NCBI GenBank assembly: GCA_964020085.1
Contig: OZ026603.1
Location: forward strand, 9,229,926 to 9,293,925
DNA length: 64,000 bases
Direction: 5' to 3'
Source of the DNA: Micromussa lordhowensis
Taxonomy: Eukaryota > Cnidaria > Anthozoa > Scleractinia > Lobophylliidae
A program made the translations under genes and the position numbers. Position 1 is the stretch's first letter. Each line of letters begins with the position of its first letter. Shown in pieces: positions 1 through 64,000 of this stretch. Under the pieces are notes generated by a model, which was not told where the DNA came from, did not search any database, and worked only from the letters and a program-made list of their open reading frames with translations.

Positions 1-840
1 TGAATAAAAATTAAATTTAGTACTCTCCTGTTGCCACTCGACTTCGTGACAAAATTTCTCAGAGCAAAAACACAAATTGATTTAGGTTATTAACATTTCC
101 GACTGTCCTTTCTCTTCTTAGACGAGAATGCAGCTTGTGTAAAGATTTTCCCTGCCCAATGACGTCAGCCGTGACAAACTCGTGATCCGGCAATGAATAT
201 TTTTTTGTCTGGTTCAAATGCTTTGACGAGGGAAGTTAAGATACCGGGAACAACGCGGAAGAAAAGGCATTTAGAGCCACGTAAGGTTTTAATAGGACAA
301 CGAGAGACACAACATTGATCTATGGCTCAACTTCAGCTTGAAATATATCATACTGTATCACAGTCTACAGACCTTGTGTCGAGCCGTGCGCTGTGTGAGA
401 CACATGTGGTTTTCATGAATAATGTCAGCCGGGCGAAAACAGACTCAAGATTCCGGAGATAAGACACGACGCCTGGCCTACAGATTTAGCTTTCGCAATT
501 AGAATCAAAAATAATCATGATGGCAACTAATTTCCACCGTGTAAGATAACAGTTTACTCATAGAAGTTGTGGTGTGACGTAGAAATGACGAAATTACTCG
601 AAGTCAAGACTCCTAGGTCACGCGATTACGCAACAAGTCTCGCAAACTTTTTCAATTCCGTAACCTGCATACCGTATGTGGAAAGCATTTTAAAAGACAA
701 ACACTTGGTAAAAACGCCATGGTTTATATATCCGTAAAAGTATTTATCCTCAAGTATGAATATTTTAAATAAAATACGGTTTGAGCCTGCAATGCGAATA
801 CCTCTGGGGTCATCGCCCACAGGCGCATATCGCGTGTTCC
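1..840. other. Intergenic, no gene recognised
   Basis: I see no supported coding region here. A TGACGTCA (CRE-type) site at 160-167 is followed 11 bases later by CTCGTGAT at 179-186. The same pair occurs just upstream of the Cys-rich gene at 955 and, in a degenerate form, before the one at 22468. This stretch could therefore be a distal regulatory copy, or the relic promoter of a lost paralogue. GTCACGCGAT also occurs near 617. Confidence 0.4.
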
Positions 841-954
841 ATGACGTCAGAAGCGCAATCTCGTGATTATGGGAAATCTTTCTTTCGATGATTCATTCGA
901 AGCGGAAAAACAGAGAGTGAAAGAGAAGCGCTTCACGATAAGGTATTCAGAGTA
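841..954 (+). promoter_or_regulatory. Upstream region of Cys-rich gene 1 with CRE-like site
   Basis: TGACGTCA at 842-849 is followed by CTCGTGAT near 860. The same combination (TGACGT then CTCGTGAT) lies about 90 bp upstream of the paralogue at 22468. Known: TGACGTCA is the CREB/ATF consensus. Inferred: it acts as a shared promoter element of this gene family. No transcription start can be placed from sequence alone. Confidence 0.4.
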
Positions 955-1680
955 ATGGCTGGAACTTCTTTAGCATTGTTTGCCCTGCTTTCGTGCTCGT
1001 TAGGTGCTACTAGCAATGGTTGGTGTACAGACAAGAGTGACTGCAGTTTAAACAACGTCTGCTGCAACAATGAATGTGTTTACGGTTCAAATTGCATCGG
1101 CCGGTATTGTACATTGGACTCCGAATGTTCTAGCTTTGAAAGTTGCTGCAGCAATCAGTGCCAATCTGGTTCTGACTGCCTTGGATTTTCTTGTTCTATC
1201 GACTCTGATTGTGGAAGTTGGGAAAGCTGTTGTTTCGGAAAATGCCAGCACTCGTATGAAGATTGTTACGATTCAACCGTCGTTATCATTGGTTCAATTT
1301 TTGGATCGCTTCTTCTTATTTTCCTGATTTCCATGTGCTTTATTATCGCTCGCCGACGCCAGAGAAGAATTCATCGCGGCGGCAGGCTAATCGTAGCCGG
1401 AAGGCGAGTAACAGCGACCACCACTATCACAAGATGTGCAACACAGTGCAACCCACCCTACCGGGGGCAGGTGCCACCATCCTACCAGCAAGTCTACCCA
1501 TACTACCCCCCACCGCAGTATGGACAGCCGCAAACGATTAATCCTCCTCCATACAGCTCTGGAACGATTGCATCGAGCGAGCAACCTCCCCCTTACCCTG
1601 CAGCATCACAGGAAGGATCAGGGGGAGTACATGCTCCTAAACGCTCTTATGGCACCATACCATCCGCACCCGCTGTCTAA
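955..1680 (+). CDS. Cys-rich single-pass membrane protein with PPxY tail (family copy 1)
   Basis: This is a 241-residue protein in a single exon. Residues 1-20 form a hydrophobic signal peptide. Residues 24-104 hold three to four cysteine modules of the type C-x5-DC-x5-CC-x3-C, loosely like WAP or EB disulfide modules. Residues about 109-132 form a transmembrane helix, followed at once by a basic stop-transfer patch (RRRQRR). The tail, about 133-241, is rich in Pro, Tyr and Gln and has four PPxY motifs (PPSY 174, PPQY 186, PPPY 197 and 211). Such motifs are known ligands of WW domains, for example in Nedd4-type ubiquitin ligases. The predicted topology is type I: cysteine modules outside, PPxY tail in the cytoplasm. 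Three paralogues follow on the same strand and share the C-terminal motif SYGTIPSAP. I do not recognise a named family. Function is unknown; a receptor, adhesion or immune role would be guesswork. Confidence 0.8.
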   Translation: MAGTSLALFALLSCSLGATSNGWCTDKSDCSLNNVCCNNECVYGSNCIGRYCTLDSECSSFESCCSNQCQSGSDCLGFSCSIDSDCGSWESCCFGKCQHSYEDCYDSTVVIIGSIFGSLLLIFLISMCFIIARRRQRRIHRGGRLIVAGRRVTATTTITRCATQCNPPYRGQVPPSYQQVYPYYPPPQYGQPQTINPPPYSSGTIASSEQPPPYPAASQEGSGGVHAPKRSYGTIPSAPAV

Positions 1681-2010
1681 CAAAATTACAGCAAGCTCAG
1701 TTGTGATGGCTGAATTTTGTAATACGCGGCGTCTTACGGAGTAGCATTATATTGAATAACAATCGTTCCTGATTCATGCATCATCATTAAGTTATATTAT
1801 GAAACACACAGGTTTGGAAACTGAGAAGCGTAAGTGTTCTTCTAGGCGCAGATTCTCGAGCGCCCTCCTTCCCAAGTACATCACTATAAACTTGATGATG
1901 CACAGCTAAAAGCATCAATCATTTTATAACATTGCCAAGAAATAATGATGAAGTCGAGCTAACAGCTCACGCCAGAAATATGCCGTCATTGGAGAATGAT
2001 GCGCACTTTA

Positions 2011-2325
2011 CAGTCAAACCAACTGAAGCGTACCCCTCAAGATTGCATTAATGAATTGATTTGAATATTGAACCCGCTAGTCGTTTCAAGAATGCAATAA
2101 TGAATTGATTATTGGAATATCGAATTCACTAGTCGTTCCAAGAGTACGGCTAATGGGTTTGATGTTCAAAAAATCAATTTAACATTGATTTTCGAAATGA
2201 CTAGTGAATTCGATATTCCAATAGTCAATTCATTATTGCATTCTTGAAACGACTAGCGGGTTCAATGTTCAAATAATCAAATCATTAATGTAATCTTGAG
2301 AAGTACGCTTCACTTGGTTTGGCTG
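2011..2325. repeat. Long inverted repeat (foldback/MITE-like)
   Basis: The left arm, starting CAGTCAAACCAACTGAAGCG, matches the reverse complement of the right arm for about 125 bp with a few mismatches. The arms meet around 2160. The outer part of each arm has an internal near-duplicate ('gaattgatt ... gaatattgaa ... ctagtcgtt' occurs twice). No transposase is present and no clear target duplication was found. Confidence 0.75.
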
Positions 2326-2654
2326 TAATCATTCAGTAATCTATTAGACAATAGTTATATGGAAGGTTTTTAATTTTATTAAGTGTCCCCAATTAGCAGA
2401 CGGGTGCTCCGGCCCCCCGGCTACATATTTTGACACGCCATGATAAAGTTTCTATATGTATGTTTGTACTTATACAGTATACTGATACTTAGTTTGACAG
2501 CGCTGTTTTGCTAGCTAGCTATAATTCAACGGTTGCTTTATTTTTGAAGAGTTATGGCTTATTGCTAGGTTTTCTACTATTATGACAATGCAGTTTAGGG
2601 TTTCATCATTTCTCAAAATTAACAAACATCGAGTATATGACCGAAATATTTGTT

Positions 2655-3035
2655 ACAGCGAAACCTGTATTAAGCGGACACCCTTAGGACGTGTCCGCTC
2701 CAAACAGGTCCTAATGTTAGACAGTCAATGAATCAATCTGGAATAATCTGCTTAGCTTTAAAACGACGTCGCTGAACAAAGTTAAAGGTGTCTGAGCTGT
2801 GCTTTTAGAAGTAAAAAGCCCTTGAAGTGTCCGCTTATTGCAGGTTTTGTGCAACAAAATGGCTTAATATCGGTGTCCGCGTCCGCTTAGTAACAGATCG
2901 AAAAGAGGTGTCCGATAAATGCAGGTCTATTTTACAGTAAGCGGTGAGAAGAAAATTTAGGGACTCGAGCTGGTGTCCACTTAACAGAGGGACAGTCCGC
3001 TTAATATGGGGTCCAATGTAATATAGGTTTCATTG
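2655..3035. repeat. Probable short transposon remnant with 'gtccgctta' repeats
   Basis: The left end (gaaacctgtattaagcggac) and the reverse complement of the right end (gaaacctatattacattgga) are similar. The inside carries several copies of 'gtgtccgctt'. Similar wording recurs near 45650-45810. The terminal similarity is weak, so the boundaries are approximate. Confidence 0.35.
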
Positions 3036-4380
3036 TATTCACAAAAACGCTGGGGGATTATCATGCTTGACCAACGCAGCAAATCGAGTCCTCTATCCAG
3101 TATCCCATCCTCAGGGATTTGCAGGAAATAGGCAGTATTGCTGCAATGATGTAAGACGTGGACGAGAAAAAATGAAAAAGAGAGAAGAAAACTGCTTTAC
3201 CTTTCCTTGTTTATTGTCCACTCTGCCATAGCCCGCGAGTAGGCTCACCTTTGAGTCACGCGCGCTGACAGAAAGCAAAGCTATTCGGCGGAAAAGAGTC
3301 TTGTGAAGTAGGCTAACTCTGCCACAGTTCCAGAGCATGAGACAATGGTTGTCATGGCGGGGGTACACGTGAAAACACGCCATATTTTCAAGTCTAAGAT
3401 TTAATTCTAAACCATGCCAACTTTTAGAAATGTTAAAGACCAAAGATTAGGAAGGAAATATTCTTGTACCCCAGAACTGAATTGTACTGATTAAATCTGC
3501 CACCTGCTGGGAAATGCCACGGCTTACTTGAGAAAAGATAACTCAGTCCCACAAGAACTGATTAAAATGAATAATGTTTACATATTTTTAAAGAAGACAA
3601 ATAGCTTGCTGTTTTGAGCACACAGATTTTTCAAAAGTCAAAACCACATGAAATGGCGACCAGTCAAATCTGATACAGAAACTCCAGCATACGTTCAGTA
3701 CATGACTTCGACAAAATGCACTGGAAGGAAAAATTCTATGCTTGATTAAAACACAAAACTTAGTTCAAATCCTTCTCAAAGGCAAAAATAATTCGTTTTG
3801 AGAAAACGAGCTTTGAACTTACAGTAAGAGGAATTCTCAAAATAAAACTTCAATACCTTAACATTCAAATTCAGGCAAAAAAAACTAATTTATTTCATAG
3901 AATTTTAGGTACGAAGGCAGTGGAATTATCAAAAAAAATGAAATGATATTATACGTAGCTCCTGATACAAGTCAAGTTAACTGTGCTTACAATTAAGAAC
4001 CACAATTTCTAGGATTCTGCGTCATCGAGGTGCAAGAAAATCTGGAATCGATCGTGTCGAATGAGTATTTACAGAAGTTTATTGTTGAGCTTAGTTGAGT
4101 TGAAGAATTTCGTTTCGTTTGTTTCTTTTATCGTTTCTTCCTCTTTTGGATTTCACCTTTGTAATCGTCTGTGACTTCATTTCAATTAATGTATAGTAAT
4201 TTGTTTACAGTCGAACCACTTCGATCGAGTCACTCAAGCCAGTCGCTTCGATCGTCCATACTCGGGCGTAATGCTTCTCTGATTCTTCCACTTCGGAAAA
4301 CTTTAAAATAATTTCTAAGGTACATTTAATCACATTTGGTCAGATTCCTAAACGGCGTTAACATCAATTCTCGTGAAAAG

Positions 4381-4501
4381 ATGGAAAAGTCACGCGATAT
4401 CGTGACGATGTTGTTATGACGTCAGAGTGACGACTGTCGGGAAGTTTGTATTTAGATCACATGATAAACTAAAGAAAAGACGTCCATAAAGAGTTTTAAA
4501 T
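4381..4501 (+). promoter_or_regulatory. Promoter-proximal block of Cys-rich gene 2
   Basis: This holds the interrupted palindrome GTCACGCGATATCGTGAC (4389-4406) with 6-bp perfect arms, TGACGTCA at 4417-4424, and the string ending 'gacgtccataaagagttttaaat' directly before the ATG. The palindrome and the last 23 bases recur at the same relative positions before the paralogue at 9186. The regulatory role is inferred from this conservation. Confidence 0.45.
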
Positions 4502-5338
4502 ATGGAAGCATTGTCTTTCGCAATTCCTTTCAAATATGCGGCAATGGTTGCCCTACTTTGTTTCTCATCTGCTGCTGTAAGCGATGGTTGTACTTACAAA
4601 GGTGACTGCGATGTGAACTACGTCTGCTGCGACGGCGAATGTGTTTACGGATCAAGTTGTGTCGGCCATTACTGTTCGTTTCCTTCTGATTGCTCTAGCG
4701 GAGAGAGTTGTTGTAGACAGTCATGTGTCTCCAGTTCAAGTTGTGTCGGTCGTTACTGTTTGTCTGATTCCGATTGCTCCAGCGGAGAGAGTTGTTGTAG
4801 CAGCCAATGCCATGATGGAACCGACTGTATCGGGTTGTCGTGTAGTTCCTACAGCTCTGATTGCGGAAATTGGGAAACCTGTTGTCAGGGGACTTGCCAG
4901 GATGTATATGACAGTTGTGTTGATGTTGCCGCAGCCGTAATTGCAAGCTCAGTAATTGGTTCCCTTGTTTTCATCTGCATGATCTCCATGTGTATTTTCT
5001 TCGCTCGGCGTCGGCGGAGAACAATTCAGGGCAGAGTTATAGTAGGGCAGAGAGTTACAGCAACAACTGCCACTACCACCAGATATGCAACCCAGGCAAA
5101 CCCACCTTACCAGGGACAGGCTCCACCATCCTATAGCTACCAACAAGGTCATCCATATTACCCCTTACCACAACCTGAACAGCAGCAGCAGACAGCCAAT
5201 CCTCCACCATACAGCACTGGAACAATGCCAGGGAGTGAACAACCTCCCCCTTACTCTACAGAACCACAGGAAGCATCAGGGGGAGTATATGCTCCTAAAC
5301 CCTCTTATGGCACCATACCATCAGCACCCCCTGTCTAG
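4502..5338 (+). CDS. Cys-rich single-pass membrane protein with PPxY tail (family copy 2)
   Basis: This is a 278-residue intronless protein. Residues 1-28 form the signal peptide and 30-139 hold four cysteine modules. The second module (about 53-80) has the pattern C-x4-C-x5-C-x5-CC-x3-C followed by serines. It is the clear parent of the 120-fold array in the next paralogue. Residues about 142-167 form the transmembrane helix, followed by the basic ARRRRR. The tail has three PPxY motifs (PPSY 208, PPPY 234 and 248), a QQQQ run and the shared ending YGTIPSAPPV. The ATG at 4502 is chosen because the signal peptide follows it directly and because it aligns with the start of the copy at 9186. It is probably functional, with no defect visible. 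Biological function is unknown. Confidence 0.82.
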   Translation: MEALSFAIPFKYAAMVALLCFSSAAVSDGCTYKGDCDVNYVCCDGECVYGSSCVGHYCSFPSDCSSGESCCRQSCVSSSSCVGRYCLSDSDCSSGESCCSSQCHDGTDCIGLSCSSYSSDCGNWETCCQGTCQDVYDSCVDVAAAVIASSVIGSLVFICMISMCIFFARRRRRTIQGRVIVGQRVTATTATTTRYATQANPPYQGQAPPSYSYQQGHPYYPLPQPEQQQQTANPPPYSTGTMPGSEQPPPYSTEPQEASGGVYAPKPSYGTIPSAPPV

Positions 5339-6549
5339 CCAAACCGTCAGGGCACGGGCAAAAATCAGTTGTGACAGCAAAATTTTACAATACCTGGCAA
5401 CCTATTAGCATCTAGTTAAATCACAATAGCTCCTTAAGCTAGTGGAAAGTTTTGAGAGCACATAGAGAAGCTAAGTGAGTTGCTTGAGGCAAAGAGAGTT
5501 GACTGTATTAGTATCATATTGTATGACAATAGTTCCCTATATTAGTTGACAATAGGTATACTTGTATTCTTGGCTCAAAAACGTGTGGGAAATCATAAAA
5601 AGAGATTAATGTTGTTTACTTTGATGAGTTTTGTCTGCGAGCAGGCTAGACTAATACAGATTTTAGATGCATCAAACATGATTTCTCTCTAGTGATTGGA
5701 ATGGAATTAAAAAGTTTAAATTTCTGTAAAACAAGAGAGTGTGTTTTTTTCTCATGTCCTAAACGGGGTCTTACAATAGCGGGTGTTGTCCTATACAGGG
5801 TAGGGTTCTTAGAGTATTTTTGTCCTAAACAGGGTCAGGATTTCAAACACTCAGTGGCACCCCTATACCAAGACATGAGTAAAGTACCCCCCCCCCCCCT
5901 CTGGCATTTTAACACCTACATGTGCAGGCCAGCTGAATACTTACAGTGTTTTCTGCGACTGACAAATCTAATTGCATGAAACATGCAGACAAAAGTGGGC
6001 GGCATGAACATTTCACATAGCTTCACATAGACCAGCTTTTTGTAGCTTTTCCACGGACAGGTAAATAGTTTTAGGGAGAGAAAACACATATTGTAGTGCT
6101 AATGACATTACCCTGAAGGGTAAGTCATGGGGATTCTAATTTGAGTAAATTAAAAAATAAACATTTCTTACAGAAAGTCAGATGAACTAATTTGCATAAT
6201 AATATTTTAAGCACTGAAACATATTGGCAGATTGCTGTAGAAAATAGTTTTTGGTATTCCATCTTCATTTCTTTAGTAAATGGTCTATTTAATAAAAATG
6301 AGCTCCTGGATTCCTTAATATCCCACTCCATTAACGCTATAAAAATGTTCTGCGTGATTCAGAATTAAAAATATCATCAGAGCAGCATCTTTCAAATTAT
6401 GCAAATACTTGTTTAATAAATGGGGGTTAGTTTCTAAAGAAACTGTGGTGCTGCGTCAGTGGGGAGTATTACAAGATAATTTGGTTTTATCAACTGAGTT
6501 GATAATGTGAATTGGCCACCGTAAAACAGATTCGAAAGCTATTATTAAT
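5339..6549. other. Intergenic, repeat-like
   Basis: I see no supported gene. Around 5755-5900 there are repeated words ('cctaaacagggt') and a C-run, of the kind seen again near 24.9-25.2 kb and 53.6-53.8 kb. The rest is AT-rich with no domain-bearing frame. Confidence 0.4.
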
Positions 6550-8530
6550 TAGCCTGCGAACAGGCTCCCGGTTGGGTTAGGGCGAGATAGCCGAGTGTAG
6601 TCTAGGGCGAGCGTGACGAGCCGAGAGCGGTCTGGTGAGGAGGGAGTGCGCAGGGGAGCCTGTAGACATTCCTTTGATGCCGCCGTTCCATGATACCAGC
6701 TCCTGGTATCAAGATCTGATTGCTTGATTCGATGACTGCTGACAGATGTGAGATAAATAATTGGCAGATCGTGACAACTAATTGTAAATTTGCATAATTC
6801 TTGCCGAGACTGTCAACAATGGCTTCATCGTGCAATGCACAATTCACTGACGACGAATTCGAAGCAGCTTTGAGCAATTCTTTGCAACAGTTTCATCATA
6901 TTTCTGGTTTGAAACGTGAGCAGAAGCTATGCCTTGAAACTGTGACGCATAAGCGCGATGTTTTCGGCATTCTACCGACTGGTTTCGGCAAGAGCCTAAT
7001 TTGTAAAATGAGGTTGACTAGACGGTTCGTGACATTTGTACATTTGCCGTTCTCTGTTCGGTCTCTCGACCTTTTGTTGCTTCACTCGTGTTTATGAAGG
7101 GCCACTTCATGCTGTGTTATAAAGAGGAATTTTGAGTAGAGCTGTGAGCCGTTAGACTGTGCTATTCTCGGTTTTCATGTGACGTAATCATTTTCCAAAA
7201 TTAAAAATTACCTTTCCTCCTGAGGTTTTAGTTTCATCAGGTAAAAGACCCTATAGGAACTTGACGTTTCACAACGTTTTAGCTCGACAGGGTTCTTTCT
7301 TTTGTAATATAGAGCACGTTTGAATTTCTAAGCTTTGCGTTGCGTGACATGAAAATGGCGCCCAAAGAGGGCTGTCGCGTAGGTAAAAAGAAGAGTTATC
7401 GCTTTAGTTTTTGCGAACTAAAAAGTGCTTGCACTAGAAGAAGCATTTATTTCAATGTGTCGGATGTCTAGAGCAATAATGTTTCGTTTCAATAGCAAAA
7501 CTCAGTGGCAGATGTTTCTGTTACGTTACGGCCGCCATATTTGTGCCCCTCAGAAGGGCACAAACATGGCGTCTCCATACAAAGCTCTATAAATTTGGGT
7601 GACACACTTCTGCAAATAACGCGCGAAGGAAACACAGCAGAGACCTGATTCTTGGCGAGGTTGTTTATATATCAATCATCTATCGTATCCCAGATTCTTG
7701 ACTTTATACATTGAATGCTTACGATTTTTAATTTTAGTCACATGGCTGGTGAAAACCAAGAATAGCAAATTTAGAGGTCACTGGTCTGCATAGTTTCCGC
7801 TGTTATCGGCATGTAGCTTAATTTGCAGAGTTTGACACCTCTGTAATTTGCCATGTGTTTCTACATTGCTTAGGCTCATTTCTAAGGCAAGATATGTCTC
7901 CAAGAATTTGCTTTCGAGGGACAAAATATGAAATTTACCGTGAACATGTTGCTTACTTGCATATAGTGTGACGCCGGGCCCGGCTGTTTGATTAAAACTG
8001 CATGCAAGTGCAGAATGTAGATTCTTATCACGGATATCATATTTGTCCTCTTACGTTTTTCTTTGGAGACGACGTAGCTTTACTTCGAGAAAGCTATACG
8101 TTTGTCTAGGGTAGTTCTTAAGTTTCTTGCATATAGCTGATCGAGCTTATGTTTCTCGCGCTCGATGTTTAGGTTTATTCCTCCTTTTGTTCGTTCTCAC
8201 ACCACATGATTCAAATGTAGCTGTTTACGCGCAAGTCTGTTGACTGTGTTGCGTGTTCTATATGCCATTGTGCGGTAGATTGTTATAAATAGCCGATCCA
8301 TCAGCGCGGGAAAACCCATCAATTTTGACAGGTTTAATTACCTCCTTGACAGATATTTCACAGGCTAATCACCAAGGGGCGGAACGGCACATTGAAAACA
8401 ATGTCTACAGGCTCCCCCGCCTCCCACTCGCTTCGCTCGCGGAGTCACGCTGGCCGAATTTTTTTTTCCGAGCTCGCACAAGCTCGCCGAATTTTTTTTC
8501 CGACCTCGCTGGGAGCCTGTTTGCAAGCTA
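6550..8530. mobile_element. Non-autonomous DNA element with 8-bp target duplication, carrying a RecQ-like exon
   Basis: The ends match as inverted repeats: the left end starts TAGCCTGCGAACAGGCTCCC and the right end reads TAGCTTGCAAACAGGCTCCC when reversed. A second inverted match lies further in ('gagcctgtagacatt', near 6655 and 8405). TTATTAAT directly flanks both ends (6542-6549 and 8531-8538), a perfect 8-bp target duplication. No transposase is visible, so it must be mobilised in trans. Known: 8-bp duplications are typical of hAT and P superfamilies; the TIR is not diagnostic to me. The interior has a helicase-like first exon (6819-7012) and otherwise non-coding DNA. Confidence 0.75.
6819..7012 (+). 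pseudogene. RecQ-like helicase N-terminal exon fragment
   Basis: From the ATG at 6819 the frame encodes a start typical of RecQ-like DEAD/DEAH helicases: an acidic helix, then LKREQ, then a Walker A segment ILPTGFGKSLI. Similarity ends at about 7012, where AAAATGAG|GTTGAC could be a splice donor. After that the frame runs on without domain character to a stop at 7097. No further helicase exons (DEAH box, motifs II-VI) are visible before the element ends, so this is a captured or orphan first exon inside the transposable element. Confidence 0.6.
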
Positions 8531-9074
8531 TTATTAATATTCACGAAGTGTAACACAATGGAACGCCTGGCCGTGAACACCTTTTTTGAGTCCCTGCAGC
8601 AGGGGAAAAGTACGTCAAGCGCGCATGTAAGCACGTGCATACGTTCCAAGGAAGTGAGTAAGGTTTTTGTAAAGTTGGGCGCTGTGATTTCAACCGCTTA
8701 CCTTCGAAAACAGGTAACTTATCCTGCGTCATAAGGAATGAATATTTTTTAGCTCGGCAAACGGCAAATGTTCATGATTTGTGGTCAGAAAATAAATTTC
8801 CGAGTTGTGTAGCTCGCTACAAAGCCGTGATTTGTGGCTAGAACTAAGTTAACCTTTTCATTTGTGAAAAACAAGATGTAAATTCGACAATTTTAACAAA
8901 TACAAACACAAACACAAGGTAACATTGTCAAAATATTTGTGACGCGCTTTTCTTTCGTTTCGCCCTATAACCTAATCGGGAGCATCTTACTGGAAGTTCA
9001 TGTCTCTAGACTGAGAGACCCCCAAATCTGGGTTTTTGCTGCAGTCACGATCCCACTTTAGCGTGCATCACAGG
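8531..9074. other. Intergenic
   Basis: No gene is supported. This is AT-rich sequence between the 8-bp-TSD element and the promoter block of the array gene. Confidence 0.4.
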
Positions 9075-9185
9075 AGAGGAAAAGTCACGCGATATCGTGA
9101 CCATGTTGTTACGGCTATCTTAGCCCACACGTGGACCACATGATAAACCGGAGGAAAGTAAGGACGTCCATAAAGAGTTTTAAAT
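9075..9185 (+). promoter_or_regulatory. Promoter-proximal block of the array gene
   Basis: GTCACGCGATATCGTGAC lies at 9084-9101, and 'gacgtccataaagagttttaaat' ends right before the ATG at 9186. Both match the flank of the 4502 gene, so the 5' flank was duplicated with the gene. The TGACGTCA site present in copy 2 is missing here; the corresponding bases read 'ttacggctatc'. That is a possible regulatory loss. Confidence 0.45.
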
Positions 9186-10973
9186 ATGGAAGCATTGTCT
9201 CTCGCGATTCCCTTCAAAAACGCGGCAATGGTTGCCCTGCTTTGTTTCTCATTTGCTACTGTAAGCGATGGTTGTACTTACAACGGTGACTGCGATGTGA
9301 ACCAAGTCTGCTGCGGCGGCATATGTGCTTACGGATCAAGTTGTGTCGGCCATTACTGTTGGTCTGATTCTGATTGCTCTAGCGGAGAGAGTTGTTGTAG
9401 GCAGTCATGTGTCTCCAGTTCAAGTTGTGTCGGCCATTACTGTTGGTCTGATTCTGATTGCTCTAGCGGAGAGAGTTGTTGTAGGCAGTCATGTGTCTCC
9501 AGTTCAAGTTGTGTCGGCCATTACTGTTGGTCTGATTCTGATTGCTCTAGCGGAGTTAGTTGTTGTAGGCAGTCATGTGTCTCCAGTTCAAGTTGTGTCG
9601 GCCATTACTGTTGGTCTGATTCTGATTGCTCTAGCAGAGAGAGTTGTTGTAGGCAGTCATGTGTCTCCAGTTCAAGTTGTGTCGGCCATTACTGTTGGTC
9701 TGATTCTGATTGCTCTAGCGGAGAGAGTTGTTGTAGGCAGTCATGTGTCTCCAGTTCAAGTTGTGTCGGCCATTACTGTTGGTCTGATTCTGATTGCTCT
9801 AGCGGAGACAGTTGTTGTAGGCAGTCATGTGTCTCCAGTTCAAGTTGTGTCGGCCATTACTGTTGGTCTGATTCTGATTGCTCTAGCAGAGAGAGTTGTT
9901 GTAGGCAGTCATGTGTCTCCAGTTCAAGTTGTGTCGGCCATTACTGTTGGTCTGATTCTGATTGCTCTAGCGGAGACAGTTGTTGTAGGCAGTCATGTGT
10001 CTCCAGTTCAAGTTGTGTCGGCCATTACTGTTGGTCTGATTCTGATTGCTCTAGCGGAGAGAGTTGTTGTAGGCAGTCATGTGTCTCCAGTTCAAGTTGT
10101 GTCGGCCATTACTGTTGGTCTGATTCTGATTGCTCTAGCGGAGACAGTTGTTGTAGGCAGTCATGTGTCTCCAGTTCAAGTTGTGTCGGCCATTACTGTT
10201 GGTCTGATTCTGATTGCTCTAGCAGAGAGAGTTGTTGTAGGCAGTCATGTGTCTCCAGTTCAAGTTGTGTCGGCCATTACTGTTGGTCTGATTCTGATTG
10301 CTCTAGCGGAGAGAGTTGTTGTAGGCAGTCATGTGTCTCCAGTTCAAGTTGTTCCGGTCGTTACTGTTGGTCTGATTCTGATTGCTCTAGCGGAGAGAGT
10401 TGTTGTAGGCAGTCATGTGTCTCCAGTTCAAGTTGTGTCGGCCATTACTGTTGGTCTGATTCTGATTGCTCTAGCGGAGACAGTTGTTGTAGGCAGTCAT
10501 GTGTCTCCAGTTCAAGTTGTGTCGGCCATTACTGTTGGTCTGATTCTGATTGCTCTAGCGGAGAGAGTTGTTGTAGGCAGTCATGCGTCTCCAGTTCAAG
10601 TTGTGTCGGCCATTACTGTTGGTCTGATTCTGATTGCTCTAGCGGAGAGAGTTGTTGTAGGCAGTCATGTGTCTCCAGTTCAAGTTGTTCCGGTCGTTAC
10701 TGTTGGTCTGATTCTGATTGCTCTAGCGGAGACAGTTGTTGTAGGCAGTCATGTGTCTCCAGTTCAAGTTGTGTCGGCCATTACTGTGGGTCTGATTTTC
10801 TGATTGCTCTAGCGGAGAGAGTTGTTGTAGGCAGTCATGTGTCTCCAGTTCAAGTTGTTCCGGTCGTTACTGTTGGTCTGATTCTGATTGCTCTAGCGGA
10901 GAGAGTTGTTGTAGGCAGTCATGTGTCTCCAGTTCAAGTTGTGTCAGCCATTACTGTTGGTCTGATTTTCTGA
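9186..10973 (+). CDS. Longest product readable from the array gene's own start (595 residues)
   Basis: Signal peptide residues 1-27, the first cysteine module, and then 17 perfect-frame 28-residue units (to about residue 535) can be read. The first +2 unit then moves translation into the second open frame. About 60 residues follow that are strongly hydrophobic (for example VTVGLILIALAERVVVG), and translation stops at the second +2 unit (…GLIF, stop). The product lacks the normal transmembrane helix and PPxY tail, although the shifted tail might itself insert in a membrane. Whether it is made is unknown. Confidence 0.45.
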   Translation: MEALSLAIPFKNAAMVALLCFSFATVSDGCTYNGDCDVNQVCCGGICAYGSSCVGHYCWSDSDCSSGESCCRQSCVSSSSCVGHYCWSDSDCSSGESCCRQSCVSSSSCVGHYCWSDSDCSSGVSCCRQSCVSSSSCVGHYCWSDSDCSSRESCCRQSCVSSSSCVGHYCWSDSDCSSGESCCRQSCVSSSSCVGHYCWSDSDCSSGDSCCRQSCVSSSSCVGHYCWSDSDCSSRESCCRQSCVSSSSCVGHYCWSDSDCSSGDSCCRQSCVSSSSCVGHYCWSDSDCSSGESCCRQSCVSSSSCVGHYCWSDSDCSSGDSCCRQSCVSSSSCVGHYCWSDSDCSSRESCCRQSCVSSSSCVGHYCWSDSDCSSGESCCRQSCVSSSSCSGRYCWSDSDCSSGESCCRQSCVSSSSCVGHYCWSDSDCSSGDSCCRQSCVSSSSCVGHYCWSDSDCSSGESCCRQSCVSSSSCVGHYCWSDSDCSSGESCCRQSCVSSSSCSGRYCWSDSDCSSGDSCCRQSCVSSSSCVGHYCGSDFLIALAERVVVGSHVSPVQVVPVVTVGLILIALAERVVVGSHVSPVQVVSAITVGLIF

Positions 10974-13900
10974 TTGCTCTAGCGGAGACAGTTGTTGTAG
11001 GCAGTCATGTGTCTCCAGTTCAAGTTGTGTCGGCCATTACTGTTGGTCTGATTCTGATTGCTCTAGCGGAGACAGTTGTTGTAGGCAGTCAGGTGTCTCC
11101 AGTTCAAGTTGTGTCGGCCATTACTGTTGGTCTAATTCTGATTGCTCTAGCGGAGACAGTTGTTGTAGGCAGTCATGTGTCTCCAGTTCAAGTTGTTCCG
11201 GTCGTTACTGTTGGTCTGATTCTGATTGCTCTAGCGGAGAGAGTTGTTGTAGGCAGTCATGTGTCTCCAGTTCAAGTTGTTCCGGTCGTTACTGTTGGTC
11301 TGATTCTGATTGCTCTAGCGGAGAGAGTTGTTGTAGGCAGTCATGTGTCTCCAGTTCAAGTTGTGTCGGCCATTACTGTTGGTCTGATTCTGATTGCTCT
11401 AGCGGAGACAGTTGTTGTAGGCAGTCATGTGTCTCCAGTTCAAGTTGTGTCGGCCATTACTGTTGGTCTGATTCTGATTGCTCTAGCAGAGAGAGTTGTT
11501 GTAGGCAGTCATGTGTCTCCAGTTCAAGATGTGTCGGCCATTACTGTTGGTCTGATTCTGATTGCTCTAGCGGAGAGAGTTGTTGTAGGCAGTCATGTGT
11601 CTCCAGTTCAAGTTGTGTCGGCCATTACTGTTGGTCTGATTCTGATTGCTCTAGCGGAGACAGTTGTTGTAGGCAGTCATGTGTCTCCAGTTCAAGTTGT
11701 GTCGGCCATTACTGTTGGTCTGATTCTGATTGCTCTAGCGGAGAGAGTTGTTGTAGGCAGTCATGTGTCTCCAGTTCAAGTTGTGTCGGCCATTACTGTT
11801 GGTCTGATTCTGATTGCTCTAGCGGAGAGAGTTGTTGTAGGCAGTCATGTGTCTCCAGTTCAAGTTGTTCCGGTCGTTACTGTTGGTCTGATTCTGATTG
11901 CTCTAGCGGAGAGAGTTGTTGTAGGCAGTCATGTGTCTCCAGTTCAAGTTGTGTCGGCCATTACTGTTGGTCTGATTCTGATTGCTCTAGCGGAGAGAGT
12001 TGTTGTAGGCAGTCATGTGTCTCCAGTTCAAGTTGTGTCGGCCATTACTGTTGGTCTGATTCTGATTGCTCTAGCGGAGAGAGTTGTTGTAGGCAGTCAT
12101 GCGTCTCCAGTTCAAGTTGTGTCGGCCATTACTGTTGGTCTGATTCTGATTGCTCTAGCGGAGAGAGTTGTTGTAGGCAGTCATGTGTCTCCAGTTCAAG
12201 TTGTTCCGGTCGTTACTGTTGGTCTGATTCTGATTGCTCTAGCGGAGACAGTTGTTGTAGGCAGTCATGTGTCTCCAGTTCAAGTTGTGTCGGCCATTAC
12301 TGTTGGTCTGATTTTCTGATTGCTCTAGCGGAGAGAGTTGTTGTAGGTAGTCATGTGTCTCCAGTTCAAGTTGTTCCGGTCGTTACTGTTGGTCTGATTC
12401 TGATTGCTCTAGCGGAGAGAGTTGTTGTAGGCAGTCATGTGTCTCCAGTTCAAGTTGTGTCAGCCATTACTGTTGGTCTGATTCTGATTGCTCTAGCGGA
12501 GAGAGTTGTTGTAGGCAGTCATGTGTCTCCAGTTCAAGTTGTGTCGGCCATTACTGTTGGTCTAATTCTGATTGCTCTAGCGGAGAGAGTTGTTGTAGGC
12601 AGTCATGTGTCTCCAGTTCAAGTTGTTCCGGTCGTTACTGTTGGTCTGATTCTGATTGCTCTAGCGGAGAGAGTTGTTGTAGGCAGTCATGTGTCTCCAG
12701 TTCAAGTTGTGTCAGCCATTACTGTTGGTCTGATTTTCTGATTGCTCTAGCGGAGACAGTTGTTGTAGGCAGTCATGTGTCTCCAGTTCAAGTTGTGTCG
12801 GCCATTACTGTTGGTCTGATTCTCATTGCTCTAGCGGAGACAGTTGTTGTAGGCAGTCATGTGTCTCCAGTTCAAGTTGTGTCGGCCATTACTGTTGGTC
12901 TGATTCTGATTGCTCTAGCGGAGAGAGTTGTTGTAGGCAGTCATGTGTCTTCAGTTCAAGTTGTGTCGGCCATTACTGTTGGTCTGATTCTGATTGCTCT
13001 AGCGGAGAGAGTTGTTGTAGGCAGTCATGTGTCTCCAGTTCAAGTTGTGTCGGCCATTACTGTTGGTCTGATTCTGATCGCTCTAGCGGAGGAGAGAGTT
13101 GTTGTAGGCAGTCATGTGTCTCCAGTTCAAGTTGTGTCGGCCATTACTGTTGGTCTGATTCTGATTGCTCTAGCGGAGACAGTTGTTGTAGGCAGTTATG
13201 TGTCTCCAGTTCAGGTTGTGTCGGCCATTACTGTTGGTCTGATTCTGATTGCTCTAGCGGAGACAGTTGTTGTAGGCAGTCATGTGTCTCCAGTTCAAGT
13301 TGTGTCGGACTCTACTGTTGGTCTGATTCTGATTGCTCTAGCGGAGAGAGTTGTTGTAGGCAGTCATGTGTCTCCAGTTCAAGTTGTGTCGGCCATTACT
13401 GTTGGTCTGATTCTCATTGCTCTAGCGGAGACAGTTGTTGTAGGCAGTCATGTGTCTCCAGTTCAAGTTTTGTCGGCCATTACTGTTGGTCTGATTCTGA
13501 TTGCTCTAGCGGAGACAGTTGTTGTAGGCAGTCATGTGTCTCCAGTTCAAGTTGTGTCGGCCATTACTGTTGGTCTGATTCTGATTGCTCTAGCGGAGAC
13601 AGTTGTTGTAGGCAGTCATGTGTCTCCAGTTCAAGTTCCGGGCGTTACTGTTGGTCTGATTCTGATTGCTCTAGCGGAGAGAGTTGTTGTAGGCAGTCAT
13701 GTGTCTCCAGTTCAAGTTGTGTCGGCCATTACTGTTGGTCTGATTCTGATTGCTCTAGCGGAGAGAGTTGTTGTAGGCAGTCATGTGTCTCCAGTTCAAG
13801 TTGTGTCGGCCATTACTGTTGGTCTGATTCTGATTGCTCTAGCGGAGAGAGTTGTTGTAGGCAGTCATGTGTCTCCAGTTCAAGTTGTGTCGGCCATTAC

Positions 13901-16900
13901 TGTTGGTCTGATTCTGATTGCTCTAGCGGAGACAGTTGTTGTAGGCAGTCATGTGTCTCCAGTTCAAGTTGTGTCGGCCATTACTGTTGGTCTGATTCTG
14001 TTTGCTCTAGCGGAGACAGTTGTTGTAGGCAGTCATGTGTCTCCAGTTCAAGTTCCGGGCGTTACTGTTGGTCTGATTCTGATTGCTCTAGCGGAGACAG
14101 TTGTTGTAGGCAGTCATGTGTCTCCAGTTCAAGTTGTGTCGGCCATTACTGTTGGTCTGATTCTGATTGCTCTAGCGGAGAGAGTTGTTGTAGGTAGTCA
14201 TGTGTCTCCAGTTCAAGTTGTTCCGGTCGTTACTGTTGGTCTGATTCTGATTGCTCTAGCGGAGAGAGTTGTTGTAGGCAGTCATGTGTCTCCAGTTCAA
14301 GTTGTGTCAGCCATTACTGTTGGTCTGATTCTGATTGCTCTAGCGGAGAGAGTTGTTGTAGGCAGTCATGTGTCTCCAGTTCAAGTTGTGTCGGCCATTA
14401 CTGTTGGTCTAATTCTGATTGCTCTAGCGGAGAGAGTTGTTGTAGGCAGTCATGTGTCTCCAGTTCAAGTTGTTCCGGTCGTTACTGTTGGTCTGATTCT
14501 GATTGCTCTAGCGGAGAGAGTTGTTGTAGGCAGTCATGTGTCTCCAGTTCAAGTTGTGTCAGCCATTACTGTTGGTCTGATTTTCTGATTGCTCTAGCGG
14601 AGAGAGTTGTTGTAGGCAGTCATGTGTCTCCAGTTCAAGTTGTGTCGGCCATTACTGTTGGTCTGATTCTGATTGCTCTAGCGGAGACAGTTGTTGTAGG
14701 CAGTCATGTGTCTCCAGTTCAAGTTGTGTCGGCCATTACTGTTGGTCTGATTCTGATTGCTCTAGCGGAGAGAGCTGTTGTAGGCAGTCATGTGTCTTCA
14801 GTTCAAGTTGTGTCGGCCATTACTGTTGGTCTGATTCTGATTGCTCTAGCGGAGAGAGTTGTTGTAGGCAGTCATGTGTCTCCAGTTCAAGTTGTGTCGG
14901 CCATTACTGTTGGTCTGATTCTGATCGCTCTAGCGGAGGAGAGAGTTGTTGTAGGCAGTCATGTGTCTCTAGTTCAAGTTGTGTCGGCCATTACTGTTGG
15001 TCTGATTCTGATTGCTCTAGCGGAGACAGTTGTTGTAGGCAGTTATGTGTCTCCAGTTCAAGTTGTGTCGGCCATTACTGTTGGTCTGATTCTGATTGCT
15101 CTAGCGGAGACAGTTGTTGTAGGCAGTCATGTGTCTCCAGTTCAAGTTGTGTCGGACTCTACTGTTGGTCTGATTCTGATTGCTCTAGCGGAGAGAGTTG
15201 TTGTAGGCAGTCATGTGTCTCCAGTTCAAGTTGTGTCGGCCATTACTGTTGGTCTGATTCTCATTGCTCTAGCGGAGACAGTTGTTGTAGGCAGTCATGT
15301 GTCTCCAGTTCAAGTTGTGTCGGCCATTACTGTTGGTCTGATTCTGATTGCTCTAGCGGAGACAGTTGTTGTAGGCAGTCATGTGTCTCCAGTTCAAGTT
15401 GTGTCGGCCATTACTGTTGGTCTGATTCTGATTGCTCTAGCGGAGAGAGTTGTTGTAGGCAGTCATGTGTCTCCAGTTCAAGTTGTGTCGGCCATTACTG
15501 TTGGTCTGATTCTGATTGCTCTAGCGGAGAGAGTTGTTGTAGGCAGTCATGTGTCTCCAGTTCAAGTTGTGTCGGCCATTACTGTTGGTCTGATTCTGAT
15601 TGCTCTAGCGGAGACAGTTGTTGTAGGCAGTCATGTGTCTCCAGTTCAAGTTGTGTCGGCCATTACTGTTGGTCTGATTCTGTTTGCTCTAGCGGAGACA
15701 GTTGTTGTAGGCAGTCATGTGTCTCCAGTTCAAGTTCCGGGCGTTACTGTTGGTCTGATTCTGATTGCTCTAGCGGAGACAGTTGTTGTAGGCAGTCATG
15801 TGTCTCCAGTTCAAGTTGTGTCGGCCATTACTGTTGGTCTGATTCTGATTGCTCTAGCGGAGAGAGTTGTTGTAGGCAGTCATGTGTCTCCAGTTCAAGT
15901 TGTGTCGGCCATTACTGTTGGTCTGATTCTGATTGCTCTAGTGGAGAGAGTTGTTGTAGGCAGTCATGTGTCTCCAGTTCAAGTTGTGTCGGCCATTACT
16001 GTTGGTCTGATTCTGATTGCTCTAGTGGAGACAGTTGTTGTAGGCAGTCATGTGTCTCCAGTTCAAGTTGTGTCGGCCATTACTGTTGGTCTGATTCTGA
16101 TTGCTCTAGTGGAGAGAGTTGTTGTAGGCAGTCATGTGTCTCCAGTTCAAGTTGTTCCGGTCGTTACTGTTGGTCTGATTCTGATTGCTCTAGCGGAGAG
16201 AGTTGTTGTAGGCAGTCATGTGTCTCCAGTTCAAGTTGTGTCGGCCATTACTGTTGGTCTGATTCTGATTGCTCTAGCGGAGACAGTTGTTGTAGGCAGT
16301 CATGTGTCTCCAGTTCAAGTTGTGTCGGCCATTACTGTTGGTCTGATTCTGATTGCTCTAGCGGAGACAGTTGTTGTAGGCAGTCATGTGTCTCCAGTTC
16401 AAGTTGTGTCGGCCATTACTGTTGGTCTGATTCTGATTGCTCTAGCGGAGACAGTTGTTGTAGGCAGTCATGTGTCTCCAGTTCAAGTTGTGTCGGCCAT
16501 TACTGTTGGTCTGATTCTGATTGCTCTAGCGGAGAGAGTTGTTGTAGGCAGTCATGTGTCTCCAGTTCAAGTTGTTCCGGTCGTTACTGTTGGTCTGATT
16601 CTGATTGCTCTAGCGGAGACAGTTGTTGTAGGCAGTCATGTGTCTCCAGTTCAAGTTGTTCCGGTCGTTACTGTTGGTCTGATTCTGATTCCTCTAGCGG
16701 AGACAGTTGTTGTAGGCAGTCATGTGTCTCCAGTTCAAGTTGTTCCAGTCGTTACTGTTGGTCTGATTCTGATTGCTCTAGCGGAGAGAGTTGTTGTAGG
16801 CAGTCATGTGTCTCCAGTTCAAGTTGTGTCGGCCATTGCTGTTGGTCTGATTCTGATTGCTCTAGCGGAGAGAGTTGTTGTAGGCAGTCATGTGTCTCCA

Positions 16901-19437
16901 GTTCAAGTTGTTCCGGTCGTTACTGTTGGTCTGATTCTGATTGCTCTAGCGGAGAGAGTTGTTGTAGGCAGTCATGTGTCTCCAGTTCAAGTTGTGTCGG
17001 CCATTACTGTTGGTCTGATTCTGATTGCTCTAGCGGAGACAGTTGTTGTAGGCAGTCATGTGTCTCCAGTTCAAGTTGTGTCGGCCATTACTGTTGGTCT
17101 GATTCTGATTGCTCTAGCGGAGACAGTTGTTGTAGGCAGTCATGTGTCTCCAGTTCAAGTTCCGGGCGTTACTGTTGGTCTGATTCTGATTGCTCTAGCG
17201 GAGAGAGTTGTTGTAGGCAGTCATGTGTCTCCAGTTCAAGTTGTGTCGGCCATTACTGTTGGTCTGATTCTGATTGCTCTAGCGGAGAGAGTTGTTGTAG
17301 GCAGTCATGTGTCTCCAGTTCAAGTTGTGTCGGCCATTACTGTTGGTCTGATTCTGATTGCTCTAGCGGAGAGAGTTGTTGTAGGCAGTCATGTGTCTCC
17401 AGTTCAAGTTGTGTCGGCCATTACTGTTGGTCTGATTCTGATTGCTCTAGCGGAGACAGTTGTTGTAGGCAGTCATGTGTCTCCAGTTCAAGTTGTGTCG
17501 GCCATTACTGTTGGTCTGATTCTGTTTGCTCTAGCGGAGACAGTTGTTGTAGGCAGTCATGTGTCTCCAGTTCAAGTTCCGGGCGTTACTGTTGGTCTGA
17601 TTCTGATTGCTCTAGCGGAGACAGTTGTTGTAGGCAGTCATGTGTCTCCAGTTCAAGTTGTGTCGGCCATTACTGTTGGTCTGATTCTGATTGCTCTAGC
17701 GGAGAGAGTTGTTGTAGGCAGTCATGTGTCTCCAGTTCAAGTTGTGTCGGCCATTACTGTTGGTCTGATTCTGATTGCTCTAGTGGAGAGAGTTGTTGTA
17801 GGCAGTCATGTGTCTCCAGTTCAAGTTGTGTCGGCCATTACTGTTGGTCTGATTCTGATTGCTCTAGTGGAGACAGTTGTTGTAGGCAGTCATGTGTCTC
17901 CAGTTCAAGTTGTGTCGGCCATTACTGTTGGTCTGATTCTGATTGCTCTAGTGGAGAGAGTTGTTGTAGGCAGTCATGTGTCTCCAGTTCAAGTTGTTCC
18001 GGTCGTTACTGTTGGTCTGATTCTGATTGCTCTAGCGGAGAGAGTTGTTGTAGGCAGTCATGTGTCTCCAGTTCAAGTTGTGTCGGCCATTACTGTTGGT
18101 CTGATTCTGATTGCTCTAGCGGAGACAGTTGTTGTAGGCAGTCATGTGTCTCCAGTTCAAGTTGTGTCGGCCATTACTGTTGGTCTGATTCTGATTGCTC
18201 TAGCGGAGACAGTTGTTGTAGGCAGTCATGTGTCTCCAGTTCAAGTTGTGTCGGCCATTACTGTTGGTCTGATTCTGATTGCTCTAGCGGAGACAGTTGT
18301 TGTAGGCAGTCATGTGTCTCCAGTTCAAGTTGTGTCGGCCATTACTGTTGGTCTGATTCTGATTGCTCTAGCGGAGACAGTTGTTGTAGGCAGTCATGTG
18401 TCTCCAGTTCAAGTTGTTCCGGTCGTTACTGTTGGTCTGATTCTGATTGCTCTAGCGGAGACAGTTGTTGTAGGCAGTCATGTGTCTCCAGTTCAAGTTG
18501 TTCCGGTCGTTACTGTTGGTCTGATTCTGATTCCTCTAGCGGAGACAGTTGTTGTAGGCAGTCATGTGTCTCCAGTTCAAGTTGTTCCAGTCGTTACTGT
18601 TGGTCTGATTCTGATTGCTCTAGCGGAGAGAGTTGTTGTAGGCAGTCATGTGTCTCCAGTTCAAGTTGTGTCGGCCATTACTGTTGGTCTGATTCTGATT
18701 GCTCTAGCGGAGAGAGTTGTTGTAGGCAGTCATGTGTCTCCAGTTCAAGTTGTTCCGGTCGTTACTGTTGGTCTGATTCTGATTGCTCTAGCGGAGAGAG
18801 TTGTTGTAGGCAGTCATGTGTCTCCAGTTCAAGTTGTGTCGGCCATTACTGTTGGTCTGATTCTGATTGCTCTAGCGGAGACAGTTGTTGTAGGCAGTCA
18901 TGTGTCTCCAGTTCAAGTTGTGTCGGCCATTACTGTTGGTCTGATTCTGATTGCTCTAGCGGAGACAGTTGTTGTAGGCAGTCATGTGTCTCCAGTTCAA
19001 GTTCCGGGCGTTACTGTTGGTCTGATTCTGATTGCTCTAGCGGAGAGAGTTGTTGTAGGCAGTCATGTGTCTCCAGTTCAAGTTGTGTCGGCCATTACTG
19101 TTGGTCTGATTCTGATTGCTCTAGCGGAGAGAGTTGTTGTAGGCAGTCATGTGTCTCCAGTTCAAGTTGTGTCGGCCATTACTGTTGGTCTGATTCTGAT
19201 TGCTCTAGCGGAGAGAGTTGTTGTAGGCAGTCATGTGTCTCCAGTTCAAGTTGTGTCGGCCATTACTGTTGGTCTGATTCTGATTGCTCTAGCGGAGAGA
19301 GTTGTTGTAGGCAGTCATGTGTCTCCAGTTCAAGTTGTGTCGGCCATTACTGTTGGTCTGATTCTGATTGCTCTAGCGGAGAGAGTTGTTGTAGGCAGTC
19401 ATGTGTCTCCAGTTCAAGTTGTTCCGGTCGTTACTGT
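9360..19437 (+). repeat. Tandem array of 120 units x 84 bp (28-residue cysteine module)
   Basis: The period is 84 bp, measured between successive GGTCTGATTCTGATT words. From the first unit tryptophan codon (9360) to the last (19438) is 10,078 bp. Correcting for five +2, two +3 (extra GAG near 13088 and 14938) and six -3 variants gives 10,080 bp, exactly 120 units. Unit protein pattern: C-x4-C-x5-C-x5-CC-x3-C-x5. Recurrent variants are GHYC/GRYC, GESC/GDSC/RESC, and a -3 form that reads SSSSGRYC and loses one cysteine (near 13636, 14051, 15736, 17160, 17578 and 19003). One further unit has Cys to Gly (near 11091). Copies are almost identical, which implies recent expansion or ongoing homogenisation. 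Confidence 0.95.
12729..19437 (+). repeat. Higher-order repeat of 22 units (about 1.84-1.85 kb) inside the array
   Basis: Rare unit variants recur at a fixed distance. Examples are the +2 unit (12729 and 14576), 'gtcggactctac' (13308 and 15155), the extra GAG (about 13088 and 14937), the CTAGTGGAG triplet of units (first at 15941 and 17783) and 'gattcctctagc' (16691 and 18533). The spacings are 1847 or 1842 bp. Each equals 22 x 84 after correcting for indels. The array thus grew by copying blocks of 22 units as well as single units. Confidence 0.85.
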
Positions 19438-20537
19438 TTGTCTGATTCCGATTGCTCTAGCGGAGAGAGTTGTTGTAGCAGCCAATGCCATGATAGATCC
19501 GACTCTATCGGGTTGTCGTGTAGTTCCTACAGCTCTGATTGCGGAAATTGGGAAACCTGTTGTCAGGGGACTTGCCAGGATGTATATGACAGTTGTGTTG
19601 ATGTTGCCGCAGCCGTAATTGCAAGCTCAGTAATTGTTTTCATCTGCATGATCTCCAAGTGTATTTTCTTTACTCGGCGTCGGAGAGTTATAGTAGGACA
19701 GAGAGTTACAGCAACAACTGCCACCACCACCAGATATGCAACCCAGGCAAACCCACCTTACCAGGGACAGGCTCCACCATCCTATAGCTACCAACAAGGT
19801 CATCCATATTACCCCTTACCACAACCTGAACAGCAGCAGCAGACAGCCAATCCTCCACCATACAACCCTGGAACAATTCCAGGGAGTGAACAACCTCCCC
19901 CTTACTCTACAGAACCACAGAGAGTATCAGGGGGTGTATATTCTCCTAAACCCTCTTATGATGCCATACCAGTAGCACCTGCTGTCTAGCACAACCACAA
20001 GCAAAGCTCAGTTGTGACAGCTACATTTTACAATACCTCACAATATATTAGTATCTTTTATATAATATCTTGAATTGTTGTTGCATTTTGATTGAGTGTC
20101 ATAAACCAAAACCAAACCAATTACTTACCAATTTGAGTTCTCACTCTGCCATGCAATCGCAAACCATAGCAAAGCCAAAACCAAAAGCAAAGTAGTTAAT
20201 TACTCAGGGCCGGGTTGTTCTAAGCCCGATTAAGCTAACCCAGGATTAGCGAGAATTTTGATTTCTGTTGTGCAATGTTTCAGAGAGATTTTCTGTTTGT
20301 ACTAGTGTTTGGCTGTGTCTTTGGAATTTGAATAATCTCAAACTAACCAAAAAATAGGAAGTTAAAAACATTTTTATGCAAGAAAAATTAATGCTTCAGT
20401 TAACTTTTATCATTACCAGTTGCTGGGCTTCTTTATTTTATCACTGTCTTCGTTCCAGTGACCGTTCACTAAAACGAGTTGACCCCGTAGGCTTGGGAGA
20501 AATATGTACAGTTACAAAGCAAAATTGCCCATTGCAG

Positions 20538-20669
20538 GTATACAAGAGGCTGCAAGAATTCAGATCAAATCTTACTTCTCCAAATGCTGAGATAAAAAAC
20601 ACTGTGGAGAGCATACTCAGGCGCGGTAGAAACCCATTTTTCAAAGCGTTATGTCAAGCTGAATTTTAA
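20538..20669 (+). other. Possible orphan CARD-like terminal exon
   Basis: After a plausible acceptor (cccattgcag at 20528-20537) 43 codons run to a stop. They include the end 'VESILRRGRNPFFKALCQ', which resembles the last helices of caspase-recruitment (death-fold) domains, where a …RRG…F…AL pattern is usual. No upstream exons with the first CARD helices were found nearby, so it may be a relic or a chance match. Confidence 0.2.
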
Positions 20670-21039
20670 TTCATCAACGGAACAGCAATACTTTATGTGT
20701 CGTTTATTTTGCCTTTTTCTCATTTTCTTTTTTCTTTCTTTCCCTGTCTAGTTGTTTCAGTTGGCCTTTCAGTCAGGAGCATATCATACCGCTTTCAGTT
20801 AATTAAGACTTGCGTAAAGACCTGCTTTGCGCCTTCTTACCGTCTAGTGCGCCGCTCCATCACACCTGCACCTGATATGTAGGCTCATGTAACAAAATCG
20901 AAAGCCGGTATATGCGATCAGCTGTTAGCCGGAAACAATTAGACCTCGCAATCGAACCTACTTTTCTTGGAAAATTTGCAAGGATCAAATTTTTACCCCT
21001 TGATTTTTAGGTTAATCACATGGAATTCTACGAAAGTTT

Positions 21040-21678
21040 AAAAACGCCGTTTACCGTTTTACAAATATCTGCATTGGTTCAGGAGATATTTAAGTTTGAC
21101 TGAAATGAGTAAAATATGCAAATGAGATTACTAGTGTCGTCATACACTCAACCAAATCTTACATGAAGTATGTAAATAGCGCTATCTCGGTAAATTTGCA
21201 GCAGTTCTAAATGCAACACATCTACAGCTATAACAATGTCCGTTCCCGTGGCAACCCACTCTTTTCCAGGCCCTCTAGCCTGATATCAATATTTTAGTGA
21301 TTTTAAGCTTGGAAAACATTAAACAAGGCTATGAACTCAACCTAATGTATTTATATGCTTGCTGGCACCATTGGCAAATATCACTATAGAACCCTAAAAG
21401 TGGTCTGAAAAGCTTTTAATATTGTGGAGGTCTGGAACCTAGTATGTTGCCATGGTAACAAAATTGTTAAGCCCATATTGCAGAGCACCTCTAGTAGAAT
21501 CTTACTGTAAAAATTCAAACATTTATTATACAAATTGACTGAGATATCCTTGTTTATCATATTTGATCAAAATGGGGTTGAGTGTATGACGTCATCACTT
21601 GGCTAATTTGCATATTTTAAAAACTTGAATATCTCTGGAACGAAAAGAGATATTTGAAAACAGTAAACAGCATTTTTA
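21040..21678. repeat. Diverged inverted repeat with TGACGTCAT-type inner ends
   Basis: The left part (aaaacgccgtttaccgtttt … ggagatatttaag … atatgcaaatgag … cgtcatacactcaacc, to 21153) matches the reverse complement of 21574-21678. The two arms are about 110 bp and are separated by about 420 bp. It is probably a non-autonomous DNA element; no coding capacity is seen. Confidence 0.55.
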
Positions 21679-22369
21679 CTCTTGTACAGACTACTTGTTT
21701 TAATGGCTCAGGTTTGAAGGATGCGATTTTCGTCATAGTGGCACTTTAAAGTAGAGAGTAAACATGAACGTGAATCCAAAATACCAAGGAAATAAGTGCT
21801 GCACTTGTGCATTAAAAACTTAATTTTGCTTTCTCAGTTCTCCCTCATTTAGGAAACAATTTTCTCTTCGACAATTTTTCTAGAGATCCATGGTCCATAG
21901 TATTGGAAACCACTGGGGTAAGCTGAGTTGGGCGAGCGCTTTGTCCAGATCCACCGGACCAGTAGTCTCCCTCACAGCCGTTACTAGGGTCGTCACACAA
22001 CGCTTCTCTCCATTAATAGGCCATTTCCAATACCTTTAGCCTCTTTCTCAAAGTGAGTCTTGGTGCTCATCCTTTCATATGAAAATAAGATTTCATTCAC
22101 ATGCAATAAAAACTCATTTTCATGTGAATGGTTGAACACTAGGCCTCGCTTTGAAAGAGAGGGTTTATGTTAGACTAGATCCCAGGATCCCCGGCGCTTT
22201 TTTACCTTATAGACTGTGTCTCATCCCAAAGGCCTTTGAAATGGACCGAAAAAAAGAAAGAAAAGACGCTAAAGCTATGCTACAGCAGATTGTTACTAGC
22301 AACACTAGCGCTACAATATGCGAGTGACAGTCTGATTCGCCGTGATACTCAGCGGTATATCGTGACTTA

Positions 22370-22467
22370 TGTTCGCCTATGACGTATACAACTCGTGATT
22401 TTGGGACTTGCGACACGACAATCGAGCTGGGGTAAAAAGGCGTTGGCATTGAAGAGTTCAGCTGAAC
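22370..22467 (+). promoter_or_regulatory. Upstream region of Cys-rich gene 4
   Basis: TGACGTAT at about 22380 is followed by CTCGTGATT at 22392, the same order as upstream of gene 1. ATATCGTGAC at 22357-22366 recalls the palindrome half-site of copies 2 and 3. The proposed regulatory role rests only on this sharing. Confidence 0.35.
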
Positions 22468-23202
22468 ATGGCAGCAGTTTTTTTGGTAACCCACTCCAAA
22501 CACCCAGCGCTATTTGCCGTGATTACTTTCTCGTTCATCATTGCTGTGACTGACGGGTGTACCTACGACACTGACTGCCCCTATATCACAAGCCAAGTGT
22601 GCTGCAACGGTGAATGTGTTTACGACTCAAGCTGTGTCGGTCGCTACTGTACGTCTGATTCCAATTGTTCCAGCGATGAAAGTTGTTGCAGCAGCGAATG
22701 CGAATACGGCGACTGCTTAGGTTCTACTTGTTCTAACGACACTGACTGTGGAGTTTTCGAAAGATGCTGTTACGAAACCTGCCAAGACACATATGAAGAA
22801 TGTCACAAACCAGCTGGTTCTGCAGGCGTTATTGCTGGTGCAATAATTGGTTCATTCTGTTTCTCATTGTGCCTGATCGGCGGGTGTAAATATTACTGCC
22901 GGTTAAGCAGCTCTGATAGTGAGCAAACTCACTCAAACACAAGACAGGTAGTACAGACCACCCCACCCCTGACAGTAACGTCAACCACTTATACTAGATG
23001 TGTAGTACAGCGCTCCATCCAACAAGCCTACCCATACCAGCCCCCGCCTCGGCAGACGACCAATCGTCCACCAAAGATTGATAATACATTGGCAGCGAGT
23101 AGACGACCTCCCCCTTACAATGCAATACCACAAGGAAGATCAGGGGGACTATATGCTCCTCAAACCTCTTATGGTGCTGTACAGTCAGCAGAAGTTGTCT
23201 AG
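22468..23202 (+). CDS. Cys-rich single-pass membrane protein with PPxY tail (family copy 4)
   Basis: This is a 244-residue intronless protein. The signal peptide is about residues 1-29 (a longer N-terminus than the other copies), and three to four cysteine modules cover residues 31-112. A transmembrane helix lies at about 118-140, with a short basic/cysteine segment after it. The tail has one PPPY (214-217) and the family ending GGLYAPQTSYGAVQSA. It is the most diverged paralogue, since the tail lacks most PPxY motifs and the Gln-rich stretch. The ATG at 22468 gives the first strongly hydrophobic leader; no better downstream start is seen. Function is unknown; location at the plasma membrane is inferred. 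Confidence 0.78.
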   Translation: MAAVFLVTHSKHPALFAVITFSFIIAVTDGCTYDTDCPYITSQVCCNGECVYDSSCVGRYCTSDSNCSSDESCCSSECEYGDCLGSTCSNDTDCGVFERCCYETCQDTYEECHKPAGSAGVIAGAIIGSFCFSLCLIGGCKYYCRLSSSDSEQTHSNTRQVVQTTPPLTVTSTTYTRCVVQRSIQQAYPYQPPPRQTTNRPPKIDNTLAASRRPPPYNAIPQGRSGGLYAPQTSYGAVQSAEVV

Positions 23203-23234
23203 TGACAGCCATAAAAATGCTTGTTTTATCTAGG

Positions 23235-23395
23235 GTGCGTTCCTTTGGGGTGATCCAAGATCACACAGATCATGGTACATCAAAGGAACTGATGAATCCA
23301 CTCTGGTCACGGATTCATCGACTTCTTTGATGTACCATGATCCAAGTGATCTTGGATCACTGATCCTGATCCAAATCACCCCAAAGGAATGCTCA
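23235..23395. mobile_element. Short MITE with GCRTTCCTTTGGGGTGAT termini
   Basis: The left end GTGCGTTCCTTTGGGGTGAT and the reversed right end GTGAGCATTCCTTTGGGGTG match. Inside, 'gatcatggtacatcaaaggaa' and 'ttctttgatgtaccatgatc' form a second pair of arms, so most of the 160 bp folds on itself. No target duplication could be fixed with confidence. Confidence 0.7.
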
Positions 23396-24257
23396 CATAG
23401 TCTTTAGTCCAACAAATCAACAACCTAAGTAAACAAATTAAGGCCGGGTGTGGGAATAGCGAATCAGACCTTGCTTGAAATCTGAGTTCGACCCTCGTAA
23501 TGTCATAATTAACGACAATTCCACGTTGCTGTGCATCAGTTTGGTAATAGATCACAAATGACAACAAATGTGCTAAGAACAAAAGAGAAGCAAACAAGCT
23601 GTTACGTACAGTAACATGGAGTCCATTTGTTTTATGTAATAAAGAAACAAAAAATGTTAATGGCATCATCTCTGTCAGTCCTCCATCATAAGTACAAACC
23701 CATCAAAATGGGCAAATAATTCAACATATTATATAGCACGCTTTATATGTCTGTACTGTAGCCTCACATAAATTGTGCTACGAGTTTTCACTCGCACCAA
23801 GAACCGCATACTTGACAATAAACTGTTGGTATATAAATCCATTAATTTAATCACTAAGGCTGTCCTCATGATATTACAAAAAGACACTAATTACACAAAT
23901 AATCATTATCTTGATTTGGGGAATTACAAAAATACATAGTTACTTTCAAAAGCATTCTATCTGTACTAAAGTAAAATATCTTGGCTTATATAAATATTAT
24001 TTTAGTTTTTAATTAGAAATGTAATTCCAGAACTACAATTTCTCTACGAGTGATTACTATATGTAAGCACCATTGTGCTTGTAGATCAATTTTAAAAGAA
24101 CACTATTTTTACCAGTCCTGTTGGCACATATAATGCTCCATTTAAAATAGCACAATGAATCCTAGATAAATTAATTTAAGATTGGCAGTTCCATGACTTC
24201 AATCTTCTAATATATTTTTTGCAGGTTTCATATTACCACCAGGTCAGTTTCTATCCA

Positions 24258-24564
24258 AAATGGGTAGGTAAGGTAAAGTCTGCATACGAGCCAAGTGGCT
24301 CATCAGGCCGGAGCTTATCCCGGTTTCCGTGGCATGAAGCGACCAGGAGTATTTCTACTCCCCCCTGGATGGGATGCCAGTCCATCGCAGGGTTACCCCC
24401 AGCATTAAATTCGCCGGTACCCATTTATACACCTGGGTGGAGAGAGGCACCGTGGGGGTAAAGTGTCTTGCCTAAGAACACAACACAATGTCCATGGACA
24501 GGGCTCGAACCCAGACCGCTCGCTCCGGAGTCAAGCACACTAACCATGCGGCCATCGCACCTCC
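24258..24564 (-). mobile_element. tRNA-derived SINE
   Basis: Read on the minus strand, the element starts GGAGGTGCGATGGCCGCATG, with a pol III A-box-like TGGCCGCATGGTTAGTG and a B-box-like GGTTCGAGCCC. This is the pattern of a tRNA-derived head. A non-tRNA body with conserved-looking blocks follows (AGGGTTACCCCCAGC in plus orientation), and it ends in a simple 'taggtaaggtaaag' tail. The body type is common as a SINE in marine invertebrates. Confidence 0.75.
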
Positions 24565-24889
24565 ACTCTATCTAAAATGCCATACTATGATTTAGCCTAA
24601 TAAATTGCACATGTCTTAGAAATAAACCATTAAGCTCATCACTCCTGTTACAATTTCTTCTTTCCTCCTCTATTCAGTTATTCCTCTGTTGTGTTAAAAA
24701 TTGCAGCCACTTCCAGATGGCCTCTGGTTCTGTTTCCTCAGATTTAGCCTTGACATAAATAATTCTAAATACTATTACATGTAACAGGTCATGCGGTGAC
24801 CAAAACACCCACACTGTAACACCACTGAAGACTACCAACCAGCCTTGCATTGCAATTCCCTCACAAATTCAAGCAGGACATAGTCTTAT

Positions 24890-25205
24890 ACCCCAGGGGG
24901 GAGTTTCCACATAAAAAGGTCTGAGGTGCTTGTGAGACATTTTGAAAATAAACAAGGAGGGACCAATATCCTGCTTAGTGGGCATGGCTTGAAATTTTTT
25001 TTCGCCCAATTCTGGAACAACACGTTATCTCCTGTCATAGTTATTTTGGCTCAATACCCTAAAACGTACAGCAAAAGCACCCGCTGTGAATCTTTTGAGG
25101 CTGAACACCCTAAAAGTTACCAAAGCCACATTTTTAATCCCTAAAAGATACAACAAGCACCCCTTCCTTTTTATATGGTACCTTCCCCCCCCCCCCCCGG
25201 GCTTA
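24890..25205 (+). repeat. Dispersed repeat, 'ccccaggggggagtt' family, copy 1
   Basis: The sequence from 'taccccaggggggagtttccacataaaaagg' through 'cctgcttagtgggcatggcttgaa' has the same order of words as 53618-53770. It ends in a C-run near 25185. It has no coding sense; the type of element is unknown. Confidence 0.5.
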
Positions 25206-25984
25206 TACACAGGTGCTCAAATTTAGATGTGGAACACACTTATTCTGCATCTTGTCTCAAATAATTATAATTTGACTTCATGTGGGTTCTAGTCCTCCAC
25301 CTAAAGGAAAAATGAACTAAAACAAGCAGTACACAGATTATGTTGGTCTCTCAACCTCTTTTTAACTAGTAATATCAAAATGTGTAAATCAAAATGAAGC
25401 TCGTTGAAAATGTGAGGGATAGCAAGAACAAGTGCAGAATCCACTGAGATCAGCAAGACTCTTGATTACATGTAATATCATTATAAAGGAGATTGGACAA
25501 CTTAATCGCTAATTTGATCAGGCAATTAACAATTATTGGATGAGGTTGAGCAAAATATTTTGATTTGACAGCAGATCGATTATTTGCCGAAGCCAAAGGT
25601 TGAGGCAAATAATTGATGTGCGAGACACTGGCAAATCATGATATTTTTTGTGATAACCAAGTTCAATAATTGTTTTATCATTCAATTACCAGTTTTACCA
25701 TATTTAAATCGCTCTCTGACAGCTCATCGAACCGATCTGCCATTTTTCACACAAGAGCGTGGTTTCAATTACGCATGAGCAGAATACTATTTGCAGCAAA
25801 ACACATATAAACGGTACTACGCATGAGCAGACCATTATTTGTAGGCAGTTATTTGCAGGTCACGTGGTGGGCTCTCGGCCAATGAAAAGGAAGGAAAAAA
25901 TGCGTCAAATGACAATGACATTGCAAACAATCTTTCCCACCAAGAATGTGGTTACATGGCTACCAATAGTTAACATTTGCTAGT

Positions 25985-28900
25985 TTACAACTGAGCATCG
26001 TCACAGTAAGAACCAGTTTTACAAACTTGTAGGTTAGAGGTTCCAGCCTCTAATGTCACGTTAGCTGCCGATTCAGTGTCACTCATCATAGGAGAGGAAT
26101 AAGATACATTCTAGAGAAAGACATGCAAAAGAATAAACTGACATAATATTTATGTATAAAAAAATTGAGGAAGCATTTGACAGTCCTTTTCTAATCTACA
26201 CAAACCTGACAAACATTATTTTTACATGATTGCAAGTATCAAGTGAAAAGCTCAAGTAAATTCTGAAGGGACCACGTCAGGTGCAACATATTCCACACAT
26301 AATTAAACTGAAAGTATGGCTCAAGAAGTTGAAGAAAATCAACCTTTGAAACTATTGATATAATTGGCACATACCGGTATCCCTGTTTGCATCTCCCCCC
26401 CCCCCCCCCATAAGAAAGTAAAGTTTTTGCACATTTAAAATAGACTCAAATTGAAACCGTAATGATTGTCAAGTGTAAATTGAGCTCACATTATGTCATG
26501 GCAACCATATTGGTGTCCCAAAATAATAAAATGGTAGCCATGTTGCTGTCCCAAACTAATCCTGTGGAGTTGAACTCTTTTCTTTTGCTATGCGCAATAA
26601 ATTTGTATGGCTGCTGGCCATACCAGTACAAAGACATAAATAAACTTACATCAGATTGAATTCCAACAGCATGCGTAACTGCATCATGCACAGACACAAA
26701 TAGATGCTCAGTTCCTATCCGTGCAGTAAAGCCAGCTTTCTCTAGCATTTCTCGTATGTAGTCTATGCAGGAGTTAAACAAAATAAAGGATTATTAGACT
26801 GAATATAGTCAAACCTACCATAAGTCGGTAATGGGAGGTGGTCGCTTATGAGAGCTTAGATCATATTGGGTCAAAATTTGGCCTCATTAGCATAAGGTAA
26901 CTGCAGACACTTACCCCATGTTTTATTCATGTGAAAAGTCAATTTAAAAAAAAATGCAGTACTTCCCATTGAGACATTTCTGTCTCTTGTACAACCCAGG
27001 AATGTGAATCTACAATCTGCATATTTCAAGATTTTGGTGAGGCAGTGGCATGAATCTGACCAATATACCTTGCACATAACTAATTTTTTTTGTCTGCACA
27101 ATTATTAATAAGGAAAAAACAATAACTTACATCTGCAGTGTGCCAAGTAGAATTTTACCCCAATTTTTTCATATTCTACACCAAGCTACAGAAAAAGACA
27201 GATCAATATAATTATGTAAAATTCTTAATACAAGAATTCAAAATAGTAGGATTTATAATTATTTGCTTACTCATAGGTAAAGAGAATGAGCAAACCATGA
27301 CACCAAATAACTATAGAGAGATCAAAATACTATAAGTACCGGTAAATGAATATCAATTTATAAAACTAAAGTAGAATAACTTCTACTTGACTTTCTGTTG
27401 TTGGTATGCTCAGTGACAGGAAAACAAATTTCAAATAGTCTAATCAAATATTTCAATAAAATATTGACAATAAAATTGACAGTTACTTGTGATAATTCAT
27501 TGTTCGTAGCTAGTCTTACACAGCACTTTCATCTCGTCCCAGCCGAGGGACTCTTCAGAGACCGTTCTGCTTGGCAAACACACTAAGCGTCATGTCTAAA
27601 GCCCTGTTCGCTAACCAAATGGTGACAGCAATCTTGCCTTATATAGCAGAAGGATTCCCAACTGCACAGATTCACAAGTGAAAATTGACAATAAAGTTGG
27701 CAGTTACTTGTGATAATGCATTATTAAAATAATATTATATCATTATTATTGTATTTAAAAAAAAGCCTGTTGAATATTTACTCAGAGAAAACTACATTTC
27801 TGGCAGTTCTCATGGCTCACCTGCAATAAGGTGTTCACGCCTTGAGTATCGATAAAATTAAATGTACTGGCATCAACAATGATGGCATGAACTGGCACAG
27901 AATCCTGCTCCCCAGATGCACCATCAGAGTTTGCAAGATCACTCAAGGAAACCTCTACATCCTGAAGGACATGTTCATATGAAAAAAATACACTTTCAAT
28001 TAATGTAACTGTACATGTGTACCTATTATCCTGAATGAATTGAAAAATAAAAATTGTACAGTTTATTATTCTAAGATGTCTACCTGCAAATTCTTTTACA
28101 AAGTGCAACTCGACAATAATTACCCCGTTCTCCAGAGATCTGTTGACCTGGGCTCTTCTTGGAATTTCTATGGTAGCGCTTCCAGTATCCTCCATGTTAC
28201 TACTTCTGTGGTAATAAACTGAATTACCAACACTACTGCCATGCTTGTTTGGATTTTGTGGATCGACCCCGGTCATTTCTATCAGTGTTCTGCGGAAGTA
28301 CTCTGCATTGGCATAAAACATGGCAGACTGAAATCGAAAAATCTTCACTCCAGGAATTGGCTTTGCCTGAAAGAAATACATGTATGTAAATACAGCATCC
28401 AAATATATGGCTAGAGATGGCTAAATGGCAAGAGATTGCTATTAAGGTCATAAATCCACACATTTTAGCAGTTTCACATATTACCCCTCCCCCCACCCCC
28501 AAAAAAGAAAACATACACCATATTATTTTAACATTACAAAATACATCAATGTCAAATTTGACTCACCATACCCTATAAACCCACTCAAATTTTCTTTATC
28601 ATGCCTCTCTCTTCAACCCAAATAAGAAAACTAAACAGAAAAGTCAATACTATTCCAGTTGAAAATCCTTCACAATCTGCCTTGACAATGTCACTTCTAG
28701 TAACATGTATCAATAGGTACCTGCCTTCAGAACTAAAACTAGAGCATCTTGAGTGATAGTCACTTACTGACGGTATCCTATGAAGATCTCTATAAATTCC
28801 TGTATTGGGAATTTGACCGAGAAGTTCTGCTGGTGGTCTGAAAGGTTCAACATTATAATCTTTCAATATAAACAGGAAATGAAAATTATTTATTAAAACA

Positions 28901-31900
28901 CACTACAGCATGGTTGAGTTCAGAGCTTACTTGGATCATCTTTGAGTCACAGACTCACCTGTTATTTAAATCTGAGATAAGAAATTTATCCCTGTCCAAA
29001 ACAACCGTTCAATCATTTCTTTTTCAAGTATCTCCCCCTCCACCCCACCCAAACACACACACACCCAAAGGTCTTTCACATGGGTGAGCCCCAATGGGAA
29101 ACCCAGTGGAGCCACTACTGATTAAGGACAATTTTTGTAAATAGTAAATTGTAAATAGTTTTACTATTTTACAGTAAATAGTAAATTGCTTGTCTCTTTA
29201 CTTTTGGCATTGTAAACATCATTGTTTTTCGTAACAAGTGTTTTCTTTTTTCTTGCCCTGTTGTAATATTAGCTTTTAACTTTGTTGCATATATATCTAT
29301 CTATATTTCTACTTATTACGTTTTCTATTTAATACACATGACCGTAATTGAATTAATAATACACATGAAAAAATTACTCGATTCTGATAGGCTGAGAGCA
29401 GTGCAGTTCAAGTGTAACACCAGTGCAAAAAGTGTAACACCGGTGCAAAAAGTGTAACACCACTGCAAATTACACATCGTAATTCTGGATGATGATTGGC
29501 AGAAAAGACAATGAGAAATTTTGTAGGCAAGTGATATCTTGTAAAGCAGTGACAAAAATTTAGTACGAAAACTCTGAAAAAAGTTTTCTCGAATGTGAAA
29601 AAAATGGCTTCAAGAAACATCTTCCGGCAATTTTTCTGCACAAATTTTTTCATGTTTGTATGTTTGTATTATTAATAAGTAATCATACGGTTTTTCTCGT
29701 TCAATTTGAAATTAATTTGCACGTGTGAGTTTTTCAAAAAGCTGAAATTGCACGAGCCGAAAACCTCACTCGTGCAAATTAACTCCAAATTGAACTCGAA
29801 ACCGTATGATTACCTATACTAATTGTTTCTCATAGATAGCTGCTTTATTTTTTAGCTGCATGGTTGTTATAGGCAGATAATACCATATTTATAAGCTTCA
29901 AATCAATGTTTTTTTTCTTCTAATCATTTTTTTTTCTGGTATAAATAAATGCTGTCACTTTCTTTTCTGACCTTGATGACTTCCAAATCACAACTACGAG
30001 TGCCATCACCACGCCAACACCCAATCCAATATCAATACCAAGCAATACGACTCCCAGCCAAGCTGCAAACCAAACAACCTTCAAGAGATAGTAGCAAATT
30101 TGTATCGATAGCATCATTAGCTTGGCATGGAATAATGCAATAGTATAATGAAGAGGCCTCATTAAGGGCTGAGCACCAGGCAAACTGAGCGACTGTGAAG
30201 ATGATTTTGCCACCTGGTTTAATAGTATAGTTTCGAATTCCCCGCTCCTTCTAAGAAACCGCTGGAACTTAGTGTTGTAGGCGCAACTTCCGCATCAGGA
30301 CGAGGCTAACCCTGTATTCCTTGCTTTTCCTCATTTCGCTGTTGTTCTTGTTTATGAACTAGACTGAAGTAAAAGGAGGGTTTGGAAAATGGACCAAGAA
30401 AAAGGCGAAAAAAGTCATCTAAGGAAACAAGGAAGCCGTGGAAAACAGTGTGCTGCAGCCGAATGCAATAGTTTTGAGTATAACCATGATGGAAGTAGTT
30501 CGGGTTTACACTTCTTTAAATTTCCAACCAAGAACCCAGCAAAAAGACGTTGGTGTAATTTGATAAAACGTCAAGATGGACGAGACGGTTTTCGTGTAAA
30601 TAAGAACACTGTTATTTGCGAAAAGCATTTTAGGAAACAGGAGATAATCAGGGGTCTTGGGGGAGTGAGGTGCAGATTGAGTAAAGGTAAGGTATCACAA
30701 TAATTGTTTATGTAATACAGATTTTGTATAACAGTTGCATATTGATTACTACATGTATAAGATTGTATTTATATGGAGATCTACTTAATTGGGGCTGGAG
30801 AATTGTACAGATAACGTTAATCTTTTGTTGTCTAACTTGTAAAAAATAAAACAGTTCATGGTCCTTGTCCTTTGTACATGTTTGTATTATTTAGGTGCTG
30901 TAGTGCACGTGAACTCTACGTTATTATTCTCAACACTGAAAACCTTCTCTCAAGGGATTTACTACAGAAAAACATTTTAATACTTCCTAAGTGTAAATTT
31001 TATAATTTTTGCTTTTTTATTTTACTTTTATTTTAATTTAAATTTCCAAATATAAAATCAGATCGTAGAGTGAGAGACTCACCGCAAGCAAAGAGAAACC
31101 CAGCCATAGTATAGATGCAAAAAAAAAATTGTTTGTATACACTACTTTCATTGAGCTCCAAAATAAAAGTAAAAAGCAGTTTTGTGAAGCACTGTACTCA
31201 GGTTGGTTTTCTCTCGTGTGTTGTTTCTACATACAATGCTGCAAAGGTTTAAATCAATATCTATTGCTGCATCAATGCTATAAAATTCACATTTTTAATG
31301 TAGGAGTGGAACCATCAATATTTAACTGGTCAGTTTCGACATCTCTGCCTCGGAAACCTCCAAAGGATCGAAGCTCTTCAACACATACCAGTACGTCTCC
31401 TTCAGGTGCAGTAGAGAAAGCAGTGATGTCCTGGATGGAGATGGATGTGAAATCCACATGTCCTTGTGGTGCTGAAGAGGTAGCAGTGATGTCAAAATGT
31501 ATTGAGAAAGAGGCAGATTCAACACCATGCCAGTTGTCAGTTTCGACACCTCTGCCACAGAAACCTGCAACAGATGGAAGATACACAACACATACCAGTA
31601 CATGTATGTCAGCTTCAGGTGCAGATGAGAAAGCAGTGGTGTCATGTATTGAGGATGCAGATTTCACATCCACATGCCCTTCAGGTTCTGAAGAGCTAGA
31701 TGGCAGTGATGTCCACATGTATTGAGAAAGATGGATATTTTGAATCCAAAGAAGCTGAGGTATAGTTAGAACATGCTTGCTTTAAAACTTACTAGAAATC
31801 TGCATAACTCTTTGGTAAGATTTAGGTTAAAGGTGTTAGTTGGAATTTCCCCAAATGGCCAAGTGATTTTTGTATCAAAGTTATGGGGTGGTAGGGTTTC

Positions 31901-34900
31901 TGATAAGTGCATAACACAAAAGTCTGGGTTTCTTCAGTGTCTTAAGCCTGGGGATAATGTCATGGCTGATCGTGGGTTTGAAATAACTGATATTTTACCA
32001 CCAGGTGTTGGCCTTAATATACCTCCATTCAAAGGTGCCAGGGCCCAACTAACAGCTGAAGAAGTGACTGAAACTGTTCATATTGCTTCCGTCCGAATTC
32101 ACGTTGAGCGGGCAATAGGGAGAATCAAGAATTACCACCTCCTTGATGGCACTCTACCATTGACCCTGGCCCATATTGCAGATCAAATATTTTCAGTGTG
32201 TGCCTACCTAACCAATTTTTTGCCTCCCCTTCTCTCCCCCCCCATAAAAGAATGTAAAAGGGGAGGCTTGGGTATGAGTCTATTACAATAACAATGTACT
32301 TTATTAAGGCACCTTTCAATAATGTGCAACTGTAGCAATGAACACATAATCTAACAAGGCATCTATTATATCTCACAAAAGGAAAATTCATTTCAACAGG
32401 CTCTACAGGCAATGAAATATGCCTGTGGAATTTGTGATAAGTTGGTTTTGACTTACTTCTCTTTTATAGTTGGTTGTTTTAGGGTAATTTGATTTCTAAC
32501 ATGACAAATGGACACTAAATTGTATGTACTCTCAAAGTTTGTTGCGTGTTACTGAAAGGTCAGTCAACCCTATTAGTGCCCAGTGGCACATAGGACTTCT
32601 TACTTAAGGTGCAGTATAACGTTTAATACCTTTTAATTTGATGTTACCTTACGTAAGCCGAATAAAAGGTTACCAGTACCTGTACCTACTTTACATGTCA
32701 AGTGTTTTTTTCTGTTGTCAGTATCCATGAAATAAAGGTAGTCTAGTAAGCAACAGTAATTATTTCAAACAGATTGTACTTTTTTTCACTCCGAGGGCTT
32801 TGTCCTTTGATCTCCGTGATGCGAGTCAAAAATTGTACTTGCCGAAACCGAGAACTGATTACCTGAAGCGTAGTTTCAGTTATAGCGGAGCTTATCTTTG
32901 GAACGATCTCCCTGAGGATATCCGCACTACAAAATCTTTAAGCAACTTTAAAAGAAGAATCGATAAATGGCTCTCTGTATCGGACTCCCACACGGCAAAT
33001 ATGTAAACCAGTAAATAGAAAATTTTATTTAAGAACTTCTATTGTTATACTGATATTTTTACCGTGTTTTAAATAAAGATTTCATTCATTCATTCAACTG
33101 TCAACTTACAACAATATCAGGGATTTCTATTCAGACACCTGACTTCTTTAAGCTGCAACAGACAATTCTCCTTGCATTTCACACTAATAAATGTGCAAAA
33201 TAAGAGAAATTCTTTCAACACCATCCTTTTGTTAATTACTTTTTATGTACTGTTTAGAAGCTTTTCCAACCCCCATGGGCATAAAGTTTGACACCCCGCT
33301 CAATTCTGCGAGTGAAAAATTCAGGAAGGAAAGCTTGCTTATAGAAAAAATCTAGCCTGGGCAGTACTGTTTGGTGCCACCACTCTTTGTTAAAATAAAT
33401 TTGTTCAATAAAAATTTTATTACCTCCAAACCACACAACAAAATCTACCCATTCTAAATTGCAGACATACATTTGACCTTGAACTTGATAATAGTATTTA
33501 TGACCAAACTTAAGCTTAGGAACCCTATCATCATCAATATATAAACAAAAGTTTAGATCTTTACATGCTTGTTCAACTGTCATTCCCCTCTTACAGTACA
33601 GGCATTTAACTTCTAGACCTCCAATTTTCATGCCAGTAGCCTTTGGGTCATACACCTTTCGGTCCAGACTTGCACCATAGCCTTTCTTTGGATAACGTTG
33701 TTCCAACTTCCTCTACCCACAAAAAAGTATTTCCCTTGGCAGCTTTTGCAGCAACATAGCTTGCAACAGCATCACCCTCGTGTTGCTGGCCATACTCTAA
33801 AGTTGCTATACTTTTCTTTTTTTCAGAGATGTACATTATGTTTTTTAGAAGTTTGTCAGGCTCTTTCCGCCTTACAGCTGCATTATAAAAATTAGAGGCT
33901 GTTAACTTGTCACGTTTTAGTTGCCTCCAAACTTTATTGTTACTTTGCCCCCTTGTTAATCATTCAACTGTTTTTATGTCCACATCTGAAATACTCTGAG
34001 TATCAGCAAAGCAATCCATCATGCTTCTAAAGTGTGAGGATGATATATCATAATCATCATTAAAATTAATGGTAATTCTGTGATGTTTTCAGTAACAATA
34101 TCATGGGCATTTTCAGGAACTGCTTCACAAATGGAGTCGATTGCAACGTTTTCATCAGCAATTGGCTCTGTAGAAACATTATGAAACAAAAAATAGCAGC
34201 TGCTTTGTAAGCAGTTACCTAGTTCAGCTGAAAGTCGACTTAGTGCTTCTGGGTTGACTTTCCTATCTGCTGGTGCCCTGGGGTCATACAGACTGACTTT
34301 GGCACATTTATCAGTTTCCTTACCAAATCGATATTTAGTGATGACTATATCATTTACTGGTTTAGGGTCCACTTGGACATTTCTGGGAGCATTCCAGCTA
34401 CAGAGTCTTGAGGTACAAGAAAGTGGCTCTTGATGTTCTTTAAGTCCCCGACGACAGAAATCTTCAATAGCAAATAGTATGCCACCAACATGATTACAGT
34501 GCCCTAGGCCATCTACACCTCTCCTAGAATATAATCACAAGAAGCAATTTGGTATTTGATAAATATGTTTGGATTTTCTATAACAAGCAATAATTAAATA
34601 CAATAAAGAGAATGTTGTCATTTTCAAATCTCATTATTATTCCTTCCCTAAAATGCATGTAGCATCATCAGAGTGTTTTGGGCATATCCAATTATTCCTC
34701 CCATTTATGAAACCTCCTCATCCTTGCAAAAAAAAAAATGCATTTGTCCCTTACCCTGCTGGACACTGGCACGCAGCTTTCAACACTTCTCCAAAATGGC
34801 TCATTGAAATCATGACCTTGTACTTCTGCTACTTCATTGAGGCTAATACTTCTCCTTTAACGAAAGTAATTCCGCCTTTTGCACCAATATGCGTCTTCCT

Positions 34901-37900
34901 GATGTGCCCTTCTTTGAAAAACTGAAAGGCTTTCAATTTTTTATATCCTGACGTACGAATCAAAGCGTGATCGTATTTTGCTGTTTTGATGACAAGATAA
35001 TCGTACAACTGGACAAAGTTAAATGGTGGTAGCCCTCATAAGTCAGTTTCCCATGCACAATCTGCTGCTTCGGCCACAAGGCTCTCATAAGTGATATCTT
35101 GAGTAGTTTTCGCCCTACAACCAGAAGCAACAAGTAATAATCGTGCATTTTCTTGCTCAGGCGCTGCTTGAGTTGGCGTTTTTGACCTTTCAAGGAGTAC
35201 CTGACATCGTAACATTAAGTCTGCCTTCTTTCCAGTCACTGGCTGCCCCCGATCATGTAAAATTTTCTTCAGCTCTTCCACTTTGAGCTTCTTTAATGAT
35301 TCGCTTACGGGCGCAGCAGGAACTTCCATTGTAAAGAAAAACTGGCGAGGAAAGTAAACTTATACGCTTTGCAGATTTCACGTTGACATACAGGGTTAGT
35401 CTCGTTCTGGTGCAGAAGTTGCGCCTACAACACTAAGTTCCAGCGGTTTCTTAGAAGGAGCAGGGAATTCAAAACTGGACTATTGACCATCTAGGGAAGT
35501 TTGGTTCAAACAGACTTGCCTCACTGTGAAAACCAGCTGACTTCCTGTTGAAACTGTTAATAAAACCCCATGCAATATACATGTACATGTGTCATCAGAC
35601 TAGTGATATGTATGATCAATCATTCGTGAGCTTGAATTTTTCACATTTCAACAGCAAAGTCAAGAAATTGTCATTAAAATAGCAGCAGAAAATTTGGTTG
35701 TCAAATCATTCAATGTTTGCTGACCAGTTACCACAAGTGATGACAAAATACAATGTTTTAAAGCAAATTGTAGCACGTAACATCCAGATGCAAACAATGG
35801 TCTAGAAAGCTACTACCAAAATCGAGTTACAAGCTGAGTAGAGAACTTCACTCACAGCATCAGGCTTACAAATCCTCCAGAGTTGTACCAGTCGGCTAAA
35901 CTGACGGAACAAACCCTTAAGGGCAACTACAACCACAGCAGCTAGTATTGCCTGACAAAAGAAGTATCAAAAGAAACTTACAATAATTATCTATGATATA
36001 GCTCCAATAGTCACAAAAAAATCAAAAATCAGGCAAGCCTCCATTAGAGAGGGGTGGTAGATGATAAACGCGAGACTTTGCGAGAAGGCAACACTAGCAG
36101 TTTTCTTTGCAAGCCAGAGACACATTGCTTTTTAAATTGCATGACCAAGACTTCAAGGTGTTTTAAGGTGGCTCAAAACAGTATCCAGTACTTTCCGAGA
36201 CTTAAGATGGGTCATCATGAACACTCTTTATCAGTTAATGCTACAATTATGGTATCCAAAACCTGCCCAATTATTGGTAAACACATTGGTATCATTTTCA
36301 TAATGTAATAGGTTACCATAGCAACAGTATAATTTATTGAAAACATCATTCATTAGAGCTTTAAGGGCTTATCATTTAACACGGCATGCTGAAATGTCTT
36401 TATAATTATTATTACATTTTAATAAGTGAGATAAGATGCAACTTTTGGCAACTCTTAAAAACTTCTGTACATGTGGTTCAGAGCCACCTTAAATAACCCT
36501 AACCCCAGCCCTAACCCCCCACCCCCCAACCCCCAAACTTAAGAGCACACAGTGAGAATACACTAACCTTGGGCAAATGGAAGAAAAGAGGAGCAATAAA
36601 CAACAGCACCAGGATAATAATGAAAACGACAGGTATGCTACAGAGCTGCCAAAGAAAAACAACATTATAGAAAAACTGCATCATGAAAATGCTCAATAAG
36701 ATGAAAATATTTATCCTAGTAGAGATACGTCTGCATCCTAGTAGAGATAAGACCGCATAACTCCTCTCGTCAAGCTCAAAATACTGTTATTCTACTTCAG
36801 TTGAGAAAGGTTTAACATGTATAAGTTTGGCTACATTGGAACCCTTCCACACACAGGCGGCCCAAGCTCTCGATGTGTGGAGTTATTATTTCTTTTTTAA
36901 AAAAAATGTTTATACAAACGTGACTTAGTTACTGCCGACATCTAGTATTACATAACAACCGAGTTTGGTTACGTGAAACATGACCTTTGCCCTGCAGCAC
37001 ATTGTGGTGTTGTGTCACAACGGTTTGAATTTATAGAGGTTTTTTGTATGGGGAAGAACGGTAATTGATATTATAGCTAAAATTGCAATAAAGATGACTT
37101 ACCTCAACGCCTTGTTGTCTTTTTTATTGTCTTCTCGCTTCTCAGCCTGATCCGAAGCCTAAGAAAGAGTAAAGGCTACACACTCGATTCTGGACTGAGC
37201 CCTGCTCAAAGCGAAAAAAAAACCACTGAAATCCAGCCAGCCACCCCAATTCCTCCGCAGAATCATAATACAGGGTTAAGCGCTCCCTTTCAGTTAAAGT
37301 CCAAGCCAAATTCATCTCCACAGCGCACGCTACAAAGCTCTGAATCAAAGAAAGCTGGCCGTCTGGACTCAGTGATCATGCTGCCGGGACCCATGGACAC
37401 ATTCGAACCCCAAACGGAATGCCGGGCTAACAAATTGACCCTGAACAGGGGAAGGGAGCGTACAAACCAGGGGTGAGATATTTTAATAATTCTCACAGAA
37501 AACCCTGTGTGCTTCCTTCCCCTCTTTCTTAGTAGAGGAAAACCAAAAAGCAATAACTCGCTTAAAAGGCTTTGGATCGGGCTGAGAAGCGAGAAGAAAA
37601 TAAAAAAGACAACAACTTACAAGGCATTGAGGTAAGTCATTTTTATTGCAAAACTACCAAAATTTCAGCTATAATGTTGATTGCCGTTCTTCCCCTTTAC
37701 AAACCCCTAAAAATTCAAACCGTAGTAACACAACACCACAATGTGCTGCAGGGCGAAGGTCATGTTTTGCGTAACCAAACTTGGTTGAACTATTTACCGG
37801 TAATAGTAGATGTCGGTGGTAACTAAGTCATGTTCGCATAAACATTTTTTTAAAAAAGAAATAGTAACTCCACACATCAAAAGCTTTGGGTCGCCTGTGT

Positions 37901-40900
37901 TCCACACAGCCATGCAAGATTTGGAGTTGGTTTGCAATATGTGGAACCTCAAATTTTGCCTACAAGAGATTTGGACTGCAAATAACTTTAAAACTTGTTA
38001 GCATTATTCTGAAGATCTATAAGAAGTGAACATGAAACTTTGTTTGATAAAAGTTTGGCTGTGTTTTGAAAACAAAATGTTCTGCTCTATAGCCTAGTCA
38101 TTGTACACTTGAAAAATAAAGCACAACCATAATATTATTGGTCTCATAATACATCTAATATTATCATACTCTGTACCATAGTTTTAAGCCGTGTTCACAC
38201 TAAATGCTAATTATATTCAACTGAATTACGATTCAACGTATTATACTCCATTCGATTTTATTCAATTATGGTTCTGTTCACATCTGCGAAAATTCAAATA
38301 AACTAGGCAGGGTAACCTCGCAATCTAAAGTTGAAAACAAAATGGCGCCCTATCGAACAGCTGCCATGATATTCACCACAATACTTGATTTGGAGGCCAG
38401 GAGAAAGGCAAAGGAAACTTCGAAGGCTAGAAGAAGAAAAATACGCTGTCTGAAACAGCAACAATGGATGAGACAAACCACCACGTGTCCGCCATTTTGT
38501 TCAATCATGCACTGTAATTACTTCAAACAACCCCCTTTGGGTTGTTTGAAGTAATTGTAATCCAATTGTAATCAAGGACTGTAATTAGTTGATGTGAACC
38601 CATTTCATATTTAATTCGATTATAATTCGATCACAATCGAGGCCTAATGTGAACACGGCTTTAGACAGTATAACCATGTCAGTTTGAGAATCCAAGCTTT
38701 ATGCAAGAACATGTTCAACTTGATGATTCTTCTTACTGTACTCTCATCACATGTTAACTTAACAATACTTATACTTAATACACTGTAAGACAAAATTGGG
38801 TGTTGACCACTAACTTCTTGGATTAAAAATCTTGAACTGGCACAGCTGCTTACCTGTGTTCTTGCGATACTTTCTTGAATGACAGATCTCGAGAGTGAGC
38901 CACTCACAGGAAAACAAGAAAAGAATGACCCAAAGATATTTGCTGATCCACAGGCAATTAGCTCCTAGGGAAATAAAACCCATGTAAATGAGTGATCAGA
39001 CAACTGCATTTAAAACTCTAACCTACATGATAAGTTTTGATAGATTCCTTTCTATGTTGCAAACACAGCTAAAGAAGAGTTCTGCACTCTAGAGGGTAAT
39101 GTACATGCAGGTTATAGCTCTGGCATGGATCATAGTGTTGTGCTCTACTTAGCCCAAAATTATGCTCTCACAGGGCCTCTCCCTGACAAGTGGGTCCTTT
39201 CATGTAGTGGGACATTTAGTGACGGTTACGTGATATACCGTATAGTCTCAGAAACCGGTCGGAACCGGTCTGAAAGAAACACATGTTGTCGAAGGTCGTC
39301 GAGGTTAAGTTGTTCACTGTTGTCTATGCTCGGCGTAAATAAACCTCAAGAGTGTTGTGTTTACTTGCCTTGAACCTCGTCCCGGTCCGTCTACAAATGG
39401 TGGAGAGCCCGTTTTAAATATGCCTGCTACTATCGAGGAAATTCAAGGCGTCGTTGCTGGGTTAAGCGAAGTTGTCAAGGGATTAGTTGGCGCCATTCAA
39501 GGCGTTCACACTGCACAAACAACCGGGTCGCAGGCTACTCTGCCTGGAAATCCTGCTGTTCCTTCTACAGGCGTAGCCAGCCTTCGCCTACCAACACTCC
39601 AGTTACCTACGTTTCGTCAGGATACGAAAGTTCAGGATGATATTACCGATTTTCTCGATCGCTTTCACGAACAGACAGCTCAATTTCCTGTCACTGTTCG
39701 CTTGTTGCTCCTTGAGCAGCAATGTATTGGTGAGTGGCCATGTTCAGTGCTGTCGTTTTGCCGTGGCACCGAAGGATTCGCTGAGAAAACCCCAGAAGAG
39801 CAGTTGGATTGTTTCGTCACGAGTTTACGCAAAGAATTTCAAGAACCCGCCGACTCGAAATGCCGCCGCCTGGCCTCTGAATTGAGCGCCATGAAACAAG
39901 ATCCTTTGGAATCTGTCAATGAATTTGCTTTCAAATACAAGAACATCCTTCACAAACTCGACAAACTGGGCGAAAGTCTCAATAAATCCTGTCCTACGTA
40001 TGTAACTTCACAGTTTATTTCCAAGCTACAACCGCATATCGCTCGTCCTCTGGTTCTTCAAGCGCACAATGTAGCTCAGCTCGAAAAAGCTATCGAAGCC
40101 GCTCTTCGCATCGAGCATTCATTCATTACTAACGAGTCGCCTACACCTTCCCACGAAGATTCTTCGTCGACATCAACTGTTTCTCATGAAATTCCACAGC
40201 GTACAGCCCTTGTCAGCAGCACTTCTGAGCTATTTCGCGGCGACAATCGGTCTTATCAGGAGCAAAGATCTTGTTGGCTCTGCGGTCAGACACAACACTC
40301 AGCTCGTGACTGTCCTTGACGTCCACCGAAGAAGAAGAAGAAGCCGCCAGAAATATGCCGAAACTTTAACAGACTTCTCTCTGCGAACTGCGAGCAAGCA
40401 AATAACAAGTGTTCAGCTGGAAGACTTCACAAATGTTTTCAGTGTCACAAATGGGGATGCAAAGCTCTGCGTCACAAAAACGCGCCACCTCAGTCTCTAA
40501 TAGCGGGAATCCCTCCCTCCAGCGAACCCTCTGATGTTGAACTACTAACCACCACTCAGCAACAAACCGTATTTGGCTTACCAGCTGTCACCAACCCTGG
40601 TGGTACACTCAAAGAGCGCCATATTCTCTGGACTCCTGTTGTCTCTGCTGGAGAGAAGCTTCCTTTACCTCTTGACAGTTGCTGTTCAGTGTCTCTTGTT
40701 AGCCGTTCCCACGCTGACCTTGTTGCCTCTAAGCGTCCTCAGTTGAAGTATCAGTCACTAGAAAAACCAGTTGCTATCTCTGTTGCCGATGCAAAGGCGC
40801 AGCTGCAAGCTGTCGGTACAATGGAAATACCCATACAGTGGAACAATGGCACAGAAACAATATTTCAGATGCTAGTAGTTCCTGGTCTTTCTTGGCCCAT

Positions 40901-43900
40901 TCTTTTCGGGGAGAACCATTTGCACTCTACACAGGCCTTGGTGGATCATGCTGACCCTAGTATTCACTTCCGACATCCTAGCATGTCCTTTAAAATCACC
41001 TGTTCTCTTCAGAATCCTCTTCCAGAAGTGTCTCATCGTGGTAACGATACCCATGCAGGCGTCACCTGTCTACTTACAGGAGCTCCAGTCCCAGGCCATT
41101 TACCAGGACCTTCAAAACTGAATCGTGGACTGAACTTTGTGTCTGTTTACCTCACCCTGGGTACGTCGCTACTGTCACTCTCCCACTCAGATCTATGGGT
41201 CCACGGTCAAGAAATTCAGCCTGGTGTTAGAGTTTTAAGTGGTCCATTTCACATGAAAGCCGCCACTGATCATCATCTTCCTGATATTTCCTGCCATGCA
41301 TCAGTCTGTGACCTCACATCAAGTTCTTCTGATACCATTAGTGAACATGTCATCTCTGGCTTTCAGTCCCTGTATACCACTACCCTAGCAGTTGAGTGCA
41401 AACGTAAACAAACAGATATCTCACAGAATGTTATTCTTGGACATCTGCGACCAATTCAGGATGAAGACTTGCAAGTTTATGAAGACGCCGCGGAGAATAC
41501 TGCAAACATTCTTTCAGAAAGCTGGATGTGCTGGGCGAATGGACAGGCAGCCTTATCACCTCCTGCTGTACCACATCCTCCAGCAACATCCATATCTTCA
41601 AGCCAAACATACAAGATCTCAGAGCAACAAAAAGAATTGGCAGCAGCGGGACTTGACTCCTCAGTTCTTTCTCCCTTCACTGAGAACTTGTCTGAATTTA
41701 ATGAACATGACAATGAATTTGTTCCCTCTACAACCACACCACTGGAGCCTTTCTCAGAGGAATATCATCAAGCCCTTATCAAAGCATTGGCACTTGATTC
41801 TCCAAAGTATGCGCATGTGGATAAGGGCATTCTTCATGAGTTTGAACTACTTCTGCGCAAGTATCCAACAGCCTTTCTACTTTCCGGCTCTCCCCTTGGT
41901 GAGATACATGGCTTTGAACATCACATTGAAACTGAAGATGCTCTACCAGTCTACAAGCATCCCTACCGCAAAAGTCTTGAAGAGCTGCTTGCTATCAAGA
42001 ACGAAATACAGCGCATGCTCAAGATGAAAATAATCCAGCCAAGTAAATCTGAATGGGGCGCACCCTGCATCCTTGTCCGTAAACCTCTTGAAAATGGGAT
42101 TCACCAACCACCGCCGCCAACCACCGATTCGTTGTTGACTATAGAGGTCTGAACAGTGTTACTAAGGGTGATGGCTACCCTATTCCTTCCATTGCTAGTA
42201 TTCTTGATTCAATTTCCATGGGTAAAGTCTTCGGTCATTGTGATCTTGCTAGTGGATATTGGCAAATTCCGCTTCGCTCCCAAGATCGCCACAAAAGTGC
42301 CTTTTGTACTCACGTTGGTCTTTATGAATTTCTACGGTTACCATTCGGACTAAAAACAGCTCCTAACACTTTCCAAAGGATCCTGAACACTGTGTTCGCA
42401 GACTATTTACATCAGTGGTTAACCGTGTATGTTGATGACATCGTCATGTGGGCACAAACACACCATGATGCTCTACAGTGCTATGAACTGCTGTTTGCTC
42501 GAGCTGTTAAAGTGGGGATACAGTTCAAGCCTACAAAATGCACCTTCTTTGCCAAGGAACTCCAAGTCCTAGGACACACCATCACTGAACATGGGAGAAA
42601 ACCAAATTCCAAAGGTGTTGAAGCAATTACCAGCATGGAACCACCTTCAAATACCACTAGCCTTAAGAGGTTCTTGGGTCTCTGCAACTTCTTTCGTGAC
42701 TACATTCCAAACATGCCATCTCACACTCAGCACCTTCGTCAGTTATTGAAAAAGGACATGCCCTTTCAATGGACACCTAGCCACACCAAGGAATTTGAGG
42801 ACTTGAAAAGTGCGGTTACTAGCCCAAATGTCATGCTTTTTCATCCCGACTGGAATTCTCCATTCGAACTGCACATTGATGCCAGTAAACTAGGCTGTGT
42901 TGCTATGCTTGCACAGTGTAAAGATAACCAGCTCCGACCTGTCAGATTTGCGTCAAGAGCCTTCAGTCCTGCAGAATCCCGATGGCACACACTGCAGCAA
43001 GAGTTGTTTGCTGTAAAGTGGGGCCTAGAACATTTTCGTCCTTACATTCTTGGCAGTCGAATCAAAGTCATTACTGATCATGCAAATCTCAAATGGCTTA
43101 CCTCCCTAGCACCTCAGCAAGCTAAACTGGCACGGTGGTGTATGTCAATGGCAGAATTTGACTTCTTCATTGAGCACCGTCCTGGCGCAAACAATGTTGT
43201 TCCGGATGACTTAAGTCGCCAGCCTATGTTAGACTTACCTATTGTTGAAGACTCCTGCTCGCCTGAAGAGGGTGTTACCTCTTTTCTTGTACTCGCATTG
43301 TCTGCAGATGTTCCACATCATACTCCTTCTCTGGTATCCGAGACCTTAAATGGAACTTTTGCTTATTTACGTCATGTTTGCCTTCTCACTCACACCACAG
43401 TTCACCCTGCAGCATCAAACCCAGTTGAACTCGAAACCACAAAGGTAGATCCAGTCGAGACCACTTCCAAGAGCGACTATTTGCAAGCCCTACCTGGACT
43501 TAACCTTCGTCGTTCCCAATTTGCAGAACAACAACAAAAGGATTACTGGTGTAGCCTCGCATTTAATCTCCTCTCCTCAGGAGATAGCAAAGCAAATATG
43601 TCAAGGATACCACGGAAACATTTACACTGGGCTCAACATTTCTCAAAACGCGCAGCTGTAATCGATGGTGTCCTTATGTATCGTGACGAGCTCATGGATA
43701 ATCCAAATCACTATCGCTATGTCGTACCAGATGACATCCAGTTACGTCGACATTTGTTGCGAGCCTATCATGGCTCTCCTTTGGCTATGCATAGAGGTAG
43801 AGAAGCTACCTATGAGTCATTGTCCAATGACTTTTACTGGAAGAACATGTCGAAACGTACGGAATTGGATACGCAGATGATCAGCGTCATGGCCCCATGC

Positions 43901-46900
43901 AGGTTTGTCTCTACGAACATCCGTTTCACACCTTGGGCATTGATTATGTGGGCGAACTTCCAGTGTCACCGAACGGAAACAAGTGGATTTTAACAGCAGT
44001 TTGTCCCTACTCAAACTTTCTCCGAGCTATACCTGTTCCAGATAAACGCGCTACTACAGCCGCCCGTGCCTTGTATGACCATGTATTCTTGGAATTTGGA
44101 TTCCCTGCTGTACTTCAAAGTGATCAAGGTGGTGAATGGACAAATGCATTGCTCAAAGAACTGACTACATTACTATCCATAGAACATGTTTTTACCACAA
44201 GCTACCGCCCTCGTCTTAATGGTTCTACTGAACGTGTACACCGATGGTTAAACTCTGCAATAGGCATTTATTGTGAAAAAAATCAACAGCTATGGGAAGA
44301 TTTCTTACAACCTGCAACCTATGCCCATAACACTTCCCCAATACCTGGAACAGATCATGTAACTCCCTTCTTTCTGGTGATTGGAAGACATGCTCCTTCT
44401 CCAGAGGTTCTCTCATTTGACATGCCACCTGCACCTCTCTCCCAATCGTCATATGCAAAAGCACTCGTCCAACGAGCAAATGAAGCACGTAAATCCTTTG
44501 GTAGGATCAAAGCAGATCTAAAAAGAACCCAGCGAGAGTATTATGACATCAACTCGAGAGATCTCCATGTACCTGATGGAAAACGAGTTTATGTTCGCCT
44601 TCCTCCTCCGAGTTCAACAGAAAAAGGAGCTGCTACCCGCTTTATCAGAAGATACGATGGTCCTTTCCTAGTTGTTGCTCATGTTCATGGACGTCAGGAT
44701 TTGCTACAGTTAAGACATTTAACAACAGGCAAGGAACTTAGAGCAGTGAACATTGAAAAAATTGTTGTAGTTCCTGATGGTGATCCATGTGCAGACATCC
44801 GCCCGGATACTGAGCAAGAACAGTCCTTACAGGATGCCACACCCTCATTGCAGGAACATAATGTCGTTCAACCTCAGTCTATTGTATTAAGTCCAGATTT
44901 AAACAAAGTCGCACTTTCATTTGGACAATATCTTTGCTCATTGTCAAAACCTCAGTGTTACGCTTCCGAAGCATGTAAAGCAGTTTACCAACGTTTACCA
45001 GATGCTAGAGACATTCTTAACCGACATGGAAAACTGAAAGGACTTGTCACCAAATGCCCTTTCTTATCCCTGAAAGGTGGACCTCATGGGGGTACTTACC
45101 TCCTTGTCTTAGATGTCAAGATGTTTCAAGAACTGAACAAGTAAACCCTCCAAGAAGGGGTGGACTCATGAGCGAACGTTTAATTTCTCTTTTCGTTTAG
45201 ATTATTACGCGGATCATTTGTTTCTGTTGTTCCAGTTACTAACTTAAAACCCAAGAAGGGGTGGACTGTAGTGGGACATTTAGTGACGGTTACGTGATAT
45301 ACCGTATAGTCTCAGAAACCGGTTGGAACCGGTCTGAAAGAAACACATGTTGTCGAAGGTCGTCGAGGTTAAGTTGTTCACTGTTGTCTATGCTCGGCGT
45401 AAATAAACCTCAAGAGTGTTGTGTTTACTTGCCTTGAACCTCGTCCCGGTCCGTCTACATTCAGAGGCGGGGGGGGGGGGGGGGGACCTGTGATGTACTA
45501 CATGACATTGTATAATTAATTCTTTCTTGGCAAAAAAAAGCAGTCTGCCTGGATGCTTCATGAATGTCACAGGAACTGTGATAACAGCATCCTCTTAGCA
45601 GATCTTCACTATCACCTTCACATAATCATTAAATGTTTACTAGTATGTACACTCTGTCAAGTAGGGACACTCTAGACCTTCCCTAGTGTCCACTTTATTG
45701 AGTTTAGACTTGAGCTCAATATAGGGCCCACTGAATAGGTGTTCATTGTAAAGAAAAATATAAGACATCAATACCTGTTTGCTATTCAATCAAGCACCCA
45801 CTTAATAAGGGGACACAGTAACAGGGCTTCTGATAGGCCACAGAAAAAAAGTCAAATTCGTGGGATTTTCAGAGACAAATTTGCAGAAAAAACTGCCAAT
45901 TTCGCAGGAAATTTGCTGATTTTCGGTGCAAATTTGCAGAAAGAGATTGGTAAAAAACGGCCTATTTCGTAGGAATTTCCTGGGCAAATTTCACTGGAAA
46001 GTGATCAGTTTTGCACTGATTTAACAAATGTTTTAACTAAAAAAGACGGCAATTTTGCCATTTTTTGGAAACAATGAGTGTTAGCCTATGCAATAACAAC
46101 AGCAACAGAATCACCAACTACTTGTAAGTGTTGCCTTTGTAAAACCAGTGATTTTGCAGGAAAATTTGAACAACTTGTTTGGACTATGGTATGTGTTTTT
46201 GGATGTTGTTTACTCGTTGCAGTGATATAGTTTTACGATAAATTTGTAAATTTACAGCAAGTAAGCAGCCCCAACAGCCAAGGTAAGTATCACATATGTT
46301 GAACTGACCTGTGATTTGGTATGATTTCTAGTGAATTTTGTGATATTTTGCATGTCTTTTATACACGTAATTCCGTGGGATTTCGTGGATTCACTTGACA
46401 TTAGCGGCTCCATGACTGCACAAAATATCAGAAGCCCTGTAGTAATGTGTTGTAATAATATTGTTTATCAACTAGTAGTAATCAAAGATTCTGAGATTGA
46501 GTTTGATGCCATCACTTTAATATATATACCTAAAGGGTTTCACTAACTGACTTTCAACCTGTCTATTGCTAAAAATCAACATTTTTCATCAACAACAGAG
46601 TTTTTACAGACAGATCACAGGCGGCCCAGACAGGCTGCTAGTGAAATTAATTTATAAACAACAGAGCCGAATATGTATGTGAAGTTACAAGCAAAATTAA
46701 CTGCAAAGGAGTCAAAATATTTATCAAATAATTCAAAATAAATGTTGGTTTGCCCTAATACATTTGTCTATTTCTTTGTCCTGGTCAATATCTGGTCTAT
46801 TTTACTGCATTTTCTCAGTTAGTTTGCTTGCCATCATGGCTGCGTGGCAGCTATTATCTTAAAATTATATTAAGGGTCCAAAGAGTGTTTAAAAATCGAA

Positions 46901-49900
46901 ATATTGTAAGACACAACCTGCATACCTTTAGCTGAATGCCTCCTTGTTCATCCTGGCTGGTTTAAACGGCATTTTTTCGCTTTTTACAATATGAGGTATC
47001 TTCCACTATAAAAGAAGTAAAGGCTGGCTACATGGTCAACGGACCATCTCCACGCGAAGCTCAATAAATTCCCGAATAATCGACGGATCCGCTCCAAATT
47101 ACGATCAGCTGAACCATATATTCCGTGGTTTCCTGGATAGTGCTCGCTGGCTTCCCAAACCCATCGGAACTGCACGAGAGCCACTCATTTATCAGCATAT
47201 ACGTGACCTTTTCGCTCCGCCATGAACCGTGTACCCAACGGTTTTACTACGCATTTTGAATTTCAAGCTTAGCGACCACACCCGCCCGACAAAATAACAC
47301 TTGCCAAGGGAGGGACCGTACTATTTGAGACTCGTTCGTCGATCGAACGAGTCTCAAATAGTACGGTCCCTCCCTTGGCAAGTGTTATTTTGTCAGGCGG
47401 GCGCGGTCGCTAAGCTTGAAATTCAAAATGCGTAGCCTTTACTTCTTTTATAGTGGAAGATACCTCATATTGTAAAAAGCGAAAAAATGCCGTTTAAACC
47501 AGCCAGGATGAACAAGGAGGCATTCAGCTAAAGGTATGCAGGTTGTGTCTTACAATATTTCGATTTTTAAACACTCTTTGGACCCTTAATATAATTTTAA
47601 GATAATAGCTCCCACGCAGCCATGATGGCAAGCAAACTAACTGAGAAAATGCAGTAAAATAGACCAGATATTGACCAGGACAAAGAAATAGACAAATGTA
47701 TTAGGGCAAACCAACATTTATTTTGAATTATTTGATAAATATTTTGACTCCTTTGCAGTTAATTTTGCTTGTAACTTCACATACATATTCGGCTCTGTTG
47801 TTTATAAATTAATTTCACTAACAGCACGTCTGGGCCGCCTGTGGACAGATATGCATAGGGTCAAAGTTCATGCCAGTGAAGAGGTCCCCTGTATAAACAA
47901 TGGTTTGTTGATACGTTGCGTGACAGCAACCTTCAAATTCTACACTAAATACTCCAACAGCATGAAAGCTAAATAAATGTACTGTAAGCTGGAAGCACAA
48001 ATATAAGGAAAGATTTGCAATCATGTGTTTGTTTATCGTAAACAAACTCCATGCGACTGATTCAAGTATTTCCCCTGATGAATATAGCAGACAGTATTTC
48101 AGGGCATCTGACAGGACGCAGGGAAAAAAATTATGCAGAAATTTTCGGGAGAAAATTGCGGAAAAATGGGTCGATTATGTGGAAAACACACTGGATTATG
48201 CGCAATTTCAACAGTTACCAAAACTGATGATAAAATCCGAACAACAGTGAAACGAAAAGCACTTCAAAATCTTACCCACATCATTTTTGCCAACTTTGAC
48301 ATATGTTTGATCTTTTTGTGGTATTAGTTGACAGGTATTTCTTCATTTGCACAGTTTTCCATAGCAAGTTAGCTCATTTCGCTTGCAGAACTAGTTGTTT
48401 CTGTAGCTTAGTAAACAGGCAATTTTAATAAACAAGGACAATTACCTCAGAGTTCAATAAATGTAATTGCTATTGTGGAAGAATTTAAATTCACCCAAAT
48501 CTAACTCTGAGAACACAAAATAGCAAAGCCTACAGCAACTGAATAGAAAGAATTCAAAGAAAGATCCAGTGCACTAGCTAACGTGCTCACGTGGCCTTCT
48601 TGCTTGTTCGCCACAGGTCTTATCACATGTCTTAGTAACAGTAACAGTCTACTGGCCGTGACATGCCCCTGCAAAAATCAAGCAGGGTGGCCACAGGGTG
48701 GCCATTTTGGTGTCCTTACAGGAATGTGGATTGTTTCTGCATATAACGCTGCACAGGTTAACCTACTCAGGAAAGCCATAGGTCAAAATTAGGCTTGTGT
48801 TCTCTGAACACAATAATTTGTAATATTTAACAAGTCAGATATAAATACAAAGAACTGATGAAATTTCCTCTATTCACACCTGATTTGAATCAATAACATA
48901 ATTGTTCCTCGTTGCAAATGTCTTGGCCAAAGAGACATTGGTTGCAAATATTACAACAGCAATGACCAGCGCATCTGGAACCATGCTTCCCATCAGCAAA
49001 AAAGATGGAGCAGATGGTACTCGCAGCCTACGTTGGAAAAAGTGACAAAAAATAATGTAGCTATTTCAATTCAACTGTCAAAACATCAGTTCACCAACTG
49101 AAAATAGTTCAAACCTATTTTACTTAACAAATAAAGAAGCCTAAGTCGTGTATTACACTGTGATAAAACACAACGGCCATTTGAGAACTCGAGGGAAATG
49201 TAGAAACAAGAGCCGCAGGTGAGTGTTTTCTACATTTCTCGATTGTTCTCAAATGTCTGAAGTGTTTTATCACAGTGTAATAAACAGATTAGGCTTCTTC
49301 ATTTGCTTTACGATATAGATTTTACGTACGCAAAACAATAAAACACGCTTTTTCTATGTTTTATACTCTGATAAAACATGGGTTTTTGACCAATCAGAGT
49401 ACACGCAGGGTCCTATCTATGTTATAAAGAGAAATAGAGAAAGCTTAAATAATTGACTGTGATGTCAATTTATACATGTATGTGCTCCTTCATACCTGAT
49501 ATTCAAGTTTGATTATAACAGGTCTTATTTGCCTCCACCAAAATTTCACTAAATAATTAGTACAGGTGTCTTCATTTAAAAATTAAAACTTACTTCTTTA
49601 CAACAAAATGTCAATAACCTAACAACTTGAACAACTAATTTAGCATTTTCCTTAAAATTAATCGATCAACAGATCTGTCAGTTTTGACACTTGACGCAAA
49701 ATATGCCCTGATCATTCTGAGGCAGGAATATACAGTTGTATGGTGCTTTATTTAAAGTTCACAAATGCTTGATAAAATTTGCTAGGACTTAAAAATCATA
49801 GCCCACACTTGTAAAATGGTGCTGATGGCAGATTGTTTTGCAAAATAAATATTAAGAAGTTGCCAAGTGTGGTTGGAGCCTTAGCCTTACCCTTTGGGAA

Positions 49901-52900
49901 TATCACCTAGGACTGCCACTTGGAATTTTTCATTCAAGCCAACAAGATAGGATACCACCGTTCCGAGGACAACCTGAAATCAACACACAAACATTTTACT
50001 AGTCTAAGAATTTACTACATTCTAAATGGTATTGATAGCACAAGGGTTGTAACTATTTCAACTTTCATGAATTAAAAGGTCTTCACTTACAACTATCAAC
50101 TCCGCAGGTAAAGGAAATTTCATTTTGTGCTTCAGCTTCTCGCTAACAAATTTGAGTGCAATCAGAAAAAGGATACAGATGGCTCCAGTGATGATTGCTC
50201 CAGGCACGGACACAGTTATATTCTTGAAAATATATGCATATGTCTGCAAAAAAAGAAACAATTAAGGCAAACAAAATTTACAAAACAAATATTTCTAAGT
50301 GTTCAAAGATTATTCTTTAAAAACATTATGTGAGTAATATTGCAGCTACCAAGTTATTACAGCTGCACTGCAAATTAAACACAGATTTGATCTAGGAAGA
50401 ATGTCAATGACAAACCTTGACTACAGCAAAAGCTCCTGCATATCGTGGGACATTCAGACCAAGGATGTGTTTGACTTGGCTGGTGAAGACTAAAATTGCA
50501 GCACCAGTGGTAAAGCCACTGATGATTGGATCTGATAAGTACACAGCCACAAAACCAAGCCTCAGAAGGCCCATCACAAACTAAAGGAAAACAAATATTG
50601 TAATAATGATGAATCCTTCACTTTTAAAACAATGTAGTTTATTGATACTTATATTTAGTTGTGAGAAACTACATACCGGTAGCTGAAAATGATGATTACT
50701 TACTCAGTTTCAATGGGTTTAACCAAGTCAAATGAAAAATTAAATTATTTCAATTTATTATAATTAGTTTCAGTCTTTGTCCTGTTAAAAACAGATCAGA
50801 CAAGGAAAATAGACCTGTAGCTCTTAGTCACCATGTAAATGGAAAGGTCTTCCTTCCTTTCTTTGTAAGATTTGTAGACAATTTTATGCCCAATTACAAG
50901 CATTAAGTGAATTCCTTGTACTGTATGACTGTAGGGCATATTTCCAGATGAGCTATAGGTGGTCTAAATATAATTAGCTGGAAAGCTCAGCTTATTATCT
51001 CGAAAACAGAGCACAGGGCTATCAACCATGGAATGAGATTGTGCATATATAGGTGAACCAACCTGAAAAAGACCAACAAGCATTGAAAGTGCCACAGCCA
51101 CTTCTAATTTCTTTTCATCCAACAACTCCTGTTGACTTGGAAAACTGCCATTTGACTCCTGTTTATATATTGATCTCTGCAGGACCTCACCCGTTGAACC
51201 TCCAGGAGGCTGATCTGTTGGACTCAGTGCGGCAGAAGTTGGGGATATCGATGTTTCTACTTCTCTCTCAACAACATGTCCAACCATGAGGCAAACCACT
51301 GCAAAGGTCCCTGTGAAAAAAAAATAACACATAAAAGCAAAACATGTTTCAGACAGCCCTGCTTGCCCAATTTATGAGCAAATGTAATAACAATGAGTAA
51401 GTATAGATGTAGATGTTGTAGATCAAAATGACATTCAGGTTAAAATGATTTTAACCTAGTTTGATTCTCAATTTCCTTTGTCTTCTAACCCTAATTAATC
51501 ATGATCCATGAATAATTAGGGTTAGAAGACAAAGGAATTTCATTTTGACCTACAACATAGATATTTGAAGCACTGTAAATGCCAAGCAATAAGCAATAAT
51601 TGGGTCCTATATAGGGCAGTTTTCAATTGAGTGTGGAAAGTAATCAGGCAATTACTTTGATTTTGGTTTTAGTTTTGGTTTTACTACAGTTTGAGATAAT
51701 TTTGGCTAAGAAGTCTAATTGGTAAGTAATTGGTTTAGTATTGGTTTTACAACACTCAATTGAAGACCACTCTATTGTGCTACGTAACAGTGAAAGTAAA
51801 TTGTACTTGGAAACATGGACTTACCTTTTATGCATACTTTTTAAAGAAAGAATGAATGGAAACCAGATATGCAAAAGCATACAGTCTGCGCCCTTTGGAC
51901 ACAATGCTTAAATTGAACTTCATCAGGACAGTTACATGAACAGCTATAGTTACTTGCCTAAGTTAATTTTGTTTTTACCTCAAAAATTATAATTAGCAGG
52001 TAGACAGTTTGTCAAGGCCTTGCACATGGAGTAAGTGGGCATGAAAAGTAACTTGCCCAACAAGAATTTAGCTATTAAAAACTGACTGCCCAGGCTGCAC
52101 TTGTCTGATTCTTTAGAAAAAAGATGGCAAAACCAGCCACTTACTCCAGCAATGAAGCCACCTACTAAACTTTGTGACACCCTGCCTATCCAAACAGCAA
52201 GGTGGGATGTTTTCACACTGCTTTATAGGATAATCTTGTTTAATAATTTACCGAGTGATATGTGTCTGGATGTTCCCATTGCCATGTAAACAAGAATTGG
52301 CACAAAAGCAGTGTACAGTCCTGTAACAGCAGGCAATGATGCCAGCAATGCATATGCCAGACCTGTAAAAACAACAATCATTAGCTGGTAGTGTTAGAAT
52401 TTACCTAATTGTACTGCTCAAATGGAACGTCGGGTGAGTTTAAGGGTTCATGTTATGGGTACATGTACCAACAAGGTTCCATTAGGTATTTGATATACCT
52501 AATTTTGGCCAAACCTCTGGCAATATCAGGTCAATGACTTGACATTACATGTACAAGAAACCAGGGTAGTACAGGCCTTCTGATAGGAAAATAGTTATTA
52601 TCACTGTAAAGCGTTGGTTTGCACCAAGAAGTCTAGATTCTGGTTGTTACAGAAAATATCCCTATGGTACCCTTCCACAGAGGGTTTTTTTTGGTTTGAA
52701 CCCTCCCCTCCCTCATCACTCTGGAAATTCTAGTTTTGCTTCATAAAAGTTTGGCTTTTGAGATCCACCCCTTCCTCCTTGGAATTTCCAATAACCCTCC
52801 TCAGGGTGGATAGAGAAATCTTTGGAACCACACATTGAACAGTCAGGTTCTTGGACATAAGAACCTCTCAGTGCAAGCTCCTCTCGACCTACATGTATAG

Positions 52901-54520
52901 GTACCGACAAACTGTTAGTCAAGAGTAACCCTCAAGGGTTGGGACACCCAAGGAGACAAGCCACTGTGACAGGTACATGTATCTGCAACAAACCCCTTTG
53001 TGTGTGTAATTTGCGTCCAAAGCAAGTCCATGCGATTCACTTCCTTGCTGTGATCATATACACAAATTCAAACCAATTTGAATTTGTACGACTTGTTGTA
53101 AGGAAAAAATTCTGTCTCGTGGACAAAGGTTGTCACAGTAACTTGCTGCTTTGTGTGTCAGGACCTTAAGTGGTTACCATTGTCAGAAGGAACTGGTTTG
53201 GATTACAATCACTGAATGATGATCTATGAGGGTTTTCCCGAAATCAGCTTTTCAGGGCTCAACACTTGCAATAGCCAGCTAGCCACAGACTAGTAGAAAT
53301 TTAGTTTTGGCTTGTAGGTTTTTGATTTCCACTATCCACTTTGGCTAGAAAACAAAATGAGATTGGCCAAACTAGTTTCTGTCTTCCTCAACACTTGGGC
53401 TGGCTAGTAAAACATTTTTTAGTAACATCTAAGTTGTCACTAACCACTAGGCTAGTAAGTTGAAAAGTTAGTGCTGAGCCCTCGTTTTCAGCATTATGGA
53501 GTGCTTGATAGGATTCTCATATTTTTGAAAAAAAATCTGAAACTTTTCAGTATGGATTTTCTCAAATAACCACCCCATATCTCCCCCCTGCTCATCCTCG
53601 ATTTCGTCTATTAAGCTTTATTTTAAATCCCTGGGGTATTGGGTAAAAACCCAGGGGGGATTCACATATAAAAAGGACAGGGGGGGCTCGTTGGAAGTTT
53701 TGAAAAAGAACCCCTAAGAGGTACCAAGACCCTGCTTTGTGGATGTGGCTTGAATTCTTTTCATTCCTACATGTAAGTGGTATCAATTCTAAAACTTCAT
53801 ATTACCTCCTGTCATATTTTTTTTTTGCTCGGTAATGGCAGTAGGACAGAGTGGAGTCCAATTCTGTCTGTAATCATGCGAGTGATAACAAAATCGGACT
53901 ACTGCGCAGCCGATTTGTTTATCACAAGTATGATTACAGACCGAATTGGACAACACGAAGTCTTTTACCAATTAAGCATAAAAATTACAATTTCCAAGAA
54001 AAGAAGCATAGCCAAGTTATGAAAGAAAGGTAAAATTTGCATTAATAACAATACTGACAGAGGAGGCGTAAATTGTTTCATGTCGCTCTGAAATTGAGAT
54101 TGGTTGATTTAAACTACAACTTTAAATGTGATTGGTTGATTTAAACTAATATTAATATTAAATTATGACTGTGGACTCTCTCTTACCCTGAGGAATATGC
54201 ATGATGGCGACTGTTAACCCTCCAGCCACATCGTGTGCCAAGTCACGCCTGACATCGTAAGCAGGTAGCCATTTCACAATGGGGAACCAAGATTGCAATA
54301 CATCCTTACATGTACATCTAGTTGGGAAGAAATGCCGCTTGAATGTATTAGCGAGCGATGAAGGTTCAAACTCAGAACTGGACACGTATTCATCTCGCTT
54401 GATAAACGACTCCGTGAACTCTTGCTCATTGTAGACATGGCGAGAGAGGTTTATCCGGTACCGTCTTCTGCGTCGGCGGTTTCTTGCAGCGTCAATTTCT
54501 GATAGTTCTAAATCGCTCAT
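25985..54520 (-). CDS. SLC26-family anion transporter (A5/A6-like), 17 coding exons
   Basis: Coding exons read on the minus strand: 54520-54187, 52362-52252, 51310-51063, 50580-50416, 50243-50091, 49973-49891, 49027-48880, 38964-38854, 36645-36568, 35951-35856, 30078-29972, 28837-28768, 28366-28124, 27961-27821, 27185-27131, 26762-26650, 26110-25985. All have GT-AG borders, all phases agree, and the total is 2382 bp, 793 residues. The N-terminus is Arg-rich, then HVYNEQEF, as in SLC26 proteins. The membrane part carries HIPQG/GLAYA, SDPLISGFT-like [13 protein letters not shown] and [22 protein letters not shown]. The C-terminal STAS domain ([17 protein letters not shown] to [21 protein letters not shown]) includes a variable insert of about 60 residues. 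Known: the family exchanges chloride, bicarbonate, sulfate, oxalate or iodide at plasma membranes; the substrate here cannot be read. The introns are heavily invaded by transposons. The second SLC26 gene follows upstream on the same strand. Confidence 0.92.
29407..29475. repeat. Three tandem copies of a 22-bp 'agtgtaacaccrgtgcaaaa' word
   Basis: Three consecutive near-identical copies lie in the intron between the exons at 30078-29972 and 28837-28768 of the SLC26 gene. Confidence 0.7.
29680..29812. repeat. Foldback element, arms starting TAATCATACGGTTT
   Basis: 'taatcatacggtttttctcg ttcaatttg' pairs with 'caaattgaactcgaaaccgtatgatta'; the inner part 'aatttgcacg/cgtgcaaatt' also pairs. It lies intronic in the SLC26 gene. 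Confidence 0.7.
30389..32291 (+). pseudogene. THAP-domain transposase remnant (ISL2EU)
   Basis: Exon 1 (30389-30686) encodes a THAP zinc finger: C-x4-C near residues 21-26, then the HFFKFP and KRRWC segments, a second Cys-x2-His pair (ICEKH) and F. It ends at a consensus donor (GTAAAG|GTAAGG). Exon 2 starts after 'aatgtag' at 31304 with GVEPSIFNW, the usual follow-on, and its frame stops at 31725. A separate frame, 31773-32291, has the C-terminal half of a DDE_Tnp_4 catalytic domain: [12 protein letters not shown], the second acidic residue in MADRGF, and the last in [10 protein letters not shown]. The segment that should carry the first catalytic Asp is missing, so the gene has an internal deletion and cannot be active. 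Confidence 0.75.
32780..33096 (+). mobile_element. 5'-truncated LINE 3' tail nested in the ISL2EU element
   Basis: The frame to 33006 reads [20 protein letters not shown], then [10 protein letters not shown], '[10 protein letters not shown]' and a stop. This is the usual C-terminal end of the reverse transcriptase protein of CR1/RTE/Rex-like non-LTR elements in marine animals. The 3' end has AATAAAG and an ATTC microsatellite (tcattcattcattc) at about 33078-33096, typical of a LINE tail. Insertion post-dates the transposon around it. Confidence 0.7.
33254..35329 (-). pseudogene. SAP / SWIM / YqaJ nuclease remnant (ISL2EU second protein)
   Basis: From the ATG at 35329 the minus strand encodes a SAP-type helix pair ([19 protein letters not shown]; residues about 12-50). 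Further on come a SWIM-like zinc motif (CQCPAG near 34756), a CNHV-type motif near 34500 ([15 protein letters not shown]) and [10 protein letters not shown]. The last part is a YqaJ exonuclease-like region with GLEVKCLY and YYYQVQGQM. The reading frame is broken several times, including a stop near 34840 and shifts around 33700-34000. This is a dead copy of the nuclease that accompanies ISL2EU transposases. A role in transposition is assumed in the literature but not shown here. Confidence 0.75.
36852..37899. mobile_element. Long-TIR DNA element, CACAGGCGGCCCA terminus, 7-bp TSD
   Basis: The left arm (36852 to about 37140) is mirrored by the right arm (about 37570-37899, reversed start CACAGGCGACCCAAAGC), with many small differences. 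TTCCACA flanks both ends exactly (36845-36851 and 37900-37906). The inner 430 bp carries a minus-strand open frame (37290-37553) without recognised domain. It sits in the SLC26 intron between exons 38964-38854 and 36645-36568. It shares its first 13 bases with the element at 46616. Confidence 0.8.
38187..38660. mobile_element. Harbinger-like non-autonomous element with TTA duplication
   Basis: The left end AGCCGTGTTCACACTAAATG and the reversed right end AGCCGTGTTCACATTAGGCC match. TTA flanks both sides (38184-38186, 38661-38663), as in PIF/Harbinger elements. Inside, 38342-38554 encodes a short frame starting [11 protein letters not shown] with an Arg/Lys-rich follow-on, which looks like a Harbinger protein start. 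A perfect 18-bp-stem hairpin sits at about 38515-38556. Confidence 0.75.
39203..39395 (+). repeat. Left LTR of the Gypsy element
   Basis: 193 bp, TGTAGTGGGAC … CCGTCTACA. It matches the right LTR with one visible substitution (ccggtcgg versus ccggttgg). AATAAA within the LTR (about 39339) could be its polyadenylation signal. Confidence 0.93.
39420..40319 (+). CDS. gag: Gypsy Gag polyprotein
   Basis: This is 299 residues from the ATG at 39420. A GTG-initiated reading would start inside the LTR, so the ATG is chosen. The middle part is a typical Gag capsid-like region ([36 protein letters not shown]). The C-terminus has one CCHC zinc knuckle (C-x2-C-x4-H-x4-[15 protein letters not shown]) right before a TGA stop. 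The pol frame continues in phase after this stop (see pol). It is intact in itself. Gag would form the particle that packages the element's RNA. Confidence 0.85.
   Translation: MPATIEEIQGVVAGLSEVVKGLVGAIQGVHTAQTTGSQATLPGNPAVPSTGVASLRLPTLQLPTFRQDTKVQDDITDFLDRFHEQTAQFPVTVRLLLLEQQCIGEWPCSVLSFCRGTEGFAEKTPEEQLDCFVTSLRKEFQEPADSKCRRLASELSAMKQDPLESVNEFAFKYKNILHKLDKLGESLNKSCPTYVTSQFISKLQPHIARPLVLQAHNVAQLEKAIEAALRIEHSFITNESPTPSHEDSSSTSTVSHEIPQRTALVSSTSELFRGDNRSYQEQRSCWLCGQTQHSARDCP
40320..45144 (+). pseudogene. pol: Gypsy Pol region (protease, RT, RNase H, integrase) with frameshifts
   Basis: It is open in the gag phase after the TGA. A basic second Cys/His stretch (CFQCHKWGC) comes first. The retropepsin-like motif [10 protein letters not shown] follows (catalytic Asp at 40674; usual DSG/DTG is DSC here), with ILFGENHL at the domain end. 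The frame then breaks near 42100-42140 in a CCAACCACCGCC-rich spot, just before the RT core. RT and RNase H lie in the next frame (42218-43993; YVDD at 42428, RNase H HIDASKLG near 42880). The frame breaks again near 43850, within the HHCC finger. The integrase core (43897-45144) has its Asp in GIDYVG, Asp in SDQGGEW and Glu in GSTERVHR. With two or more frameshifts, this copy cannot make full Pol. Confidence 0.85.
45267..45459 (+). repeat. Right LTR of the Gypsy element
   Basis: 193 bp, TGTAG...CTACA, the partner of the LTR at 39203. It is preceded by AAGAAGGGGTGGAC at 45253-45266; the same purine-rich word also occurs about 100 bp earlier (45151), between the end of pol and the tract. Confidence 0.93.
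45821..46440. mobile_element. Non-autonomous DNA element, ACAGGGCTTCTGATA termini, AGTA duplication
   Basis: The left end ACAGGGCTTCTGATAGG is the reverse complement of the right end TATCAGAAGCCCTGT. AGTA flanks both sides (45817-45820, 46441-46444). Repeated 'aaatttgcagaaa' and 'ggaaattt' words fill the left half. Related left ends occur near 48095 and 52572. No transposase is present. Confidence 0.65.
46616..47843. mobile_element. Giant hairpin DNA element, CACAGGCGGCCCA terminus, 7-bp TSD
   Basis: The arms of roughly 410 bp (46616 to about 47025 and about 47432-47843) are nearly identical reversed copies. A second inverted pair of about 90 bp (about 47251-47432) sits at the centre, with its axis near 47341 (tcgttcg/cgaacga). 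GACAGAT flanks both ends exactly (46609-46615, 47844-47850). The left half carries an extra unpaired segment of about 225 bp (47026-47250), which reads on the minus strand as an ATG-containing, GC-richer piece. It is intronic in the SLC26 gene. Confidence 0.85.
49140..49294. repeat. Foldback repeat, TATTACACTGTGATAAAACAC arms
   Basis: The left arm (cctaagtcgtgtattacactgtg …) pairs with the right arm ending in 'cacagtgtaataaacagattagg'. An inner pair 'gaaatgtagaaaca/tgttttctacatttc' extends the stem. It lies in the SLC26 intron between exons 49973-49891 and 49027-48880. Confidence 0.7.
51410..51562. repeat. Foldback repeat with CCTAATTA core stem
   Basis: 'ttccttt gtcttctaaccctaatta' pairs with 'aattagggttagaagacaaaggaa' (about 24 bp perfect). 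Outer arms 'atgttgtagatcaaaatga' and 'tcattttgacctacaacat' also pair. It is intronic in SLC26. Confidence 0.7.
51618..51766. mobile_element. Short MITE with TTCAATTGAGTGT ends
   Basis: The left end (ttttcaattgagtgt) and right end (acactcaattgaaga) are inverted. The inside is rich in 'ggttttagttttgg' words. A related stretch ('gagtgtcataaaccaaaacc') is seen at 20094-20200 in opposite sense. Confidence 0.65.
53618..53850 (+). repeat. Dispersed repeat, 'ccccaggggggagtt' family, copy 2
   Basis: The order of words (cccaggggggattcacatataaaaagg, then cctgctttgtggatgtggcttgaa) is the same as in 24890-25205. It lies in the first SLC26 intron. Confidence 0.5.
53857..53951. repeat. Foldback repeat, GTCCAATTCTGTCTGTAATC arms
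   Basis: The arms of about 40 bp (GTCCAATTCTGTCTGTAATC … gataacaaaatcgg) pair with the right arm (ccgatttgtttatcac … attggac), around a short loop (actactgcgcag). It lies in SLC26 intron 1. Confidence 0.75.
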
Positions 54521-54958
54521 GGTGATCTCTCTTGAAATCCTTAAATCGATTTGAATACTTTCTGTCTTTTGCTTGCGCTTTTTCGAAACGTTTTAGTATG
54601 GAAATTTCTCTGTTATGATAAGCTTTAAGAAGGTGCTGACGAAGTGGCGCGAAAGGCAAACCAATGAATTATTAAACTTTTGTACCACAACTCTCGGATT
54701 TTGTTCTCACATGATTCCTCGACATGTCCACTTTGTTTACATTCTTTTCTTCAATTTTGACTCGTTAACTTTTGCCAATAACCTGACCCAAACAAAGACC
54801 GATATAGTATTATTAAAATTGATTAAATTGCATCACTCGAAGATTTGCGCGACTGTATAATTAAGAGTAACGCCGCTGATCCTTTGCAACGATTGCCCAA
54901 AAATTGCAAAAGACTCGCTCCGCCAATTTTTATCTCGGTCACGGCAAAGCGACACTAA

Positions 54959-55496
54959 GGCCCTGTTTACAAGGAGAGAGGGTTACCCTAGCAAGCGGGT
55001 TACCCTAGCAAGCGGGTTACCCTAGCACGCACACATTTGTTCTTATTTTCTTCGTCGTGTTTACAAGGCGGCCAGGGTTACCCGGGTAGGAGGGTTACCC
55101 TATCTGCGTGCTAGGGTTACCCTAGCAAGCGGGTTAACTTTTTCCCTTGTAAACACTCCAGGTAGGGTTAACCCGCCTACCCGGGCTATCTCTATTTTGG
55201 CTCCCAAAAGCAAAATATGATCACAATACCGACAAAATCAGCGAATTATGACCCAGAAAACATCAAGTTCTTTCACAGTTTGTCATAATTTTGCTTTGGA
55301 AATAAATTATTTTCCAGTTTTGTTATCTGTTCGTGCTTTACTTGCAAGGCTACCGAAGCGTAACAAGCGTAAAGTTGTCTCGGGCAGTAGGGTTACCCTA
55401 CCTGAAAATTTTGCTTGTAAACCCGGGCTATCTTTTAACCCTCTTGCTAGGGTTACCCTGGCAGTAGGGTTACCCTACCTGCTTGTAAACAGGGCC
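54959..55496. mobile_element. Harbinger-like MITE with TAA duplication and GGGTTACCCTA subrepeats
   Basis: The ends GGCCCTGTTTACAAG and CTTGTAAACAGGGCC are perfect inverted repeats flanked by TAA (54956-54958, 55497-55499). Both subterminal parts carry several copies of GGGTTACCCTA, itself a near palindrome. Three-base TWA duplications are the PIF/Harbinger signature. The open frame 55248-55499 inside has no recognised domain. Confidence 0.8.
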
Positions 55497-56555
55497 TAAA
55501 TCTCTCTGCTCATTTCATTAACCACTGTTTGGCGGTTTTGTGTAAATTTTTGGGTGATTTTGGGGCATTTTGGAAAAGAGATATTTTTTCCTCAACGGAT
55601 AGGTTAAATTGAGGAAAATGTGAAATGTTGAAGATTGAAATTTGAAGTGAAGAATTAGTAGACGGATACCAAACAGTCCCCTAGCAACCTGGGGCTCTCT
55701 GTTGCGGGGGTCAACTGTCTGGTAGTGTTTCCAACCCATCTTAATCCTAACAATTTCCTTTTTTTATATAACTTCAAATTTCACTCCTATTCATGCTTAC
55801 CCCCGCCTTAAACGAAGAGTTAAAATTCGCATGGAAGATAAGTTCCGAGTTCAACTAGTTTATTTTGATCAGTTATACCGGTTACCCTCTCAAAAGCGCA
55901 CCTGTCTTCAACAACACAGCACCCCTGACATAACACGATATCAACATCTTCATCTTACGCGCGGCGTGGTTTCCCGCGAGTCGCGCGCAATAGCAGAACT
56001 ACTGCCTTCGGACACATTTGTAACTCATGAAAACTAAAACTAGAAAAGAAAAATGATTCATGACTTTTTCTTTATTTTCTAATCGCCGTAGAGGTTCTGG
56101 GGGAAGGGGAGGGGAGTCTCAAGGTAGTCCAGACGGGGGAGCTCAAGAATGCCATTTTTTTTCTTGGCCACAAAATCGCGGGGTACGTTGCTTTTGAGGC
56201 AGCCCGCGTTTTTTCTCGCGGGAAATACATGTAGCGGACATGTAGCGTGAAAATTGAAAGAAAGGTTTTTTAGCGGAACGACTGTTTCCGAAAACAGAAG
56301 TTTTCCATGTAAAAAATGAAAACTCATCTCTATTGTTGTGTCAGCAAACCGATAGTGGAGTTGATATTACGTTTCAACGGCAGAACATGAAAGAAAAACG
56401 ACAGGGAGCAAGAATATACATGCAAAGAAGTAGCCAAGAAGATCACGAAAGGAAGCGAAACAGTACTAAATAAGAAAGGCGGCGGAAAGATTAGTTCATT
56501 TCAGTCTTCACAACTTTTGCTGGAAGTTTCTTTTCTTTCTGAAGGTATCAAGTCG

Positions 56556-56768
56556 TTGAAAGGTGTCAGATTCACTTCGGTTGTTGGCTGTAACCAAGAC
56601 AAAATGAGGGACAGTCCCTCATTTTCTCTTGCTGTAACTCCCAGAGGATGAAAGAGGATGAAAGGTGTCAATTCAATTGGGCGCGAGATTCACTTCGGTT
56701 GCTGGCTGTAACCAAGAGAAAATGAGGGACAGTTCCTCATTTTCTCTTGCTGTAACCCCCAGAGGACT
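56556..56768. repeat. Tandem duplicate of a roughly 85-bp hairpin-bearing segment
   Basis: 'agattcacttcggttg.tggctgtaaccaag' to 'cagaggat/cagaggac' occurs twice (about 56568-56649 and 56687-56767). Copy 1 has the perfect stem AAAATGAGGGA/TCCCTCATTTT with a 3-base loop; copy 2 has one change in it. Confidence 0.7.

Positions 56769-64000: not shown

Follow-up and report, generated by a model that had tools for sequence, protein, structure and literature searches.

The gene family and its copies in the window

The window, which is the whole 64,000-nucleotide stretch of Micromussa lordhowensis DNA analysed here, contains four forward-strand copies of one membrane-protein gene family, starting at 955, 4502, 9186 and 22468. 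All but the copy at 9186 are intact single open reading frames (ORFs):

955 to 1680, forward: paralogue 1, 241 amino acids, with a signal-peptide-like start, three modules, a membrane segment and a PPxY tail; the same as P0002 of the public protein set
4502 to 5338, forward: paralogue 2, 278 amino acids, four modules, intact; the closest copy in the window to the array gene at 9186
22468 to 23202, forward: paralogue 4, 244 amino acids, three modules, intact; identical to P0049

In each of these three copies the cysteine modules, the membrane segment and the PPxY tail lie in one ORF. Counting by a cysteine pattern gives three modules, each C-C-CC-C-C, for the copies at 955 and 22468 and four for the copy at 4502, in agreement with an earlier reading of the DNA (hereafter, the sequence-only reading) that had assigned three to four modules to the neighbouring copies. 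The 4502 copy harbors three PPxY motifs, its predicted structure consists of one hairpin per module and a single long helix (142-176), and its best match in the public set has 72% identity. P0002 and P0049, which correspond to copies 1 and 4, are found on separate public contigs of 329,681 and 205,174 bases, and another assembly may break or differ in this region.

Relatives of these genes encode a signal peptide, mostly three to five WAP-like modules, one membrane helix and a PPxY tail, and the named ones are all from stony corals (Oculina patagonica, Desmophyllum pertusum and Stylophora pistillata). Three to five modules are present in 47 of 58 family proteins, and none of the 71 proteins counted by the cysteine pattern has more than seven. 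An alignment of 43 sequences was made from P0001 and 42 of its 57 matches, with 15 fused, short or distant matches excluded, and of the 24 ectodomain cysteine columns of P0001, 18 do not vary across this alignment. The plan of ectodomain, helix and PPxY tail is common to CYYR1 and Shisa-like proteins, suggesting that the intact copies are probably small transmembrane adaptors, with a disulfide-rich ectodomain and an inner PPxY motif that would bind WW-domain ubiquitin ligases.

Several other features are present in the window. A Ty3/gypsy-type element (39339-45144, forward) has successive ORFs that encode reverse transcriptase, RNase H and integrase domains, together with capsid-like and zinc-knuckle matches below the cut-off, and an ORF with a THAP domain is followed by a DDE_Tnp_4 transposase ORF at 30368-32291 (forward). 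On the reverse strand, a STAS domain and a sub-threshold Sulfate_transp match, at 27782-28420 and 50964-51371, may be parts of one or two SLC26-type genes, and a YqaJ-like viral recombinase domain at 33254-33712 is likewise sub-threshold (21.1 bits, cut-off 22). Two tandem pairs of 52-bp repeats at 2037-2299 are mutually inverted, with 96 of 104 aligned positions in agreement, and are MITE-like. The motif TGACGTCA occurs five times in the window where 0.8 occurrences are expected, and as many were seen in 1 of 100 shuffles.

The array copy

The copy at 9186 is made up of three parts:

9186 to 9335, forward: head, with a signal-peptide-like start and module 1; 134 of 149 ungapped bases as in the 4502 copy
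9336 to 19413, forward: array of 120 units with an 84-bp consensus, 10,078 bp in total, defined by TRF and by unit splitting
19414 to 19989, forward: tail, from module 3 to the stop; 550 of 576 ungapped bases as in the 4502 copy

The array is real as sequence, and it is extreme. TRF reports a tandem array at 9336-19478 with a period of 84, 120.8 copies, 96% matches and a score of 18539, and splitting at the unit starts yields 120 units followed by a terminal diverged module at 19414; the count of about 120 tandem 84-bp copies in the sequence-only reading is thus confirmed, as is its statement that the ends are those of neighbouring copies. Its arithmetic, in which the units closed exactly at 10,080 bp, is 2 bp too long. 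The unit lengths are 84 bp in 107 units, 81 bp in six, 86 bp in five and 87 bp in two, and the shortfall results from the five units with a 2-bp insertion together with the eight units of 81 or 87 bp. As 10,078 leaves a remainder of 1 when divided by three, the difference amounts to a frameshift that was absent from that reading. The unit consensus encodes 28 amino acids with six cysteines, 34 distinct unit sequences are present, and the motifs GTAAG, GTGAG and GTATG have zero occurrences within the array.

Head and tail are homologous to the P0001 family, and each is still open. Compared with the 4502 copy, the two together have a dS of 0.07 and a dN/dS of 0.79. The tail has lost one cysteine and carries in-frame deletions of 9 and 18 bp; nine amino acids are lost in or beside its membrane segment, and a lysine lies inside the segment or at its edge. 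The best 19-residue hydropathy mean of this altered segment is 2.54, versus 2.44 in the 4502 copy. Since both deletions are multiples of three and the segment is still hydrophobic, the tail may have kept its function until a short time ago. The motif TGACGT lies 113, 85 and 88 bp upstream of the start codons at 955, 4502 and 22468, respectively (window positions 842 and 4417 for the first two), and is missing from the 160 bp upstream of the ATG at 9186; having been spotted post hoc, its absence is weak evidence of decay.

A broken reading frame

The interval 9186-19989 had been described as one gene, but no ORF spans the array. The frame is laid out as follows:

9186 to 10973, forward: the sole ORF from the gene's start codon, 595 amino acids, stop TGA at 10971
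10764 to 10849, forward: unit 18, 86 bp, first 2-bp frameshift
10934 to 11019, forward: unit 20, 86 bp, second 2-bp frameshift
12280 to 12365, forward: unit 36, 86-bp frameshift unit that also has a CAG to TAG change
12702 to 12787, forward: unit 41, 86-bp frameshift unit, whose partner at a lag of 22 units is unit 63
14129 to 14212, forward: unit 58, TAG in its own unit register
14549 to 14634, forward: unit 63, 86 bp, last frameshift
14581 to 19989, forward: 3' open frame of 1802 amino acids, with units, module 3, membrane segment and PPxY tail

Read from the ATG at 9186, the cysteine frame is left in unit 18. The 84-bp unit has a second open forward frame, which is hydrophobic, and the 595-amino-acid ORF thus consists of about 18 units in the cysteine frame followed by about two units in this second frame. 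All five 86-bp units (18, 20, 36, 41 and 63) carry an identical TT insertion, and the base change that gives unit 58 its TAG is also present in unit 36. Units 64-120 and the tail share one open frame, in which the single methionine is residue 1690 of 1802, inside the membrane segment. Cysteine modules, membrane segment and PPxY tail are all present in the DNA of the array copy, but the frame is broken between these parts. Relative to the parent-like copy the frame is disabled, as it would be in an unprocessed pseudogene.

Growth of the array

Unit variants recur along the array with a spacing of 22 units. At this lag, identical sequences make up 34 of the 98 unit pairs (34.7%), whereas in 500 shuffles of the unit order no lag exceeded 25%. 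The most recent repetition is found near the 3' end:

15394 to 19077, forward: the two youngest 22-unit blocks (units 73-94 and 95-116), with 2 substitutions in 1842 aligned bases

The youngest pair has thus diverged by 0.11%. An older block pair, units 33-54 and 55-76, has 18 differences in 1847 bases (about 1%) and three gaps, and other 22-unit block pairs that were tried off that register are about 3 to 4% different. A weaker lag of 18 is present in units 1-45, with 2.5% divergence. Within the older block pair, the TT insertion is common to units 41 and 63, and units 45 and 67 have in common a 3-bp insertion and a Cys-to-Arg change. Unit 36 carries the TT insertion without a counterpart in its lag-22 partner, unit 58, indicating that this site changed again or was converted.

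Unequal exchange, which had been suggested from the sequence alone, is well supported as the mode of growth by this recurrence of variants in 22-unit blocks, with pairs that differ by 0.11% and by about 1%. The proposal that the units derive from module 2 of the 4502 copy holds in part. This module is a close source, with about 5 of 84 bases different from the unit consensus, but 27 of the 120 units have T11C and A17G, bases with which module 3 of the array copy itself (19414) begins, indicating that sequence was exchanged between modules 2 and 3.

As the 22-unit higher-order repeat has copied a frameshift, the array probably went on growing once the frame had been lost. The simplest order of events is that the frameshift came first and the block duplication later, in which case that step of growth would not have been driven by a full-length product. 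The main alternative to this order is gene conversion, which could have spread the frameshift after the block duplication, and this possibility, together with the mismatch between units 36 and 58, weakens the proposed order.

Variation among the units

The units differ by 31 types of substitution, of which 8 are synonymous, 22 are missense and 1 is a stop, with 10, 10 and 11 types at codon positions 1, 2 and 3. Types were scored against the commonest unit and each counted once, which treats linked changes and conversion as independent, and types from the 81-, 86- and 87-bp units depend on the alignment. The synonymous share (8/31) compares with a neutral expectation of 19 to 26%, which varies with the transition weight. 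In a binomial test of 8 synonymous types out of 30, with the stop type omitted, a transition weight of 2 and the 31 types forming a small and non-independent sample, a dN/dS of 0.3 or less is unlikely (p = 0.006), one of 0.5 is not rejected (p = 0.13), and one of 1 agrees with the data (p = 0.73).

Cysteines are affected as well. Four of the 31 types destroy a cysteine, and among the 115 readable units of 120, the five 86-bp frameshifted units being excluded, 12 have one cysteine missing, 102 have six and one has seven. Missense changes are also found in units 3, 4, 7 and 11, all within the 595-amino-acid ORF. Between the intact copies 4502 and 955, third positions account for 95 of 196 differences and dN/dS is 0.26; the other intact pairs have values of 0.62 and 0.48. 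The variation among the units looks neutral, as it would without a protein to protect.

A probable decayed duplicate and its alternatives

We consider it probable that the array copy is a recent duplicate that was turned by unequal exchange into a minisatellite, and that, on this haplotype at least, it has become a pseudogene. A recent tandem duplication of a coral-type single-pass membrane-protein gene resembling the 4502 copy would have provided two adjoining 84-bp modules as the substrate for unequal exchange. Module 2 would then have grown to about 120 copies, with later steps by whole 22-unit blocks, and the frame would have been broken by 2-bp insertions during this growth, at least one of which was duplicated together with a block. 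The array would now be drifting like a minisatellite. The array, its frameshifts, the neutral-looking variation, the block structure and the family architecture can all be seen directly, and loss of function, again at least on this haplotype, is most likely. The surface protein grown to 120 modules that the sequence-only reading had envisaged does not agree with five 2-bp insertions, a readable length of 595 amino acids, neutral-looking variation and lost cysteines, and there is no support for a giant allorecognition or adhesion protein.

It is possible, but unlikely, that the gene is a living, length-variable surface protein that is in frame on other haplotypes, and that what was assembled here is a null allele or contains consensus errors. 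The open and little-diverged ends are consistent with this idea, as is the single frame shared by units 64-120 and the tail, and a precedent is described for LPA, in which stop and frameshift null alleles inside the kringle IV-2 repeats coexist in the population with a living gene (PMC7613587). Nevertheless, the unit variation looks neutral and cysteines have been lost, and the upstream TGACGT motif is missing. Random read error is also an unlikely source of the TT insertions, as these occur in five units, several of which also have linked variants, and are common to the lag-22 partners 41 and 63. We are more doubtful that the 595-amino-acid ORF is a real product, with a signal peptide, about 19 modules and a new hydrophobic C-terminus, either anchored without PPxY or secreted. 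The second open forward frame of the unit would allow for such a protein, its out-of-frame C-terminus has a 19-residue stretch with a mean hydropathy of 2.26 (the membrane segment of the 4502 copy reaches 2.44), and nonsense-mediated decay would probably not act on an unspliced transcript, given that the intact copies are single ORFs. However, the out-of-frame hydrophobicity could be due to chance, and the units show no sign of selection, with the missense changes in units 3, 4, 7 and 11 falling inside the supposed product.

A bolder version, suggested by the open, hydrophobic second frame of the 84-bp unit, is that the frameshift made the module array its own membrane anchor or hydrophobic tail; this would yield a 595-amino-acid, approximately 19-module surface or secreted protein uncoupled from WW-domain ligases, with the other 100 units serving as a non-coding reservoir that shifts the switch point. 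We regard this as very improbable. Least probable of all is that some of the units are artefacts of assembly, produced by looping through near-identical 22-unit blocks. Such a loop might be suspected where the youngest blocks differ at just 2 of 1842 aligned bases, and the location of P0002 and P0049 on different contigs looks as if another assembly had broken between them. Yet 34 distinct units and an older block pair with about 1% divergence are unlike the product of one assembly loop, and about 98 units would be left even without one young block.

If the array copy is indeed a decayed duplicate, it provides a clear natural record of the passage from coding module to satellite, in which a duplicate gene, single-unit growth, 22-unit blocks and a frameshift carried along can be followed. 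A further lesson is that a surface-protein gene may contain a huge repeat whose period is divisible by three without necessarily encoding a huge protein. The gap between the family norm of at most seven modules (71 proteins counted) and about 120 in one copy is wide, and the locus would allow a direct test of length variation among coral colonies.

Comparison with known systems

The WAP domain is an eight-cysteine four-disulfide core, whereas the 28-amino-acid unit has six cysteines. Scores for WAP (PF00095, cut-off 20.8) on the array reach 125.8 bits for 9186-10763 and 237.6 bits for P0003, which are sums over many repeat units; the best stretches begin at profile position 11 of 41, leaving positions 1-10 uncovered. 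The intact copies at 955 and 22468 score 13 and 18.2, both below the cut-off, and the 4502 copy has no WAP match in the profile search. Among the 43 aligned family members, 14 match WAP at E ≤ 0.01. Weak Pfam matches to Comm (4/43) and CYYR1 (1/43) are also found in this alignment, the Comm score of P0001 being under the curated cut-off.

Commissureless-type proteins are described as short single-pass transmembrane adaptors with a PPxY tail, and CYYR1 and Shisa as short single-pass proteins that have a cysteine-rich ectodomain in addition to such a tail (PMC5578492). The PPxY motifs of CYYR1 bind the WW domains of WWP1 (PMC11399591), and Comm and Shisa proteins affect the trafficking of surface receptors (PMC5578492). 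The 4502 copy, with one predicted helix and a PPxY tail, resembles the Shisa-like STMC6 proteins in this respect, but the pattern given for them, C*C*CC*CC (PMC5578492), is not found in the modules here, which repeat C-C-CC-C-C. SCRiPs are a coral-restricted cysteine-rich family (PMC2652719) and, going by their description there, share these two properties with the present family but differ in being small and putatively secreted.

The WD40 repeats of the Podospora het-d and het-e recognition proteins are, like the array, tandem repeats of very high identity, for which short-read assemblies are unreliable (PMC12222747). In functional het-d and het-e alleles the number of conserved repeats is usually 11, and diversifying selection acts on some of the sites (PMC12222747), whereas no such functional signal was found in the array. 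The closest parallel, by analogy, is the kringle IV-2 array of LPA. This array encodes kringle domains of a human plasma protein and is expressed, its repeat number being given as up to 40 in one statement and up to 80 in another of the same source (PMC7613587), whereas the coral array has a 28-amino-acid unit and no array-spanning ORF. LPA has itself been proposed to be an unprocessed pseudogene arising from a duplication of PLG (PMC6067813), and in both cases a disulfide module of a duplicated gene appears to have been multiplied in tandem.
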